Shown in pieces: positions 1-64,000 of a stretch of 64,000 bases of DNA. A program made the translations under genes and the position numbers. Every line of letters starts with the position of its first letter. Position 1 is the first letter of the stretch. A model generated the notes under the pieces. The model was not told the origin of the DNA. It did no database searches and saw only the letters and a list, made by a program, of their open reading frames with translations. The stretch is from Paenibacillus sp. PL2-23. Its GTDB lineage: Bacteria > Bacillota > Bacilli > Paenibacillales > Paenibacillaceae. The DNA lies in the NCBI RefSeq assembly GCF_040834005.1, contig NZ_CP162129.1:2194001-2258000 (forward strand), written 5' to 3'.

Positions 1-161
1 TGGGGGATTCTGTTGGAATCGGGGCTTTGTCGGCCCTTATCAGCCTATACGTGGGCTTCAAGCTGGTGGGCGTCATCGGCGTATTTATCGGACCGCTCAT
101 CGTCATTATTTATATGGCGGCCAGACAGGCGGGATTGTTCCAGCAGAAGATCAAGCTATAG
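1..161 (+). CDS. AI-2E family / YtvI-like membrane permease, C-terminal fragment
   Basis: This is the end of a gene that begins before the window. Reading from base 3, 52 codons run to a TAG at 159-161. They encode two hydrophobic stretches with the family-like pattern LYVGFKLVGVIGVFIGP, then a short charged tail ending QQKIKL. The pattern GFKLxGxxGxxxGP is typical of the last part of AI-2E family (UPF0118) proteins, including the sporulation protein YtvI. Only the last two membrane segments can be seen, so the subfamily is an inference. Confidence 0.6.
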   Translation, partial: GDSVGIGALSALISLYVGFKLVGVIGVFIGPLIVIIYMAARQAGLFQQKIKL

Positions 162-201
162 GCTGGCACGGTATCGTTCACATAAAAAGTTGTATGACAG
201 G

Positions 202-231
202 TTGACAATAGCTGCCAGACAATCGTATATT
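202..231 (+). promoter_or_regulatory. sigma-A promoter of thiC
   Basis: TTGACA at 202-207 and TATATT at 226-231 are separated by 18 bases. Transcription would start about ten bases before the TPP aptamer, the usual arrangement for a riboswitch-controlled gene. Confidence 0.6.
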
Positions 232-243
232 GTAACAAGGAAA

Positions 244-335
244 TCCACTAGGGGCGCCGAAAGGCTGAGATAAAGCGATTGCTTTGGTCCCTTTGAACCT
301 GATCTGGGTCATGCCAGCGTAGGAAAGTGGGAATA
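244..335 (+). promoter_or_regulatory. TPP riboswitch (THI element)
   Basis: The conserved blocks of the thiamin-pyrophosphate aptamer appear in order: ACTAGGGGCGCC (about 247-258), GGCTGAGATA (263-272), CCTTTGAACCTGATCTGGGT (290-309), and CATGCCAGCGTAGG followed by AAAGTGG. The element lies between a sigma-A promoter and thiC, the classic TPP-controlled gene. When TPP binds, expression of thiC is expected to fall. The expression platform is probably the hairpin at 486-526. Confidence 0.95.
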
Positions 336-430
336 CAGCTTTGCGAGCGCAAGCCGTTGTTATCGTTCCATCGGTGACGCGCAGGCTCGTCGCAGCTAGC
401 GGCTGGCGGTATGCCTTGCCGTTAGTATAG

Positions 431-2287
<1,857 letters not shown>

Positions 2288-2310
2288 ACAGACCCTTGGC
2301 GCGGGCAGCT

Positions 2311-2343
2311 GTCCAATCCCTCCCTTATTCCACTCATATACTA
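2311..2343 (+). promoter_or_regulatory. Candidate mother-cell sporulation promoter before the GT-D gene
   Basis: CATATACTA at 2335-2343 fits the sigma-K-type -10 CATANNNTA and lies about 45 bases before the start codon. The expected AC near -35 is missing. GTCCA starts 24 bases before the -10, as it also does (at 25 bases) before the genes at 5296 and 10111. Weak evidence taken alone. Confidence 0.3.
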
Positions 2344-2387
2344 TCAGGACGAAGAATGAGAGGATCTGAATACTGGGAGGATTGCAC

Positions 2388-3116
2388 ATGATTGCACATA
2401 TTCCGAACGAGAGCCTGCTGGGCAAGGATGAAATCATATCCCGCCTGAGGAACGCGCTCGTCGAGAAGAAGCCCTATTGTCTCGTACGCATTGGTGACGG
2501 GGAAAACTTTGTATTGTCGCAGGATTCCGTATATTCAATGGAGCAGACACTGAAGCAGCTGTGGGTGCAGGAGGCGAACAAAGGCAGGAAGGGCATCAGG
2601 CTGCCCAACCTTCCATTCCGGGATCAGCTGGTGACAGCCATTCGCGAAGCCGATATCGTAGGCATTTTGGCTCAAAATGATAATGTAATCCGGGCCCATC
2701 CCAATCACAAGCGGGCGCTGACAAACCGGATATTCCAGCATTTTGCCCTGGAGCCCAAGGCCGTCTGCAATGCGATTGTGAACCGGGAGCTGGTCCAATA
2801 TCAGCCCTTCTGGAGCATGCTTGCGGAGCAAGGCGCTCGTGTTGTCCTGGTATCCCGCTGGGCGGGAGGAACGAAGCAGCGGCTTATTAAACCTCCCTTC
2901 AACCTGACCATCCCGTTCACGCTGCCGTTCGAGCGCAACGGAATGATGGAGGATACGCTGAGAGTGCTCGAGGAACGGAAGGACGAATACGATATGGTGC
3001 TCGCCTCCTGCGGCGTCAATGCCGTCGTGCTGGCCCATCAGGTAGCGGTACGTATGGGGAAAGTCGGAGTGGACTTCGGCATCGGCTCACAAATCATCTC
3101 CTATATGAAATCATAA
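2388..3116 (+). CDS. GT-D fold glycosyltransferase (DUF1792-type)
   Basis: The 242-residue protein carries LVRIGDGEN at residues 32-40. A DGE-type motif near the N-terminus is the hallmark of GT-D fold glycosyltransferases (DUF1792), which transfer sugars in glycan or glycoprotein assembly. No signal peptide or membrane segment is visible, so it should be cytoplasmic. The ATG at 2388 is preferred over the TTG at 2382 because GGGAGG (2375-2380) is then seven bases away. The gene stands alone, ahead of a bidirectional terminator. The substrate is unknown, but the polysaccharide block starts about 3 kb downstream. Confidence 0.75.
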   Translation: MIAHIPNESLLGKDEIISRLRNALVEKKPYCLVRIGDGENFVLSQDSVYSMEQTLKQLWVQEANKGRKGIRLPNLPFRDQLVTAIREADIVGILAQNDNVIRAHPNHKRALTNRIFQHFALEPKAVCNAIVNRELVQYQPFWSMLAEQGARVVLVSRWAGGTKQRLIKPPFNLTIPFTLPFERNGMMEDTLRVLEERKDEYDMVLASCGVNAVVLAHQVAVRMGKVGVDFGIGSQIISYMKS

Positions 3117-3126
3117 ATGGATTCTA

Positions 3127-3174
3127 AAGGATACAGCTATGCGCGCGGCAATCGCACGCACAAGCTGTATCCTT
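3127..3174. terminator. Bidirectional terminator between convergent genes
   Basis: AAGGATACAGCT (3127-3138) and AGCTGTATCCTT (3163-3174) form a perfect 12-bp stem between the convergent GT-D gene and fabH. The T-rich flanks serve both strands. Confidence 0.75.
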
Positions 3175-3188
3175 CTTTGTTGGCTAAG

Positions 3189-4187
3189 CTAAAGGGACCA
3201 GCGCATAATGACGCCGGCTTGCGTCAGTCCGCCGCCGAAGCCATAGAGCAGCAGCGTGTCGCCGCTCTGTACGCGGCCGTCCTTGACCGCGTCATCCAGA
3301 GCAAGAGGGATGGATGCTGCTGAGGTGTTGCCGTAGCGCGAGATACTGGACAAGGCTTGCTCCGGACGAAAGCCAGTTCTCTCGCACAAAGCGTCGATAA
3401 TGCGTTGATTGGCATTATGCGGCACGAACCAGTTGAGCTGCTCCGCGTCCATGCCGCTGCCCGCCATCAGCTTGCGTATGCCCTCCGACACGTGGCTGAC
3501 GGCCCAGCGGTAAACCTCACGCCCGTTCTGCACAATCTTCCCATGATCCAGCAGCTCATGCTCATCGATGCGATTCGCACTGTTGCTCAAATAAACATGG
3601 TGCCCGCCGGAGCCGTCCGTGTCGGAATAGGACGCCAGCATACAGCCTCCGCCTCCGCTCGAAGCTCGCTCCAGCAGCATGGCTCCCGCGCCGTCTCCGA
3701 ACAATATACATGTCGTGCGGTCCGTATAGTCGGTCACTGTGGTCAACGCATCGACGCCGACAATTAATATTTTGCGGTAAATACCCGTCAGCAGCAGAGC
3801 ATTGCCAAGCTGAAGCGCGGCAGTGAAGCCGGCGCAGGCGGCCTGCAGATCGACGGCGCCGCAGCCGCTAATGCCGAAGCGGGATTGAATGCGGGCAGCC
3901 ATACTTGGGAATACGGTATCAGGAGTGGAGGTTGCGACAATAATATAATCGACATCGTCTAATGGAATCCCGTACCGCTCGGTCATGTTGTGCACGGCGC
4001 CGACGACAAGGTCAAAGGCACCTTCTCCTTGCGATAAGGCTCTGCGTTCACGAATGCCCGTTCTCTGGACGATCCACTCATCGCTTGTGTCCACCAGCTT
4101 CTCCAAATCGGAGTTCGTGATGATGTGCCCGGGGACATAAGTGCCAATTGCGGTTACGCACGCGTTCGATTGCAGGGTAGTTGTCAT
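3189..4187 (-). CDS. fabH: Beta-ketoacyl-ACP synthase III (FabH)
   Basis: FabH starts type II fatty-acid synthesis by condensing an acyl-CoA primer with malonyl-ACP. The 332-residue product has the full Cys-His-Asn triad: Cys118 in QAACAGF, His257 in VPHNANQ and Asn287 in RYGNTSA. The ATG at 4187 is chosen because GAGGTGA lies eight bases upstream; a GTG at 4199 overlaps that ribosome site. A sigma-A promoter and a FapR-type operator lie directly upstream. A lone fabH away from fabF suggests a second, FabHB-like isozyme, which in Bacillus belongs to the FapR regulon and favours branched primers. The primer preference here is inferred. Confidence 0.93.
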   Translation of the reverse strand: MTTTLQSNACVTAIGTYVPGHIITNSDLEKLVDTSDEWIVQRTGIRERRALSQGEGAFDLVVGAVHNMTERYGIPLDDVDYIIVATSTPDTVFPSMAARIQSRFGISGCGAVDLQAACAGFTAALQLGNALLLTGIYRKILIVGVDALTTVTDYTDRTTCILFGDGAGAMLLERASSGGGGCMLASYSDTDGSGGHHVYLSNSANRIDEHELLDHGKIVQNGREVYRWAVSHVSEGIRKLMAGSGMDAEQLNWFVPHNANQRIIDALCERTGFRPEQALSSISRYGNTSAASIPLALDDAVKDGRVQSGDTLLLYGFGGGLTQAGVIMRWSL

Positions 4188-4212
4188 GAAACGGCTCACC
4201 TCGCTCTAATTG

Positions 4213-4229
4213 TTAGCACCAGGTACTAA
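4213..4229 (-). promoter_or_regulatory. FapR operator
   Basis: On the minus strand this reads TTAGTACCTGGTGCTAA, a 17-bp near-palindrome that matches the FapR box known from Bacillus fatty-acid genes. It lies just downstream of the -10 and overlaps the early transcribed region, so FapR should block fabH transcription unless malonyl-CoA releases it. A further TTAGTAT half site lies next to it, inside the promoter. Confidence 0.8.
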
Positions 4230-4240
4230 TACTTGATACT

Positions 4241-4269
4241 AATATAAGATGCCGGCGGCAAAAAGTCAA
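4241..4269 (-). promoter_or_regulatory. sigma-A promoter of fabH
   Basis: On the minus strand TTGACT (4269-4264) and TATATT (4246-4241) are separated by 17 bases. The FapR operator follows at once. Confidence 0.7.
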
Positions 4270-4401
4270 TGCAGCCGAAAGCCGAATAGCGAGTATGCAA
4301 ACTGCAAAATATATAGAGGATCAGGCCCAATATCGAAGCGCGGCGCACGGCGCGAGGCTTTGAAGGCTGGAAGCGACGACACGAGGAGGTAAGGAAAGCC
4401 T

Positions 4402-5139
4402 ATGCGTAAACAGTTAGCGGCGCTGTCCGCCAGCGTGCTGATCGGCACGATGCTTGGCGGCTGCAGCGAATACCAAGGCGATCTCGGCAATAAAAATATT
4501 CGGATGAATGAGGTCCGGATGGACAGCTTCGGCAATGTGATTCGGGACAAGCGGTTCGCGCATGATAACGAAAACGAAAAAAATCGGGTGCGAGGCAGCC
4601 AGCAAACCAATAATAACGTAATCGGGTCTCATCAGAATTATCGTCTGGAATTGAGCGAGCAAATCGCCAACCGTATTCAGGATATAGACGGCGTAAAGGT
4701 CTCGTATGTGATGCTGGCCGATAAAAATGCGTATGTCGCGGTATCTCTGCAGGACGAATTGCCTCAAGGGGACGCCAGAATAATGAGCCGAACCCAAATG
4801 GGGATGATGGATCATGACAACCGGGACGAGCGCAAACGCATGAGCGCCATGTCCACGGGAGAAGAGCATTTGACTGCCCAACTGAAGGGGCAGATCGCTT
4901 CGGTGGTCAAGCAGTCCCATCCACAGATTGCCAATATTTACATCTCCGCCAATCCCGATTTCGTCATGCGAATGGGCAGCTATATGAATGACAGCGCGCA
5001 TGGATACCCCGTGCAAAATTATATTATGGAGTTTAACGCGATGGTGGAGCGCATCTTCCCGGTAGGGCAGCCAGACGCGACCGGAGACGGCCTGATGAAG
5101 TCCACAAGCGTTAAGCGCAGACATCGCCTGCTGGAATAG
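4402..5139 (+). CDS. YhcN/YlaJ family sporulation lipoprotein
   Basis: The 245-residue protein starts with a lipoprotein signal peptide: basic MRK, a hydrophobic core and the lipobox LGGC with the modified Cys at residue 21. The region from about residue 75 (YRLELSEQIANRIQDIDGVKVSYVMLADKNAYVAV, split here as YRLELSEQIANRIQDI plus DGVKVSYVMLADKNAYVAV) has the pattern of the YhcN/YlaJ sporulation lipoprotein family, proteins of the spore inner membrane that affect germination or outgrowth. The start is supported by GGAGGT about 13 bases upstream. The C-terminus is basic (KRRHRLLE). The exact role is not known for most members. Confidence 0.8.
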   Translation: MRKQLAALSASVLIGTMLGGCSEYQGDLGNKNIRMNEVRMDSFGNVIRDKRFAHDNENEKNRVRGSQQTNNNVIGSHQNYRLELSEQIANRIQDIDGVKVSYVMLADKNAYVAVSLQDELPQGDARIMSRTQMGMMDHDNRDERKRMSAMSTGEEHLTAQLKGQIASVVKQSHPQIANIYISANPDFVMRMGSYMNDSAHGYPVQNYIMEFNAMVERIFPVGQPDATGDGLMKSTSVKRRHRLLE

Positions 5140-5157
5140 AATATGAAGTACGAAGGC

Positions 5158-5193
5158 AAGAGGCTGATCGCCAATTAGGCGGTCAGCCTCTTT
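5158..5193 (+). terminator. Intrinsic terminator after the YhcN-like gene
   Basis: AAGAGGCTGATCGCC (5158-5172) pairs with GGCGGTCAGCCTCTT (5178-5192) with one G-T wobble, a 15-bp stem with a five-base loop. The T-run is short. Confidence 0.65.
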
Positions 5194-5212
5194 GCGCGGG
5201 AAACGCTCATTC

Positions 5213-5246
5213 GTCCATTCCATTTCTACCATTTCGTCATATGGTA
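5213..5246 (+). promoter_or_regulatory. Candidate mother-cell promoter before the nucleotide-sugar dehydrogenase
   Basis: CATATGGTA at 5238-5246 fits CATANNNTA and sits about 50 bases before the gene. GTCCA starts 25 bases before it. There is no AC at the sigma-K -35 position, so the assignment is weak. Confidence 0.25.
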
Positions 5247-5295
5247 ATTCTAGCTAATTGAAAACCTGGCTGGAAAGAAGGCGAGAGACTACGAG

Positions 5296-6642
5296 ATGGT
5301 TGAAAGTATGAATGAACAACAAGACGGGTTAATACCGGATGGACAGCATGTGAAGACGGTTGCGATTCTTGGCTTAGGTTATGTTGGTCTTCCACTGGCG
5401 CTCCTGTTCATCTCCAGAGGCTTCCGCGTTCTGGGCATCGATCCCGATATGGGCAAAATTCAAAAGCTTCAGCGGGGGATCAGCTACATTCACGAAATCT
5501 CCAATACGAGCATACAGGAAGCCATGGGAACCGAGCGCTTCCTCCCGACCAGCCAGCACGGAGCTATTCAAGCGGCAGAAGCGATCATCATCTGCGTGCC
5601 GACACCGCTCACAACATACGGCACGCCGGATCTCAGCTATTTGACAATCGCCGCGACCCAGATCAGCCATCGTCTCCAGAGGGGACAGCTGGTCGTGCTG
5701 GAAAGCTCGACCTACCCCGGCACGACTCGCGAGGTACTGCTGCCGCTTCTGGAACGATCGGGCCTGAAGGCGGGCGACGGGTTCTATCTGGCTTATTCTC
5801 CGGAGCGCGTGGATCCCGGCAATCGCCATTTCCCTCTAGAGCGTATACCCAAAATCGTCAGCGGCACAACGTCGGATTGCCTGGACCGTGTCCAGTCGCT
5901 GTATGGCGAGGTGTTCCCGAGCGTTCATCCCGTATCCAGCACGGATGCAGCGGAGATGGCCAAAATTCTCGAAAACGCCTATCGGCTCGTCAATATTTCA
6001 TTTATTAATGAAATGGCGATGCTCAGCGACGAGCTGAATCTGGACATATGGGAGGTCATCGACGCCGCGGGAACGAAGCCTTTCGGCTTTATGCCCTTCT
6101 ATCCCGGACCTGGAATTGGAGGCCACTGCATTCCTGTAGATCCTTCCTATTTGCTATGGAAGGTGAAGCAGCATGGACTGACCTCTGAGTTTATTAGCAT
6201 GTCCAACGCTGTGAACCACAGGATGCCCCTCTATATCGTCCAGCAGCTGAAAAAAGCGATGGCACAAGGCTCGCTGTCTGACCGCAATGTGCTTGTATAT
6301 GGAGCTGCGTATAAGCCCGACATCGCCGATTGCCGGGAATCCGCTTCGCTTGATTTGATGAAGCTGCTGCAGCTGGAGGGGGCGAATGTGTTCTATCACG
6401 ACCCCTATATTCCTCAGCTGAAGCTGGGCGAGGACCAGCTGGCAAGCGTAGAGCTGACGCCAGAGCGGGTCGCAGGAATGGACGTCGTGATCATCGCCAC
6501 ACATCATAGCGCTCTGCCCCTTGATATGCTGGCTGCTCATGCGCCGTTCATCTATGATACCCGGAATGTGACAAGGCATCTGGCGGGCCATGGCAATTGG
6601 ATGAGGCTCGGAGCTGGCCGTGGCGGCCGTTCTCTTCCGTAA
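5296..6642 (+). CDS. Nucleotide-sugar dehydrogenase, UDP-GlcNAc 6-dehydrogenase type (WbpA-like)
   Basis: The enzyme should oxidise C6 of UDP-GlcNAc (or a related UDP-sugar) to the uronic acid with two NAD+. The 448 residues show the Rossmann motif GLGYVG (26-31), the YSPERVDPGN stretch (168-176) and the catalytic Cys278 in GIGGHCIPVDPSY. The sequence resembles WbpA/WecC more than UDP-glucose dehydrogenase, judged from the GHCIPVDP region. Homologues of the next four enzymes of the UDP-ManNAc3NAcA route lie within 8 kb, which supports UDP-GlcNAc as substrate. An alternative ATG lies 12 bases inside; the ribosome site is weak for both. Confidence 0.85.
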   Translation: MVESMNEQQDGLIPDGQHVKTVAILGLGYVGLPLALLFISRGFRVLGIDPDMGKIQKLQRGISYIHEISNTSIQEAMGTERFLPTSQHGAIQAAEAIIICVPTPLTTYGTPDLSYLTIAATQISHRLQRGQLVVLESSTYPGTTREVLLPLLERSGLKAGDGFYLAYSPERVDPGNRHFPLERIPKIVSGTTSDCLDRVQSLYGEVFPSVHPVSSTDAAEMAKILENAYRLVNISFINEMAMLSDELNLDIWEVIDAAGTKPFGFMPFYPGPGIGGHCIPVDPSYLLWKVKQHGLTSEFISMSNAVNHRMPLYIVQQLKKAMAQGSLSDRNVLVYGAAYKPDIADCRESASLDLMKLLQLEGANVFYHDPYIPQLKLGEDQLASVELTPERVAGMDVVIIATHHSALPLDMLAAHAPFIYDTRNVTRHLAGHGNWMRLGAGRGGRSLP

Positions 6643-6678
6643 GAGGAGTATGGAATATAGATACAGGGAGGGCTGAGC

Positions 6679-7593
6679 GTGAGCAGGGTAGTCGTATTAG
6701 GCGCTGGCGGCATGGCGGGGCATATGCTTGTGCAGTATTTGACCGAGCGGGGCCATGACGTAACGGCTGTAAAGAGGCGAGGAACGGACTCTCCTCTGAA
6801 CACGAGGCAGGTGCATTTGGATTTGCGGGACCATGACAGGCTGCTAGCCGCGCTGAGCCAGCTCCGGCCAGATACCGTTGTGAATGCGGCCGGCATACTG
6901 AACGACGCGGCGGCGGAGCGGGCGGAGGAGGCGAGGCTTATTAACAGCCTTCTCCCGCATCGTCTGGCGGAGTGGGGGGATAAGCTGGGCTATCGGCTTA
7001 TTCATATTAGCACGGATTGCGTATTTTCGGGGCAGGACGGACCCTACAACGAGACGGCTGAGCCTGATGGCACCTCCGCGTATGCCGTGTCCAAAAGCTT
7101 GGGAGAAGTGATGCAAGCGGGACATCTTACGATCCGGACATCCATTATCGGACCCGAACTCAAGCGGGACGGTATCGGCCTCTTCCATTGGTTTATGATG
7201 CAGGAGGGCAAGCTCAGCGGCTATTCCAGGGTCTACTGGAATGGCGTTACGACGCTAGAGCTCGCCTCCTTCGTAGATCGTATGCTGGCCAATCCGCTTG
7301 ACGGCATCGTTCATCTCTCTGCCAGCGAGAGGGTGTCCAAGCATGAGCTGCTGATGCTGTTCAGGGAGGCGTTCCGGAACGGGCATCATGTCGACATAGA
7401 GCCCTGCGACAAGCTTCAGCACGACAAAAGCCTGCTCAATACGAGAAGCGATATGGCCCCTTATCCTGTGCCTGATTATCCGGAGATGCTGAGGCGTTTG
7501 GCGGAGTGGATGAAGGACCATGAGGAGCTGTACGCACAATACCGGCTGGATGGCATCGCGGGCAAAGCTTCTGATCGGAGGAGCCTAGATTGA
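6679..7593 (+). CDS. RmlD-like NAD(P)-dependent sugar-nucleotide reductase (SDR family)
   Basis: A 304-residue extended SDR protein with the nucleotide-binding motif GAGGMAG (8-14), STDCVFSG (111-118) and the active-site pair Tyr135/Lys139 in YAVSK. These features match the RmlD substrate-binding family, which reduces dTDP-4-keto-rhamnose or similar 4-keto sugars. It starts at a GTG with AGGGAGG seven bases upstream. It follows the dehydrogenase by 36 bases and overlaps the next gene by four, so the three genes probably form one operon. No RmlA, RmlB or RmlC partner lies in the window, so the true substrate is open. Confidence 0.75.
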   Translation: MSRVVVLGAGGMAGHMLVQYLTERGHDVTAVKRRGTDSPLNTRQVHLDLRDHDRLLAALSQLRPDTVVNAAGILNDAAAERAEEARLINSLLPHRLAEWGDKLGYRLIHISTDCVFSGQDGPYNETAEPDGTSAYAVSKSLGEVMQAGHLTIRTSIIGPELKRDGIGLFHWFMMQEGKLSGYSRVYWNGVTTLELASFVDRMLANPLDGIVHLSASERVSKHELLMLFREAFRNGHHVDIEPCDKLQHDKSLLNTRSDMAPYPVPDYPEMLRRLAEWMKDHEELYAQYRLDGIAGKASDRRSLD

Positions 7594-8807
7594 AAATATG
7601 CAAGCTGATTCGAAGGCATTCCTTTCTTGACGCCAGAGTGTTCCGGAAGCAGGCCAGAAGCTTGGCGGCGCTTGGGCATGAGGTTTATCTTCTGGCGCCC
7701 CGATACAATGGGGTGCTGCTGAATGTGAACAAGGCTCCGCTGAAGGATAAGCAATACGAAGCTCCTTCATTCTTGCTGGATCAGGTTACGGTCATGCCGT
7801 ACACGGCCAAGAGCTATTCTTCAGACCTGCAGAAGGCGAAAGCCGAAAAGGCCATGCTGCGCAGCCTGCAGCAGCTGTCGTTGCCGTATCAGCTGGATGG
7901 CTTGCTCGTGAAGGCAAGGGATGCGGGAGCCGACGTCTATCATGCCCATGAGCCGGAAACGCTGTACGAAGCGGTGCAGGCCAAGCGCTATTGGCGCGAG
8001 CAGGGGAGACCGGTCAGCGTAATATTCGACGCCCATGAGCTGGAGAAGGATACACCCTTGCTGCGAGAGCTGATGAAGGAGACCGATCGGCTCATTACGG
8101 TATCGGATCACATCGCCTCCCTATATGCCGCACGGTATCCGCAGGTGCCTGTTGTCGTTATTTATAATTCGCCGAAGCGGCTTGAGCGGCTGGCAGAGCC
8201 GGATATCTCGTCTCCTTTTACTATGGAGCGGCCTATGATCATCGGTTATGAAGGCATGGTGAAAAGGGAGAAGGGCGATCCAGCTCGCATGATTGGCATT
8301 CTGGACAGCTTGTCTCAGGCGGGTCTGCATGTACGGTTCAAAATATTGGGACAAGGCCAGCACGCCTCCAGGGCGGAGCGGGCGCTCATCGATAACCGCC
8401 TTCGTTCACACCCTCTCATCGACTATGCTTGGGTCGACTATGAGAGGCTCGGCGAACAATGGAGCAGCGTGGATGTTGGATATATCTACTTCGACCTTGG
8501 CTCGGAGAATCGAGCCAACGCGCTGCCGAACAAGCTGTTCAGCCTGTTGAACGCCGGCGTGCCCGTGGTTGTGAACGATGCTCCTGCGATGGCGGCTTTG
8601 CTGCGCAAGCATGGCTGCGGGCTTGTGGCGGGACGCAGTCCGTCAGCAGCGGATTATGCCAAGCTGTTTGCGCAGCTGTACCACGACCGACAGCTTCTCG
8701 CAGCCATGCGAAGGCAAGCCCTTGCGGCCATGGATGAGGAGTATGTGTGGGAGAAAATGGAGAAGCGTCTGTATCTGCTGTATCAGGAGCTGGAACGCCA
8801 ACCATAG
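7590..8807 (+). CDS. Glycosyltransferase, GT4 family (GT-B fold)
   Basis: The 405-residue protein has an N-terminal half with the GT4-like HAHEPETLYEAV stretch and a C-terminal Rossmann half with ANALPNKLFSLLNAGVPVVV, where the acidic nucleotide-sugar site is usually found. No membrane segment is visible. It should add a sugar to a lipid-linked or polymeric acceptor in the cytoplasm. The TTG at 7590 is the start: GGAGGA (7577-7582) lies seven bases before it, and it overlaps the TGA of the reductase gene. A strong hairpin ends the operon. Confidence 0.8.
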   Translation: MKICKLIRRHSFLDARVFRKQARSLAALGHEVYLLAPRYNGVLLNVNKAPLKDKQYEAPSFLLDQVTVMPYTAKSYSSDLQKAKAEKAMLRSLQQLSLPYQLDGLLVKARDAGADVYHAHEPETLYEAVQAKRYWREQGRPVSVIFDAHELEKDTPLLRELMKETDRLITVSDHIASLYAARYPQVPVVVIYNSPKRLERLAEPDISSPFTMERPMIIGYEGMVKREKGDPARMIGILDSLSQAGLHVRFKILGQGQHASRAERALIDNRLRSHPLIDYAWVDYERLGEQWSSVDVGYIYFDLGSENRANALPNKLFSLLNAGVPVVVNDAPAMAALLRKHGCGLVAGRSPSAADYAKLFAQLYHDRQLLAAMRRQALAAMDEEYVWEKMEKRLYLLYQELERQP

Positions 8808-8839
8808 AAGCCTGCCGCGATTGTACGCGGCAGGCTTCT
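8806..8839. terminator. Bidirectional terminator
   Basis: AGAAGCCTGCCGCG (8806-8819) and CGCGGCAGGCTTCT (8826-8839) form a perfect 14-bp stem with a six-base loop. It begins inside the stop codon of the GT4 gene and ends two bases from the stop of the convergent epimerase gene. Confidence 0.85.
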
Positions 8840-8840
8840 T

Positions 8841-9914
8841 CTATCCCTCCATATATTGTTCTATTGCATGGCATATCCGCGGGGCTGTTCTGCCATCTCC
8901 GAATACGCTGGGGTGATGCTCCGGCGTGTTCAAGCTGCTGTACGCTTCCCAAATCCTGTTCGTGTCCGCAGCGGCAAGTCGGTTCCAGCCATGGGCCACG
9001 GTCTCGACCCACTCCGTCTCTCGCCTCATCGTGACGCAGGGAACGCGAAGGAGGTAGGCTTCCTTCTGCAGGCCGCCGGAATCCGTTAGCACCGCATGCG
9101 CGTTGCCCGTCAAGTGGAGCATATCCAGATAGGACAGCGGTTCTGTCACAATGAGATTGGACGCCTCCAGCAGCGATTCCATCGTCCACTTGCGAAGGAA
9201 AAAGCGCGCTCTGGGATGAAGCGGAAGCACAACGGGGCGGTCCAGCCGGGCTAACGCTGTTAGAATATGGCGCAGGTTGCTCTCGGAGTCCGTATTTTCA
9301 TTGCGGTGCACCGTCGCAACGTTATAGCGCTTGGGCGACAGTCCCAGACGGCTCAGTATCGTAGATTGCTTCCCGGCGATAGGGCGGAAGGCGAGCACAG
9401 CATCGCACATAATGTCGCCAACCATATGCACGTGTTTGCTGATGCCTTCTCTCCGCAGATTCGCCGCCGCATCATCCGTTGGACAGAACAGGATGGAAGA
9501 CATGTGATCCGTCAGCACGCGATTCGTCTCCTCCGGCATGCGTCGGTTGAAGCTTCTCAGACCGGCTTCGACGTGAGCGACAGGTATGTGCAGCTTCGCC
9601 GCCGCAAGGCTGCCTGCAAGAGTGGAGTTTGTATCGCCGTACACAAGCACCAGATCGGGCGTTTCCCGAATGAGCACCTCTTCTATACCGGCAAGCATTC
9701 TGGCTGTCTGGCTGCCATGCGAGCCAGAGCCTGCTCCAAGCTCAATGTCCGGCGCGGGCAAGCCCAGCTCCTGGAAAAAAACATCCGACAATGATGGATC
9801 GTAGTGCTGTCCGGTATGGATCAGCAGCTCCTGGTGGTGCTGGCGAATCGCTCGGCTAAGCGGAGCAGCTTTGACGAACTGGGGACGGGCCCCAACGACG
9901 GTTGCTATCTTCAA
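8841..9914 (-). CDS. Non-hydrolysing UDP-sugar 2-epimerase (WecB/WbpI type)
   Basis: The enzyme inverts C2 of UDP-GlcNAc, or of UDP-GlcNAc3NAcA in the WbpI branch. Family motifs are GARPQFVKAAP near the N-terminus, GDTNSTLAG, HVEAGLRSFNRRMPEE and TDSGGLQKEA. Start choice: the ATG at 9923 touches its GGGGAGG, whereas the TTG at 9914 sits nine bases from it and gives the family's usual beginning MKIATVVGARPQF. Because WbpA, B, E and D homologues are close by, I favour the WbpI role, but motifs alone do not separate WecB from WbpI. The gene faces the preceding operon and diverges from the next one. Confidence 0.88.
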   Translation of the reverse strand: MKIATVVGARPQFVKAAPLSRAIRQHHQELLIHTGQHYDPSLSDVFFQELGLPAPDIELGAGSGSHGSQTARMLAGIEEVLIRETPDLVLVYGDTNSTLAGSLAAAKLHIPVAHVEAGLRSFNRRMPEETNRVLTDHMSSILFCPTDDAAANLRREGISKHVHMVGDIMCDAVLAFRPIAGKQSTILSRLGLSPKRYNVATVHRNENTDSESNLRHILTALARLDRPVVLPLHPRARFFLRKWTMESLLEASNLIVTEPLSYLDMLHLTGNAHAVLTDSGGLQKEAYLLRVPCVTMRRETEWVETVAHGWNRLAAADTNRIWEAYSSLNTPEHHPSVFGDGRTAPRICHAIEQYMEG

Positions 9915-10033
9915 TACAAACATCCTCCCCTATCATTCGACTGCTTCTCTTACTCTTAGCGTATGACCGGTCCGTCTGGATGGCATATTGCATTCGGCTA
10001 GAGAGGGACCTAATTCGCAAGAATGATAGATTC

Positions 10034-10067
10034 GTCCATAGCAATCTCTCGGCCTATTCATATACTA
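10034..10067 (+). promoter_or_regulatory. Candidate sporulation promoter before the WbpB-type operon
   Basis: CATATACTA at 10059-10067 is identical to the element at 2335 and fits the mother-cell -10 (CATANNNTA). GTCCA starts 25 bases upstream. The -35 match to sigma-E or sigma-K is poor. It lies 44 bases before the start codon. Confidence 0.3.
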
Positions 10068-10110
10068 ATGGAGCGGTAACGTTCGATAGATAAAAAGGAG
10101 GAGGGCGATC

Positions 10111-11163
10111 ATGGAACCATTGCGCGCCGCGATTATCGGATGCGGCCAAATCGCCGGCAAGCATGTCGCTGCGATGGCTGAGCTGGAGGGAGCCCTCACG
10201 CTTGCCGCAGTATTGGACCTGAACGAGAGCAGGCTGCTCCGTTTCGCTGAGGAGTGCAGGCCGATCTATCCGGCTGTTCGGGCTTTCCGCTCAGTTGATG
10301 AGCTGCTGGAGAAGTCGGACGCCGAGCTTGTGGTCATTGCCACAAGCAGCGATTCCCATTCGGAGCTGGCGCTGAAGGCGCTTCGCGCGGGCAAGCATGT
10401 GCTGGTGGAGAAGCCGCTGGCGTTGTCTATGAGAGAAGCGAGAGAGGCCGTCGCAGAAGCGAAGGCGCGAGGGCTGAAGCTGGCGGTGTCGTTCCAGGCG
10501 CGCTATATGCCTCAGCTGAAAGCGATGAAGGCAGCGGTGGAGCACAGCCGGTTCGGCGCCATTGGCCATGGCGTTGTGAAGATGCGTTGGAATCGCAGTC
10601 TCTCCTATTTCAAGGAAAGCCCATGGCGCGAGAGCTGGGCGAAGGGCGGGGGACTGTTCATGAATCAATGCATTCATTATGTGGATCTGCTTCAATGGCT
10701 GCTGGGTCCCGTTCAATCGGTCTACGCGCGAGCCGCCAGCTTCGGACAGGATATCGGAGTGGAGAACACGGGAGTCGCCGTACTAACGTTCCAAAGCGGC
10801 GCGATTGGCTTCATCGAAGCGACAACTAACGCTTATCCAGCCTCCCTTGGCACATCCATCGCGTTATTCGGGGAGAAGGGGTCCGCCGAGCTGGAAGGGG
10901 CGCTGCTGGATAAGGTGGCGCTGTGGCAATTCGCGGAGAAGGACGCTGTGCCGGTGCCGCAGCCTGAGGGCATATCCCATACACCGTTATATCGGGACTT
11001 GGCGAAAGCCATCCGTTCGGGTGCCGGCTCGCTTGTTGAGGCGGTCGATACCCTGCCGGCGCTTGAGATTGTTTTTGCGATCTATCGTTCCATCGCCAGC
11101 GGCGAGGTTGTCAAGCTTCCGCTGAACCAATTCGAGATGAGGGGCATGTCATGGATGGAGTGA
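10111..11163 (+). CDS. Gfo/Idh/MocA oxidoreductase, UDP-GlcNAcA 3-dehydrogenase type (WbpB/WlbA-like)
   Basis: The 350-residue protein has the N-terminal NAD motif GCGQIAGKH (10-18), the EKP signature (Glu100-Lys101-Pro102) and the GGGLFMNQCIHYVDLLQWLLGP stretch (given here in parts: GGGLFMNQCIHYVD, LLQWLLGP) that is characteristic of WlbA/WbpB. These enzymes oxidise C3 of UDP-GlcNAcA to a ketone and regenerate NAD+ with 2-oxoglutarate. It is the first gene of a tight four-gene operon and overlaps the aminotransferase gene by 13 bases, which suits the known coupling of WbpB and WbpE. AAAGGAGGAGG gives a strong ribosome site. Confidence 0.85.
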   Translation: MEPLRAAIIGCGQIAGKHVAAMAELEGALTLAAVLDLNESRLLRFAEECRPIYPAVRAFRSVDELLEKSDAELVVIATSSDSHSELALKALRAGKHVLVEKPLALSMREAREAVAEAKARGLKLAVSFQARYMPQLKAMKAAVEHSRFGAIGHGVVKMRWNRSLSYFKESPWRESWAKGGGLFMNQCIHYVDLLQWLLGPVQSVYARAASFGQDIGVENTGVAVLTFQSGAIGFIEATTNAYPASLGTSIALFGEKGSAELEGALLDKVALWQFAEKDAVPVPQPEGISHTPLYRDLAKAIRSGAGSLVEAVDTLPALEIVFAIYRSIASGEVVKLPLNQFEMRGMSWME

Positions 11164-12272
11164 AGGCGTTGAATATCCCATTAATTGATTTGAGAGCGCA
11201 GTATAAGGAGCTCAAGAAGGAGATTGACGCCGCCATGCGGCGCGTTCTGGACAGCGGCGTCTATATCGGTGGACCAGAGGTGGAGCTTCTGGAGAAGGAA
11301 ATTGCGGCGCTGACGGGAGCGAGATTCGCGATATCCGTAGCGAATGGCACGGACGCGCTGACGCTTGCGCTGGAGGCGGCGGGCATAGGCGCCGGCGACG
11401 AGGTCATTACGACTGCGTTCACTTTTTTTGCTACGGCGGAAGCGATTGTCAGGGTAGGAGCGATTCCGGTGTACGCCGATATTGATACGGCTACCTTCAA
11501 TCTGAATCCGGACGATGTGGAGGCGAAGGTTACGCCGCGGACCAAAGCGCTGCTTCCCGTTCATATATTCGGGCAGCCTGCCGATATGGACGCTCTGCAA
11601 AGCATTGCGGAGCGCCACAATCTGCTCATTATTGAAGACGCCTGCCAGGCGATCGGCGCAGCGTTCAAGGGACGGCCAGTGGGCGCAATCGGAGACATCG
11701 GCTGTATCTCCTTCTTCCCGACCAAAAATTTGGGCGGCTACGGCGATGGGGGCATCGTCGTCACCAACAATGAAGCGATTGCCGATCGTATTCGTCTGCT
11801 CTGCCATCATGGAAGCAGGAGAAAATATTTCCATGAGGAGGTTGGCTATAACAGCCGTCTTGATCCGCTGCAAGCGGCCGCGCTCCGCGTGAAGCTGGGC
11901 AAGCTTCATGAATGGAACGAGCGGAGGCGCGAGGCTGCGGCCTATTACCGCCAGGGACTGGATGGTCTGCCGCTGGAGCTGCCTGCCGATCCGCACGACA
12001 GCCGGCATGTGTATCATCTGTTTGTCGCGCTGACCAAGGATCGAGACCGGCTGGCGGTACAGCTCAAGCGCCATGGCATCTCGACGGGACACTATTATCC
12101 ATGTCCGCTTCACCTGCAGCAGGCCATGCGAGCCTTCGGGATGAAGCGTGGAGATCTTCCCGTTACGGAGAGGATATGCGACCTTTCCTTTGCGCTGCCG
12201 ATGTCGCCCCATCTGACCCGTGAGCAGCAGGACTACATTGCAGATAAGCTGAGAAGATACGCAAGGAGGTAA
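11151..12272 (+). CDS. DegT/DnrJ/EryC1/StrS aminotransferase (WbpE-like)
   Basis: A 373-residue PLP enzyme of the sugar aminotransferase family. Asp163 (IIEDACQ) should hold the PLP nitrogen and Lys192 (FFPTKNLGGYGDGG) forms the Schiff base. In the WbpE role it would transaminate the 3-keto sugar made by the gene before it, with glutamate as donor, to UDP-GlcNAc3NA. GAGGGG lies six bases before the ATG, inside the preceding gene. Neighbouring WbpB- and WbpD-type genes support C3 specificity; the family also holds C4 aminotransferases, which motifs do not exclude. Confidence 0.88.
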   Translation: MDGVKALNIPLIDLRAQYKELKKEIDAAMRRVLDSGVYIGGPEVELLEKEIAALTGARFAISVANGTDALTLALEAAGIGAGDEVITTAFTFFATAEAIVRVGAIPVYADIDTATFNLNPDDVEAKVTPRTKALLPVHIFGQPADMDALQSIAERHNLLIIEDACQAIGAAFKGRPVGAIGDIGCISFFPTKNLGGYGDGGIVVTNNEAIADRIRLLCHHGSRRKYFHEEVGYNSRLDPLQAAALRVKLGKLHEWNERRREAAAYYRQGLDGLPLELPADPHDSRHVYHLFVALTKDRDRLAVQLKRHGISTGHYYPCPLHLQQAMRAFGMKRGDLPVTERICDLSFALPMSPHLTREQQDYIADKLRRYARR

Positions 12273-12278
12273 GGGAGC

Positions 12279-12995
12279 ATGGGACAGCAGGCAGTAATAG
12301 GGCTTCACGCCGTTATCGGCCAAGGCGTTATTATTGGCGAAGGCGCGGTTATTGGCCATCATGCGGTTATCCATGACGGCACCCTCATCGGCAGCGGCGC
12401 GGTCATTCACGATCATGCCGTCATCGGCAAGCTGCCGATGAGGGCCGCCAACTCCGCGACGACAACCGTTGGCGAGGCATTGGCGCCCTCGATCATCGGA
12501 GAAGGCTGCACGATCGGAACGGGAGCGGTCATATACAGGGGGGCGGAGCTGGCGCCGCATGTATTCGTCGCCGATCTGGCTACTGTTCGCGAGAGGGTAT
12601 TCATCGGCAGGAAGACGATTATTGGCCGGGGTGCCGCTATCGAGAACGACTGCCGGATCGGCTCCAATTGCAAGCTGGAGACGAACAGCTATATTTGCGC
12701 ATACTCGGAGCTGGAGGATCATGTATTTGTGGCGCCATGCGCAGCAACGACCAATGACAATTATCTCGCCCGCTCAAGCGCCCGCTTCGGACAATTCAAG
12801 GGCGTGACGATCAAGAGGGGCGGCCGCGTCGGAGCGAATGCCACTATTCTGCCGGGCAGAACGATCTACGAGGACGGCGTTGCGGCCGCCGGAAGCGTCG
12901 TGACGAAGGACATTCCTGCCAGGACGATTGTGGCCGGCAATCCCGCTCGCAAGCTGCGGGACGTGCCGCCGGAGCAATGGCTGGATAACCAGTAA
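12279..12995 (+). CDS. Left-handed beta-helix N-acetyltransferase (WbpD-like)
   Basis: A 238-residue hexapeptide-repeat protein. Repeats of the form [IV]-G-x-x-x-x run almost through its length, with the acetyl-CoA-site part DHVFVAPCAATTNDNY (about 149-164) and the end VVTKDIPARTIVAGNPAR, all typical of WbpD-type enzymes. The predicted reaction is acetylation of the C3 amine to UDP-GlcNAc3NAcA. It begins six bases after the aminotransferase stop and has AAGGAGG overlapping that gene's end. About 50 N-terminal residues (VIGLHAVIGQGVIIGEGAVI) form extra hexapeptide coils that make it longer than the WbpD I know, about 190 residues. Confidence 0.82.
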   Translation: MGQQAVIGLHAVIGQGVIIGEGAVIGHHAVIHDGTLIGSGAVIHDHAVIGKLPMRAANSATTTVGEALAPSIIGEGCTIGTGAVIYRGAELAPHVFVADLATVRERVFIGRKTIIGRGAAIENDCRIGSNCKLETNSYICAYSELEDHVFVAPCAATTNDNYLARSSARFGQFKGVTIKRGGRVGANATILPGRTIYEDGVAAAGSVVTKDIPARTIVAGNPARKLRDVPPEQWLDNQ

Positions 12996-13018
12996 GCGGA
13001 GACGGGAGGAGAACTTAT

Positions 13019-13963
13019 TTGTCCATGCAGCAGCAGCCGAAACAACTGAATGTTCTGATGCTCGCCAAGCGATTTGCGGATGCCATGCCGAAGCATCAGC
13101 ATAAATTCGATATGCTGGAGGCGATTGGCGAGGCGGCCAAGGTCCACTATTGGACCAAGGACGGGGATATCCTTGATATTTTGTCCCGCCTCGACTTTAA
13201 GCCGGACGTGATTTTCCATTACGACTTCGAGTGGAGGAACGCCTTCGCCCCCCGCATACGCAATCTGGATCGCGTAGATATCCTGAAGGCCTGCTATGTG
13301 CTTGATATCCATTACAATCCCAAGGAGAGACGGGAGTACTTCGACCGCGCCGCCAAGCCCGACATCATCTTCTCCGCGAGCAAATATCCGTTCCTGAACG
13401 CGTTCCCCGAATGCGCCTCGCGCTTCGAGTGGCTGCCCTTCGGCATTAACAAGGAGCTGATCAAGGATTACGGTCTGCCGAAGGACATCCGCTTCTCCCT
13501 AATGGGGCTGCTGGAGGACAAATACCCCTTCAGGCGGGCGGTCGCGTCCCGTATGCGGGGCGTGGAAGGCTTCGTCCAATTCCAGCATCCCGGCCATCGG
13601 ACGGCGGATCGGCCCGGCTTGTTCGTCAAGGAGGCTTATGCAAGAGCGATCAACCGGTCGATGATCTCGTTCACCTGCGGGAGCACCCTGCGCATACCGG
13701 TCGCGAAGTTCTTGGAAATTCCGGGCTGCCGCGCTCTGATGCTGGCTGAACCTAACCGGGATGTGGAGGAGCTGGGCTTCCGGGACGGGGAGCACTTTGT
13801 CGCTTGCGACAGCGGGAATATAAGCAGCAAGGCATTGTATTACGCGGCAGCGGACGAGGAGAGAGAACGGCTGACGGAAGCGGGCTTCAGATGGGTTCAC
13901 GAGGCGCATACCAACGAGGTTCGAGCCCGGCAGTTTGTGGACGCCATCAGGGCGAAATTATAG
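13019..13963 (+). CDS. CgeB-like glycosyltransferase (Glyco_trans_1_2 domain)
   Basis: The 314-residue protein ends with RIPVAKFLEIPGCRALMLAE...LGFRDGEHFV, the pattern of the Glyco_trans_1_2 domain found in the spore-maturation protein CgeB and in other GT-B transferases. No membrane segment is visible. The TTG at 13019 has GGAGGA eight bases upstream; an ATG six bases further in is the alternative. It is the last gene of the WbpB-E-D operon and probably uses the nucleotide sugar made there or one from the neighbouring operon. The donor and acceptor are unknown. The CgeB likeness fits a spore-coat role but does not prove it. Confidence 0.72.
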   Translation: MSMQQQPKQLNVLMLAKRFADAMPKHQHKFDMLEAIGEAAKVHYWTKDGDILDILSRLDFKPDVIFHYDFEWRNAFAPRIRNLDRVDILKACYVLDIHYNPKERREYFDRAAKPDIIFSASKYPFLNAFPECASRFEWLPFGINKELIKDYGLPKDIRFSLMGLLEDKYPFRRAVASRMRGVEGFVQFQHPGHRTADRPGLFVKEAYARAINRSMISFTCGSTLRIPVAKFLEIPGCRALMLAEPNRDVEELGFRDGEHFVACDSGNISSKALYYAAADEERERLTEAGFRWVHEAHTNEVRARQFVDAIRAKL

Positions 13964-13965
13964 GT

Positions 13966-14035
13966 CGCCTGCCGGCAGGCGCAGCCTGACGCGATATGTG
14001 CCGGGGGTAGAAGGGCTCCCGGCGCACCTATTTTT
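13966..14035 (+). terminator. Palindrome and terminator hairpin after the CgeB-like gene
   Basis: A perfect 16-base palindrome CGCCTGCCGGCAGGCG lies at 13966-13981. About 15 bases on, GTGCCGGG pairs with CCCGGC-GCAC with a two-base bulge (about 13998-14027), followed by TATTTTT at 14029-14035. The second hairpin with its T-run should end the operon. Confidence 0.65.
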
Positions 14036-14045
14036 GCCAATGGGA

Positions 14046-14074
14046 TTGACCATGAATGCCGCATTCGATAAAGT
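14046..14074 (+). promoter_or_regulatory. Candidate sigma-A promoter of the GT-C fusion gene
   Basis: TTGACC (14046-14051) and TAAAGT (14069-14074) are 17 bases apart, about 70 bases before the start codon. The -10 is only a fair match. Confidence 0.35.
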
Positions 14075-14145
14075 GATTATGAGTTTGATAACTTTTGACA
14101 GCCATAATCGTTAGTCAGCGTACTTGGAAAGGATCTGTGATCACA

Positions 14146-17100
14146 ATGTGCAAAGGCTATTCCCGACTGACCGCGATACTGCTGGCGCTGCTTCTGCTGC
14201 TGGCGATCGTGCCGGGGACAAGAAGCTTGGCGGCGGACAATTTGCTGAGCAACGGAAATTTCGAGTTGGCGGATGGCAGCTTGCCCAGCGGCTGGACGAT
14301 CGAAGCGTGGGTGAAGGATGAGGGCGTATCCCATTACGGCCTGGATCAGAACGAGGCTTATGACGGAGAGCGGGCCGCATACATACATAATACGAGCGAC
14401 AATCACGCGCGGCTTGTGCAGACCATTAAGGTGAAGCCGAATACGAGCTACCGGTTCTCGGGCTACGTGAAGACGGAGGGAGTTCGCCAAGACGCGACGG
14501 GAGCTCACTTATACGTGGACGGCACCGCGCTGTACTACCCGGAGTTCAAGGATACGAACGGACAATGGGCGCACCTGGAGTTTTACGGCAAGACGGGACG
14601 CGAGCAGAAGGAATTGCTGTTCGGCGTCAGTCTTGGCGGATATGGCAGCCTGAATGAGGGACGGGCCTGGTTCGATGCCGTTGAGGTAGCTGAAGTGGCG
14701 AACGCGCCTGATGGAGCGGAGCTGTTCGCGCTGGATCAGACGGGTTCGGGCGGCGAGGAGGAGCAGAACCACAAGATATCGATCCTGAGCACGCTTATCT
14801 ATGCCGGGCTGTTCGCCTCGCTGTTCGCCGTTGTTTATTCCCGGCTGCTGCGCGGCGAGGAACGGCTGGGCAGAGGGAAGGGACGGGGCGCCGCTCTGCC
14901 GATTCTGCTTGCGGCGGGCTTTGCTGTCGCGCTTACGATTCGCTTGTATATCGCGGCAGGCCATGGCGGCTATGCCAATGATGTGGCCCTGTTCATGCAT
15001 TGGTCCAATCAAGCCGTGCTGGAAGGCATAGCGGGCTTCTACCATACCGATATGTTCGTCGATTATCCCCCAGGCTACATCTATGTGTTGTTCGCGCTGG
15101 GACATATCAAGAGCTGGCTTGGCATAACATCCGGCTCAGGGGCTGAGCTGCTGCTGTACAAGCTGCCCGCTATTCTCGCTGATCTTGGAGCGGCGGCTCT
15201 AATCTACCGGACGGCTCTGAAGAAGCTGGGAGGCGCGCCGGCGGTTGGCCTTGCGCTGCTGTGGCTGTTTAATCCGGCCGTAATACTGGATTCTGCGGCA
15301 TGGGGGCAGGTCGACTCCGTGTTCGCGTTTGTGCTGACTCTATCTATATGCGGCATCGCGGAGCGCCAATTCGGGCGGGCTTCCGTCTGGTATGCCATTG
15401 CTGCGCTGATTAAGCCGCAGGCGTTCATCTTTATGCCTGTGCTGCTGCTTGCGCTCTGGCTCAGCAGGAAGTGGAGGAATGTGGCCATCAGCGCCTATTA
15501 TGGTTTTGGCACGTTTCTTGTGCTTGCGCTGCCTTTCTTCTGGAGCGGCAGCGGACTGGGAGGACTGTATGAGCTGTATAAGGGTACGTTGTCCTCTTAC
15601 CCGTACGCGACTTTAAACGCGTTCAACCTCTATTCGCTAAGCGGCTCCAATTGGAAGCCGATTACGGAGCAGTGGCTTTTTATGCCATTTGGCTATTGGG
15701 GCAACCTGTTCATTGTGGCGGCTGTCGTGCTGGCGGTGCTGTATGCGCGGCTTGGAAGGGGACGTAATGAAGGGGACCGCTCGTTCTATATAGCGATGGT
15801 GCTGATCGCCGTTGTCTTCCTGCTTGTGACCAAGATGCACGAGAGGTATATGTTCCCGTTCCTGCTGCTGAGCTTGTTCGCTTATGTGCAGTCGAAGGAC
15901 CGGCGAATGCTTGGGCTGTTCCTCGGGTTTACCCTCACGAATTTCGTGAATATGAGCTATGTGCTGGCTTATAGCGCCTATACAACCAATGTGCCGAACG
16001 ATGGCATTGTGCTGCTATGCGCGATCGCCAATTTGAGCCTGCTGCTGTATATGCTGTACGTAGGCTACGACCTGTACGGGCAAGGACGTCTGAAGGCTAT
16101 GAAGCCTCTGACGGCGAATGACCGAAGGGCGGCCGATGATAGGCTGTTAGCGGCTTTCAAGCGAAAGGATACGATAGAAGAGCGCGCTTCTGGCAAGAAT
16201 AGGATGAAGCGCAAGGATTGGTGGTGGATGGGCGGCTTGACCGGGGTGTACGCCTTCGTCGCGCTGGTTAATCTGGGCTCGTTCAGCAGTCCCGAGTCGG
16301 TATGGCAGCCCAGCCGTACCGGGCAGAGCTTCTATATTGATCTAGGGGCGCCTGTCGCGCTGGACCGCGTGACGACCTTCGGCGGCGTTGGCACCGGCAA
16401 GTATACGCTGGAATTCGGGAACGAGCCAGGCCAGTGGAGCAACAAGCTGGAGGTGGACAGCAGCCATGTCGCGGTATTCGCCTGGAAGGTGCATCCGGCT
16501 TCGTTCGAAGCGCGGTACATGAAGCTGACGGCGACTCAGCTTGGCTTCTCCATTCATGAGCTGGCTCTCTATGCCGCCGGCAGCCAGGAGCCGCTTGCCA
16601 TCGCAGATGTGAACGACGATGAGGCGAAGGAGGCGAAGCGGGGTGCAGTCGCCAATCTGTTCGACGAGCAGTCGCTGGCGCAATACGAGCACAGCTTTCG
16701 CAAGGGCAGCTATTTCGATGAAATCTATCACGCGCGCACCGCGTCGGAGAATATCGAAGGCATTGTCGCTTACGAGAATACGCATCCCCCGCTGGGTAAA
16801 ATCATTATAGCGGCGGGCATCAAGCTGTTCGGGCTGAACCCGTTCGGCTGGCGGATTGCGGGCACGGCACTTGGCATCGCCATGATTCCGATTCTGTACA
16901 TGACCGCAAGGCGCCTGTTCGGCAGAACGTCCTTTGCCGCGCTGGCAGCGGGTCTGCTGGCGGCCGATTTTATGCATTTCACCCAAACCCGCATCTCGAC
17001 TATCGACGTGTACGGCGTATTCTTCATCATGCTGATGTTCCATTTCATGAACAAATACGCGTCGCTCAGCTTCTACAAGGCGAAGCTGGCCGCTACGCTT

Positions 17101-17973
17101 GTGCCGCTGGGACTTGCGGGTCTGTTCTTCGGACTAGGCGTCGCTTCCAAATGGATTGTATTGTATGGCGGAGCGGGACTTGCGATTATGCTGGCCCTCT
17201 CGCTATGGGACCGCTATCGTGAATATTTGGCTGCAAGGCGGAAGCTTCGTGAGGACGGAGGCAAGGCGGAAGCGTTCGATGCTGAAGCGCTCAAGCGAAT
17301 CGTATCGGTATTCCCGCGCTATACGCTGGCAACTCTCGCCGCGTGCCTGGTGTTCTATATCGCGGTTCCCGCCGGGATCTACGCCTTGTCGTACCTTCCC
17401 ATTCTGTCGGTGATGCAGGGCGGCTACACCTGGAAGGCGTTAGTGGATTATCAGGTCAATATGTACAACTATCACAGCAATCTTGTATCGGCGCATCCGT
17501 TCTCCTCGTCATGGTGGGAGTGGCCCTTCATGAAGCGTCCAGTCTGGTATTATTCCGGGGACGGGCTTGCGCCGGAGCTGAAATCGACAATAGTGGCTAT
17601 GGGCAATCCGGTCATCTGGTGGTTCGGGATCGCGGCGATGCTGCTCACGATCGCCATCAGCGTGAAGCGCCGGGACAAAGCGATGTATATGGTATGGATC
17701 GCTTTTCTGGCGCAATATGTGCCGTGGATGCTTGTGCCGCGCGAGACGTTTCTTTACCATTATTTTGCCATGGTGCCGTTTATGATTCTGAGCATTGTGT
17801 ATGTGCTGGGCGTTGCAGAGGAGCGAAGCCCGTTCTTCCGCAAAGCTCGGATCGGCTATGCGGCTGCCGCTGCGGCGATGTTCATCCTGTTCTACCCCGC
17901 GCTGTCGGGCATGATTGTGCCGAAGTGGTATGTGGATGTCCTGCTTCGCTGGTTCCCGAGCTGGGTATTCTAG
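14146..17973 (+). CDS. Double GT-C (PMT/GT39-type) glycosyltransferase fusion with two carbohydrate-binding-like domains
   Basis: From the ATG at 14146 the protein has about 1275 residues. Order: signal peptide or first membrane helix (1-30); a CBM4/9-like beta domain starting NLLSNGNFE (32-180); a first multi-helix GT-C unit (about 213-645) with NDVALFMHW (278-286) and DYPPGYIYVLF (306-316); a basic linker; a discoidin-like domain (about 720-830); and a second unit (855-1275) with the PMT signature SYFDEIYHARTASENIEG (Asp858-Glu859) and NTHPPLGK. PMT enzymes move mannose from polyprenyl-phosphate-mannose to an acceptor outside the membrane. The gtrB-like gene just downstream could supply the lipid-linked sugar. 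A TTG at 14095 and a GTG at 14137 are other possible starts; the ribosome site AAAGGA is weak. Confidence 0.8.
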   Translation: MCKGYSRLTAILLALLLLLAIVPGTRSLAADNLLSNGNFELADGSLPSGWTIEAWVKDEGVSHYGLDQNEAYDGERAAYIHNTSDNHARLVQTIKVKPNTSYRFSGYVKTEGVRQDATGAHLYVDGTALYYPEFKDTNGQWAHLEFYGKTGREQKELLFGVSLGGYGSLNEGRAWFDAVEVAEVANAPDGAELFALDQTGSGGEEEQNHKISILSTLIYAGLFASLFAVVYSRLLRGEERLGRGKGRGAALPILLAAGFAVALTIRLYIAAGHGGYANDVALFMHWSNQAVLEGIAGFYHTDMFVDYPPGYIYVLFALGHIKSWLGITSGSGAELLLYKLPAILADLGAAALIYRTALKKLGGAPAVGLALLWLFNPAVILDSAAWGQVDSVFAFVLTLSICGIAERQFGRASVWYAIAALIKPQAFIFMPVLLLALWLSRKWRNVAISAYYGFGTFLVLALPFFWSGSGLGGLYELYKGTLSSYPYATLNAFNLYSLSGSNWKPITEQWLFMPFGYWGNLFIVAAVVLAVLYARLGRGRNEGDRSFYIAMVLIAVVFLLVTKMHERYMFPFLLLSLFAYVQSKDRRMLGLFLGFTLTNFVNMSYVLAYSAYTTNVPNDGIVLLCAIANLSLLLYMLYVGYDLYGQGRLKAMKPLTANDRRAADDRLLAAFKRKDTIEERASGKNRMKRKDWWWMGGLTGVYAFVALVNLGSFSSPESVWQPSRTGQSFYIDLGAPVALDRVTTFGGVGTGKYTLEFGNEPGQWSNKLEVDSSHVAVFAWKVHPASFEARYMKLTATQLGFSIHELALYAAGSQEPLAIADVNDDEAKEAKRGAVANLFDEQSLAQYEHSFRKGSYFDEIYHARTASENIEGIVAYENTHPPLGKIIIAAGIKLFGLNPFGWRIAGTALGIAMIPILYMTARRLFGRTSFAALAAGLLAADFMHFTQTRISTIDVYGVFFIMLMFHFMNKYASLSFYKAKLAATLVPLGLAGLFFGLGVASKWIVLYGGAGLAIMLALSLWDRYREYLAARRKLREDGGKAEAFDAEALKRIVSVFPRYTLATLAACLVFYIAVPAGIYALSYLPILSVMQGGYTWKALVDYQVNMYNYHSNLVSAHPFSSSWWEWPFMKRPVWYYSGDGLAPELKSTIVAMGNPVIWWFGIAAMLLTIAISVKRRDKAMYMVWIAFLAQYVPWMLVPRETFLYHYFAMVPFMILSIVYVLGVAEERSPFFRKARIGYAAAAAAMFILFYPALSGMIVPKWYVDVLLRWFPSWVF

Positions 17974-18007
17974 CGATGCAATTAGATCAAGGAGAAGGAG
18001 TCTTGCC

Positions 18008-19018
18008 ATGAATGAGAAGCGCGTCACCTACAGCGTAATCGTCCCGATGTACAACGAAGAAGAAGTCATTGAGCATACGTACGGCAGGCTGAAGGCTGTT
18101 ATGGATACGGCGGACAAGCCTTATGAGCTCATATTCGTGAACGACGGAAGCAAGGACCGTACCGTGCCGATTATGAAGGCGATTGGGGAAGCCGACGCCA
18201 ACGTGCGAATGATCGACTTCTCCCGCAATTTCGGCCATCAGATCGCCATCTCCGCGGGCATGGATTATGCGCGAGGAGACGCGATTGTCGTCATCGACGC
18301 CGATCTTCAGGATCCTCCCGAGGTCATCCTGGAGATGATCGAGAAGTGGAAGGAAGGCTATGAGGTGGTGTATGGCCGCAGATTGAAGCGGAAGGGCGAG
18401 ACCCTATTCAAGAAGCTGACGGCACTGGCATTCTATCGGCTGCTCAAGAGCATGACAAGCGTCGATATTCCGCTGGATACCGGAGACTTCCGGCTGATCG
18501 ACCGCAAGGTATGCGATGTGCTGCGGGGCCTCAAGGAAAAAAATCGGTTCGTGCGCGGATTGATCAGCTGGATCGGCTTCCGGCAGACGAGTGTGGAGTA
18601 CGTTCGCGAGGAGAGGTTCGCCGGAGAAACCAAATACCCGCTTAAGAAGATGGTCAGCTTCGCCTTGGACGGCATTACGAGCTTCTCTTACAAGCCGCTC
18701 AAAATCGCCAGCTACCTCGGCTTCGCCTTGTCGGTCGGCGGGTTTGCTTATCTGCTCATCGTCATCTCCCAGCGCCTCTTCACGGATACAACGGTAGAGG
18801 GCTGGACGACGATTGTGGCGCTTAATCTGCTGTTCAACGGGATTATTCTCATTCTGCTCGGCGTTATCGGCGAATATATTGGGCGTATATACGATGAATC
18901 CAAAAACCGTCCGCTCTATATTGTTCGGGAGGTGACCGGACATGGGGGAGATGAAGACGCCCATAACGAAGGTGGGGAGCGTCCGAAGCATGCCGAACGC
19001 GAGAAGCAAATGGTATAA
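18008..19018 (+). CDS. GT2 polyprenyl-phosphate glycosyltransferase (GtrB/DPM1-like)
   Basis: A 336-residue GT-A protein with two C-terminal membrane helices (about 235-258 and 270-297). Motifs are FVNDGSKDRT, the metal-binding DADLQDPPE and DTGDFRLIDR, all standard for GtrB/Dpm1-type enzymes that load a sugar onto undecaprenyl phosphate in the cytoplasm. AAGGAGAAGGAG precedes the ATG at 18008. It lies 34 bases after the PMT-like fusion and overlaps a gtrA-like gene, so the three probably work together: GtrB loads the carrier, GtrA may flip it, and the GT-C enzyme uses it outside. Confidence 0.88.
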   Translation: MNEKRVTYSVIVPMYNEEEVIEHTYGRLKAVMDTADKPYELIFVNDGSKDRTVPIMKAIGEADANVRMIDFSRNFGHQIAISAGMDYARGDAIVVIDADLQDPPEVILEMIEKWKEGYEVVYGRRLKRKGETLFKKLTALAFYRLLKSMTSVDIPLDTGDFRLIDRKVCDVLRGLKEKNRFVRGLISWIGFRQTSVEYVREERFAGETKYPLKKMVSFALDGITSFSYKPLKIASYLGFALSVGGFAYLLIVISQRLFTDTTVEGWTTIVALNLLFNGIILILLGVIGEYIGRIYDESKNRPLYIVREVTGHGGDEDAHNEGGERPKHAEREKQMV

Positions 19019-19448
19019 GCTGATGGGCAACCGGACAACCCTCAAGCAGCTTGTGAGCTTCGGCGCCATCGGCGCGCTGAATACGGGGATCGATGTGGCT
19101 GTGTTTGCTCTGCTTGTTTTTTTTCACATGCACTACGCGGTTGCCCAGCTTGTCGCATACAGTGCCGGAATGGCGAACAGCTATCTCCTGAACCGGGCGA
19201 TTACTTTCCGTACCGAGACCGCGAAGCGGGACAAGGCGGTGGAGCGAAGAAGGAGACTGCGGTTTCTCCTGTGGAATGGCAGCACGCTGGCGTTGTCCAT
19301 CGCGCTGCTCGCCGTGACCCGGCATTGGCTGATGTGGAACGAGCTGGCGGCCAAAGCTGTTGTGACGGTGCTGATCGTCGGGATTAACTTTTATGGAAGC
19401 AAAAAGTGGGTATTCGCCGTGAAGCCGGCGGCCAAGATGGGAGGTTGA
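18942..19448 (+). CDS. GtrA-family membrane protein (putative lipid-sugar flippase)
   Basis: A 168-residue protein with four predicted membrane helices after a basic N-terminus of about 35 residues. LKQLVSFGAIGALNTGIDVAVF opens the GtrA domain (given here as LKQLVSFGAIGALN and TGIDVAVF), and NSYLLNRAITFR and FYGSKKWVF are family patterns. GtrA proteins are thought to move undecaprenyl-phosphate sugars across the membrane. The start at 18942 has GGGAGGTGA seven bases upstream and overlaps gtrB by 77 bases in another frame, an unusually long overlap. An internal ATG (MGNRTT, about 19023) would avoid the overlap but has a poorer ribosome site. Confidence 0.8.
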   Translation: MGEMKTPITKVGSVRSMPNARSKWYKLMGNRTTLKQLVSFGAIGALNTGIDVAVFALLVFFHMHYAVAQLVAYSAGMANSYLLNRAITFRTETAKRDKAVERRRRLRFLLWNGSTLALSIALLAVTRHWLMWNELAAKAVVTVLIVGINFYGSKKWVFAVKPAAKMGG

Positions 19449-19450
19449 AC

Positions 19451-20182
19451 ATGAACAAGCTGAGCGCCTGCGGGTTGGTCGTTATCGGCCTCTTCATTAT
19501 AGCGTTTCCCAAAGCGAGTGAATGGTACGAAACGAGGCAGGAGCAGAGTCTGCTGGCTGAGTGGGAGGAAGCTGCCGCGCAGGAGGAGGCGAACCGGGAG
19601 GCAGTAGAGCAATACGACAATCTGACGAATTTGTTCGCGGAGACGGAGTTTGAGGCTGCGGCAGATCCGGAGGCTGAGTTGACCGGGGTGGCTGAAGGGG
19701 AGTCCACCACGCCGTCATCGGGAGAGGCATCGTCTACAGCAGCCGCACCGTCCTCCGCGACGCCGGCTCAAGCCAAGCAATCCCCGAAGCCGCAAGCGAT
19801 TGCCACCATCCAAATTCCGAGCATCGACCTGCTGTTGCCCGTGCTGGAAGGCGCCACGGAGAGCAACATGAAGGTAGCGGCGGTGCACCTGAAGGAAACG
19901 ACGAAGCTTGGCGAGGTCGGCAACGCCGCCATCGCCGCTCATCGCATGCGGATCAAAGGGCGGCTGTTCAATCGTCTGGACGAGGTGGAGGTAGGCGACA
20001 GTATCACGATCAAGACGAAGACGGAGACCTTCCAGTACAAGGTATACAAGGTTTCAATTGTGGAGCCGAGCGACGTATCCGTGCTGCGCTACAACAATAC
20101 GGACCGCCGGCTGACGCTTATTACATGCGATCCCCTCATCAATCCGACCCATCGCCTCATCGTTCACGCCCAGATGGAATAA
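19451..20182 (+). CDS. Class D sortase
   Basis: The 243-residue protein has one N-terminal membrane anchor (7-22), a long Glu-, Ala- and Ser-rich stalk (30-115) and a C-terminal sortase domain. The catalytic residues are His164 (AAHRM), Cys226 (TLITCDP) and Arg235 (THRLIV). Sortases cut LPxTG-like sorting signals and attach proteins to the cell wall; class D types are common in spore formers. GGGAGG sits before the ATG at 19451, three bases after gtrA. No protein with a sorting signal was found in the window. Placement with the glycosyltransferases and gerE suggests surface work, perhaps during sporulation. Confidence 0.88.
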   Translation: MNKLSACGLVVIGLFIIAFPKASEWYETRQEQSLLAEWEEAAAQEEANREAVEQYDNLTNLFAETEFEAAADPEAELTGVAEGESTTPSSGEASSTAAAPSSATPAQAKQSPKPQAIATIQIPSIDLLLPVLEGATESNMKVAAVHLKETTKLGEVGNAAIAAHRMRIKGRLFNRLDEVEVGDSITIKTKTETFQYKVYKVSIVEPSDVSVLRYNNTDRRLTLITCDPLINPTHRLIVHAQME

Positions 20183-20218
20183 AGACGGTTCTAATGCGCC
20201 CAAATTGCACATAGACAG

Positions 20219-20247
20219 CACCATCGGTTAGCCCCCTTCATATGATA
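20219..20247 (+). promoter_or_regulatory. sigma-K promoter of gerE
   Basis: CACC (20219-20222), a 16-base spacer and CATATGATA (20239-20247) match the sigma-K consensus mACm-N16-CATANNNTA exactly. In Bacillus subtilis gerE is a sigma-K gene, so promoter and gene support each other. Confidence 0.8.
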
Positions 20248-20310
20248 ATTTGACTGTATCCCTTGCCCTTGTTACACCACAAAATCCCGAGCAAGGAGGG
20301 GTGACAAACT

Positions 20311-20535
20311 TTGAAGGGAAGCGACCATAAGAGCAAGTTTTTATTGACCCATCGCGAACGAGAGGTATTCGAGCTGTTGGTGCAGGACAAAACGACAAGA
20401 GATATTGCGCAGCTATTGTTTATCAGCGAGAAAACCGTCCGCAATCATATCTCCAATGTTATGCAAAAGTTGAACGTCAAAGGTCGTTCGCAAGCGGTTG
20501 TCGAGCTAATTAAGCTTGGGGAGTTACAAATCTAA
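20311..20535 (+). CDS. gerE: Spore-coat transcription regulator GerE
   Basis: GerE is a LuxR-type DNA-binding protein made late in the mother cell; it switches coat genes on or off together with sigma-K. The 74-residue product has exactly the length of the Bacillus protein and nearly the same core: LLTHREREVFELLVQDKTT (11-29) and ISEKTVRNHISNVMQKLNVK (38-57, the helix-turn-helix). There is no receiver domain. The start is a TTG with AAGGAGGGGTGA upstream. A sigma-K promoter precedes it and a hairpin follows. I am sure of the family and nearly sure of the orthology. Confidence 0.95.
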   Translation: MKGSDHKSKFLLTHREREVFELLVQDKTTRDIAQLLFISEKTVRNHISNVMQKLNVKGRSQAVVELIKLGELQI

Positions 20536-20601
20536 CATAACAAGGTCTCTCCATTCTCGTTTATCAGGGCTACAGCCCTTCCACTGTAATAAGAAAAGTC
20601 A

Positions 20602-20625
20602 AGGTAGCATATCTCTATGCTACCT
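20602..20625. terminator. Hairpin terminator after gerE
   Basis: AGGTAGCATA (20602-20611) and TATGCTACCT (20616-20625) form a perfect 10-bp stem with a four-base loop, followed by a T-rich CTTTCTT. AAGAAA upstream makes it usable on both strands. Confidence 0.75.
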
Positions 20626-20684
20626 CTTTCTTATGCTCTCCTGTGCTTATGGATTCGCTGCTAAGGAAGATGATTAAAGAAAGC

Positions 20685-20712
20685 TTGAGATTTGCGCGTC
20701 GGATGGTACAAT
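20685..20712 (+). promoter_or_regulatory. sigma-A promoter of the MNT/HEPN pair
   Basis: TTGAGA (20685-20690) and TACAAT (20707-20712) are 16 bases apart, about 66 bases before the start codon. Confidence 0.5.
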
Positions 20713-20778
20713 CAAAATAATAATTTCAAACTAGAATAGATTTGCACATTAGTATCTTTTTTAAGGAGGGACAAGTAA

Positions 20779-21144
20779 ATGCGCAAAGATGCTCCTTCGG
20801 AAATAAACTCGTTAACTCTTCAAGAAAAACAAGCTTTAATCCATCTGCAGCACAGACTTGCGCTCGTCTTTCAACTAAGTGAGTTGATTATTTTCGGTTC
20901 CAAAGCAAGGGGAGATTATGATGAGTGGTCTGATCTTGATATATTGGTGCTTGTAGAGGACGAAAAAAATTGGCATAATCGTGAACTGCTCTCCGATATG
21001 GTTTATGAAATTTACTTGCAGTATGATACTCAATTGACGTGTATACTGGAAAACGCTGCTGAATGGCGGTCAGAAAAAGATTGCATATGGCTCCCCCTAA
21101 AAGACAATATTGTTGAGGAGGGGATTGTTATTGCGATATCTTAA
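20779..21144 (+). CDS. MNT-type minimal nucleotidyltransferase (antitoxin-like)
   Basis: A 121-residue protein with the polymerase-beta nucleotidyltransferase signature: Gly40-Ser41 in FGSKARGDYDEWSDLDILV, and Asp52 and Asp54 as metal ligands. Such MNT proteins pair with HEPN proteins, and in the studied MntA/HepT systems the MNT partner adds AMP to the HEPN toxin and silences it. AAGGAGGG precedes the ATG. The HEPN reading frame starts at 21131 inside this gene. The pair is visibly more AT-rich than its neighbours and has its own promoter and terminator, which suggests acquired DNA. Confidence 0.82.
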   Translation: MRKDAPSEINSLTLQEKQALIHLQHRLALVFQLSELIIFGSKARGDYDEWSDLDILVLVEDEKNWHNRELLSDMVYEIYLQYDTQLTCILENAAEWRSEKDCIWLPLKDNIVEEGIVIAIS

Positions 21145-21528
21145 AGCGATGGAAATAATGGTAAGCAAGGCAGAACAGAAATTCAAGCTTGCTGATTTTC
21201 TTTTTCCTCTGGGATGTATGATAGTTGTGTTAGCGCTTTGTATTATTCCGCTTTTCAATATGTGACAGCATTGATTTTAGCAAGAGGCGAAAAGGTTAGC
21301 AACAAACACACTTATGTCCGGGGTTGGGTCAACAAAAATCTTGGCGCAGCAGGTCTTCTATCAGTTGAACTTGTAAAGCTTTATAATCGATTAATGGATC
21401 ACCGAGCAGAAGCCGATTATAGTGCCACAGTTACATTTTTGAAGGAAGATGTTGCCGAGTTGCTCAATCAGGTCAGAACTTTTAACCAAGCCATCGTAAA
21501 GATCATGGAGCAGGAAGCTGCCAAATGA
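21131..21528 (+). pseudogene. HEPN-domain (UPF0332-type) partner of MNT, frameshifted
   Basis: Two frames together make one HEPN protein. The first starts at a TTG at 21131 with GGAGGGG (21117-21123) seven bases upstream and reads ...VSKAEQKFKLADFLFPLG; the second, open from about 21211 to 21528, reads MYDSCVSALYYSAFQYVTAL... and ends QAIVKIMEQEAAK. Joined, they give the usual HEPN order: a SKAEQKF helix, then YDSCVSALYYSAF, then NRLMDHRAEADY. The change of frame near 21209-21213 fits the loss of one base (GGATG where GGAATG is expected). No slippery heptamer is visible, so a mutation is more likely than programmed frameshifting. The exact RX4HXY toxin motif is absent. The ATG at 21214 alone would give 104 residues. 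Confidence 0.65.
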
Positions 21529-21553
21529 ATAAATGATTTCATTCAAAATGAAG

Positions 21554-21586
21554 TGGGGGGGCAGCATCATGTTGCGCCCTCTTTTT
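21554..21586 (+). terminator. Terminator after the HEPN gene
   Basis: GGGGGGGCAGCA pairs with TGTTGCGCCCTC across a short loop, and five T residues follow at 21582-21586. Confidence 0.65.
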
Positions 21587-21873
21587 GTTGTGCAGACAGT
21601 TTGAGGCTTACGCTTCGAGCTCCGTCAGTTGAGCTATAACACAATCATGACGTTATATCCTGCGAATCTGCAGTAATTGATGCTCGTGAAGCTGGTTTGG
21701 AGTCAAATTGATGCGATTGTGCAGGATATGAGCCTGTTTGTGGACGTATTTGGCCCGATGTGTTTAAAATCCTGCACTTTCGCAACAATTCCTTCGTTTA
21801 AGCAAGGGGCTTAAATAAATCATGTATTTTTGCAACAATGTTCACCCGACACCACATAGCAAGCTCTTATTCT
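21587..21873. other. Intergenic stretch without a recognised gene
   Basis: No convincing coding frame, RNA gene or promoter was found. The last 100 bases contain short AT-rich pieces such as TTTTGCAACAAT and TTCGCAACAATT that resemble pieces at 61450-61640. A TCAGTTGAGCTA string near 21626 recalls a tRNA D-arm on the minus strand, but no tRNA can be folded around it. Confidence 0.5.
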
Positions 21874-22149
21874 TCAGGGCTGATAAGCACCTGGCTGTAC
21901 GCTGGTGAGCAGGTCGCCTATGGTGTCGACAATCGCTATCGCCGCCATGCCGTCATTTGCGCTGACGGTGACGATGTCTCCATATTTGGCGTCGGCGGAC
22001 AGCACCTGCACGAGGCTTTTGGCGTCATATCGTTTGCCGTTAATTTCGAGCGACACGCTTGACGGGAATGTCTTGGCTGCTTGCGCGATATGGCGGGCCG
22101 GACTGGGCTGCAGGCCGAAGGGGTTTTGAATGGTAAATTGTTTCTCCAA
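21874..22149 (-). CDS. Crh-like HPr-family protein lacking the PTS histidine
   Basis: A 91-residue HPr-fold protein. The active-site block that reads GIHARPA in PTS HPr reads GLQPSPA here: Gln14 takes the place of His15. Bacillus Crh, which works only in carbon catabolite control with CcpA, has the same His-to-Gln change (GLQARPA). The regulatory serine is kept as Ser45 in DAKSLVQVL. The protein should therefore not pass phosphate in sugar uptake but could be a target of HPr kinase. The TTG at 22149 is the start, with GGAGG eight bases upstream; the longer open frame upstream is only the tandem repeat. It lies 250 bases downstream of katX on the same strand, with no clear promoter of its own. 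Confidence 0.78.
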   Translation of the reverse strand: MEKQFTIQNPFGLQPSPARHIAQAAKTFPSSVSLEINGKRYDAKSLVQVLSADAKYGDIVTVSANDGMAAIAIVDTIGDLLTSVQPGAYQP

Positions 22150-22184
22150 TTGCTGTAACCTCCGTGTAGATGATTCGGTTAAAA

Positions 22185-22230
22185 AGCGGCAAACCTGCTG
22201 CAGGCACGAGGCCTGCAGAGGTTTGCCGCT
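22185..22230 (-). terminator. Terminator of katX
   Basis: On the minus strand AGCGGCAAACCTCTGCAGGC (22230-22211) pairs with the arm at 22205-22185 with a single extra base, giving a stem of about 20 bp with a five-base loop. TTTTT follows at 22185-22181. It lies between katX and the Crh-like gene. Confidence 0.8.
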
Positions 22231-22389
22231 ACTCAGCATGCCGCTACTCAGCATGCCGCTACTCAGCATGCCGCTACTCAGCATGCCGCTACTCAGCATG
22301 CCGCTACTCAGCATGCCGCTACTCAGCATGCCGCTACTCAGCATGCCGCTACTCAGCATGCCGCTACTCAGCTTACCGCTACTCAGCAT
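22225..22389. repeat. Eleven-copy 15-bp tandem repeat (minisatellite)
   Basis: Eleven head-to-tail copies of GCCGCTACTCAGCAT fill 22225-22389. The first nine are identical; copy ten ends GCTT and copy eleven begins with A. The array sits between the katX stop codon and the katX terminator. The first copy shares its GCCGCT with the terminator arm, so the array probably grew from the edge of that arm by slippage. As 15 is a multiple of three, it is open in several frames (LLSMP or LSSGM repeats), but no start or ribosome site supports translation. Confidence 0.95.
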
Positions 22390-22398
22390 GCCCCTTCG

Positions 22399-24018
22399 TC
22401 AGTAGCCGTCGGTGGAGCGGCCCAGCTCTGTCGACATCTCCATGCCTTCATTCGCGGACGGCGTGCCGACATGTCCCATTGACGAAGGGTGAGCGGCCTT
22501 AAGCCCTTCTGCCACTCTCCGGCCGTAATCGGGATCCGCTTCAGTGAAGTGGTGCAGCATCCGCTCCTGGATAAACGGCGTGCAGCCGCTTAGCGCGTCC
22601 ACCAAATTCGCGATCAATTCGTCTCGCTCCCAATCCTCGAATTGCCGGTAGGTTTCCCCGGCTTGCTGGAAGTTGTTCGGCCGGTCGATTGGCTCGCGCG
22701 TCAGCTTGGCGTTGTATGGCGGCTCATGGGGAGCGCCAGGACGCTGAGCTTCCTTGAGTCCGCCAAGGGAGGACGGCTCGTAGTTGATATGCGGATTCTG
22801 GCCAGGCGCGATATCTACATAGAACGCCATTCCGCCATCGCGCTGATTGGTGGCGACCTTTTTCTTGGGCGCATTGATCGGCAGCTGCAGATAGTTGCTG
22901 CCGACGCGGTAGCGCTGCGTGTCGGAATAAGAGAACGTCCGGCCCTGCAGCATTTTGTCGTCGGAGAAGTCGAGTCCATCCACCAGCACGCCAGTGCCGA
23001 AGGCCGCCTGCTCCACCTCGGCAAAGTAGTTCTCCGGATTGCGGTTCAGCACCATCTTGCCCACGGGCAGCATCGGGAATTGGTCCGGCGGCCACAGCTT
23101 TGTGTCGTCCAGCGGGTCGAAATCCAGCTCGGCGTGCTCATCGTCGCTCATCCACTGCACCTGAAGCTCCCATTCCGGATAATCGCCCCGCTCAATCGCC
23201 TCGTACAAATCCTGTGTCGCATGATTGAAGTTTTTGGCCTGCAGCGCCTCCGCCTCCTTCTGCGTCAGGTTGCGAATGCCTTGCTTCAGCGGCTCCCAAT
23301 GATATTTCACCAGCACCGCTTGGCCTTCATTGTTTACCCATTTGTATGTATTGACGCCTGAGCCCTGCATTTGACGGTAATTCGCCGGTATTCCCCAAGG
23401 CGAGAACAGGAACGTAATCATATGCGTAGCCTCCGGCGTCTGGGACACAAAGTCGAAAAATCGCTGCATGCTTTGGACGTTCGTGACGGGGTCCGGCTTG
23501 AAGGCATGCACCATATCGGGGAATTTCATGGCGTCGCGAATAAAAAATATTTTCAAGTTGTTGCCGACTAAATCCCAGTTGCCGTCCTCTGTATAAAATT
23601 TAGTCGCGAACCCGCGTGGATCCCGCAGCGTCTCCGGCGAGTGGCCGCCGTGCACGACGGTCGAGAAGCGGACGAAGACGGGTGTCCGTTTGCCGGGCTC
23701 CTGGAACAGCTTGGCTCGCGTGTAGCGCGAGATGGGCTCATCGCCAAGCTTGCCGTAGGCCTCGAAGTAGCCATGCGCCCCCGCGCCTCTGCCGTGAACG
23801 ACGCGCTCCGGCACTCGTTCCCTGTCGAAGTGGGATATTTTTTCGATAAAATGATAGTTTTCCAGCGTAGAGGGCCCTCGGCTTCCAACCGTTCGAATAT
23901 TCTGGTTGTCCGTAATGGGGTGGCCCTGACGATTCGTCAGTGTGTCCGGGGCTTCGCCCGGAGCCAGTCTGGAGGAGCCTGTCTGCTGTTCGGTATCGGG
24001 AGGCTCGTTGTTCATCAT
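22399..24018 (-). CDS. katX: Heme catalase, spore KatX type
   Basis: The enzyme splits hydrogen peroxide to water and oxygen. The 539-residue protein has the distal His75 in [13 protein letters not shown], the catalytic Asn in DLVGNN (about 149-154) and the proximal heme Tyr in [12 protein letters not shown]. Length and the [17 protein letters not shown] stretch resemble KatX, the catalase that protects germinating Bacillus spores, more than the shorter KatA. A forespore-type promoter (24065-24094) supports this reading. The ribosome site AAAGGTGG is about 11 bases before the first of two ATG codons. A tandem repeat and a strong terminator follow the stop codon. Confidence 0.88.
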
Positions 24019-24064
24019 CGTGTTTCATTCCACCTTTACGCAAATTTTGGAAATACCTCCATGG

Positions 24065-24094
24065 TAGTATGAGAGGAAGGCTCTCCTTTTATTC
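24065..24094 (-). promoter_or_regulatory. Forespore (sigma-G/sigma-F type) promoter of katX
   Basis: On the minus strand GAATA (24094-24090), 18 bases, then CATACTA (24071-24065) match the sigma-G pattern GNATA-N18-CATNNTA. The predicted leader is about 40 bases long. In Bacillus subtilis katX is read in the forespore. Confidence 0.72.
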
Positions 24095-24183
24095 TGGTCT
24101 AGAGTCCATCATTTATTGATGAGAGGCTGAGCCAAGCCCCCACTGTTCCAAGCACTTGCAGTCGGCGCGACCCTTATTATTTG

Positions 24184-24192
24184 TGATATAAT
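24184..24192 (+). promoter_or_regulatory. Extended -10 promoter of the SWIM-SNF2 operon
   Basis: TGATATAAT is an extended -10 with a perfect TATAAT at 24187-24192, about 43 bases before the start codon. No good -35 is seen. Confidence 0.45.
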
Positions 24193-24234
24193 AGTTGGAA
24201 TGTATGGCGTACGGAAGGTGAGGCGAGAAGGACG

Positions 24235-25851
24235 ATGAGTGAACATAATCTGCTTGACGTGCTCAAGGAGCGGATCGAAACCGAGCTTCCCGCTGTCCTC
24301 GTCAAGCGAGGCTACGAATATTATCAGGAAGGAAGGGTCCAGAGCACTCAGACTACGATGCACAGGACACTGACGGGGGTAGTCCGGGGCTCGGACCTGT
24401 ACGCGGTTGTTATGGATGCCGACCACTTCCGCTACAGTACTTGCACTTGTCCATTCGGCGGCTTCTGCAAGCATATGGCAGCTGTTTTCTTTCAATATTT
24501 CTCGGAGACCCGTGGAAGAGAAGCCGCCGAGCGAGTCTACTTCCGCATGCTGGGGCTAACGATGGCGAGCGAGATCTGGCCGTCCGCTGCGCGGTCCGCT
24601 CCGCAGGAGGCTATTGCGCCGGAGCAACCAGCCGATGCGCGGCAGCAGCGTCGAGCGCCTGGCGAGGGAGGAACGGCTGAGGAGTGGATGGATTGGATGG
24701 AGGCCGAGTATGGGCAAACCTGGTTGAAATGCCGCCATTCGCTCCATGCGCTGCAGCCTGTGTTATCAGCCCTTAAGGGGCTGTCGAGAGATTGGGAGAA
24801 GCCCATGCAGCGTCTGCACTGGTCGACCTCGATCCTGTTCGTGCTGGAGCAGTCCGAGCGCGCCATTACAACGGTGGACAGCTTCAGCCGCTATTACCAT
24901 GAAATGTCGTTTATTCGTATGGCTGAGCCTTGGATCGAGCATCTGCAGACGCTGATCGGCGAGCTGGAGCCGCAGCATATGTCCGAAGAGCAGCTGGCCT
25001 GGAGCGGCGTCCTTATCGGACTTGCGAAGCGCCGGGCGCTGCACCGCGACCGCCAGCTGTTCGAATGGGGGTTCCTCTATCTCGCTTTCTGCGAGAGGTT
25101 CAGCGAGCTTCGCGATTGGTTCCACAACGAGAAGATGTCCTTGCTGTCGGAGCTCGCGTCCCATCCGGACGGAGAGCTGAACGAAGAATTTGTCTATTCG
25201 TCGCTCGGGATGCTTTATTTCTTCGAAGGGGACGATGCGCGGTCCATTCAATATTTCGCCCAAGGACCGTTTGAGAAAATACAGAAGCTGATCTATCCCT
25301 GCGTCGCGCAGCGAATGGAGCTGGGAGAGTGGGCATGGACGGAGCGCTGGATGAGCTTTCTGTACGAGCGGGTGTACGCGAACAGAAGCGCGCGCAGCAT
25401 CGGGCCCTTTATGGCGCTCTGCCGCAGAGCGGACGAGGATCGTCCGGACCTGCCGATCTGGAACACCTATATGACAGAGCTGCTGCCCTACTCGTACACA
25501 GAGCTGTCCGAGCATTGGCTTAGCGTGAAGCGATACGAGGATTGGGCAGATTTACAGCTGTTTGTGGGCGTGAAAGCGGAGGAGCTCAACGCGCCTGAGC
25601 TGCGCGAGGTGGCCAAGGCGGTCCCGCAGGCGCTGCTTCCGCTCTATCATCAGTCGATTGAGGCGGCGATCGCCACTCGCAATAGGCAAGGCTACCGCGT
25701 AGCGGTGAAGCAGCTCAAGAAGCTGGAGAAGCTGTACAAGGGAATGAAGGATACGGGCAAATGGGATACGTATCTAGCGGAGCTTGTGAACAAAACCCAA
25801 CGGCTCCGAGCGCTTCAAGAAGAATTATGGAAGGGAAAAATCGTCACATGA
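24235..25851 (+). CDS. SWIM zinc-finger protein
   Basis: A 538-residue protein with one SWIM zinc finger: Cys-x-Cys-x(6)-Cys-x-His in STCTCPFGGFCKHM at about residues 68-81. The rest is a mainly helical region rich in Trp and Leu with no enzyme motif I recognise. SWIM domains bind DNA or proteins. Its stop codon overlaps the start of an SNF2 helicase gene (ATGA), and this gene pair recurs in Firmicutes, so the two products probably form a complex that acts on nucleic acids. A possible ribosome site, AGGTGAGG, lies about ten bases before the ATG. The physiological role is unknown. Confidence 0.8.
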   Translation: MSEHNLLDVLKERIETELPAVLVKRGYEYYQEGRVQSTQTTMHRTLTGVVRGSDLYAVVMDADHFRYSTCTCPFGGFCKHMAAVFFQYFSETRGREAAERVYFRMLGLTMASEIWPSAARSAPQEAIAPEQPADARQQRRAPGEGGTAEEWMDWMEAEYGQTWLKCRHSLHALQPVLSALKGLSRDWEKPMQRLHWSTSILFVLEQSERAITTVDSFSRYYHEMSFIRMAEPWIEHLQTLIGELEPQHMSEEQLAWSGVLIGLAKRRALHRDRQLFEWGFLYLAFCERFSELRDWFHNEKMSLLSELASHPDGELNEEFVYSSLGMLYFFEGDDARSIQYFAQGPFEKIQKLIYPCVAQRMELGEWAWTERWMSFLYERVYANRSARSIGPFMALCRRADEDRPDLPIWNTYMTELLPYSYTELSEHWLSVKRYEDWADLQLFVGVKAEELNAPELREVAKAVPQALLPLYHQSIEAAIATRNRQGYRVAVKQLKKLEKLYKGMKDTGKWDTYLAELVNKTQRLRALQEELWKGKIVT

Positions 25852-28754
25852 GGACGCTAACCAGCGGTAGAGATATGAACATCGACGGATACGTAAGCGT
25901 GGAGGAAGGCGAGCTTTATGTCTGTCTGAGCGGCGGAGAACGCAGGGACCAAGTGGAAGGAAAGCTTCGGTCTATGCTGTTCGCGTGGCATAAAGCGAGC
26001 TGGTACGGCGGGAGAATCCAGGAAAGCAAGGCGGGAGCGCAGACGATTCTGAAGCTGTCCCCGCTAATGGCGGTCGATTATTTGTCAGCGCCGGCGCCTG
26101 TCCGACTGCTTCGGCCCACATGGTCGCCGCGTCTGCAGGCGTTAATGGCGCTCGCTTCGCTTATTCGGGAGGCGCTACTGAGCGGCTGGTATCTGCCTGA
26201 CCATGCAAGCTGGTCGGAGCGGCGTCGCGCCTGGAAGGCGGCTTTCCCTGAGGAGCGTCCCGAGCTGGAGGTCAGATGGCTTGCAGCGTTGGGGGAGGCG
26301 CGGCAGGAAGGCTGCGCCGGCGTCGAGCTGTGGCTTGGCGAAGCGATCGAGGAGATATTGGCTGGCGACGAGAAGGCAGGCGCAATATGGCAATCCATCG
26401 GAGCCGCTGCGGGAGAAGGCGTGCTGAGGCGCAAGGGAGCGGACGAAGCGGATTGGCTTATTGCAATCGGCATTCAGAAGGATCTACTGCCGTTCCGTGT
26501 GGCGCTTCAGCTGGTGGAGCCGGAGGACGGCAAGGACTGGCGGCTGCGTCCCGCGCTGCAGGATCGCGCTGGGGGCGCTTGGCTTCCGCTGCATCGACCG
26601 GATGCAGCAGAGGCGGCCGCGTTAGGCGGAATGGCCGCGGAAGCGGCGCTGCCCGAGGAGTGGCTGCCTATGCTTGCAGGCAAGCTGGCCAAAGAGGAGG
26701 CCAAGTGGCTGGCCGCGCTCCCTGCTTTGGAAGCGGAAGAAGGCTCGGGCAAGGTGAAGGCGTCTCTCTCGGAGCAGGAAGCGTGGTCATTCCTTGAGCA
26801 TGACAGCATTACGCTGCTGGAGGCGGGGGTTCCCGTGCTGCTCCCGGCGTGGTGGGAGGCGGTGCGTTCCCGGAAGCTGAGGCTGAAGGCGAAGATGAAG
26901 CAATCCGCCGGCTCCGGGGGTGAATCGTTATTCGGTCTGGACCAGATTGTGCAGTTCGACTGGAAGCTTGCGCTGGGCAACGTGGATCTGACGGAAAATG
27001 AATTTCTCCGTATGGCGGAGGAGAACCGAAGGCTGTTCCGAGTCGGGGATGAATGGGTTCATCTGGATCCTCAGGACGTGGCCCAGATCAAGCAGTGGAT
27101 GAAGCGGGTTGGCAAACGTCATGGCCTGACCTTCCGCGATGTGCTGGAGATGCATCTGCGCGGCGGGACAGAGCTGGATGTGCTGGACGATTCCGAGCAT
27201 GCGATGCGCGCGGAGGTCGAGCTGAATGAGCATCTCGCCATATGGCTGGAGCAGCTCCAGCATATATCGTCCATGCCGCTCGTCAGCCCGCCGGACTGGT
27301 TCAGGGGGGAGCTGAGGACGTACCAGCAGCAGGGGCTTACCTGGCTGCTGTTCCTTCGGAAATTCGGACTGGGAGGCATACTCGCCGACGACATGGGCCT
27401 TGGCAAGACGATACAGTTCATGGCCTATCTCTCTTGCGTCGTGGAGGGGGAGAAGGGGGCAGGCGGTCCGTCTCTGCTTATATGTCCGACGTCGGTTATC
27501 GGCAACTGGGAGAAGGAGCTGAAGCGGTTCGCGCCCCAGCTTCGAGTTCTGATTCATTACGGCGGCAAACGGGCAAAGGGAGACGAGCTTGCTGAGGCCG
27601 CTCGTGAAGCGGATCTTGTGATTACATCCTTTTCGCTGGCGCAGCTCGACGAGGAGGATCTTGCTCTTGTGCAGTGGAACGCGCTTTGTCTGGACGAGGC
27701 GCAAAATATAAAAAATGTGTACACGAAGCAATCTGGTGCTATCCGCCGCTTGGAGGCGCGCCACCGGATAGCCCTCACGGGCACTCCGATGGAAAATCGG
27801 CTGACGGAGCTGTGGTCGATTTACGACTTTGTAAATCCGGGATATTTGGGCAGCCTGAACGACTTCCGCAGAGCAATTGTCGCACCGATCGAGAGGACGC
27901 GGGACAAGGAGCTGATAGAGGGCTTGCAGCGCTGGGTGAAGCCCTTCATGCTGCGCCGCGTGAAGAAGGACCCGCAGATCCAGCTTTCGCTGCCTGACAA
28001 GATCGAGTCCAAGAGCTATATGACATTAACAGCGGAGCAAGGCGCCCTGTATGAGAATATTGTATCTGATCTGATGGAGAAGCTGGATAAGATGGACGCC
28101 ATGCAGCGAAGAGGACTCATTCTCGCGACGCTGACGAAGCTGAAGCAGCTCTGCGATCATCCCGCTCTGCTCCTGAAGGAGACGGGAGTGGAGGCTTGGC
28201 AGGCGGAGCGTTCGGCCAAGATGGCGAGGCTGCTGGAGATGTGCGAGGAGATTGCGGCGGAGGGAGAGCGCTGCCTGATCTTCACGCAATACGTCGAGAT
28301 GGGCGAGCAGTTGCAGCGTATGCTGGAGGCCGGACTCGGCATGCGGGTGCCTTATCTGCACGGCGGGGTGCCCAAGGCGAAGCGGGATGAGATGATAGCC
28401 GCCTTCCAATCGGAGGAGGAGCCGCGCTGCGCGTTTGTGCTGTCCCTTAAAGCGGGCGGCACCGGCCTTAATCTGACAGCGGCGAACCATGTATTCCACT
28501 TCGACCGCTGGTGGAATCCTGCCGTTGAGAATCAAGCAACGGACCGGGCGTTCCGTATCGGCCAAACCCGGCAGGTGCAGGTGCATAAATTTATTACGCT
28601 CGGCACGCTGGAGGAGAAGATTGACGAGATGATTGAGAGCAAGCAATCGCTTAGCGAGCAGGTGGTCAGCGGCTCCGAGAACTGGGTTACGGAGCTTAGC
28701 ACGGATGAGCTGCGCGAGCTGTTCACGCTGCGCGAGGGTTGGCTGAAGGGGTGA
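25848..28754 (+). CDS. SNF2-family DEAD/DEAH-box helicase
   Basis: A translocase-type ATPase of about 968 residues. The C-terminal half holds all SNF2 motifs: GILADDMGLGKTIQF (Walker A), LDEAQNIKN (Walker B, DEAQ), ALTGTPMENRLTELWS (III) and HFDRWWNPAVENQATDRAFRIGQ (given here as HFDRWWNPAVENQ and ATDRAFRIGQ, motifs V-VI). The N-terminal half, rich in Ala, Glu and Trp, corresponds to the SNF2-associated bacterial region. The ATG at 25848 overlaps the TGA of the SWIM gene. Eukaryotic relatives remodel chromatin; the bacterial ones may clear proteins or RNA polymerase from DNA. The substrate is unknown. Confidence 0.88.
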   Translation: MRTLTSGRDMNIDGYVSVEEGELYVCLSGGERRDQVEGKLRSMLFAWHKASWYGGRIQESKAGAQTILKLSPLMAVDYLSAPAPVRLLRPTWSPRLQALMALASLIREALLSGWYLPDHASWSERRRAWKAAFPEERPELEVRWLAALGEARQEGCAGVELWLGEAIEEILAGDEKAGAIWQSIGAAAGEGVLRRKGADEADWLIAIGIQKDLLPFRVALQLVEPEDGKDWRLRPALQDRAGGAWLPLHRPDAAEAAALGGMAAEAALPEEWLPMLAGKLAKEEAKWLAALPALEAEEGSGKVKASLSEQEAWSFLEHDSITLLEAGVPVLLPAWWEAVRSRKLRLKAKMKQSAGSGGESLFGLDQIVQFDWKLALGNVDLTENEFLRMAEENRRLFRVGDEWVHLDPQDVAQIKQWMKRVGKRHGLTFRDVLEMHLRGGTELDVLDDSEHAMRAEVELNEHLAIWLEQLQHISSMPLVSPPDWFRGELRTYQQQGLTWLLFLRKFGLGGILADDMGLGKTIQFMAYLSCVVEGEKGAGGPSLLICPTSVIGNWEKELKRFAPQLRVLIHYGGKRAKGDELAEAAREADLVITSFSLAQLDEEDLALVQWNALCLDEAQNIKNVYTKQSGAIRRLEARHRIALTGTPMENRLTELWSIYDFVNPGYLGSLNDFRRAIVAPIERTRDKELIEGLQRWVKPFMLRRVKKDPQIQLSLPDKIESKSYMTLTAEQGALYENIVSDLMEKLDKMDAMQRRGLILATLTKLKQLCDHPALLLKETGVEAWQAERSAKMARLLEMCEEIAAEGERCLIFTQYVEMGEQLQRMLEAGLGMRVPYLHGGVPKAKRDEMIAAFQSEEEPRCAFVLSLKAGGTGLNLTAANHVFHFDRWWNPAVENQATDRAFRIGQTRQVQVHKFITLGTLEEKIDEMIESKQSLSEQVVSGSENWVTELSTDELRELFTLREGWLKG

Positions 28755-28759
28755 TTGTT

Positions 28760-28954
28760 GTGACGGGAGACACGCTGAAGGAAAGGGAGGGCCGGCTTCA
28801 GCTGGCTCGAGCAGCCGCGAAGGGAGAGCCGCGGAGCGAAGGCGATGAGACGACTCCTGCAGCCGCGAATCCGCCGGGACCAGCGGATTCCAATGAGCAA
28901 TGGAAGGCGCTGTATGCCCGTATTCGGGAGGTAACGGAAGGCCTGCGCCAATAA
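28760..28954 (+). CDS. Small protein of unknown function after the helicase gene
   Basis: Sixty-four codons start at a GTG at 28760, five bases after the helicase stop. AAGGGGTGA, which overlaps that stop, can serve as ribosome site. The product is charged, with a Pro- and Ala-rich middle (AAANPPGPADSNEQW) and a helical end (KALYARIREVTEGLRQ). No known family is recognised. The tight spacing suggests co-expression with the SWIM-SNF2 pair; low-complexity composition keeps the call uncertain. Confidence 0.45.
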   Translation: MTGDTLKEREGRLQLARAAAKGEPRSEGDETTPAAANPPGPADSNEQWKALYARIREVTEGLRQ

Positions 28955-29017
28955 ATAATAGAAATGTATCCCTCTCCTTGTCGTTTTTTAACCTCGTATC
29001 GCTTAGGCGGCAGGGGC

Positions 29018-29023
29018 TATAAT
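29018..29023 (+). promoter_or_regulatory. Possible -10 element of the sugar-binding protein operon
   Basis: A perfect TATAAT lies 46 bases before the start codon. No fitting -35 and no TG extension were found. Confidence 0.3.
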
Positions 29024-29068
29024 GAATGAGCAAGGGGTAATGCACTCTCCATAAGGAGGCTTCAAGCG

Positions 29069-30436
29069 TTGAATAAAGGCAACATCCTGATGGTGTTCAT
29101 GCTTGCTTGGATGACGGTCGGAGCCGCCTGCGGCTTAATGAGGCAGAACGAAGAGGATACGAGCGTCCGCCATGATTATCGGGAAGTCACGTTGTCGCTT
29201 CGCCATACGCAAATCAAGGAAACGAGCCAGACGCGGCTGCGCGTGCTGGCGGATGTCGTGAACCAGACGATGCGCGAGAACAAGGGCGTGACGATCACGA
29301 TGGAGGGCATCGACGAAAAAATTAACCGGGATACGAAGCTGAAGCAGGAGATGGCCGCAGGCAATCCTCCCGATATATTCGAGGTGTTCGGCGGCGCAGA
29401 CTTGAAGCTGTACGTGAAAGCGGATCGCATGCTGGATTTGACGCCTATTCTGGAGGAGCTGGGCCTGACGGACCAATTCGCCAGCCTGGCGGAGTTTACG
29501 ATTAACGGCAAGGTATACGGCATTCCGTATGGCGGCTACAGCGAAGGCATCTTCTACAACAAAAAAATATTCGCGGAGCTAGGGCTGGGCATTCCGCAAA
29601 CCTGGGATGAGCTGATGGCAGCGGCGGAGAGGCTGAAGGCAGCGGGGTATGTGCCGTTCGCTATGGCGGCGAAGGATGCCTGGGTCACGGGAATGATGTG
29701 GAACACCATTATGGAGCGCTACGTCGGGATTGAGGCGTTCAATAAGCTGGTGACGGGCGAGACCAAGTGGACGGACCCCGCATTCATCCAAGGCTTCGAG
29801 GCATACAGGGAAATCGCAAGCAGGGATTATTTCCCCAGCGGCTCACTCGGCATCGCGGATCACGCGCTTGGCTCTCAGCTTATTCGGGGGCAGGCGGCGA
29901 TGGTATTCACAGGCACATGGGATGTGAATCAATTCTCCGGTCCCAATGCCGGCGCGTTGAATGGACATATCGGATTTTTCACGTTTCCTTCCATCCCTGG
30001 GGGAATGGGCGACCAGCGCTCCATTAACGCCTCCTATTCCAACGGGTTCGGCTTCTCCTCCACATTGTCGGGGGAGCAGGTTGAGATTGTGAAGGCGTTT
30101 ATCGCCAACTTCTTCAACGAAAAGGTGCAGAAGCGGGCGTTAATGGAGGACAAGCTGCTGCCCTCTATGAAGCTGTCTGATTTAACGGGAGTCGATCCGC
30201 TCATGAACGAGGTGTTGACGGTTATGTCCGAAGCGTCCAGCAGCTGGCCGGCCTTCGACGCGATTGTCCAGCCTACGGTCACGGCGGAGATCGGCGTCGG
30301 CCTGCAGGAGCTGATCGGCGACCTGAACACACCAGAGAACGTGGCTGCCAATATTCAAGCGGTGCAGGAGAAGGCGAATGCCGCCCAAATGAACGCCACA
30401 GGACTTATCACCCTGCCCGAGAAGGGAAGACAATAG
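29069..30436 (+). CDS. Extracellular sugar-binding lipoprotein (family 1 ABC solute-binding protein)
   Basis: A 455-residue lipoprotein: hydrophobic signal (5-20), lipobox GAAC with Cys at 21, then a MalE/MsmE-like binding fold. Typical patches are GNPPDIFEVFGGADLKLYV, KVYGIPYGGYSEGIFYNKKIF and GQAAMVFTGTWDV. It starts at a TTG with AAGGAGG upstream. No permease or ATPase gene lies nearby. Instead a YesM-type kinase starts 14 bases downstream, then a YesN-type regulator and an N-acetylglucosaminidase. It may present a sugar to the kinase rather than, or as well as, to a transporter. The ligand is inferred to be a GlcNAc-containing glycan, from the GH3 gene only. Confidence 0.85.
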   Translation: MNKGNILMVFMLAWMTVGAACGLMRQNEEDTSVRHDYREVTLSLRHTQIKETSQTRLRVLADVVNQTMRENKGVTITMEGIDEKINRDTKLKQEMAAGNPPDIFEVFGGADLKLYVKADRMLDLTPILEELGLTDQFASLAEFTINGKVYGIPYGGYSEGIFYNKKIFAELGLGIPQTWDELMAAAERLKAAGYVPFAMAAKDAWVTGMMWNTIMERYVGIEAFNKLVTGETKWTDPAFIQGFEAYREIASRDYFPSGSLGIADHALGSQLIRGQAAMVFTGTWDVNQFSGPNAGALNGHIGFFTFPSIPGGMGDQRSINASYSNGFGFSSTLSGEQVEIVKAFIANFFNEKVQKRALMEDKLLPSMKLSDLTGVDPLMNEVLTVMSEASSSWPAFDAIVQPTVTAEIGVGLQELIGDLNTPENVAANIQAVQEKANAAQMNATGLITLPEKGRQ

Positions 30437-30449
30437 GAGGCCAGGCGGA

Positions 30450-32261
30450 ATGAACTTGCGGCCCAAGCTTATGCTTGCGTTTATTTCACTTATCATCATT
30501 CCCATGATCGGTCTTGGCATCTTCTCCTTTCTGAACTCCGAGACCCTGCTGGAGAAAAAATACAGCGAGCAGTCCGAAATTACGCTGAAGGCAATCGGCG
30601 GCAATATCTCGTATTTTTTCCGTGAGCTGGATCAGCTCTCCAATGGCAACGTCATAAGCTCCGAGGTGCAGAATACGCTTAGGCAAAGCGAGCTGCCCAA
30701 GGATGACAACAGCGCCCTTATTCGGATCACGCAGGCCGAGAAGGAAATGAGCAGCATCCTGTTCCAGCATCCCTCTGTCAGCTATGTCGTGCTGTATGCG
30801 GGGGACGGCACCATGTTCAGGGCGAATCGGAACGATCCAACGACCTTTAAGCCGATCTCGTTCGACGGTCTGCAGCGCCACTCCCTCTACGATGATGTCA
30901 TCGAGCGAGGAGGGCGGCCGCTATGGATTGGACCTTACGAGCAGCGGGAGCTTACAGGCGTGGACCCTCCGCTCTTCACGATGATGCGCGTAGTGAAGGA
31001 GCTGGAGTCGCTGAACGATCTTGGCATCATGGTGACGCAGTACAAAACCGAGGAAGTCAGCAGCATGCTGAAGGCGTTCCAGAATCCCGAGGACGAGTCG
31101 TACGGCGCGCGTTATTTTATATTGAACAGCGAAGGGCTTGTCATGCTGGACAGCAACAGGCGTTATGACGGCCACAGCATTGATTTGTATACGGATTCCA
31201 TGCCGCAGCTGACAGAAAATTACGAAAGCGCCCGCATGAGGTTCGACGGCGTGGACAGTCTCGTCTCGTCGTATCAACTGGATCGGAACGGCTGGATATT
31301 GCTGTCTGTGCAGCCTTGGGATTCGCTGACGGACGAGAATGTTCGGTTCGTGCAGTGGATTGGCATGATTACCGTGCTGGGGCTGCTGTCGGCGGTGCTG
31401 TTCAACGTCTTCTTCGTCAATCGGGTAGCCAAATCCATCATTAAGGTAGTCCGCAAAATGCGTCTGGTGGAGCAGGGGCTGCTGGATATTCGCGTGACGG
31501 CGCAGGGCAAGGACGAGACGGTGCTGCTCGCCAAAAGCTTCAACAGCATGGTGCAGCGGATCGGCGATTTGCTCAGCGAGGTGCGCAGGGAGCAGGAGCG
31601 GAAGCAGCATGCGGAGATGATGCTGATGCAGGCGCAGATCAAGCCTCATTTTCTATTCAATACGCTGGAGTCGATTAACGCGCTGGCCGCGCAGAATGAG
31701 GGCGGCAAAATCATGCTGATGGTGCGCCGTCTGAGCATTCTGCTTCGCACGAGCATGCATCATTCCGAGGAAATATCGATTAAGCAGGAAATTGAGCATG
31801 TGAGAAGCTACCTGGACATTCAGAAATATCGATTTGAGGAGCTCTTCTCGTATGATTTGGCTGTACCGGAGGAAGCCTTCGATTATAGGATTCTGAAGCT
31901 GACGCTGCAGCCGCTGGTCGAGAACAGCATTCAGCACGGCTTCGACGGCTATGAGGATGGTCAAGGCGTCATAGCCATTCATGTGAAGGTCGAGCCGCAG
32001 AAGCTGGTCATTATGGTGAGCGATAACGGAACGGGCATGAGCGGGGATGTGCTGATGAAGCTGTCCGAAGGCTATAATCCGTCCCGGAAAACGCATGAGG
32101 ATGCGGAGATGGGCGAGCGGAGAGGGCTTGGCATCCGCAACGTGGCCGATCGCCTGCGCATTCATTACGGTCCCGGGTTCGGGATGATGATTTGCAGCTC
32201 GGAGGGGTGCGGCACTACCATTCGATGCGTAATACCGAAAAGCAGAGGTGAGGGGCTATGA
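30450..32261 (+). CDS. YesM-type sensor histidine kinase
   Basis: A 603-residue membrane kinase: helix 1 at 8-28, an extracytoplasmic sensor region of about 270 residues (dCache-like), helix 2 at 302-324, a HAMP linker, a His_kinase domain with His400 in QAQIKPHFLFNTLESI, and an ATPase domain with QPLVENSIQHGFDG and SDNGTG. This layout is typical of YesM/LytS-class kinases that respond to sugars. It overlaps the response regulator gene by four bases (ATGA). The binding lipoprotein immediately upstream could deliver the signal. Confidence 0.92.
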   Translation: MNLRPKLMLAFISLIIIPMIGLGIFSFLNSETLLEKKYSEQSEITLKAIGGNISYFFRELDQLSNGNVISSEVQNTLRQSELPKDDNSALIRITQAEKEMSSILFQHPSVSYVVLYAGDGTMFRANRNDPTTFKPISFDGLQRHSLYDDVIERGGRPLWIGPYEQRELTGVDPPLFTMMRVVKELESLNDLGIMVTQYKTEEVSSMLKAFQNPEDESYGARYFILNSEGLVMLDSNRRYDGHSIDLYTDSMPQLTENYESARMRFDGVDSLVSSYQLDRNGWILLSVQPWDSLTDENVRFVQWIGMITVLGLLSAVLFNVFFVNRVAKSIIKVVRKMRLVEQGLLDIRVTAQGKDETVLLAKSFNSMVQRIGDLLSEVRREQERKQHAEMMLMQAQIKPHFLFNTLESINALAAQNEGGKIMLMVRRLSILLRTSMHHSEEISIKQEIEHVRSYLDIQKYRFEELFSYDLAVPEEAFDYRILKLTLQPLVENSIQHGFDGYEDGQGVIAIHVKVEPQKLVIMVSDNGTGMSGDVLMKLSEGYNPSRKTHEDAEMGERRGLGIRNVADRLRIHYGPGFGMMICSSEGCGTTIRCVIPKSRGEGL

Positions 32262-33904
32262 TAGGCAAAGTGCTCCTGGTTGACGACGAAGCACACATCA
32301 CGAGAAATTTGGAGAAGGTCATTCCCTGGGAAATGCTCGGGCTTGAGGTGGGAGGCGTCGCCAAAAATGGCGTGGAGGCGCTGCAGCTCATGGAGAAGGA
32401 GGCCTTCCAGCTGCTGCTGTGCGACATCCGTATGCCTGTTATGGATGGGCTGGAGCTTGTCCGGCAAATCCGGGAGAGGGATATGCCTTGCGATATCATT
32501 ATGCTGTCGGGCTATCAGGACTTCACGTATACGAGGGCGGCCATACAGTACGGCGTCAACGATTATGTGCTGAAGCCTATCCCTTACGATGAATTAACGG
32601 GCGTTATCGCGCGCATTATGTCTAATCAGCGCAATAAGCTGAAGCAGCAGCAGGAAGAGCAGCAGAAGCTGGGAAGAATGATTGATCTGGCCAGCGAAAA
32701 AATATTGTACGACATCATCATGGATTACACCGACTTCTCCGGCAGCCACTGGCTGTTCTCCGGCGATGAGAATCAGCTGCGGCTTCAGCAGTTCATTATG
32801 ATTGTTCTGGATCTGGACGTCAGCTCCGAGCAAACAAGGGATTGGCGAGATTGGTCTGACAAGGATCGCAAGCTATGGAATTTCGCCGTCTGCAACGTGC
32901 TTCGGGAGAAGCTGCAGCATAACGGGCTTCATCATGCCGTTATTCAAACCCGGGACGGGGAATGGTGCGTGCTGATTGAGACGGGCATGTCGATGGCGTT
33001 TAACAGGGATGTCATTCAGGGCTGGGCAGAGATGCTCCTGACCGCGGTTCGCAATCATGTGAAGCTGTCGCTGAATGCCGGCATTTACCGCGATTTCGCC
33101 AAGGTTGAGGAGCTGTCGGAGGCCTACAAGCTTGTGCAGATGGGACTCCAGCTGACGCCTGCGCATAATGCCATAACGTTCTACCCTGCCGATCAGCAGG
33201 ATTCCGCCGTGGCGGATCAGGCATTCTGGATGAACGCCGAGAAATTGATTGGCGCTGTCAAGCGAGGGGATCATTCCGCTGCGGACCAGGAGGTCGATCA
33301 TATCTCACGCCAGCTTCAGCAGCTGTGCGAGCAGGATGGAGCGAAGGTGAAGCCGCTGCTGCATTTTTTTGTGCTGCATCTGATGCGGGAGATGAAGGAG
33401 ATGGCTGTCTTCCCTCGCGAGCAGGAGGAGCTGCTGTGGAGAAGGCTGGACCATCGATTCGGCATTAAGGATTTGCTGTCGTTTATCCGGCAGCTGACGT
33501 CTGCCGTGTCGGAACGGTCGATGGATAAGAAGAAGCAGTCTGAGCATTCCATCACGGAAGCGAAGACGTACATGGACCGTAATTTGTTCCGAGATATGAG
33601 CGTGGAGGAGGCGGCGTCCCATGTCGGGCTCAGCACCTCGTATTTCAGCCTGCTGTTCAAGCAGACGTTCGGCGAGACGTTTATTGAATATGTCACCCGC
33701 CAGCGTATGGAGAAGGCGAAAAGCCTGCTGGCGGAAACGCAGAAAAGCGTCGCCGCGATTGCCAGAGAGGTGGGCTATGCGGAACGGCGTTATTTCACCA
33801 AGGTATTCATGAAATATACGGGCGACAATCCTACCGATTACCGGAGCAAGTTCGGCTTGCCGGTCCGAGGGACAGCGGCCGAAGGCTTGGAGGATGAAGG
33901 GTAG
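32258..33904 (+). CDS. YesN-type response regulator with AraC DNA-binding domain
   Basis: The 548-residue protein has an N-terminal receiver domain with phospho-acceptor Asp56 (LLLCDIRMPVMDG) and switch lysine in YVLKPI. A long middle region (about 140-420) follows, then a C-terminal AraC/XylS double helix-turn-helix from about 430, ending AIAREVGYAERRYFTKVFMK. It is translated together with the kinase gene. Its likely targets are the upstream binding-protein promoter and the nagZ-like gene 47 bases downstream. Its DNA site cannot be read here. Confidence 0.92.
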   Translation: MIGKVLLVDDEAHITRNLEKVIPWEMLGLEVGGVAKNGVEALQLMEKEAFQLLLCDIRMPVMDGLELVRQIRERDMPCDIIMLSGYQDFTYTRAAIQYGVNDYVLKPIPYDELTGVIARIMSNQRNKLKQQQEEQQKLGRMIDLASEKILYDIIMDYTDFSGSHWLFSGDENQLRLQQFIMIVLDLDVSSEQTRDWRDWSDKDRKLWNFAVCNVLREKLQHNGLHHAVIQTRDGEWCVLIETGMSMAFNRDVIQGWAEMLLTAVRNHVKLSLNAGIYRDFAKVEELSEAYKLVQMGLQLTPAHNAITFYPADQQDSAVADQAFWMNAEKLIGAVKRGDHSAADQEVDHISRQLQQLCEQDGAKVKPLLHFFVLHLMREMKEMAVFPREQEELLWRRLDHRFGIKDLLSFIRQLTSAVSERSMDKKKQSEHSITEAKTYMDRNLFRDMSVEEAASHVGLSTSYFSLLFKQTFGETFIEYVTRQRMEKAKSLLAETQKSVAAIAREVGYAERRYFTKVFMKYTGDNPTDYRSKFGLPVRGTAAEGLEDEG

Positions 33905-33950
33905 GAAGCGGTCCAATTGGATGAGCTGATGACATGAGGGAGGAAGATAT

Positions 33951-35567
33951 ATGGCACTTCGCAACGGGGATTGGAGAAGCTGGAGCTTAAAAGAAAAAAT
34001 TGGCCAATTGTTTGTATTCGGCTTCTATGGCTATGAGCCTACGGAATCCATGAAGGAGCTTATCGATCAATACGGAATAGGAGGCACCATCTATTTCACT
34101 CGCAATGTGCAGGACGCGGAGCAGGTGCATGGCCTGTCCAGAGGGCTTCAGCAGCTGACGGAGGAGGCGGGGCGGCCGCCGATGTTCATTGCCATTGACC
34201 AAGAGGGCGGCATGGTGGCCAGGCTTGTGAACGGCGTCACGTTAATGCCGGGCAATATGGCGCTTGGCGCGACCGCTTCAGCGGAAGCTGCGGAAGAAAC
34301 GGCGCGCATTTGCGGTGAGGAGCTGCGCAAGCTGGGCATTACAATGAATTATGCGCCTTGCATTGACGTCAACAATAACCCGGACAATCCCGTCATTAAC
34401 GTCAGATCGTATAGCGACCGTCCGGAGGTGGTGTCCGAGATGGGTGCGGCAGCGGTCATCGGTTATCAGTCGGCGGGAGTTGCTGCGACGGTGAAGCATT
34501 TTCCCGGACATGGCGACACCAGCGTGGATTCCCATCATGCGCTCCCGGTACTGCCTCATGACCGCAAGCGTCTGGAGGCGATTGAGCTTCTGCCGTTCCG
34601 CGCCGCGATCAAGGCGGGTACGGATTGTATCATGACGGCTCATGTCTGCCTGCCGGCTCTTGAGCCAAGCGGCGTGCCGTCTACCTTGTCCGAAAGCGTG
34701 CTGACCGGCTTGCTCCGCAATGAGCTTGGCTATGATGGCGTTATCGTGACGGATTGCCTGGAGATGAGCGCGATTGACGAGTTTTATGGACCGGAGCAGG
34801 GAGCGGTGAAGGCGATCAAGGCTGGCGCGGATATGGTGCTGATCAGCCACACGTTCCAGAAGCAGGCGGCGGCGCTTGAGGCTGTTGCGGCGGCGGTGGA
34901 GAGCGGTGAAATCAGTCTGTCCCGCATCGAGGAGGCGGTTGAGCGCATTATGCGCCTGAAGGAGAAGCTTCGCCTGGATGAACCTATAGCTCCTTGGGAG
35001 CAGGTTCGGGAGGAGCTTGGCACCTCAGCGAGCAAGGCAGCCGCCCGCAAGTGGAGCGAAGCCTCGGTCACCCTCGTGAAATCGGAGGAAGGCGCATTGC
35101 CGCTGTCCAGAGAGACGCAGACGCTGGTCCTTTGGCCCGACATTGTGCCGGTGTCAGTCGCAGACGAGATGCTGTCAGGAGACGGCACGTTAGGCGATTT
35201 CCTGAAGCTGTACGGCGCTTCAGTTGTAGAACGGCGAATGGATGCAGCGGATGCGCTTGCGGATCTGGAGCAATTCCAGCAAATCGTCGTGGTCACCTAT
35301 GACGCCTCCAAGCACCCGCAGGAGCTGCAGGCGGCGCGGGAGGCTGTAAGGCTGGCGGGCGACCGGGTTGTGGCGGTATCTGTACGCAACCCGCTTGATC
35401 TGCTCCTGTATCCCGATGTGCGTACGTATCTGGCCGTCTACGAGTGCAGACCTCTGGCTCTATCTTCAGCAGCTAAGGTATTGCTTGGCGAGTTGAAGCC
35501 GGAAGGCAGGCTGCCGCTTGATATATCCCCTGCATATCCGTTCGGGTGGCGCGCTCCTGTACAATAA
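33951..35567 (+). CDS. nagZ: GH3 beta-N-acetylglucosaminidase (NagZ-like)
   Basis: A 538-residue glycoside hydrolase of family 3. KHFPGHGDTSVDSHHALP (182-199) is the NagZ signature and holds the Asp193/His195 acid-base pair of this subfamily; the nucleophile is Asp268 in VIVTDCLEMS. NagZ removes terminal GlcNAc from muropeptides or chito-oligosaccharides. There is no signal peptide, so it should act in the cytoplasm on imported sugars. A C-terminal GH3_C-like domain (from about 355) follows. Shared direction and the sugar-sensing genes upstream suggest one regulon. A strong terminator ends the unit. Confidence 0.9.
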   Translation: MALRNGDWRSWSLKEKIGQLFVFGFYGYEPTESMKELIDQYGIGGTIYFTRNVQDAEQVHGLSRGLQQLTEEAGRPPMFIAIDQEGGMVARLVNGVTLMPGNMALGATASAEAAEETARICGEELRKLGITMNYAPCIDVNNNPDNPVINVRSYSDRPEVVSEMGAAAVIGYQSAGVAATVKHFPGHGDTSVDSHHALPVLPHDRKRLEAIELLPFRAAIKAGTDCIMTAHVCLPALEPSGVPSTLSESVLTGLLRNELGYDGVIVTDCLEMSAIDEFYGPEQGAVKAIKAGADMVLISHTFQKQAAALEAVAAAVESGEISLSRIEEAVERIMRLKEKLRLDEPIAPWEQVREELGTSASKAAARKWSEASVTLVKSEEGALPLSRETQTLVLWPDIVPVSVADEMLSGDGTLGDFLKLYGASVVERRMDAADALADLEQFQQIVVVTYDASKHPQELQAAREAVRLAGDRVVAVSVRNPLDLLLYPDVRTYLAVYECRPLALSSAAKVLLGELKPEGRLPLDISPAYPFGWRAPVQ

Positions 35568-35581
35568 GTTTTGTTGCCCGG

Positions 35582-35626
35582 CTGTCCGCCGGCTCCTGAG
35601 ATGGGGCTGGGCGGACAGTTTTTTTT
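35582..35626 (+). terminator. Intrinsic terminator after nagZ
   Basis: CTGTCCGCC (35582-35590) pairs with GGCGGACAG (35610-35618) and eight T residues follow at 35619-35626. Confidence 0.85.
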
Positions 35627-35632
35627 GCTTGT

Positions 35633-36772
35633 TTATTTTACAAAGTGATCGTAGGTCAGGTCATGAAGGATGTAGGCGAGGAAGAAGATGACGCAAGGAT
35701 TCTCGTACGAATGCTGAATCTGAAGAAGCTGCTTATAATATTTGTCGCCGTAATGGGGATTGTTGCGCATCTCCATATTGCTTTTGATTAACGCGTCGAT
35801 CTTGTCTGCAATATCCACCAGCTCTCCCTCATAGGTGGAGTCCTTGGCATGAACGAGGAAGTCCGTCAGCTCGTCATGGAATATAGCCGGCAGCTTCGCC
35901 ACCATTCCCTTGGCTACATCCTGCTCATACCGCTCGAATGCTTCGCGAATCGCCGGAGAGGATTTTTTGATGGGGGAGGCGACATCCCCGCTTACTCCTT
36001 CGACAACATCGTGCAGAATCGCCTTCCCGATAAGACGATAATGATCGATTCCACCCCGTCCGAACCGTTCGGTCTCAAGCAAGCCGTTGAACAAGGCCAT
36101 GGCGGCAACCCGGAAGGAATGGGTGGCGTCGTCGTCGGGAATAAGATTGAAGTTGCCGCCCCAGCGCTCGATTAAGTCGAGATTCAAGATGTGCTGGAGG
36201 AACTGCTTCACACCGTCATCGGACTCCGCATGCTCCAGCAGCCACCTCACCGATTGGCACTGGGATTGCGCCAGACCGTTCCTCAGCTCCTCATATTTGG
36301 CTCCGAACAAGGGACTGGAATCCCGCTCCAGCTCACGCTTGCAGAAGAGCATCCCATCAAAGGAATCGATGCCTCGCACAAGCTGGCCGATATAGCTGTC
36401 GTCCTCGGCGTTCACAATGTAGTCGTGGAAGCGGGGCTGCAGCGACTTGGACAGACGCGAGACGATTTCGACATTGACCTCAGCCTCCAGTCTGCGAATA
36501 TGCTGGGACAGATGCTTATCCTTCTTCGTTACATATTTGATAGAGCCGGTGACGGTCTCGTTCAGATCGTGCAGCAGCGCGCGCGCCACAAGCTGCAGCT
36601 TGTCCAGCGGCCGCCCGAACACCCGCTCCTCGACGATCCCGGCCAGAATGGCGATTGCAGCGCAGCGGAAGCTGTGGCTTGCTGCATTATCCTTGTATCT
36701 TGGCGAAAATTCCTTCCAGCGGGACACGTATTGCATGCCAATAATCGCATGGGCAAAACGGCTGTTATTCAT
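35633..36772 (-). CDS. Tandem-HD (YfbR-like) phosphohydrolase
   Basis: The 379-residue protein is an internal duplication of an HD-type domain. The first copy (about 1-190) has ASHSFRCAAIAILAG with His33 and ALLHDLNETVTG with His68-Asp69; the second (about 195-379) has ATHSFRVAAMALFNG and AILHDVVEGVSG. Each copy also holds a late Asp of the kind that completes the metal site (VRGIDSFDG and VDIADKIDA). YfbR-type HD proteins dephosphorylate deoxynucleotides. The ATG at 36772 has AGAGGAG close upstream and is preferred over an earlier one at 36811. The substrate is inferred, not shown. Confidence 0.75.
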   Translation of the reverse strand: MNNSRFAHAIIGMQYVSRWKEFSPRYKDNAASHSFRCAAIAILAGIVEERVFGRPLDKLQLVARALLHDLNETVTGSIKYVTKKDKHLSQHIRRLEAEVNVEIVSRLSKSLQPRFHDYIVNAEDDSYIGQLVRGIDSFDGMLFCKRELERDSSPLFGAKYEELRNGLAQSQCQSVRWLLEHAESDDGVKQFLQHILNLDLIERWGGNFNLIPDDDATHSFRVAAMALFNGLLETERFGRGGIDHYRLIGKAILHDVVEGVSGDVASPIKKSSPAIREAFERYEQDVAKGMVAKLPAIFHDELTDFLVHAKDSTYEGELVDIADKIDALIKSNMEMRNNPHYGDKYYKQLLQIQHSYENPCVIFFLAYILHDLTYDHFVK

Positions 36773-36881
36773 AGCACTCTCCTCTGGCATCATTAGAGAA
36801 ATCAAATACATCTATATGGTAACACAACTGTCTCGGGAAACCAGACGACATTTCATATTAGCCAAAACGAATATGATGGTA

Positions 36882-36887
36882 TATACT
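36882..36887 (+). promoter_or_regulatory. -10 element of the arsR-type operon
   Basis: TATACT lies just before the operator palindrome. The -35 position (TTAGCC) is a poor match, as is common for repressed metal-efflux promoters with odd spacing. Confidence 0.4.
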
Positions 36888-36888
36888 A

Positions 36889-36910
36889 CATATTAGGATG
36901 ATCTAATATG
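36889..36910. promoter_or_regulatory. ArsR/SmtB-type operator palindrome
   Basis: CATATTAG (36889-36896) and CTAATATG (36903-36910) form a perfect inverted repeat with a six-base centre, right over the expected transcription start. An extra CATATTAG copy lies at 36854-36861. The form resembles operators of CadC/CzrA-type repressors, and the repressor gene follows 17 bases on. Confidence 0.7.
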
Positions 36911-36926
36911 AAGGGGTGACTTACAC

Positions 36927-37259
36927 ATGGATCACACCATGTTAACAACTAAGGTTAAATTTATTCGCGGCTTTGGCGATAAGACGAGATTGCAAATTCT
37001 AGACAGCATCAAGCAGGAGGAGAAATCCGTCACTCAGCTGATGGCGGAGGTGGAAGCAAGCCAGTCCAGCATATCTCAGCATTTGGGCTGTCTGAAGGAA
37101 TGCGGGCTGATTGTGGGCAGACAGGAAGGGAAATTTATGTATTACAGCTTAAGCAGCGACAGAATCAAACTTTTGCTCGATATGATGGATGAGGTATTCA
37201 TGGAAGTACAGACAGGCGTCGAATGCTGCGACCAGCATTTCGAGACGTGTGAGGGGTGA
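36927..37259 (+). CDS. ArsR-family metal-sensing repressor
   Basis: A 110-residue winged-helix protein. SVTQLMAEVEASQSSISQHLGCLKECG is the helix-turn-helix region (recognition part SQSSISQHLGCLKECG) and GKFMYYSL the wing. The C-terminus ends VECCDQHFETCEG, with three Cys and one His that could bind a thiophilic metal; Cys in the recognition helix (LGCLKECG) are further candidates. It should leave its operator when metal is bound and so release the P-type ATPase gene, which starts six bases downstream. The metal (Cd, Zn, Pb or Cu) cannot be settled by eye. Confidence 0.88.
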   Translation: MDHTMLTTKVKFIRGFGDKTRLQILDSIKQEEKSVTQLMAEVEASQSSISQHLGCLKECGLIVGRQEGKFMYYSLSSDRIKLLLDMMDEVFMEVQTGVECCDQHFETCEG

Positions 37260-37264
37260 TAGGC

Positions 37265-39544
37265 ATGGCAGACGAGCAACGAAGATTCAAGAAAGTCATA
37301 TTGACGGCCTCTATGGAGAAGGCGAAGCCTGGCTGTGACGATGGCTGCTGCGGGGATGCTCCCGTGAAGGAGACGGCAAGCCAAACGTCATGCTGCAGCC
37401 AGGCTGAGCCGGCCATGACTGCAGATATCAAAGCTAATGACTTGATAGAGTCTAAAGGCAGCACCCGCGTGTACCACGTGGAAGGGATGGACTGCGGCTC
37501 CTGTGCCGCTACCATCGAAAATCATCTTAGACAAAACCCAAAGGTCAGAAGCGTAAGCGTAAATTTCCCCGCGGCCAGGATGCACATTGAGCATGACAAC
37601 AGCATCGAGGACATTGTGAGGGAGGTAGCCAAAGCGGGCTATAAGGCCAAGCCGATGAGCACAAGGCGCAGCGGCGAGGAGCCAACGAAGACGAGCCAAA
37701 CGGCTATGATTGCATCAGGCGTGTTCCTGGTCCTTGGCCTGATCGGCACGCTTGCCAAGTTGGACGCCTATCTCATTACGGCTCTCTATGCGGCATCTAT
37801 CGTTGCGGGCGGCTTGAAGCCCGCCAGAAGCGCCTACTACGCGGTCAGAAGCCGCTCCTTGGATATGAATGTGCTGATGACGGCAGCAGCGGCTGGCGCG
37901 GCGTTCATCGGCGAATGGCTGGAGGGAGCGACGGTGGTGTGGCTGTTCGCGCTCGGCAACGCCCTGCAGACAAGATCGATCGAACGGACGCGCAATTCCA
38001 TTCGCAGCTTAATTGATTTGGCTCCGCCCGCGGCATGGGTCAAGCGTGACGGCGAGCTGGTCCACATACCTGTTGAGGATATTGGGGTAGGCACGGTCAT
38101 AACGGTGAAGCCGGGTGAAAAAGTACCGCTGGATGGAGTCATTGTGCAAGGCGCGTCTACCATTAATCAAGCGCCGATTACAGGGGAATCCATTCCAGTA
38201 GACAAGGAGATCGGCGATACCGTCTATGCGGGAACGATCAACGAGCACGGCTCCCTTGACATTGAGGTAACAAAGCTTACCCAGGATACAACCTTATCCC
38301 GCATCATTCATCTGGTGGAGGAGGCGCAAGCCCAGAAGGCGCCTGCTCAAGCCTTCGTGGATCGGTTCGCGGGCATATATACCCCGATCGTCTTCGCGCT
38401 GGCTCTCCTCGTGATCGTCTTCCCTCCACTGCTCGACATGGGGACGTGGGAGGAATGGTTCTATCGCGGGCTGGAGCTGCTCGTTGTGGCTTGTCCTTGC
38501 GCTCTTGTGATCTCGACGCCAGTCGCTATTGTGTCGGCTATCGGGCATGCCGCCAAGAGGGGTGTGCTGATTAAGGGTGGAGCCTTCCTGGAGGCGGCTG
38601 GGCATCTTACGGCCATCGCCTTCGACAAAACGGGAACATTGACCGAAGGAAAGCCTCAGGTCGTCAGCAATGTACCGATTGGTATGGATGGGCGTGAGCT
38701 GCTGTCCATTGCCAGAACGCTGGAGTCGCATTCTAACCATCCCATAGCGAAGACCGTTGTGGCATACGCCTCGGAGCGGGGAATCGCGGCACGCAGCGGA
38801 GATTCGTTTCATCATATCGTGGGCAAGGGTGTTGGGGCGAATATAGACGGAGCGGCTTATTACGCTGGCAATCTGAAATTATTCCAGGAGCTGAAGACGC
38901 CCCTTCGGGAGCTCGAAGGAAGGATCGAAGGGCTGCAGCACAGCGGACATACCTTGGTTATTGTAGGCACAAAGGATGTAATCATCGGACTGATTGCCCT
39001 AGCGGATACCATTCGAGGCACAACGGAGTCGGCCTTGCAGGGGCTGCGCCAGGCTGGCATTGTGGAGGTGGTCATGCTGACGGGGGATCATGAAGGCACT
39101 GCGGCAAGTGTCGCTGCAGGGACGAGTATCACACGGTATCACGCCAATCTGCTGCCGGAGGACAAGGTGGCCGCCATTAAGAAGCTGCAGGCGGAGGGCC
39201 ACAAGGTAGCGATGGTGGGCGACGGCATCAACGATGCGCCTGCTCTTGCCGTGGCGGATCTGGGTATCGCAATGGGCGGTGTCGGAACGGATACAGCGAT
39301 GGAGACAGCCCAGATCGTGCTGATGGCCGACAATCTGGAGAAGCTGCCTCATACGATAAAGCTGAGCAGGAAGGCTCTTGGCATCATTAAACAAAATATT
39401 TGGTTCTCCATCACTGTGAAGCTGGCTGCGCTGGCGCTTATCTTCCCTGGCTGGCTGACGTTATGGCTAGCCGTGCTCAGCGATACGGGAGCCGCCCTGC
39501 TGGTTATCTTGAACAGCATGCGATTGCTGCGATTTAAGGGATAA
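37265..39544 (+). CDS. Heavy-metal P1B-type ATPase (CadA/ZntA-like)
   Basis: A 759-residue metal efflux pump. A Cys-rich start (Cys24, 28, 29, 43, 44) precedes one HMA domain with GMDCGSC (Cys77, Cys80). Then come the membrane helices, the metal-selecting CPC in VVACPCALVISTP, the phosphorylation site FDKTGTLTEGKP, the SHSNHPIAK stretch and the hinge VGDGINDAPALA. The CPC motif and the DKTGTLT context fit the Zn/Cd/Pb group. The ATG at 37265 is chosen because GAGGGGTGA, overlapping the repressor stop, is six bases upstream. Regulation by the ArsR-type repressor next door is very likely. Confidence 0.93.
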   Translation: MADEQRRFKKVILTASMEKAKPGCDDGCCGDAPVKETASQTSCCSQAEPAMTADIKANDLIESKGSTRVYHVEGMDCGSCAATIENHLRQNPKVRSVSVNFPAARMHIEHDNSIEDIVREVAKAGYKAKPMSTRRSGEEPTKTSQTAMIASGVFLVLGLIGTLAKLDAYLITALYAASIVAGGLKPARSAYYAVRSRSLDMNVLMTAAAAGAAFIGEWLEGATVVWLFALGNALQTRSIERTRNSIRSLIDLAPPAAWVKRDGELVHIPVEDIGVGTVITVKPGEKVPLDGVIVQGASTINQAPITGESIPVDKEIGDTVYAGTINEHGSLDIEVTKLTQDTTLSRIIHLVEEAQAQKAPAQAFVDRFAGIYTPIVFALALLVIVFPPLLDMGTWEEWFYRGLELLVVACPCALVISTPVAIVSAIGHAAKRGVLIKGGAFLEAAGHLTAIAFDKTGTLTEGKPQVVSNVPIGMDGRELLSIARTLESHSNHPIAKTVVAYASERGIAARSGDSFHHIVGKGVGANIDGAAYYAGNLKLFQELKTPLRELEGRIEGLQHSGHTLVIVGTKDVIIGLIALADTIRGTTESALQGLRQAGIVEVVMLTGDHEGTAASVAAGTSITRYHANLLPEDKVAAIKKLQAEGHKVAMVGDGINDAPALAVADLGIAMGGVGTDTAMETAQIVLMADNLEKLPHTIKLSRKALGIIKQNIWFSITVKLAALALIFPGWLTLWLAVLSDTGAALLVILNSMRLLRFKG

Positions 39545-39567
39545 TGAAAGTGTCTGCCAAGCTTCGT

Positions 39568-39596
39568 TTGTGCCATCTCGCATTTGGGCTTACAAT
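39568..39596 (+). promoter_or_regulatory. Candidate sigma-A promoter of the BASS transporter gene
   Basis: TTGTGC (39568-39573), 17 bases, TACAAT (39591-39596), 35 bases before the TTG start. Confidence 0.4.
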
Positions 39597-39631
39597 ATAA
39601 CGAGACTATACGTGTAAATGAGGGATAGGCT

Positions 39632-40609
39632 TTGCGGGAGTGGGGGCTTGGATTTAACCGTTATTTTGAAAAATGGATGTTTCTTATTATTCCGGGATCG
39701 CTGGTGCTCGGATTTGCTGGAGGGGACGCGCTGCTGCCGATGGTGGGAGCCGTCCCCTATCTGTTCGCGTTCGTGACGTTTGCGATGGCGATCGGCTGCG
39801 GGTTGAGGGAGCTGTCCGGCGTGATGAAGAAGCCGGGCGTTATGGGGCTTACGTTCATCATTGCCCATATTGTGTCGCCGCTGGCCGCATACGGTATCGG
39901 ATCGGCAGTATTCGGAGCGGATTCGCCGTACGTTGTAGGTCTTGTCTTGTTCACTATTATTCCCCTAGGCGTATCCACTGTGCTGTGGGTAGGCATGTCA
40001 GGGGGAAGCATACCGCTTATGCTGGCCATGGTGGTGCTAGATTCGCTGCTTAGCCCGCTTGTTGTGCCTGCCGGCATTCATCTGTTTTTTGATACAACGG
40101 CGCAGGTGGAAACATGGCCTATGATGGTGGATCTTATCGTCATTATTGTGCTGCCAACGATTGTCGGGGTTGGACTGAACGAATGGTCGAAGGGCAAGGC
40201 GCAGGCAGCGCTGAAGCCTTATACCGCTCCTTTATCCAAGCTATGCTTCGTTGGCGTAGTGGCGCTTAACGCCGCTGCGATCTCTCCGTATATGGAGCAG
40301 CTAAAGAAGGATATGGCCGTTCTGGTGCCGGTCGTTGTGCTGCTGGTGGGACTCTGCTATGCGCTGGGGTTCATCGGAACGTCCGCCGCCAAGGACAGCA
40401 AGGTGCAGATTACAGTTTCCTACGCGACAGGCATGCGCAATATATCGCTTGGCATCGTGCTTGCGCTTGGCTATTTCAGCCCGCTGGCTGCCGTGCCCGT
40501 CGTGCTGTCGATTCTGATCCAGCAGCCCATTGCGACGGCGCATCATTATATTTTACAAAAAATTAATAAGGATAAGACTAGCGCTCGCGGCGGCGCGCAT
40601 GTAGGATAA
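39632..40609 (+). CDS. Bile acid:sodium symporter (BASS) family transporter
   Basis: A 325-residue membrane protein with about nine or ten hydrophobic helices. Family-like stretches are FVTFAMAIGCGLREL, LFTIIPLGVSTVLWVGMSGG and TVSYATGMRNISLGIVLALGYF. BASS proteins carry organic anions, pantoate or similar compounds with sodium. It starts at a TTG with GAGGGAT six bases upstream. It stands between the metal pump and the PhoR gene and has a possible promoter of its own; a link to either is not shown. The substrate is unknown. Confidence 0.85.
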   Translation: MREWGLGFNRYFEKWMFLIIPGSLVLGFAGGDALLPMVGAVPYLFAFVTFAMAIGCGLRELSGVMKKPGVMGLTFIIAHIVSPLAAYGIGSAVFGADSPYVVGLVLFTIIPLGVSTVLWVGMSGGSIPLMLAMVVLDSLLSPLVVPAGIHLFFDTTAQVETWPMMVDLIVIIVLPTIVGVGLNEWSKGKAQAALKPYTAPLSKLCFVGVVALNAAAISPYMEQLKKDMAVLVPVVVLLVGLCYALGFIGTSAAKDSKVQITVSYATGMRNISLGIVLALGYFSPLAAVPVVLSILIQQPIATAHHYILQKINKDKTSARGGAHVG

Positions 40610-40657
40610 GCTTTGAATGTTGTGTAAGGCACCGGCCAATTGGGGAGTGGGACAATA

Positions 40658-42436
40658 GTGAACAGCTTTCGTACGAGATTGACTCTGATTATGATATCGA
40701 TGATTGCCGTTGCCGTATTCGCGGCGGGCTTCCTCATGATTAAGACCTTCAAGGATAATCATATTAAGGCGCTTGAGGAAAATATGGTCCGCACAATGAA
40801 GATTATAGCGGCCAATCTGGATTGGCGAAGCGGCGAGCTTCCGCAGCTTGTGGATTATTATTCGCTCAAGGCCAGCGAGCTCAGCGAGCTCGCCGACACC
40901 AGGGTCACGATCATTAGAAGCGACGGCGTTGTGGTCGGCGATTCCGATTACGACGTCGCCAAGATGGACAATCATCTGATGCGCCAGGAAGTTCAGGAGG
41001 CCTACGAGCTCGGAATCGGCCGTTCGGTGAGAGTGAGCGACACGGTGCAGAAGAATATGATCTATGTGGCGATGCCTGTGACGATTAATGAAGGAGAGCA
41101 GCCTTACATCTTACGAATGGCGATGAGCCTGGCTGAGGTGGACAAAAGCATCGGACAATTGACGATGGTGCTTATCGTCAGCCTGCTTATCCTGTTTGTC
41201 GTTGCGGCGGCTATCAGCTACAGCATTGCCCAGAGCATGACGCGGCCGCTGGAGCAGATTACCAAGGTGGCCAAGCGGATCAAAAACATGGATTACCGGG
41301 CGAGGGTCAAGGTGCGCAAGCAGGATGAAATCGGCGAGCTGGGCACTGCGATCAATGCTATGGCTGACAGCCTGCAGGTCCAAATGACGCGGATCAAGCA
41401 GAATGAAAGCCAGCTGGAGAGCGTCCTTGAGAACATGATTAACGGCGTAGTGATGATTGATGCCCAAGGTCAGATTCTGCTGATGAACCGCAGAGCGGAG
41501 GAGGTTCTCGGCTTCTCGGCAAGGGAGCTTGTCGGCCGGCATTTTGCGGAGGCGAAGCAGCAATATGAGCTGTCGCAGATTATTCAGGAGGCGCTGGACA
41601 CCAGAAAATATTTGCGGGAGGAAATAACGTTCTACTTCCCTGAGGAGCGGCTGCTGGAGCTGAATCTTGTGCCGATTAGCCAGAGTGGGCCAGGTGAATT
41701 CGGCGGCGTTCTGCTTGTTCTGCAGGATGTGTCGGCGATTCGGAGACTGGAGCGGATGCGCAGCGAGTTTGTAGCGAATGTCTCGCACGAGCTGAAGACG
41801 CCAATCGCTGCGGTGAAGGGCTTCGCAGAGACGCTGCTGGGGGGAGCCGTTAAGGATGAAGAGACGGCCAGGTCGTTCCTGCAAATTATATTCGACGAAA
41901 GCGACAGGCTGAATCGTCTGATCGGCGACATTCTAGAGCTGTCCAAGATCGAATCCCGCCGGGTTCCGCTGCTGTTCTCGCCAGTGGAGCTCGAAAGCTT
42001 TGTGGCCAAGACGTTTGCTTTGCTGGAACCTGAAGCCGCGCGCAAATCCATTACGCTTCATCATAAGGTGGAGTCGGGGCTGTATGTAGAGGCGGACGAG
42101 GATCGGCTTCGTCAAATCGTTATGAATCTGCTCGCCAACGGCATCAATTATACGCCGGAGGGGGGGCGCGTTACGCTTACCGTTCTGGCGGCGGACGCTG
42201 ACCATATCCGGTTCCAGATCAGCGACACCGGCATCGGCATTCCCAAAAAGGATCTGCCACGCATATTCGAGCGGTTCTATCGGGTAGATAAAGCCCGTTC
42301 GCGCAGCTCAGGCGGTACGGGGCTCGGGCTCTCCATCGTCAAGCATCTTGTGGAGCTGCACAAGGGCACATTGTCCGTTACCAGTACGGTTGGCGTCGGT
42401 ACCACCTTTACAATTGAGCTGCCGATCATCCAATAA
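40658..42436 (+). CDS. phoR: PhoR-type sensor histidine kinase
   Basis: A 592-residue kinase: helix 1 (7-27), an extracytoplasmic region of about 135 residues, helix 2 (168-190), HAMP (about 190-243), PAS (about 250-360), HisKA with His377 in FVANVSHELKTPIAA and HATPase with NLLANGINYTP, DTGIGI and GGTGLGLSIVKHL. This is the layout of PhoR/ResE/WalK-type kinases. With the phosphate transport genes 4 kb away I read it as PhoR. The GTG at 40658 has GGGAGTGGG seven bases upstream and beats an in-frame TTG at 40640. The kinase gene precedes its regulator gene, the reverse of the usual phoP-phoR order. Confidence 0.82.
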   Translation: MNSFRTRLTLIMISMIAVAVFAAGFLMIKTFKDNHIKALEENMVRTMKIIAANLDWRSGELPQLVDYYSLKASELSELADTRVTIIRSDGVVVGDSDYDVAKMDNHLMRQEVQEAYELGIGRSVRVSDTVQKNMIYVAMPVTINEGEQPYILRMAMSLAEVDKSIGQLTMVLIVSLLILFVVAAAISYSIAQSMTRPLEQITKVAKRIKNMDYRARVKVRKQDEIGELGTAINAMADSLQVQMTRIKQNESQLESVLENMINGVVMIDAQGQILLMNRRAEEVLGFSARELVGRHFAEAKQQYELSQIIQEALDTRKYLREEITFYFPEERLLELNLVPISQSGPGEFGGVLLVLQDVSAIRRLERMRSEFVANVSHELKTPIAAVKGFAETLLGGAVKDEETARSFLQIIFDESDRLNRLIGDILELSKIESRRVPLLFSPVELESFVAKTFALLEPEAARKSITLHHKVESGLYVEADEDRLRQIVMNLLANGINYTPEGGRVTLTVLAADADHIRFQISDTGIGIPKKDLPRIFERFYRVDKARSRSSGGTGLGLSIVKHLVELHKGTLSVTSTVGVGTTFTIELPIIQ

Positions 42437-42445
42437 CAAAAAAGG

Positions 42446-42473
42446 TTTACCTATTCTTTATGAATCCATGGTA
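42446..42473 (+). promoter_or_regulatory. Candidate PhoP box before the phoP gene
   Basis: TTTACC (42446-42451), TTTATG (42457-42462) and ATGGTA (42468-42473) repeat every 11 bases like the TTAACA-N5 PhoP box, the third unit poorly. It would allow autoregulation. Confidence 0.35.
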
Positions 42474-42532
42474 AACTATATGCGATGATTCTGCGAATCC
42501 GAAGCGGATTGCAAGATGGAGGTCCATATGTC

Positions 42533-43255
42533 ATGTCTCACAAAGTGCTTGTAATTGAAGACGAACCTACACTAGCTAGATTGTTATCATATAACTTGAC
42601 CCAGGAAGGCTATGAAACGACTGTAATCGATCATGGCGGAGAAGGGCTGCAGGCTGCGCTTCAGCGCAGCTTCGACCTGATCATTCTGGATATTATGCTG
42701 CCTGGGCTGAACGGCTTCGAGGTGCTGAATCGGCTGCGCCAGAACGGCGTGCGAACGCCTGTTATTATTCTGACGGCCCGCAATGCGGAGGAAGAGGTTG
42801 TGCAGGGCTTGAAGCATGGCGCGGATGATTATATTACCAAGCCGTTCGGCGTAGCGGAGCTGCTCGCGCGCGTATCGGCCGTGCTGCGCAGAACGCAGCA
42901 GGATGAGACGCCGGTCATCCAGACGAACGAGAAGGTTATTTCCGTCGGCGAGCTGTCCATTTATCCTGAGAAATACGAGGTCATCGTAGATGGGGAGCCC
43001 ATTCCGCTGCGTCCGAAGGAGTTCGAGGTGCTGCTCTATCTCGTTCAGCGCCCTGGCATGGTCATAACGAGGGATGATCTCATGAATGTCGTTTGGGGCT
43101 TCGATTATATTGGAGGCCAGCGTACGGTGGATGTGCATGTCAGCTCGCTCCGCAAGAAGCTGGAGCTGGGCCAGCAGTCCGTCCAGATTGAATCCATCAG
43201 AGGCGTCGGCTACAAGCTGGTTATGCCCAAAAAGCTCGCAAACCCTAAACGTTAG
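42533..43255 (+). CDS. phoP: PhoP-type response regulator (OmpR family)
   Basis: A 240-residue OmpR/PhoB-type regulator: receiver domain with acidic pocket Glu9-Asp10, phospho-acceptor Asp53 (LIILDIMLPGLNG), and TKPFG with the switch lysine, then a winged-helix domain with RPKEFEVLLYLVQRPG and DVHVSSLRKKLE. The ATG at 42533 has GGAGGT eight bases upstream. A gap of 96 bases with a possible PhoP box separates it from phoR, so it may have its own promoter. Its likely targets are the PhoP boxes before pstS (46829-46867). Confidence 0.85.
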   Translation: MSHKVLVIEDEPTLARLLSYNLTQEGYETTVIDHGGEGLQAALQRSFDLIILDIMLPGLNGFEVLNRLRQNGVRTPVIILTARNAEEEVVQGLKHGADDYITKPFGVAELLARVSAVLRRTQQDETPVIQTNEKVISVGELSIYPEKYEVIVDGEPIPLRPKEFEVLLYLVQRPGMVITRDDLMNVVWGFDYIGGQRTVDVHVSSLRKKLELGQQSVQIESIRGVGYKLVMPKKLANPKR

Positions 43256-43276
43256 TTAGGGGCTGCGAGCTTTTTT
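43234..43276 (+). terminator. Terminator overlapping the end of phoP
   Basis: GCTCGCA (43234-43240) pairs with TGCGAGC (43264-43270), and inside it CCCTAA (43243-43248) with TTAGGG (43256-43261). Six T residues follow. The first arm encodes the last codons of phoP. Confidence 0.85.
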
Positions 43277-43295
43277 GTCGTATATGGAGCGTCTG

Positions 43296-44165
43296 TCATT
43301 GCCGCTGCCACATCGTCATTTTGCGTTGAAACTGCTTAGGCGAGCAATCGTTGTATTTCTTAAACATCTTGTAGAAGTGGGCCATATTGGGCATGCCGAT
43401 TCGCTCGCCAACCTCCGAGATACTGAGGTCCTTGGTGAGCAGAATACGCTCCGCCCATTTCACCTTGCGGTAATTGACATATTCCGTGAAGGAGAGGCCG
43501 ACCGTTTTTTTGAAATATTTCACAAAATAATAATAGCTCATATTGGCGATCTTGCACACCTCCTCCACCAGTATGCGATCGTTCAGATGATTCTCCACAT
43601 AATCCAGGACAGGCTTCAGTCTAATCTTGTCGAAGTTGTCCTGCTCCACCAATAGTTTGCGCGTATCGCCTCTCAGCAGAAGCAACAAAATCTGCTTGAT
43701 CAGAATGCTGACCGCCAGCTCATAGCCGGTTTCCTTGCGAGACGCTTCCTGCAGGATACCTTCAATACAAGAGGCCGCCTGCGCCTTAATGGCTTCGTTC
43801 TCCTTGAATATATAATTCGCTCTGCTGAGGGGCAGCTGCGAATCCGAGAAGTAACGGATATACGGGATGGAGCTATGGTCGAAAAACTGCTCCAAATCAA
43901 ATTGCAGCACAATGTAATCCAGATCCTTGCTGCCGCGGTCGCGGTGAAGCTCGGAATCCCCGATAATCAGCAAATCCCCGGACCGCATTTGATAGCTGTC
44001 AGCCTCCAAATAGACATCAAGCTTGCCGCTGAGCACGAGGAGTAATTCCAACTGCTTATGGTAATGCCAATTTGTATACTGGACTTCCCCCCTCCTCTGC
44101 GCCCGGAAGATCCGAATGGAAAGAAGCGGGTTTTCGTACATCACCTTTTCGTTGATTGCTTCCAT
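43296..44165 (-). CDS. AraC-family regulator with cupin-like sensor domain
   Basis: A 289-residue protein. The N-terminal half is a cupin-like domain (NWHYHKQLELLLVLSG, RSGDLLIIGDSELH), typical of AraC members that bind a small molecule. The C-terminal half has two helix-turn-helix units, the first around LVEEVCKIANMSYYYFVKYFKK and the second ending VGERIGMPNMAHFYKMFKKY (each motif quoted in part: ANMSYYYFVKYFKK, GMPNMAHFYKMFKK). It lies 17 bases downstream of the M20 peptidase gene on the same strand, so it probably regulates or is made with that gene. The inducer is unknown. Confidence 0.85.
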   Translation of the reverse strand: MEAINEKVMYENPLLSIRIFRAQRRGEVQYTNWHYHKQLELLLVLSGKLDVYLEADSYQMRSGDLLIIGDSELHRDRGSKDLDYIVLQFDLEQFFDHSSIPYIRYFSDSQLPLSRANYIFKENEAIKAQAASCIEGILQEASRKETGYELAVSILIKQILLLLLRGDTRKLLVEQDNFDKIRLKPVLDYVENHLNDRILVEEVCKIANMSYYYFVKYFKKTVGLSFTEYVNYRKVKWAERILLTKDLSISEVGERIGMPNMAHFYKMFKKYNDCSPKQFQRKMTMWQRQ

Positions 44166-44182
44166 AAGCCACAGAGCCTCCT

Positions 44183-45364
44183 CTAACCTTTGGACTTGCT
44201 GGCGGCGACGAATTCCGACTTCATTCGCGTGAGAAGCTCCGGGCTGGAGACAGCGTCGTAAGCCGTCGCTGCAAGCATCTTGGCCCCAAATACCATCCGG
44301 TCCATTGCGCGATCCGTCATCGCAGCGTCTCGAAACGCTTTGGTATGAAGGGCAAAAGGCTCCTCAACGATTTTGACATAAGGGTGGATTGCGGGGCATC
44401 TCACGGACACATTGCCGAGATCAAGCGAGCCGTGATCCTTGCCGGAGGCGATCTCGCTCTGGTCTACGCCGGCCTCCAAGAGGTTCGCCATAAACCGCTG
44501 GGATAACGTTTCGTTCGTCAGCAGCTCGTCGTACGAGAACTCATAGTAGCCCGTCCGGAGCTTGCAGCCCGTCGCCATAGCGGCCGCCTCCGCACAGCGG
44601 ATCACCTTCGCCGTCAGCTCGTTGGTATAAGCGCGGCTTGCGGACCGCACATAAAATTTCGCCGAAGCGTAATCCGGAATAATGTTGGGAGCCCGGCCTC
44701 CGTTATCGATAATGCCGTGTATACGCGCGTCGCTTCTCGTCTGCTGCCTCAGCGCGTTGACGCTGTTGAATAATTGAATTACCGCGTCCAGCGCGTTAAT
44801 GCCTTCGTACGGGCTTGCTGCGGCATGTGCAGCTAGGCCGGTATATTCGAAGGAAATGGCGTCCAGCGCTAACGAGCTGCCGGATTTCTCGAATGAATGG
44901 TATGGATGCGCCATTAACGCGAAGTCGCAATCGTCGAATAAGCCGGCTTCAGCCATTGGTACCTTGGCGCCTTTGGTTTCTTCCGCAGGCGTGCCGTAGA
45001 CGCGGATCGTCCCGCCGTACGTATCCATCACCGACTTCAAGCCTACGGCTGCCAGCATGCTCATGGAGCAGATCAGGTGATGGCCGCAAGCGTGGCCGAC
45101 CTCGGGAAGCGCGTCGTATTCGCACAGAAACGCCGCGACTGGTCCTGGCTTGCCCGTGTCATATGTCCCAAGGAAGGCGGTCGGAATGCCTAAGGTCCCA
45201 CGTTCGACATGAAAGCCTTGACGCTCCAGCTCCTCTGCCAGCAGACCGGCAGCAAAGTGCTCCTCATGCCCAAGCTCAGGTCGATTGCCAATGGCGCGGG
45301 ATATATGCCGGAACGTATCGGCATGCTGTTCTATGACGGCAAATACGTTAGGTTTGGTGCTCAT
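44183..45364 (-). CDS. M20-family metallo-amidohydrolase (AbgA/B-like)
   Basis: A 393-residue zinc amidohydrolase of the M20D group. VGHACGHHLICSMSML is the metal-binding motif with Cys and His ligands, GTPAEETKGAK holds the catalytic Glu pair, and SGKDHGSLDLGNVS the late His. The group includes p-aminobenzoyl-glutamate hydrolase subunits and N-acyl-amino-acid or IAA-conjugate hydrolases. There is no signal peptide. GGAGG lies seven bases before the ATG. The exact substrate is unknown. The neighbouring AraC gene is the likely regulator. Confidence 0.88.
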   Translation of the reverse strand: MSTKPNVFAVIEQHADTFRHISRAIGNRPELGHEEHFAAGLLAEELERQGFHVERGTLGIPTAFLGTYDTGKPGPVAAFLCEYDALPEVGHACGHHLICSMSMLAAVGLKSVMDTYGGTIRVYGTPAEETKGAKVPMAEAGLFDDCDFALMAHPYHSFEKSGSSLALDAISFEYTGLAAHAAASPYEGINALDAVIQLFNSVNALRQQTRSDARIHGIIDNGGRAPNIIPDYASAKFYVRSASRAYTNELTAKVIRCAEAAAMATGCKLRTGYYEFSYDELLTNETLSQRFMANLLEAGVDQSEIASGKDHGSLDLGNVSVRCPAIHPYVKIVEEPFALHTKAFRDAAMTDRAMDRMVFGAKMLAATAYDAVSSPELLTRMKSEFVAASKSKG

Positions 45365-45475
45365 CGGGCTGCCTCCGATTCTAATAAGGTACGTTTGAAT
45401 TCTAGTGTATCATAACGGAGGCATAACGGAGAAGGAATCCTGATATGTGCATATCTATTCGGTAAAATTCGACAT

Positions 45476-45515
45476 TTTACACTGCGTTGACATTTCCCAT
45501 GAATCCAGATAATTC
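45476..45515 (+). promoter_or_regulatory. Promoter region of the CBS-MCP gene with two PhoP-like hexamers
   Basis: TTTACA (45476-45481) and TTGACA (45487-45492) are spaced by 11 bases like PhoP half boxes. TTGACA with TAATTC (45510-45515) 17 bases on could also be a sigma-A promoter. Only two hexamers fit, so PhoP control is a guess. Confidence 0.3.
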
Positions 45516-45569
45516 ATCTGTCCTATATTGAATGTAGATATATAGTCTATAGGCGGGGAGTGTGCAGGC

Positions 45570-46796
45570 ATGGATTCATTGGAGATGGTTTCACGGCACA
45601 TGGGGCAAGAAGACATGGGACAGGCTGACATCATAGAAGAAGTGGAATCGAAGGAAGCAAATGAAGAAGCTGAAGCAAATGAGTCAGAGTCGCTGGAGTC
45701 GAATGATGCAGTCTGGCCGGAGCCGGATAATAGAATCGTCATGCTGCTGGATTACGCCAGAACGGTTCCAACCGTGACTTCCGATTTAACATGCAGCGAA
45801 TTATTAACTGTAATTGGGAACAATAGGAGCGAATGCGTTGTGGTTTGCGATAAGGAGGGCCGTCCTGAAGGGCTCCTGATGCGCAACAGAATATACGCCA
45901 AGCTTCAGGGTCGATTCAGCGCCGAATTGTATTACGACAAGTCCATTATGAAAATTGCGGACACGTCGCCTCTCATAGCCGCTTGGGATATGGCGCCCCA
46001 AAAAATTATCGATCTGGCATTGTCCCGGGACGAGGAGACGCTATATGACTGCGTGCTTGTTACCAAGCACGGCAAGCTGGCCGGCGTGCTAGCAGTGTCC
46101 GATCTGCTGAAGCTGTCCCGCATGCTTCAGGAGAGGGCGGTAGTGGAGCAGCGCAGAACCATCCTATCAGCGGAGCGCCGTGTCAAGGAAATCGAAGAAA
46201 TCGTCAGACAGACGAGGCATTCCGCCGGACAAGGCGAGACGCTGTCCATGGACATGGTGGATTTGACGCTGTCGGGCAAAAACGAGCTGGACAAAGTCAA
46301 ACGAGCCTTCCATTCCTTTGCGGAATACGCCTCTCAGCAAGAGCAACGGATGACGGACTTGCAGAAGGAGGCTGGTTTTATTAGCAGCTTCAGCAAGCTG
46401 ATCAAGGAGCTGGCGGAGCAAAGCAATCTGCTGGCGATCAACGCTTCTATTGAGGCGGCGCGAGCAGGCGAGTATGGCAGAGGCTTCTCCGTGGTCGCCT
46501 CAGAGGTGATGAACTTGGCCAATCAAACCAAGAAGTCGGCTGGAGAAATTACAGCGTTGACGGAGAGGATTGTGCGCGCCATTCAGGAAACAGCCGCACT
46601 TGCCCAAGAAGGACAAGCCGTAACCGCATCCAGCGAAGCCTATATGAATGAGACGGAAAATGTATTTAACTTGCTGTTCAAATCGGCAGCCGAAAACAGA
46701 AGCTCCGCCAAATCAATCGATGGGCTGTCGGAGCAAGCGCATTTGCGCGCCGTAGAGGTTACTGGCGAGATGGAAAGCTTGCGTCAGAATCTATGA
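45570..46796 (+). CDS. Soluble CBS-domain protein with MCP signalling domain
   Basis: A 408-residue protein without membrane helices. After an acidic N-terminus (1-50) comes a CBS-pair-like module (about 60-195, with [16 protein letters not shown] and [17 protein letters not shown]), then a helical chemoreceptor signalling domain whose tip reads [33 protein letters not shown] (key part [20 protein letters not shown]). It should form a cytoplasmic coiled coil able to contact CheA/CheW or act alone as a sensor. It stands directly upstream of pstS in the same direction. Its CBS-like module resembles that of the GGDEF gene at 51529. What the module binds is unknown. Confidence 0.8.
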
Positions 46797-46828
46797 ATTA
46801 AATGATAGAGCAACATAAATCAAAATTT

Positions 46829-46867
46829 TTAACACGGATTTTACAAAAGAGGAATACCGGATTTACA
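46829..46867 (+). promoter_or_regulatory. PhoP box array of the pst operon
   Basis: TTAACA (46829-46834), TTTACA (46840-46845), GGAATA (46851-46856) and TTTACA (46862-46867) lie exactly 11 bases apart. Three of the four fit the TT(A/T)ACA direct repeats bound by PhoP in Bacillus. TAATAT ten bases further on (46877-46882) can be the -10. Confidence 0.82.
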
Positions 46868-46932
46868 AACGGCTAGTAATATTGAACTCGTAAAGGGAAC
46901 AAGAGCTTATAAACAAATGAGGAGTGGTAAAG

Positions 46933-47937
46933 TTGGTAAAGAGCAAGGGTACTAAGGGGATTCTTACGTTGGCTATGGCAGCTATGCTGGTGTTCGCTGC
47001 AGCTTGCGGAAACAATGGTAACGGAGAAAACACAAATACAGGCGGAGCGAGCAACACGCCTTCGAATTCGCCGACTACTGAGCCAACTGAAGAAACAGCT
47101 AAGCTGACTGGCGAAATCAAAATCGATGGATCCAGCACAGTATTCCCTCTGACAGAGGCTGCTGCTGAAGAGTTCAGAGTTGAACACCCAGACGTTCGCG
47201 TACCAGTAGGCGTATCCGGAACAGGCGGCGGCTTCAAGCAATTCTGCGCAGGCGAGATCGCAATTGCAGACGCTTCGCGTCCGATCAAAGACGAAGAAGC
47301 TGCAGCTTGCCAAGAGAAGGGCATTGAGTTCACTGAGCTTTCCGTAGCTTATGATGGCCTGTCCGTTGTAGTAAGCAAAGAAAATGACTTCATCGACCAC
47401 CTGACAGTTGAAGAGCTTGCCAAGATCTTCAAAACAGGCAGCACGGTTAAAAATTGGAGCGAAGTGCGCGATTCCTTCCCTAACGAGCCAATCGTTATGT
47501 TCTCGCCAGGCGCTGACTCCGGTACTTACGACTACTTCAACGAAGCGATTCTTGACAAAGAAGGCATTCGCAACGATGGCTCCATCTCCTTCAGTGAAGA
47601 TGACAACACGCTTGTTGTAGGCGTATCCGGCAGCAAATACGGCATCGGCTACTTCGGTTTCGCATATTACGAAGAGAATCAAGACAAGCTGAAAGTAGTG
47701 CCAATCGACGGCGGCAGCGGTCCTGTAACACCGACTTACGACACCATTAAGGACAGCACGTATGCTCCACTGTCCCGCCCGCTGTTCATCTACGTAAGCA
47801 ACAAAGAGCTTGAGCGTCCTGAAGTGAAGGAGTTCACGACCTTCTACATCGAAAACATCGGTCCTTTGGCTGGTGAAGTAGGTTACGTGGCGCTTCCAGA
47901 TGAGAAATACGCGGAAGAAGCGGCTAAAATTCAATAA
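46933..47937 (+). CDS. pstS: Phosphate-binding lipoprotein PstS
   Basis: The phosphate receptor of the high-affinity Pst transporter. The 334-residue protein has a lipoprotein signal with AAAC (Cys at about 26), an Asn/Thr-rich linker, then the phosphate-binding fold: [42 protein letters not shown] and [11 protein letters not shown]. The TTG at 46933 has GAGGAG eight bases upstream; a GTG at 46924 is too close to it. Codon use is more biased than in neighbouring genes, which fits strong expression. PhoP boxes lie upstream, and a partial terminator after the gene should keep PstS above the other subunits. Confidence 0.96.
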
Positions 47938-47970
47938 GTTTTCTGAATGAAAATTAGCCCGGTGATAAAG

Positions 47971-48000
47971 ATGTGGTGTCTCGATGGACATCACATTTTT
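47971..48000 (+). terminator. Attenuating terminator between pstS and pstC
   Basis: ATGTGGTGTC (47971-47980) and GACATCACAT (47987-47996) form a 10-bp stem with one G-T pair, followed by four or five T residues. Partial read-through would make more PstS than PstCAB. Confidence 0.7.
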
Positions 48001-48044
48001 ATCGCCAATAATGTTAAAGATTTGTAAACTGGAGGCACGCTATA

Positions 48045-48989
48045 ATGCCGAATAAAGACACATCAAGCTTGAATACATCCACAATAAGCGGAAGCAATCC
48101 TTTCAAAAACAGCAAGGTTAGCATAATGAATAAGGTTATGCCGTTTCTTCTGTTTCTGTGCGCGATTGTATCTGTACTTACGACCGTCGGAATCGTCATT
48201 ACCCTTGCGACCGAAACCTACCAATTCTTCAAGCATATACCGATATTTGATTTCCTGTTCGGAACCAAATGGTCTCCGCTCATCCCGCCGAAGAGCTATG
48301 GCATCCTGCCGCTGCTTGGCGGCACCCTGCTGATTACCGTCATTGCGTGTCTGGTAGCTGTACCGATCGGCCTGGCCAGCGCGATCTACTTGTCGGAATA
48401 CGCGCCGAAGTCCGTGCGCAAAGTGATCAAGCCGATCCTTGAAGTGCTGGCTGGCGTTCCGACTATCGTTTACGGTTATTTTGCACTGAGCTTTGTAACG
48501 CCGATCATTCAGTTCTTCTTCAATAGCGCCGGCATATTCAACGCGCTTAGCGCTGGTATCGTTGTTGGTATTATGATTATTCCTATGGTTTCCTCGCTGA
48601 GCGAGGACGCGATGTCGGCCGTGCCGCGTTCGCTTCGCGACGGAGCCTACGCGCTGGGCGCAACTCGCTTCGAGGTAGCACTCAAAATTGTGGTGCCTGC
48701 CGCATTCTCCGGCATTGTTGCTTCAGCCGTATTGGCATTCTCGCGCGCCATTGGCGAGACGATGATCGTAACGCTGGCTGCGGGCTCAACGCCGAACCTG
48801 ACTGTGAATCCGCTGGACAGCATCCAGACGATGACCGCTTACATTGTACAAGTCAGCCTTGGGGATACTCCGCATGGATCCCTGGAATACGGCTCCATCT
48901 TCGCCGTCGGCATGACCTTGTTCGTCATTACGTTCCTGCTTAACATATTGGCCCAATACGTGGCGAGACGATTCAGAGAGGAGTACTAG
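48045..48989 (+). CDS. pstC: Phosphate ABC transporter permease PstC
   Basis: A 314-residue membrane protein with about six helices, one of two permeases of the Pst complex. Family-typical stretches are [16 protein letters not shown], the coupling loop [23 protein letters not shown] and [15 protein letters not shown]-like [22 protein letters not shown] lies nine bases before the ATG. It follows pstS after a short hairpin and precedes pstA by one base. Confidence 0.95.
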
Positions 48990-48990
48990 C

Positions 48991-49866
48991 ATGAATATAT
49001 TTGAAGACGCGAATCGTCGGCAAATCGCGAATCGCAGAAATATCGATTTCATCCTGCATATTCTGTTCGTGCTCGCCACGTCAATCGGGGTTGTCGCGCT
49101 TTGCGCGCTGATCGTCGATATCGTTGTAGACGGAGTCGCGCGGCTGCAGCCGGAATTGTTCACGGAGTTCCCTTCCCGCAAGGCCGAAAACTCCGGCATG
49201 AAGTCCGCTCTGGTGGGCACCATCTACATGCTCATCATTATGGCGCCAATCTCCTTTATCTTCGGGGTAGGCGCAGCCATCTATCTGGAGGAGTACGCCA
49301 AAAAAGGCTGGCTCACCCGATTAATTCAATTGAATATCAGTACGCTTGCCGGCGTACCATCTATTGTATACGGCATTCTGGGCCTTGCCTTGTTCGTTCG
49401 GCTAATGTCGCTGGAAAAAAGCTTGATAGCGGGCGCACTCACCATGACGCTTCTCGTCCTGCCCATTATTATCGTGTCTGCGCAGGAAGCCATTCGGGCG
49501 GTGCCGAAATCCCGTCGTGACGCATCCTTCGCGCTTGGAGCAACCAAGTGGCAGACCGTATCCCGTTCCGTTATGCCATCCGCGATTCCCGGCATTCTGA
49601 CAGGTGTGATTCTCGCGATGTCCCGTGCGATTGGCGAGACCGCGCCGCTCGTTATGATTGGCGCTCTCACCTATGTTGCGTTCTTGCCTGATGGCTTGAA
49701 GGATTCATTCACGGTCATTCCGATTCAAGTGTACAACTGGCTGTCCAAGCCGCAGATTGAATTCAAGGAGCTTGCCGCGAGCGGTATCATCGTACTTCTG
49801 GTTCTGCTGCTTCTGATGAACCTGTCCGCGATCCTGCTGCGGAACAAATATCAGAAGAATGTGTAA
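48991..49866 (+). CDS. pstA: Phosphate ABC transporter permease PstA
   Basis: The second Pst permease, 291 residues with about six helices. STLAGVPSIVYGILGL, the coupling loop SRRDASFALGATKWQTVSRSVMP and AMSRAIGETAPLVMIGAL are standard for PstA. GAGGAG inside the end of pstC is its ribosome site. It pairs with PstC to form the membrane channel driven by PstB. Confidence 0.95.
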   Translation: MNIFEDANRRQIANRRNIDFILHILFVLATSIGVVALCALIVDIVVDGVARLQPELFTEFPSRKAENSGMKSALVGTIYMLIIMAPISFIFGVGAAIYLEEYAKKGWLTRLIQLNISTLAGVPSIVYGILGLALFVRLMSLEKSLIAGALTMTLLVLPIIIVSAQEAIRAVPKSRRDASFALGATKWQTVSRSVMPSAIPGILTGVILAMSRAIGETAPLVMIGALTYVAFLPDGLKDSFTVIPIQVYNWLSKPQIEFKELAASGIIVLLVLLLLMNLSAILLRNKYQKNV

Positions 49867-49889
49867 CGTAAACGATGGAGGGAAACGTT

Positions 49890-50645
49890 ATGGAAACGTT
49901 AATCAATATTAATAAGCTGAACTTATATTATGGTTCATTTCATGCGCTAAAGGACGTCACAATGACGATTCCCCAAAAAGCAATTACCGCCTTTATAGGA
50001 CCTTCCGGCTGCGGCAAGTCAACGCTGCTTCGCACGCTCAATCGGATGAACGACATGATTCCAGGCACAAGAATTGAAGGCGAATGCTCCATCGGCGGCA
50101 CGGAGATCTACTCCAACGAGGTGGACGTGGAGACGCTTCGCAAGAAGGTTGGCATGGTGTTCCAGCAGCCCAACCCGTTCCCGAAATCGATCTACGATAA
50201 CGTGGCTTATGGCCCGCGCCTGCACGGAATTACGAACAAGAAGCAGCTGGATGAAATTGTAGAAACGAGCTTGAAATCCGCTGCGCTGTGGAATGAAGTG
50301 AAGGATCATCTGAAGCGTTCCGCGCTGAGCATCTCGGGCGGACAGCAGCAGCGTCTCTGTATTGCCCGCGCGCTTGCGGTCAATCCGGATATTCTGCTTA
50401 TGGACGAAGCGACATCGGCGCTTGATCCTATCTCCACGCTGAAAATCGAGGAGCTGGCTCAGGAGCTGAAGGACCGTTACACGATTGTTATGGTTACGCA
50501 CAACATGCATCAAGCCGCGCGCGTGTCCAACCAAACCGTATTTTTCCTCAATGGCGAGGTTGTGGAGTACTCGGATACGGAGAAGCTGTTCTCGAACCCG
50601 TCGGACCAGCGCACAGAAGATTACATCAGCGGCCGATTCGGATAA
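49890..50645 (+). CDS. pstB: Phosphate ABC transporter ATPase PstB
   Basis: A 251-residue ABC ATPase. Walker A is GPSGCGKST (37-45), the signature is [11 protein letters not shown] and Walker B is [12 protein letters not shown]. The Q-loop reads [20 protein letters not shown], typical of PstB. The ATG at 49890 has GGAGGG seven bases upstream and is preferred over a start 15 bases earlier. A single pstB is present, unlike Bacillus subtilis with pstBA and pstBB. Confidence 0.96.
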
Positions 50646-50662
50646 GCGGAGGGATAAGCGAT

Positions 50663-51325
50663 ATGATGACAAAACGGAAAGAATTTGATCTGGGGCTGGA
50701 GCAGCTTCATAATTTGCTTGTAGAGATGGGCGGCTTCGTGGAGCGAGCGCTTGTTCAATCCATTGATGCGCTTAAGGCTGTCGATATGGAGAAGGCCAAA
50801 GAGGTTATTGCCGAGGATCCCAAGCTGAACGCGATGGAAGAGCAGATTATGGAGATTGGCTCCAAGCTGATCGCCACTCAGCAGCCTGTAGCCAAGGATT
50901 TGCGCCGCATACTGTCGGCCTTCCGCATTGCCAGCGATTTGGAGCGTATGGGTGATTTGTCCGTTGACGTGGCCAAGGTTGTGCTGCGCTTGGAAGGACA
51001 GCTCTTGATCAAGCCGCTGATTGACCTGCCTAGAATGGCGGAAATTATTCAGACAATGACCTACGAATCTATCCAGGCGTTTGTGCAGGAGAATGTGGAT
51101 CTGGCCTACAAGATGGCTAAGGACGACGATCAGGTGGATGCTCTTTACGGACAGATTACAAGAGAGCTGATGCTGCTGATGATCGAGAATCCGCGCAACA
51201 TCGCTCAAGCACAGCTGCTCAGCTTCGTTGGGCGTTATATGGAACGTTTCGGCGATCATGCAACCAATATCGGGGAGAGCGTTGTCTACTTGGTAACGGG
51301 CAAAAGACCTGACTTGAATATGTAG
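50663..51325 (+). CDS. phoU: Phosphate-signalling regulator PhoU
   Basis: PhoU links the Pst transporter to PhoR and restrains phosphate uptake and signalling when phosphate is plentiful. The 220-residue protein consists of two three-helix PhoU repeats; metal-site patterns appear as ASDLERMGDLSVDVAK and MERFGDHATNIGE. GGAGGGATAAG provides the ribosome site. It starts 17 bases after pstB, so it is in the same operon, which then ends with a hairpin. Confidence 0.95.
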   Translation: MMTKRKEFDLGLEQLHNLLVEMGGFVERALVQSIDALKAVDMEKAKEVIAEDPKLNAMEEQIMEIGSKLIATQQPVAKDLRRILSAFRIASDLERMGDLSVDVAKVVLRLEGQLLIKPLIDLPRMAEIIQTMTYESIQAFVQENVDLAYKMAKDDDQVDALYGQITRELMLLMIENPRNIAQAQLLSFVGRYMERFGDHATNIGESVVYLVTGKRPDLNM

Positions 51326-51333
51326 GTATGAAG

Positions 51334-51382
51334 AGGGACTACTTGACTCGCTGTGCTGCGATTCCAGGAATAGTCCCTTTTT
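51334..51382 (+). terminator. Terminator of the pst-phoU operon
   Basis: AGGGACTA (51334-51341) pairs with TAGTCCCT (51371-51378), followed by TTTTA. The loop is long (29 bases). Confidence 0.65.
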
Positions 51383-51528
51383 ACTATCCTTTTTATTATC
51401 CGTAAGCCATTTGTCGTTATTATTTTTACTTTGCACAAACAATTGATTGGAACATATTTCACATTTCAATGTTATTGTAAATAAAAGCTCTTATCATGTG
51501 CACGTACGAGTTCATTGAGGGGATGCCC

Positions 51529-53004
51529 ATGGGCGAAGTAGGATATGGATTACTGAATGCCGAATTGCTGAAGGCTGTCAAGCGTGTGTGGGGACGGTAC
51601 CCGGTCGTCTTGCTCTTCTTGCATATTCGTCTGCCGCAAGAGAAGTTGGAGGAAGCTATGCGAGCATGGGAGAGAGAGGAGCGCGGACTGTTCTGGAAGC
51701 AGCGACTAGGTCAGGATTATGTGTTCTTCCTGACAGACGAGGCGTGCTCGGCGCAAGAAGCTGGCGAGAGCTCTGGCAAGCTGCTGAGAGCGAAGCTGGC
51801 GAAAGCCTACATAGAAGGAAATGAGCACCATGACCATCAGGGCGGATTCCATATCAGCCGCTCCATCATTACGCCGCAGCAGGGAGTCCGGGCAGAGGAT
51901 ATCGTCTTTCGCGCCCTACTGCAGGCATGCGAGCAGCGTTCGGTGCCTGGAGCCATGCGTCACGATCCAATGGAGTCCGCAGCGGGCAGCCTGAAGGCTG
52001 AAAGCATGCCGGATGGGGGAGAGGATCGGAGAATCGGACAGCTGGCTTCGCCAATCGCCACTGTTCCTCATTATACACATGTGTCTGAGGTGGCGAATGT
52101 GTTCGAGAGGGACGCGCTTGTACCAGGCGTTGTGGTGTTGAAGAATGGGAAGCCTGTCGGACTGTTAATGAAGGAGAAGCTCCATCAGCTGCTTGCCGGC
52201 CAGTACGGCCTGCCGCTGTATTGGAACAGGCCGGTGGAGAAGATTATGGACGCACAGGCACTCATTGTGGACGAGTCGATGCCCGTGGAGCAGGTATCAC
52301 AGCTGGCTATGTCCAGAACGGATTATCGGCTGTATGATGTCGTTATATTGACAAGGAATGAGTCCCTTCTGGGGGTCGCTACAATTCGGTCGATGCTGGA
52401 GTACATCACAGCGCTTCGAACGGAGGAAGCCCGTACGGCTAATCCGCTCACAGGGCTGCCGGGGAATGAAGGCATCCATTCAGAGCTTACCCGGAAAATC
52501 AAGGCAGGCAAGCCTTTCGCTATGCTGTACGCCGACTTGGACTATTTCAAATGGTTCAACGACTGCTTCGGCTTCGGGTTAGGCGATGATCTGATCCGCT
52601 ATGTCGCAAAGCTGCTGCGAACGGTTCTCTGCAAGGAGGGAAGAAGCTCAAGCTGCTTCCTGGGGCATATAGGGGGCGATGATTTTATCGCGATTCTGGA
52701 CCCTCATATAGCGGAGGAGGCTTGCCGGGAGCTCATTCAACGATTTGACCAGGGAGTTGTCGATTTCTACGGCGGCGCCGAAGTGACTGAGGTTGAGGAT
52801 AGACGAGGTGCTCGAATTCAGCAGGATGGGGTATCGATATCCTTGTCCATCCTGTACTGGGACGGGATCGGAGAGCTGTCTCCGGAGGTTATTTCGCGGG
52901 ATGCCGCCAAGCTGAAGAAGCAAGCAAAAGCCATCAAAGGCAGCGTTTATGTTATGGAAAATATTACGGAAATGCATCGCAGAGAGGAACGAACGCAGTC
53001 GTGA
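51529..53004 (+). CDS. CBS-domain GGDEF protein (putative diguanylate cyclase)
   Basis: A 491-residue soluble protein in three parts: an N-terminal domain of about 160 residues without a clear family, a CBS-pair-like module (about 170-295, with KPVGLLMKEKLHQL and LAMSRTDYRLYDVVILT) and a GGDEF domain opened by NPLTGLPGNEGIHSE. YADLDYFKWFND is intact, but the active site reads GGDDF (382-386) instead of GG(D/E)EF and no RxxD inhibitory site precedes it. Activity is therefore likely but not certain. The ATG at 51529 has GAGGGG six bases upstream. It overlaps the EAL gene by four bases, so the two are made together. Confidence 0.82.
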   Translation: MGEVGYGLLNAELLKAVKRVWGRYPVVLLFLHIRLPQEKLEEAMRAWEREERGLFWKQRLGQDYVFFLTDEACSAQEAGESSGKLLRAKLAKAYIEGNEHHDHQGGFHISRSIITPQQGVRAEDIVFRALLQACEQRSVPGAMRHDPMESAAGSLKAESMPDGGEDRRIGQLASPIATVPHYTHVSEVANVFERDALVPGVVVLKNGKPVGLLMKEKLHQLLAGQYGLPLYWNRPVEKIMDAQALIVDESMPVEQVSQLAMSRTDYRLYDVVILTRNESLLGVATIRSMLEYITALRTEEARTANPLTGLPGNEGIHSELTRKIKAGKPFAMLYADLDYFKWFNDCFGFGLGDDLIRYVAKLLRTVLCKEGRSSSCFLGHIGGDDFIAILDPHIAEEACRELIQRFDQGVVDFYGGAEVTEVEDRRGARIQQDGVSISLSILYWDGIGELSPEVISRDAAKLKKQAKAIKGSVYVMENITEMHRREERTQS

Positions 53005-54227
53005 AATCATTGCGCATCTATCAAAGGCCCTCATCTCACAACAGGAGCATGATGATCGGCATGAACGGTTATCTGGGTATGATTTATTTGACCTGGTCTT
53101 GGTCACATGAGCTGGAGGACAGCTCCCAGTGGCATGCCATGCGCGAGCTATGGCGAAGAACGGCGGAATGCGAGGCCGAGGATGCTTTCCGTTCAGCGGT
53201 ATTGAAGCCCGTTATGTGCTGGTGGAATGACGATCTGTATTTGTCCATCCAGCTGCCTGACGGGAAGCCGAGTGTGTGGGAGAAATGGCTGCAGCAGCTG
53301 GCCCATGACGCGGGACAAAAAATAGCGGATTCCTACCTGTCTGCAGCGCGAAGCGCATTCGGCAGCGCGGCTGAGGGCTCGGCACGTGTAGGCGCTGTCG
53401 TGCTTAATCCCAGGGCATACTCCGATGAGGAGAGCTTATGGTATGAGGCCAGCAAACGCGCCCTGCTGCAGGGACAGAGAGACGGCGATCTGCTGAAGGG
53501 CAAGCGCCGTCGCGCGCTCGATGATTTGCTGGCCGAGCGGTCGATACACCCCGTGTTCCAGCCTATTGTCTCGCTGCAGAGCCAAAGCGTCTTCGGATAT
53601 GAAGCGTTGACAAGGCTGAAGGATAATCGTGTATTCCCTGGACCTCTGGAGCTGTTTCAATGCGCAGGCGAAGAAGGGAAGCTGTATTCGCTGGAGCGGA
53701 TCGCGCGGGAGAAGTCGATTGAAGCATGCGACGCTCTAGGAACGGATCAGAAGCTGTTCATTAATGTAATGGCCCAAATTATGGAGGATCCCGGCTTCTC
53801 CCCCGGTCGGACGGCAAGACTGCTGGAGCAGCATCAGCTATCGCCTGAGCAGATTGTATTCGAAATTACAGAGAGAAGCGCCATTGAGGATTATCCTGCC
53901 GTCAAGCGGGCGCTTCAGCATTACCGCAATCAAGGCTATCAAATCGCGATTGACGATGTAGGCGCCGGGTATTCCTCACTCCAATCCATCGTGGAGCTGA
54001 GACCGGATTATTTGAAGGTGGACCGTTCCATTATTAGCAATATTCATGGGGATGATGTGAAGAAGCATATCTTGCATACGCTTCAGGAGGTAGGCGCGAA
54101 GCTGCAGGTGTCCTTGATTGCGGAAGGCATTGAGCTTGAGGAAGAGCTTAGCGTGCTGAAGGCGATGGGCGTGCAATACGCGCAAGGTTATTTATTGGGC
54201 AGACCCGGCCCGCTCCCGAGATCATAG
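53001..54227 (+). CDS. EAL-domain protein (putative c-di-GMP phosphodiesterase)
   Basis: A 408-residue protein with an N-terminal region (1-155) and an EAL domain (about 165-405). Catalytic motifs are present: YEALTRL (EAL), FINVMAQ (Asn), FEITERSAIED (Glu), IDDVGAGYSSL (Asp-Asp), YLKVDRSII (Lys) and AEGIE, so hydrolysis of c-di-GMP is likely. The N-terminal region may be a worn GGDEF-like domain: RVGAVVLNPRAYSDEESLWYEASKRALLQ aligns by eye with the N-terminal domain of the gene before it (shared pattern NP-x(4,5)-DE, then RALLQ). The start is a GTG overlapping the preceding stop. Confidence 0.85.
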   Translation: MKSLRIYQRPSSHNRSMMIGMNGYLGMIYLTWSWSHELEDSSQWHAMRELWRRTAECEAEDAFRSAVLKPVMCWWNDDLYLSIQLPDGKPSVWEKWLQQLAHDAGQKIADSYLSAARSAFGSAAEGSARVGAVVLNPRAYSDEESLWYEASKRALLQGQRDGDLLKGKRRRALDDLLAERSIHPVFQPIVSLQSQSVFGYEALTRLKDNRVFPGPLELFQCAGEEGKLYSLERIAREKSIEACDALGTDQKLFINVMAQIMEDPGFSPGRTARLLEQHQLSPEQIVFEITERSAIEDYPAVKRALQHYRNQGYQIAIDDVGAGYSSLQSIVELRPDYLKVDRSIISNIHGDDVKKHILHTLQEVGAKLQVSLIAEGIELEEELSVLKAMGVQYAQGYLLGRPGPLPRS

Positions 54228-54283
54228 ATGGGCTTTTCCCAAGCGGTCGTTCGGCTTCATGCCGCTTGGGAAAAGCCCATTTT
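54228..54283 (+). terminator. Strong terminator after the EAL gene
   Basis: ATGGGCTTTTCCCAAGCGG (54228-54246) and its exact complement at 54262-54280 form a perfect 19-bp stem with a 15-base loop and a short T-run. Confidence 0.85.
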
Positions 54284-54293
54284 GTGGTATGAT
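54266..54293 (+). promoter_or_regulatory. Promoter of polA, overlapping the terminator arm
   Basis: TTGGGA (54266-54271), 16 bases, TATGAT (54288-54293) with a TG extension (TGGTATGAT). The -35 lies inside the second arm of the preceding terminator. Confidence 0.55.
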
Positions 54294-54348
54294 AGACTAT
54301 AGCTCAGGATCAAATGAAAGCCAGTTGAAACGGGGTGCTACATAGAAG

Positions 54349-57027
54349 ATGGAGAAATGGATGTTAATAGACGGGAACAGTGTGGCTTATCGCGCTTTTT
54401 TTGCGCTGCCGCCTCTGACGAATGCCAGTGGACTGCACACGAATGCGATATTCGGGTTCACCACGATGCTGCTGAAGCTGCTTGAGGAGCATAAGCCGAC
54501 GCATGTGCTTGTCGCCTTCGACGCGGGTAAGGTAACGTTCCGGCATGAGGGCTACAGCGAATACAAGGGAGGGCGTCAGAAGACGCCTGCGGAGCTGTCC
54601 GAGCAGTTCCCCGTGCTGAAGGAGCTGATTGCCTCGTTCGGCATCGCCCAATTCGAGCTGTCCGGCTATGAGGCGGACGATATTATCGGCACGCTGACGA
54701 AGCAGGCGGACGAGCAGGGCGTGGATGCCATTGTTGTATCGGGCGACAAGGACATGCTGCAGCTGTCGTCGGCCCGGGTCACCGTGGCTGTCACGAAGAA
54801 GGGCGTCAGCGAGGTGGAGCTGTACACACCGGAGCTGATTCAGGAGAAATATGGCCTGGAGCCTGGGCAAATCATTGATCTGAAGGGCTTGATGGGCGAT
54901 ACGTCAGACAATATACCAGGCGTTCCGGGCGTTGGAGAGAAGACGGCGCTGAAGCTGCTTCATGAATATGCCTCCGTCGAGAATGTATTGGACAATCTGG
55001 ACAAGCTGAAGGGCAAGCTGAAGGAAAACATGGAAGCGCATCGGGACGATGCTCTCATGAGCAAGAAGCTGGCGACCATCTTCCGCGAAGTGCCCATGGA
55101 GCGGGAGATCGAGGAAATCCGTTATGGCGGCTATGAGCCGGCGAAGCTGAGCGAGGCCTTCCGCAAGCTGGAGTTCAGGTCGCTGATGGAGAAGCTGGAG
55201 TTGAGCGGAGAGGGCGGAGCGACAGCCGCAGAAGCTAAGGCTGCGGCTGCAGAGCTGAAGATGACAGCGCTTGAGAGCGGAGCCGAGGCGGCGGACTGGG
55301 AGCGTCTCCTGGGCAGCCTGGCTGATTCAGAGCGACACGGCCTCTACATCGAAGCAATTGGCGAAAATCCGCATCATTCGGAGCTGATTGGTGTAGCCAT
55401 CGCGACGGAGGACGAGGTGTTCGTCATGTCGATGGAGGCTGTTCGCGAGGAAGCTGCGGCCAAGTTCCGCGAATGGCTGGCGGATGAGACGAAGCCCAAA
55501 TACGGCTTCGACATGCACAAGGCGGAGCTGGCGATGTTGTGGGCGGGGCTGAAGCTGGGAGGCGCCGCATTCGACGTGCAGCTGGCGGCGTATCTGCTCG
55601 ACCCTACGGACAGCGCGCTGTCGCTCAGCGCGGTTAATGACCGGCAAGGCTTCGGCGGGGTGCCGTCCGATGAAGCGGTCTACGGCAAGGGCGCCAAGTT
55701 CAAGGTGCCCGGCGGAGAGACGTTGCAGCGCCACTTGGCGCTGAAGGCGGACGCGGTGAGGAAGCTTGTGCCAATCGTTACGGAGGAGCTGGCTAATCGC
55801 GGCATGAGCAAGCTGTACTTCGAGCTGGAGCATCCGCTTGCCCGTGTGCTGGCAGGAATGGAGCATCAGGGCATCAAGGTTGAGAAGGCCGTGCTTGAGG
55901 AGCTGGGCCGGACTCTGGAGGCGAAGCTGTCTTCCATTAACAGCGAGATCTATTCGCTGGCGGGAACGGAGTTCAATATTAATTCGCCGAAGCAGCTGGG
56001 CGAGGTGCTGTTCGAGAAGCTGGGCCTGCCGGCGAGGAAGAAGACGAAGACCGGTTATTCCACTGACGCTGAGGTGCTGGAGGAGCTGGCTCGCTACCAT
56101 GATATCATTCCGCATATTCTGAACTTCCGGCAGCTGTCCAAGCTGCAGTCTACCTATGTAGAAGGACTGCTGAAGGAGATTCGCGAGGAAACCGGCAAGG
56201 TGCATACGTACTACCGGCAGACGATTGCGGCAACGGGCCGTCTCAGCAGCCAGTTCCCTAACCTGCAGAACATACCCATCAGGCTGGAGGAGGGGCGGCA
56301 GATCCGCAAGGCGTTTGTGCCATCCCAGCCCGGCTGGACCATACTAGCCGCCGACTACTCCCAGATCGAGCTTCGCGTGCTGGCGCATATCTCAGGCGAT
56401 GACAATCTGAAGGAAGCGTTCATCCACGATATGGACATCCATACCAAGACGGCGAGCGATGTGTTCGGTGTGCCTGCGGAGCAGGTAGACTCCAATATGC
56501 GCCGTTCCGCCAAGGCGGTCAACTTCGGCATCGTATACGGAATCAGCGACTTTGGCCTGTCGCAGAATCTGGGCATTACCCGCAAGGACGCTGCTCAGTT
56601 CATCGAGCAATATTTCAGCGTGTTCAAGGGTGTGCGCAAGTATATGGACGATATTGTGGCGCAGGCGAAAAGCGACGGCTATGTGACGACACTGCTGGAC
56701 CGACGCCGCTATCTGCCGGAGATCAAGGCCTCGAACTTCAATCTGCGTTCCTTCGCGGAACGGACGGCGATGAATACGCCGATTCAAGGCTCCGCTGCAG
56801 ATATTATTAAGCTGGCTATGGTGCAGATGGACGAAGCGCTGCGGGAGCGCAAGCTGAAGAGCCGCATGCTGCTTCAGGTGCATGACGAATTGGTGTTCGA
56901 GGTGCCGCCAGACGAGCTGGAGCTGATGAAGAAGCTGCTGCCTGAGGTGATGTCCGGAGCTTTGAAGCTGGACGTGCCGCTCAAGGCGGATGTCAGCTTC
57001 GGCGACAATTGGTACGAAGCCAAATAA
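54349..57027 (+). CDS. polA: DNA polymerase I
   Basis: The 892-residue repair and Okazaki-fragment polymerase. The N-terminal 5'-3' exonuclease has YEADDIIGTL and GDTSDNIPGVPGVGEKTA. The middle domain should be the proofreading exonuclease, but the DxE motif reads IEA (LYIEAIGENPHHSE), so proofreading is probably lost, as in Geobacillus PolI. The C-terminal polymerase has motif A DYSQIELRVLAH, motif B RRSAKAVNFGIVYG and motif C LQVHDELVFEV. It heads the polA-mutM-ytaF-coaE cluster conserved in Bacillus relatives. Confidence 0.98.
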   Translation: MEKWMLIDGNSVAYRAFFALPPLTNASGLHTNAIFGFTTMLLKLLEEHKPTHVLVAFDAGKVTFRHEGYSEYKGGRQKTPAELSEQFPVLKELIASFGIAQFELSGYEADDIIGTLTKQADEQGVDAIVVSGDKDMLQLSSARVTVAVTKKGVSEVELYTPELIQEKYGLEPGQIIDLKGLMGDTSDNIPGVPGVGEKTALKLLHEYASVENVLDNLDKLKGKLKENMEAHRDDALMSKKLATIFREVPMEREIEEIRYGGYEPAKLSEAFRKLEFRSLMEKLELSGEGGATAAEAKAAAAELKMTALESGAEAADWERLLGSLADSERHGLYIEAIGENPHHSELIGVAIATEDEVFVMSMEAVREEAAAKFREWLADETKPKYGFDMHKAELAMLWAGLKLGGAAFDVQLAAYLLDPTDSALSLSAVNDRQGFGGVPSDEAVYGKGAKFKVPGGETLQRHLALKADAVRKLVPIVTEELANRGMSKLYFELEHPLARVLAGMEHQGIKVEKAVLEELGRTLEAKLSSINSEIYSLAGTEFNINSPKQLGEVLFEKLGLPARKKTKTGYSTDAEVLEELARYHDIIPHILNFRQLSKLQSTYVEGLLKEIREETGKVHTYYRQTIAATGRLSSQFPNLQNIPIRLEEGRQIRKAFVPSQPGWTILAADYSQIELRVLAHISGDDNLKEAFIHDMDIHTKTASDVFGVPAEQVDSNMRRSAKAVNFGIVYGISDFGLSQNLGITRKDAAQFIEQYFSVFKGVRKYMDDIVAQAKSDGYVTTLLDRRRYLPEIKASNFNLRSFAERTAMNTPIQGSAADIIKLAMVQMDEALRERKLKSRMLLQVHDELVFEVPPDELELMKKLLPEVMSGALKLDVPLKADVSFGDNWYEAK

Positions 57028-57094
57028 TGGCGCTGCGGCGTTAGCCGCCACAGTGACGCTTCATGCGTTATAATGGTAGCTGAGGTGAGGAGAA

Positions 57095-57949
57095 ATGCCA
57101 GAACTGCCAGAGGTAGAGACGGTTAGACGAACATTGATGGAGCTTGTGGCGGGCAAACGCATCGCGTCCGTGACGGTGAAGCTTCCAAGAATTATACAGA
57201 GACCGGCGGAGCCGATGGCTTTCGCTGACGCGCTTGCCGGTCGCACGATTCACACGGTTGAGCGGCGGGGCAAGTTCCTGCGCATTATTCTGGACGGCAT
57301 GGTCCTGGTATCGCACCTCCGTATGGAGGGCCGCTATGGGGTATTCCCTGCCGCGGAGCCAGTAGAGCCGCATACGCATGTACTGTTTCACTTCGATGAC
57401 GGCATGGACCTGCGCTACAAGGATGTGCGGCAATTCGGTACGATGCATCTATTCCTCCCTGGCGAGGAGTTTCAGCTTCCTCCGCTGAACAAGCTGGGGA
57501 TCGAGCCGCTGGACGATGAGGCGTTTACACTGAAGGCATTCCGAGAACGGCTCCAGAAGCGTACAACGAAGCTGAAGCCGCTGCTGCTGAATCAGGAGCA
57601 TATCGTCGGGCTGGGCAATATATACGTTGACGAAGCGCTGTTCCAGGCGCGCATTCACCCTGAGCGCGCGCCTGAGAGCCTAAGCGCCAATGAGTGGAAG
57701 AGGCTTCACGCGTCGATCCGGGCGACACTTAGCCGCGCGGTAGACGCGGGCGGGTCGTCCATCAAGTCGTATGTGAATGGACAAGGCGAGATGGGCATGT
57801 TCCAGCATCAGCTCCTGGTGTACGGTCGCAAGAATGAGCCTTGTCCAGCCTGCGGCAGACCGATCCATAAGTTTGTGGTGGGCGGAAGAGGCACTCATAT
57901 TTGCACGAAATGCCAGAGGGTGAAGGTGAAGAAGGACCTAAAGGATTAA
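57095..57949 (+). CDS. mutM: Formamidopyrimidine-DNA glycosylase MutM (Fpg)
   Basis: MutM removes oxidised guanine from DNA and cuts the abasic site. The 284-residue product begins MPELPEVETVRR; after Met removal Pro2 is the nucleophile and Glu3 the acid. The helix-two-turn-helix segment NIYVDEALFQARIHPERAP and the C-terminal zinc finger CPACGRPIHKFVVGGRGTHICTKC (four Cys) are intact. GAGGTGAGG lies upstream of the ATG. It follows polA by 67 bases. Confidence 0.98.
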   Translation: MPELPEVETVRRTLMELVAGKRIASVTVKLPRIIQRPAEPMAFADALAGRTIHTVERRGKFLRIILDGMVLVSHLRMEGRYGVFPAAEPVEPHTHVLFHFDDGMDLRYKDVRQFGTMHLFLPGEEFQLPPLNKLGIEPLDDEAFTLKAFRERLQKRTTKLKPLLLNQEHIVGLGNIYVDEALFQARIHPERAPESLSANEWKRLHASIRATLSRAVDAGGSSIKSYVNGQGEMGMFQHQLLVYGRKNEPCPACGRPIHKFVVGGRGTHICTKCQRVKVKKDLKD

Positions 57950-58113
57950 CAGGATATGTGCTCGATCCGGGCGATCAGTCGTGCACCGGAAGCAGAGCCC
58001 CGCATATGATGATGTTACGAACGATAGGCGCATGCCCTATCGCCTCCCTCGGAAGCTTCATGCTTCCCAGGGAGCAGGGTTCGGGCATCCGCAATGCGGG
58101 GAGGAGCTTGAAG

Positions 58114-58824
58114 TTGATTGCACATCTGATGTCCCTGGTCGTGCTTGCGTTCGCCGTCAGCTTGGACGGCTTTGGCGTCGGCGTAACCTACGGCCTGCGC
58201 AAAATTCGTATTCCCATGGTGTCGGTGCTCATTATCGCGTGCTGCTCGGGCTTTATTATATGGCTGTCCATGCAAGCCGGGGGCTGGCTTAGCGGATATA
58301 TCTCCGAGGCCGCTGCAGGGCTGATCGGGGCGATTATTCTGATCGGCATTGGCTGCTGGGCTCTGTATCAGCTTACGCGAAGCAAAACCGATGATGGCGA
58401 ATCGGAAGCATGTACAGGAGAAGGCGAAGGCAAGATGGCTCCCGAGGGGGCTGCGCTGTCATCCGGAGCCGCTCTTGAGACCGCTCAGCTGCTGAAGCTT
58501 GAGCTGAAGCGGCTGGGGCTGGTCATTCAAATCCTGCGTACGCCGCAGGCCGCGGACGTCGACCGTTCCGGTATCATATCCGCCTCAGAGGCGGTGATGC
58601 TGGGTGTTGCGTTATCGCTGGACGCCTTCGGGGCGGGACTTGGCGCGGGGCTGCTGGGCTTGCCGGCGCTGCTGACCTCGATCATCATTGCAGCGGCCAG
58701 CGCGATTTTCCTCGTGACGGGAACTCAGCTGGGCTTGCGGTTTGCTGCTAAGCGAGGCATGCAGGCGCTCTCTTATTTGCCAGGTATATTACTGATTATG
58801 ATGGGCATTATGAAGCTGTTGTAA
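58114..58824 (+). CDS. ytaF: Sporulation membrane protein YtaF (MntP-like)
   Basis: A 236-residue membrane protein with two related halves: VSLDGFGVG (15-23) and LSLDAFGAG (168-176) lie in matching helices, as in MntP-type exporters. Between the halves is a charged cytoplasmic stretch that ends in a perfect EF-hand-like loop DVDRSGIISASE (148-159). The TTG at 58114 has GGGGAGGAG nine bases upstream and starts the protein at the position usual for YtaF; longer in-frame starts reach back into mutM without good ribosome sites. Its place between mutM and coaE matches Bacillus. The transported ion is not known. Confidence 0.88.
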   Translation: MIAHLMSLVVLAFAVSLDGFGVGVTYGLRKIRIPMVSVLIIACCSGFIIWLSMQAGGWLSGYISEAAAGLIGAIILIGIGCWALYQLTRSKTDDGESEACTGEGEGKMAPEGAALSSGAALETAQLLKLELKRLGLVIQILRTPQAADVDRSGIISASEAVMLGVALSLDAFGAGLGAGLLGLPALLTSIIIAAASAIFLVTGTQLGLRFAAKRGMQALSYLPGILLIMMGIMKLL

Positions 58825-58857
58825 GTGCAGAATAACAAGTAATTGGAGGTGATCGCT

Positions 58858-59460
58858 TTGATAATAGGCTTAACCGGCGGCATCGCAAGCGGCAAAAGCA
58901 CAGTCGGCAGCATGCTGTCGGAGCTTGGCGCGAAGCTGGTGGACGCAGATAAGGTCGCCCGCGAGGTTGTGCTTCCCGGAGAACCAGCGCTTGAGGCGAT
59001 CGCCTCTCTCTTCGGACAAGCCGTGCTGCAGGAGGACGGTACGCTGAATCGGGCTGCGCTGGGCGGAATTGTATTCCAGGATCCCGAAGCGCTGGCGAAG
59101 CTGGAGGGAATTACGCATCCCGCTATTCGTGAGGAGATGTGGGAGCGCATGCATACATACGCCGAAGAAGAACCCGGCGCACTCATTATCGGCGACGTTC
59201 CGCTGTTGTATGAGAAGGGACAGCAGGAGCAGTACGAGGGAGTATTGGTTGTCTATGTGCCGGCAGCGCAGCAGGTTGAGCGGCTGATGAAGCGGAATGA
59301 TATGCCTCAGGAAGAAGCCAGGCGCCGGGTTTCCCTGCAGCTTGACATCGAAGAGAAGCGAAGGCGCGCGGATTGGGTAATCGACAACAGCGGCACGCTG
59401 GAGGAAACGCGCCAGCAAGTAAAGGCATTCTGGCAGCGCTGGCAGGCAGGAGCGTTATGA
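58858..59460 (+). CDS. coaE: Dephospho-CoA kinase
   Basis: CoaE adds the last phosphate in coenzyme A synthesis. The 200-residue product opens with the P-loop GLTGGIASGKST (4-15) and carries DADKVAREVV, THPAIREEMWER and the lid DMPQEEARRRV. The TTG at 58858 is chosen because GGAGGTGATC lies six bases upstream; another TTG 15 bases earlier overlaps that site. It overlaps the lytic transglycosylase gene by four bases. Confidence 0.96.
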   Translation: MIIGLTGGIASGKSTVGSMLSELGAKLVDADKVAREVVLPGEPALEAIASLFGQAVLQEDGTLNRAALGGIVFQDPEALAKLEGITHPAIREEMWERMHTYAEEEPGALIIGDVPLLYEKGQQEQYEGVLVVYVPAAQQVERLMKRNDMPQEEARRRVSLQLDIEEKRRRADWVIDNSGTLEETRQQVKAFWQRWQAGAL

Positions 59461-60056
59461 TCCAGAAGATGCAAATGACGAAGAGAAGACGGCGTATTCG
59501 AGTGAAAAAGAGGTTTTTTCTCATCCTGTTAGCAGCGTTCTTATCCCTTCTATTCCTCAAATCCGATTGGCTGGCGCATTGGATGTATCCCATCCATTAT
59601 AAAGCCGATATAAGGGCCAGCGCGTCGAATTACGGCTTGGAGCCTCATCTGGTGGCGGCGATTATTCGCGCGGAATCCAACTATGAGACGGGCAGGGAAT
59701 CCCATAAGGGAGCGCTTGGCCTTATGCAGCTTATGCCGGATACGGCGCATTGGGTTGTGGAGAGGGCGGGCTTCAACAAGGTTACTGACGATATGCTGCG
59801 CCATCGTGCGGATATCAGTATCGAGGTGGGTTCGTGGTATTTGGACTCCTTGCACACGCAATTCGACCAGAACCAGGTCGCTGCTGTGGCGGCTTATAAC
59901 GCGGGACCCGGCAACGTTCGCAAGTGGCTGGAGGCCGGCAGCTGGGATGGAAGCATGGACACCGTCAAGGACATTCCTTTTGGGGAAACAAGGCACTATG
60001 TACAACGGGTCTTTTATTATTATAATAAGTACAAGGATTTGTATCCCGAGTTCTGA
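59457..60056 (+). CDS. Membrane-anchored lytic transglycosylase (SLT family)
   Basis: A 199-residue protein with a very basic start (KRRRRIRVKKR), one membrane helix (20-35) and an SLT domain facing outwards. The catalytic Glu73 lies in IIRAESNYETG, followed by KGALGLMQLMPDTA and AAYNAGPGNVRKWL. Such enzymes cut peptidoglycan between MurNAc and GlcNAc. The gene is translated with coaE (ATGA overlap). In Bacillus the protein ytaF-coaE-ytcC region holds a similar gene. Confidence 0.92.
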   Translation: MIQKMQMTKRRRRIRVKKRFFLILLAAFLSLLFLKSDWLAHWMYPIHYKADIRASASNYGLEPHLVAAIIRAESNYETGRESHKGALGLMQLMPDTAHWVVERAGFNKVTDDMLRHRADISIEVGSWYLDSLHTQFDQNQVAAVAAYNAGPGNVRKWLEAGSWDGSMDTVKDIPFGETRHYVQRVFYYYNKYKDLYPEF

Positions 60057-60156
60057 ATGACTGAATTCATTTTGCTGAACAGGAAGGAAGCCTTGAAGGG
60101 TTTTGTCGCTTCAGGACAAGCACCTCCAAGACTTCCATTATCTTACGGATAAATCA

Positions 60157-60372
60157 TTATTTTGTGCCGGCCAGGGATTGTTCAGCAATTTGTACCAGGC
60201 GACGGGTGATGTAACCCCCGATGGAGCCTGCGTCACGCGTTGCCATGTTCCCATAGTAGCCGTCTTGAGGAATAGCGATGCCCAGCTCTTGTGCGACCTC
60301 AAATTTCATTTGGTCCAAAGCTGCTGTCGCTTGCGGCACTACCAGTTGGTTACTGCTGCGGGATGCGCTCAT
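60157..60372 (-). CDS. Alpha/beta-type small acid-soluble spore protein
   Basis: A 71-residue SASP. These proteins coat spore DNA and protect it from UV and heat. [23 protein letters not shown] (key parts VVPQA and [15 protein letters not shown]) holds the site cut by the germination protease GPR, within [31 protein letters not shown] is the second conserved DNA-binding block (core [19 protein letters not shown]). AAGGAGGTGA lies close before the ATG. The gene sits on the opposite strand between the transglycosylase gene and nrdR and has a forespore-like promoter. Confidence 0.95.
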
Positions 60373-60402
60373 TGATGTTCACCTCCTTGCGGTTGGTAAC
60401 TG

Positions 60403-60432
60403 TATTATGTGCGTTATTCCAGAGATCATTAC
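60403..60432 (-). promoter_or_regulatory. Forespore (sigma-G type) promoter of the SASP gene
   Basis: On the minus strand GTAAT (60432-60428), 18 bases, CATAATA (60409-60403). The -10 fits the sigma-G pattern and the spacing is right; the -35 is only partly like GNATA. Confidence 0.6.
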
Positions 60433-60508
60433 AGGAAACGGCTGGGATTTACTCATTGCTGATGTGGAAGCCTTGTCTAGACGAACAATGGAAGGGAGGA
60501 ACATAAGG

Positions 60509-60985
60509 ATGAAATGCCCTTATTGCGATTATTCGGGAACCAAAGTGCTGGATTCCAGACCCGCGAACGAAAACAAATCCATTCGCAGACGCCGAGAGTG
60601 TGAGAAGTGCAGCCGTCGCTTTACGACCTTCGAGATGATCGAGGAGACGCCGCTCATTGTCATTAAGAAGGACGGCAGCCGCGAGGAGTTCAGCCGGGAC
60701 AAAATATTGCGCGGGCTTATCCGCGCCTGCGAGAAGCGGCCGGTCCCCGTTGAACGGCTGGAGGTTATCGTCTCCGAGGTGGAGAAGGAGCTCCGCACAA
60801 CGGCTAACGCCGAGGTCGACAGCAGCGAGATTGGCGGCTATGTCATGAATCAGCTCTACCCTGTAGACGAGGTAGCCTACGTCCGCTTTGCGTCCGTCTA
60901 CCGCCAGTTCAAGGATATCGACATGTTCATGAAAGAGCTGAACAGCCTGCTGAACAAGCATCCCCTGAACGGCGGCGACAAGTAG
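60509..60985 (+). CDS. nrdR: Ribonucleotide reductase regulator NrdR
   Basis: NrdR is a nucleotide-sensing repressor of ribonucleotide reductase genes. The 158-residue product has the zinc ribbon Cys3, Cys6, Cys31, Cys34 ([10 protein letters not shown] and [10 protein letters not shown]) and the ATP-cone ([20 protein letters not shown]). The ATG at 60509 has GGGAGG about nine bases upstream; longer frames cross the SASP promoter and are not credible. No NrdR box was found near the genes in this window. Confidence 0.96.
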
Positions 60986-61014
60986 CGCTCGAAATATTGG
61001 CGTGGGGTGAAGGT

Positions 61015-61221
61015 AGTGTGCGTGGCGAGAAATAGGTCGTTTGGCGACGGGGCAGCGTGCGTGGCGAGAAATAGGTCGTTTGGTGACGGGCAGCGTGCCT
61101 GGAGAGAAATCAGGTTGTGTGGTGACAGGTAGTGTGTGGAGAGAAATAAAGACGTGTGGAGACAAGCAGCGCATTTGGTGAAAATAGACAGCGTGCGACG
61201 AGATGTAGCGCGTTTGTTGGC
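61015..61221. repeat. Degenerate tandem repeat of about 38 bp
   Basis: Units begin near 61015, 61054, 61092, 61131, 61168 and 61190. The best-kept pair (61015 and 61054) shares the core GCGTGGCGAGAAATAGGTCG followed by TTTGG(C/T)GACGGG; later units decay (GAGAAATCAGG, GAGAAATAAAG), the fifth is cut to 22 bases, and the sixth fades out. Units are head to tail with no spacers. No ribosome site or start supports coding. It follows the nrdR stop by 30 bases. Confidence 0.75.
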
Positions 61222-61680
61222 CAACGTGAAGCTGCAAGGGCGGCAGCAGCCGCCTTGGTGGCGTTTGGTGCGTAGAAGTCGAGCAATGAAGTCCTTGGAA
61301 GAATGTGCTGGTTGTGTGGGGGGTGGCGATTGATCGTTGCGTAGGAGGATTGCCGCTAGCTATTGATACCAATTGTCACCAACTACACCAACTTCAATCT
61401 ATTGCCACGAACTGCCTCAATCTGCCACCAACTGCTGATCTCTCCTCCTAATTCGTGCAAAAATGCAGTATTGTTGCTCGTCATGAGGAGTTCAGAGAGT
61501 AATTGATGTAATTTGTGCAGTATTATCCGCGTCATTTGGACCAAAAATGTGCTCCTGTAAACTAAAATAATGTACATTTGCAATAATTCATACGTTGGAG
61601 CAGAATTGAGGCATACATTGATGTATTATTGCAGCAATTACATCGCGACCGCAACCTAGAAAATAAACCGCACCATACTA
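61222..61680. other. Intergenic stretch with short repeats, no gene seen
   Basis: A small hairpin GGCGGC-AGCA-GCCGCC lies at 61239-61254. CCA-rich short repeats (CACCAACT, CCACCAACTGC) fill 61370-61435. From 61450 to 61640 the DNA is AT-rich with loosely repeated pieces around TTGCAATAAT, TGCAGTATT and TTGCAGCAATT, on both strands. No coding frame or RNA gene is convincing. Confidence 0.5.
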
Positions 61681-61709
61681 TTGACTCCATACGCCGCGCA
61701 TGGTATTAT
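61681..61709 (+). promoter_or_regulatory. sigma-A promoter of tRNA-Ala
   Basis: TTGACT (61681-61686), 17 bases, TATTAT (61704-61709) with a TG extension, 24 bases before the tRNA. Confidence 0.75.
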
Positions 61710-61732
61710 CTATCTTGTCGCTAATTTTATAC

Positions 61733-61808
61733 GGGGCCTTAGCTCAGCTGGGAGAGCGCATCGCTGGCAGCGATGAGGTCAGGGGTTCGATCCCCCTAGG
61801 CTCCACCA
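61733..61808 (+). tRNA. tRNA-Ala(GGC)
   Basis: A full 76-base cloverleaf: acceptor GGGGCCT/AGGCTCC, D-arm GCTC-AGCTGGGA-GAGC, anticodon arm CATCG-CTGGCAG-CGATG with anticodon GGC, T-arm AGGGG-TTCGATC-CCCCT, and an encoded CCA end. It reads the alanine codons GCC and GCU. It stands alone with its own promoter and terminator. Confidence 0.97.
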
Positions 61809-61824
61809 AACTTAAAAACTTTGA

Positions 61825-61850
61825 AACCCTTGCGTAGCAAGGGTTTTTTT
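61825..61850 (+). terminator. Terminator of tRNA-Ala
   Basis: AACCCTTGC (61825-61833) and GCAAGGGTT (61837-61845) form a 9-bp stem with a three-base loop, followed by T residues up to 61850. The group II intron starts at the next base. Confidence 0.9.
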
Positions 61851-62381
61851 GTGTGGCGTGCCCAGAAGCACGCATCTTCTAGCCGGTGAAAGTCCGGTCG
61901 CGGGAGGGGCCAAGCCCCCGCGTAGCTAGGATACCTGCGTACGGCGAAATCTGTGCGTAGAAGCGTATCGACGAAAGTACCTGTCGGAGACAGGGCGAGC
62001 GAAATACCAGGCCGTAACATGAAGTGAATCCTGCCGCGTCGTCAAAAAGGCCTCGCAAGAGGGACAAGAGGAAGCCGAGTCCCGCATACATGGACGAAGG
62101 CCAGGGAAACTGCTCTGAACTTGGAACGGCAGTGAAGAATCCTCCGGCGTAGAGGGAGCGGCATGGTATGAAAGAGGATGTAGTGAACTGGGGAGGCCCT
62201 CCCCTGCACGAGAAAAAAAAACTCGTAGCGAGGCGCTCTATAAGCTGAAAAAAAGGTGAAGTGAGATGTCTGCAGGAAGGGAGTCCGAGGGGCTCGTAGT
62301 ACCAAGGAACCGTAGGACAACATAACCTGCGGGAGGGAAGGAGCTCTGCTTTGTTCACGTTTCTTAAGGAGGTACGAGTCA

Positions 62382-63674
62382 GTGAATGCCAATCGGCTAA
62401 CAACACCAAAGGAAAACGTTCAACAACTCCAAGAGAAACTAGGTCATGCGGCCAAGGAAAACAAGAAACGCAGATTCCACGCTTTGTATGACAAGGTCTA
62501 CCGAATGGACATTTTGTGGGAAGCATGGCGCAGGGTGCGAGCCAATAAAGGCTCGGCGGGCGTCGACGGTGAGACGCTGACGGACATCGAGAAGCAAGGC
62601 GAATACCTCTTCTTGCTTGAATGCCAACGGCTTTTAAAAGAGGGGCGCTACCACCCACAGCCTGTTCGGCGGCATTACATCCCGAAGAAAGATGGGAAGC
62701 AAAGACCGCTTGGTATTCCGACCATTCGAGATCGCGTCATACAAATGGCAACAAAACTAGTCATGGAACCGATCTTTGAAGCCGATTTTCAGGAATCCTC
62801 ATTTGGATTCCGTCCGAAGAGAAGTGCGAAGGGAGCGCTGGACCGGATCCGGAAGGCATGCAATCGCAAGGGAAATTGGGTGATCGACGTCGACATCCAA
62901 GGCTACTTCGACAACATCAATCAAGAGAAGCTTATGAAACTGGTTGAAATGCGAATCAGTGACAGACGAATGTTGAAGCTGGTTCGGAAGTGGTTACAAG
63001 CGGGAGTGATGGAAGAAGGGACGGTAAGGCGCTCAGATTTGGGAACACCGCAAGGCGGGGTAATATCTCCGCTGCTTGCGAACATTTACCTCAATTACTT
63101 CGACATTCTGTGGGAACGACATGGGAGCGGTCACGGAGAACTAACGCGTTATGCGGATGACTTCGTGGTTGTATGCAAAACGAAGAAAGACGCAGACCGA
63201 TCGTACGAACTTATTCGTGCGATTATGGATCGTCTCGAACTCACCTTGCATCCAACCAAAACGCGCATCGTCGGACTGTGGACAGGAGAAGAAGGCTTCG
63301 ACTTTCTCGGTATGCATCATCGCAAGACGAAAGCAGAAACCTCCAAAGGAAAAGTGTATTACACCACTCAGCAATGGCTGACTCGGAAAGCAGAAGAACG
63401 CATTCGGGAAGTCGTAAAAGACCGTCTGGCACCGCCGGGTATGCGGCACAAGTCGTTACTTGAACAGGTCAATTGGTTAAATCCCAAGATACAAGGCTGG
63501 CGGAATTATTACTACACCGCCCACAGTCAGCGGAAGATGGCAAAGCTGGATTGGTACATTCTTCAGAGGCTTGCGAGATGGTACGCGAAGAAGCGGCAAC
63601 GCGCACGATGGATGAGTTCTGTGCGCGAGGTTAAATTCATGGCTAGACAACATGGACTCAAAACGCTCTTGTAA
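62382..63674 (+). CDS. ltrA: Group II intron reverse transcriptase/maturase
   Basis: A 430-residue protein that splices and mobilises the intron. It has the RT blocks RRHYIPKKDGKQRPLGIP, SFGFRP, IDVDIQGYFDNI, TPQGGVISPLLANIYL and the active site RYADDFVVV, then the maturase domain X with WLNPKIQGWRNYY. No HNH endonuclease follows, typical of class IIC. The GTG at 62382 has AAGGAGGT eight bases upstream. The frame is intact, so the element may still be active. Confidence 0.95.
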   Translation: MNANRLTTPKENVQQLQEKLGHAAKENKKRRFHALYDKVYRMDILWEAWRRVRANKGSAGVDGETLTDIEKQGEYLFLLECQRLLKEGRYHPQPVRRHYIPKKDGKQRPLGIPTIRDRVIQMATKLVMEPIFEADFQESSFGFRPKRSAKGALDRIRKACNRKGNWVIDVDIQGYFDNINQEKLMKLVEMRISDRRMLKLVRKWLQAGVMEEGTVRRSDLGTPQGGVISPLLANIYLNYFDILWERHGSGHGELTRYADDFVVVCKTKKDADRSYELIRAIMDRLELTLHPTKTRIVGLWTGEEGFDFLGMHHRKTKAETSKGKVYYTTQQWLTRKAEERIREVVKDRLAPPGMRHKSLLEQVNWLNPKIQGWRNYYYTAHSQRKMAKLDWYILQRLARWYAKKRQRARWMSSVREVKFMARQHGLKTLL

Positions 63675-63702
63675 TCTGCATGCACATGAATGACGAACAT
63701 CG

Positions 63703-63774
63703 GAAAGCCGTATGAGGGAAAACCTCACGTACGGTTTGATGAGGAGGGGCTGAAATTTTCAGCCCTTTACTCTA
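63703..63774 (+). ncRNA. Group II intron domains V and VI
   Basis: Domain V is the hairpin GCCGTATGAGG...CCTCACGTACGG, preceded by the AAAGC that holds the catalytic triad AGC (63706-63708). Domain VI follows as GAG-GA-GGGGCTGAAA / TTTTCAGCCC-TTTA-CTC; an A in the TTTA side is the likely branch point. Confidence 0.85.
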
Positions 63775-63779
63775 GCGAC

Positions 63780-64000
63780 GGGCAGTCGTATCACTAGCGC
63801 TTATGCGCTATGAGTGATCAATTACAGGCGGCGGTAACGATACCTAAAGTAAAAACGAGCCGAGAGCCTGGAACGAAAACTTTTCTCGAAGGTGTAAGTC
63901 CTTCCTCAAGAGTTCTGGTACAGCTTGAGAAGCCTAATCTAGGGCAGGAATCGCGAGGTACTTGTCTGAAGGAGATGCGGATAGTCGAGAGACCCGTAGG
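63780..64000. other. RNA-like sequence after the intron, perhaps the start of a second intron
   Basis: No coding frame is seen. A stem-loop ATCACT-AGCGC-TTAT-GCGCT-ATG-AGTGAT lies at 63790-63818. The rest (for example GGTGTAAGTCCTTCC, GCCTAATCTAGGG, GCGAGGTACTTGTCTGAAGG) resembles parts of the first intron's domain I (GGTGAAAGTCCGG, GTAGCTAGG, GTACCTGTCGGAGA) in wording and order. The window ends inside it. Confidence 0.35.

Follow-up and report, generated by a model that had tools for sequence, protein, structure and literature searches.

The gene at 14146..17973 (+) of the window, the whole 64,000-nucleotide stretch of Paenibacillus sp. PL2-23 DNA analyzed here, encodes two GT-C glycosyltransferase units in a single polypeptide, and it is conserved as one frame in relatives. 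We propose that this tandem protein is a two-active-site membrane O-glycosyltransferase, which would assemble a short glycan one residue at a time on unfolded segments of exported proteins rich in Thr/Ser-Pro; we put the probability of this reading at just under 0.6. To our knowledge, the GT-C enzymes whose structures have been studied all have a single active site per chain, and we found no description of two GT-C units in one protein in the literature searched. The fusion bears on the question of how a glycan is handed over between successive lipid-dependent GT-C enzymes.

Layout and integrity of the tandem gene

The frame 14095-17973 (+) is open throughout with zero internal stops, and its likely ATG at 14146 gives a protein of 1275 residues. 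The whole protein was searched with Pfam, scores being judged against the curated cut-offs. Its parts follow in the order signal peptide, CBM_4_9-like domain, a GT87/ALG6-PIG-M-like unit (U1), and a GT39/PMT unit (U2). The AF2 model, which covers at most 1200 of the 1275 residues, is confident (pLDDT 89, pTM 0.86). The signal peptide or anchor (residues 1-28, 14146..14229, +) is hydrophobic at 10-25, and AF2 places a helix at 6-20 with low confidence after it; from the sequence, cleavage is likely near SLA-AD. The two units are joined by a Lys/Arg-rich linker of low pLDDT (residues 673-688, 16162..16209, +), which is probably cytoplasmic and corresponds to the region in which the gene is split in the related loci L114-L117.

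The earlier note on this DNA had seen the fused pair and had named sequence errors that join two genes as an objection to it. An adjacent pair of genes does occur in L114-L117, and the apparent triple-unit giants of L111-L113, frames of 2743-2934 residues that we rejected because they run through masked N after the real gene, prove that artefacts happen. We nevertheless regard a merger of two genes by a sequencing error or frameshift as refuted. The single frame is free of stops in many independent assemblies, and the survey across genomes that the note had called for found it in about 80 Paenibacillaceae and in two clostridial MAGs (L076 and L080). Moreover, the split form of L114-L117 nests inside the fused sequences with an SH-aLRT of 99-100, and start and stop at its junctions are close or overlapping: this fission is secondary, from fused ancestors. 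Since the tandem is split in this one subclade, each unit can stand alone. Long branches make the U2 tree uncertain in its deep part and in where it places L137/L155. The observation of a fused pair is thus confirmed, with Pfam GT87 and PMT both above cut-off and the acids of both units intact, and the interpretation that came with it is partly supported. The secondary fission, the sortase of the operon, the likely Thr/Ser-Pro-rich acceptors, and the pairs of U1 and U2 in separate genes were absent from the note.

Unit 2 and its outer-loop domain

U2 (residues 689-1275, 16210..17970, +) is a GT39/PMT module. Pfam PMT matches at 855-1080 (47.9 bits against a cut-off of 22.7) and PMT_4TMC at 1096-1273 (77 bits against 32.4), and Foldseek matches the fold to Pmt4 (7e-13) and Pmt1-Pmt2 (2e-8); the score against the NCBIfam Pmt equivalog NF058602, 89.7 bits, lies below its cut-off of 800. 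With the fungal GT39 enzymes Pmt1-Pmt2 and Pmt4, U2 has in common both the fold and the FDE and HPP motifs. D858 and E859 of its FDE motif (16717..16722, +) are putative catalytic acids, found in 93/93 homologues and aligned with the FDE of Pmt4/Pmt1, and its HPPLGK motif (16783..16800, +), invariant or nearly so, is aligned with their HPP. Across the 93 aligned homologues, whose identity goes down to ~35%, D858, E859, H880, P881, and P882 are invariant.

Unlike the fungal enzymes, U2 shares its chain with another GT-C unit. Instead of a MIR domain, which only eukaryotic PMT members have and for which Pfam gave zero match in the tandem protein, it carries a discoidin/CBM32-like domain in outer loop 1 (residues 712-812, 16279..16581, +). 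The F5_F8_type_C match at 718-798 is below the cut-off in the tandem protein (18.7 against 28.2) and above it in a stand-alone relative (39.3 in L121). Since the fold matches CBM32 modules (Foldseek, E about 0.01, probability 1.00), this weak assignment is supported. The proposed role of U2 as an initiator of protein O-glycans is well supported. The acceptors of fungal PMTs are Ser/Thr-rich (PMC7759382, PMC12705809).

Unit 1 and the N-terminal CBM-like domain

U1 consists of an extra transmembrane helix (residues 214-235) and a GT87/ALG6-like GT-C module that extends to residue 672 (14785..16161, +). GT87 matches at residues 307-558 with 34 bits against a cut-off of 25; the same family is above cut-off in L118 and L080 and below it in L076. 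Profile comparison matched U1 to PIG-M (1e-8, over only the partial stretch 341-456) and ALG6 (E 0.004), and Foldseek to ALG6 (3.3e-7), PimE (2e-5), GPI-MT-I (6e-5), and ALG3 (4e-4). The fold and catalytic motifs are shared with ALG6 (GT57), PIG-M/GPI-MT-I (GT50), and PimE (GT87), and the Asp, DYPP, and HE motifs align with ALG6; U1 differs from these enzymes in being bacterial, in its additional N-terminal transmembrane helix and CBM, and in its fusion to a PMT unit. D279 in outer loop 1 (14980..14982, +), the putative catalytic base, aligns with the Asp of "GDFEAQ" in ALG6, and the DYPPG motif containing D306 (15061..15075, +) aligns with DYPPL. The note had further reasoned that homologues without an acidic catalytic residue in the first unit would contradict it; D279 and D306, together with D346, D390, and E566, are invariant in 93/93. 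All four motifs that it had listed, NDVALF, DYPPG, FDE, and HPPLGK, are present in the tandem protein.

The residues before U1 form a CBM_4_9-like beta-sandwich (residues 32-182, 14239..14691, +), for which Pfam CBM_4_9 at 32-122 gives 28.5 bits against a cut-off of 25.9 in the whole protein (28.5-32.9 in the Pfam runs). Its fold matches CBM16/CBM4/CBM22 modules in Foldseek, and the domain is missing from some relatives. Both carbohydrate-binding-like domains of the earlier description therefore stand, this one by Pfam and Foldseek and the discoidin-like one by its fold.

PMT enzymes function as dimers (PMC12705809), and the tandem could mimic a fixed dimer. In that case U1 might only bind the donor or play a structural part, like the partner in a PMT dimer, and have no transfer activity of its own. 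However, the invariance of the five acidic residues given above, and the fact that the best fold matches of U1 are non-PMTs, make such a passive role very unlikely. We prefer a scheme with two active units, in which U1 would act as the extender.

Operon and neighboring genes

The tandem gene is the first of an operon. It is followed by a PgfS/YkcC-like GT2 (18008..19018, +; Glycos_transf_2 1e-35), a GtrA-like flippase candidate (18942..19448, +; GtrA_DPMS_TM 6e-27), and a class C/E-like sortase (19406..20182, +; Sortase 8e-35), which is the only sortase of the genome in a genome-wide profile search. A terminator-like stem-loop lies upstream of the unit (13997..14026, +; a 12-bp stem with 8 GC pairs and a T run) and a terminator-like hairpin at its end (20602..20625, +), both from a consensus scan only. 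The GT2 is a probable polyprenyl-phosphate sugar synthase judged by its homology; PgfS is its best NCBIfam match, yet with 305 bits against a cut-off of 500 it is no equivalog. A GT2 comes directly after the tandem gene in 81/92 loci by a strict count, and a GtrA is present in most, while the divergent tandems L118-L130 are without GT2 and sortase neighbors. The downstream genes that the earlier note called gtrB-gtrA-like are a real and conserved GT2-GtrA pair, which could supply lipid-linked sugar. No UDP-sugar epimerase lies between the terminator-like sites at 13997 and 20625. The upstream nucleotide-sugar cluster (5296-13963) was considered as part of the core and rejected, as it adjoins the gene in only ~7-11 related loci and is also set apart by the hairpin at 13997-14026.

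This arrangement recalls the three-component glycosylation systems, in which a GT2, a GtrA-type flippase, and a GT-C enzyme are encoded in one locus. The tandem differs from them in having two GT-C active sites per chain and, likely, a protein acceptor.

Proposed mechanism

We suggest a plausible sequence of events. The GT2 would charge polyprenyl phosphate with a sugar, and GtrA would help the charged lipid to cross the membrane. The PMT-like U2, probably aided by its CBM32-like loop-1 domain, would put the first sugar on Thr/Ser, and the ALG6/GPI-MT-like U1 would extend the glycan made by U2 by the next sugar, with the N-terminal CBM-like domain keeping the acceptor or product close to U1. 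The sortase of the operon could then fix glycosylated LPxTG proteins to the wall. We infer catalysis by both units, this order of action, one donor for both, and the identities of the sugar and the acceptor. The idea of the earlier note that two sugars are added in turn fits the anatomy of the tandem as far as homology can tell, U1 resembling sugar-acceptor GT-C enzymes and U2 protein O-mannosyltransferases. Going one step further, the initiator and extender sites in one polypeptide may serve a common Thr/Ser-Pro-rich acceptor one after the other and so form a membrane "assembly line" for mucin-like stalks, co-encoded with donor supply and a sortase and, in certain genomes, with the acceptor as well; this we put forward tentatively, at slightly short of even odds.

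The order could also be the reverse: U1 would extend the lipid-linked sugar or make a lipid-linked disaccharide, U2 would move the finished unit to the protein en bloc, and the fusion would channel the lipid intermediate. The nearest folds of U1, namely ALG6, ALG3, PimE, and GPI-MT-I, do work on lipid-anchored glycans, and AF2 predicts a defined arrangement of both units (pTM 0.86). However, PMT-type GT39 enzymes use monosaccharide-phosphate lipids as donors, and the operon contains no phosphoglycosyltransferase gene. In the S. mutans Pgf system (PgfS-PgfM1-PgfE-PgfM2), moreover, loss of PgfM2 leaves a partly glycosylated product (PMC5856776), which by analogy may suggest stepwise addition. 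We consider transfer en bloc unlikely.

The Pgf system resembles the stepwise scheme that we prefer in that one PgfS-type GT2 serves two membrane enzymes, as here one GT2 accompanies two GT-C units. It modifies LPxTG adhesins that contain Thr-rich regions, including Cnm with its collagen-binding domain, and similar proteins exist in the present genome. In contrast to the tandem, the Pgf enzymes are two separate, unfused membrane proteins, both described as PMT-like (PgfM2 is described as similar to PgfM1, and we do not claim U1 as its orthologue; PMC5856776), and the Pgf operon includes an epimerase, with no GtrA or sortase reported there.

Units encoded by separate genes

U1 also occurs as a stand-alone gene accompanied by GT2 and GtrA, and U2 as one accompanied by GT2, consistent with the earlier statement that most bacterial GT39/GT87 enzymes hold a single GT-C unit. 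Each unit can therefore serve a pathway, and GT-C enzymes of three-component systems often act on wall polymers. It is thus conceivable that the two act side by side, U2 modifying proteins and U1 a wall or teichoic polymer, so that the fusion shares only donor supply and expression. Since stand-alone U1 genes are also found without a neighboring U2, U1 need not act on a product of U2. However, U1 recurs with protein-type GT39 enzymes: it is adjacent to U2 in L161, L162, and L167 and beside a YkcB_C-type GT39 in L158, L159, and L166, and the two halves remain adjacent after fission. Parallel work therefore seems improbable to us, and successive action on one acceptor remains our preferred explanation. 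With the fused form, the natural split, and the separate-gene versions at hand, the hand-over can be tested by point mutation and by swaps of fused and split forms.

The U2 and U1 homologues of L161 are flanked by genes for GH9/GH5 and GH48/CBM3 enzymes whose linkers are of Thr-Pro type; L162 and L167 have the same U2-U1 layout, and all three loci are Caldicellulosiruptor-like by gene content. When the GT39 gene Cbes_1864 of Caldicellulosiruptor bescii was deleted, secreted enzymes with Thr-Pro linkers were no longer glycosylated (PMC6151902); this gene belongs to a four-gene cluster, and its product has a CBM-like domain in loop 1. Cbes_1864 and U2 thus have in common a GT39 unit with a CBM-like loop-1 domain, and the alternating Thr/Pro linkers of the C. 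bescii acceptors are like the acceptors proposed for the tandem. The systems differ in that the U1 homologue directly follows U2 as a separate gene in the three loci matching C. bescii, and in that the C. bescii acceptors are cellulases rather than sortase-anchored proteins, no sortase being seen at the locus.

Candidate acceptors

The most likely acceptors in this genome are the stalks of its two LPxTG proteins. Both LPxTG proteins found have Thr/Ser/Pro-rich stalks, and one has five Collagen_bind domains. Of the LPxTG frames in the genus sample, 25/32 contain a 60-residue window with at least 50% S/T/P, compared with 7/757 control frames; Thr/Pro-rich wall-spanning stalks are common among LPxTG proteins generally. 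The window contains no Thr-Pro DNA pattern and its operon no Thr-Pro-rich gene, the candidate acceptors lying elsewhere in the genome. In nine loci of relatives, a Thr-Pro-repeat protein is encoded directly after gtrA, and LPKTG is visible in those of L044, L059, L070, L071, and L233. Because some genomes abound in Thr-Pro repeats, adjacency to gtrA alone is weak evidence there. Taken together, the tandem and its relatives point to O-glycosylation of wall-anchored adhesins and secreted polysaccharide-degrading enzymes in Paenibacillaceae by a pathway that would be widespread but has received little study.

There is also a hint that the CBM domain is linked to sortase and LPxTG proteins. Across loci, the counts of CBM presence against operon sortase are 59/11/1/5. 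On the tree, the five independent contrasts, with 2.4 in the same direction and 0 in the other, are not significant in a sign test. LPxTG is above cut-off in 31/33 CBM-bearing genomes versus 3/9 CBM-less ones.

Frame, catalytic residues and predicted structure of the tandem protein

In the genome that holds the window, which is complete (5.48 Mb), the frame of the tandem GT-C gene is open over the full length of 14095-17973 (+); because the ATG that gives a plausible signal peptide lies at 14146, we take the product to be 1275 aa. In Pfam, CBM_4_9, GT87, PMT and PMT_4TMC all score above cut-off, and F5_F8_type_C scores under it. The earlier note had claimed two fused GT-C units, a reading that would have been refuted had the first unit (U1, GT87/ALG6-like) carried no acidic residue across homologues. 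Its acids are intact: in an alignment of 93 sequences, full-length or concatenated, D279, D306, D346, D390 and E566 of U1 are invariant, as are D858, E859, H880 and D954 of the second unit (U2, GT39/PMT).

AlphaFold2 models, with alignments of 62 and 70 homologues as input, have high confidence both for residues 1-700 (pLDDT 88.5, pTM 0.80) and for residues 205-1275 (pLDDT 89.4, pTM 0.86). The latter pTM, over 1071 residues, is by itself an argument that U1 and U2 have a defined position relative to each other in the predicted structure. In fold comparison, the N-terminal half matched ALG6 (E 3e-7), PimE, GPI mannosyltransferase I and ALG3; CBM16/CBM4/CBM22 modules were the matches of its first domain. 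The tandem model matched Pmt4 (7e-13) and Pmt1-Pmt2 by its U2 part, and its loop-1 domain matched CBM32 modules. The sequence profile of the N-terminal half found PIG-M at 1e-8 and ALG6 at 0.004. When aligned with ALG6, the Asp of GDFEAQ pairs with D279, DYPPL with DYPPG and HEK with HERY, while the FDE and HPP motifs of U2 pair with those of Pmt4 and Pmt1. Therefore, U1 and U2 resemble two different GT-C types, not a recent internal duplication. No description of two GT-C units in one chain was found in the literature searched, which covers few subscription journals.

Operon and proposed mechanism

Downstream of the tandem gene, on the same strand, lie in order a GT2 gene, gtrA and a sortase gene; the best NCBIfam match of the GT2 is PgfS, under the PgfS cut-off. 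A strong terminator-like hairpin is predicted at 13997-14026, preceding the tandem gene, and another terminator-like hairpin at 20602-20625, beyond the sortase gene and the small gene that follows it. This small gene (20311-20535), immediately 3' of the sortase, encodes a 74-aa LuxR-type (GerE) DNA-binding protein, a possible regulator of the operon. A GT2 gene accompanies the tandem gene in 81 of 92 related loci; for the sortase, the count is 60 of 76 scorable loci. The N-terminal CBM is missing from the tandem genes of loci L062-L069, L072, L073, L038 and L124; their genomes tend to be without operon sortase and LPxTG proteins, a tendency that is not significant on the tree. In four sampled genomes (G045, G200, G244 and G290), a high-scoring sortase adjoins an LPxTG gene outside the GT-C operon.

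Protein O-glycosylation by a GT39 enzyme with a GT2 partner is already known. In Caldicellulosiruptor bescii, the GT39 gene Cbes_1864 belongs to a four-gene cluster in the glucan degradation locus, its product has a CBM-like domain in loop 1, and its deletion abolished glycosylation of secreted enzymes with linkers of alternating Thr and Pro (PMC6151902). Loci L161, L162 and L167, which we infer from gene content to be Caldicellulosiruptor, share this layout, with the GT39 gene followed by a U1 homologue, and in L161 the pair is flanked by GH9-CBM3-GH5 and CBM3-GH48 enzymes. In Streptococcus mutans, PgfS and two membrane proteins modify the LPxTG adhesins Cnm and WapA, and without PgfM2 the product is partly modified (PMC5856776).

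We propose that the system probably works as follows: the GT2 would make a polyprenyl-phosphate sugar, GtrA would help it reach the outer face, U2 would attach the first sugar to Thr/Ser in an unfolded Thr-Pro stretch that has been exported, and U1 would add a further sugar, with the two sandwich domains of the tandem protein holding acceptor or product. Homology, predicted fold and the C. bescii deletion lend good support to the role of U2 as putative initiator. That of U1 as putative extender rests on its fold class and its repeated pairing with GT39 enzymes. Two other schemes were considered: U1 could build a lipid-linked glycan that U2 transfers to protein as a finished unit, which we consider improbable, or the two could serve parallel acceptors, U2 acting on proteins and U1 on a cell-wall or teichoic polymer, which we likewise regard as rather unlikely.

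Likely acceptors

For the proposed sequential action of U2 and U1, the genome itself offers candidate acceptors. The operon sortase is the only sortase in the genome. Of the two LPxTG proteins that inspection revealed, the larger (2040 aa) carries LPKTG and a Thr-Pro stalk besides five Collagen_bind and six SdrD_B domains, and the smaller (349 aa) carries LPQTG and a stretch of 90% S/T/P. Thr-Pro repeats occur at four places in the genome, two of which are these genes. Across the genus, 25 of 32 examined LPxTG frames (30 taken as best matches plus the two of this genome) have a stretch of 60 residues in which S/T/P make up at least 50%, versus 7 of 757 control frames; wall-spanning stalks as a class would explain some of this excess. 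Directly 3' of gtrA, on the same strand, nine loci encode a Thr-Pro-repeat protein: a sortase signal is visible in those of L044, L059, L070, L071 and L233, and in L022, L023, L052 and L058 the frame or contig is interrupted inside the repeat. In the divergent lineage, the tandem gene adjoins a gene for a Thr-Pro-rich secreted protein, with alpha-1,3-glucanase domains in L120 and with GH18 and SLH domains in L122.

Distribution of fused and split forms

About 80 named genomes, almost all of them Paenibacillus, carry the fused gene in a single frame, as do two clostridial MAGs at 35-37% identity; 182 of the 297 sampled genomes of the family give some match to the gene, many full-length. In four genomes (L114-L117), the tandem gene is replaced by a pair of neighbouring genes (products of about 682-751 and 592-607 aa), whose stop and start lie near each other or overlap. 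Because both their U1 and their U2 are nested in the fused clade (SH-aLRT 99 and 100), the split is, judged from these trees, a later fission. Outside the family, U1 and U2 are mostly separate genes, each often adjoining GT2 and GtrA. The U1 gene adjoins the U2 gene in L161, L162 and L167; in L158, L159 and L166, the locus of U1 also contains a YkcB_C-type GT39, GT2 and GtrA, to which L166 adds a GalE-like epimerase. Divergent fused forms of other lineages (L137, L151 and L155) have long branches. At L155:8227-9828, two separate CBM-like genes immediately precede a tandem gene with its own CBM, so that three related domains are consecutive.

Other features of the window

A nucleotide-sugar and glycosyltransferase cluster at 5296-13963 encodes a UDP-sugar dehydrogenase, an epimerase, a GT4, a UDP-GlcNAc 2-epimerase, a Gfo/Idh protein, a DegT aminotransferase, a hexapeptide acyltransferase and a CgeB-like GT, which suggests a diacetamido-mannuronate-type sugar; it adjoins the tandem gene in some relatives only. 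At 20779-21528, an MNT-type nucleotidyltransferase and a HEPN protein in a low-GC patch (43.5% versus about 56%) look like an acquired toxin-antitoxin pair. A 15-bp unit is repeated in tandem at 22224-22392 (11 copies, 97% matching), flanked by a short ORF and a catalase gene.
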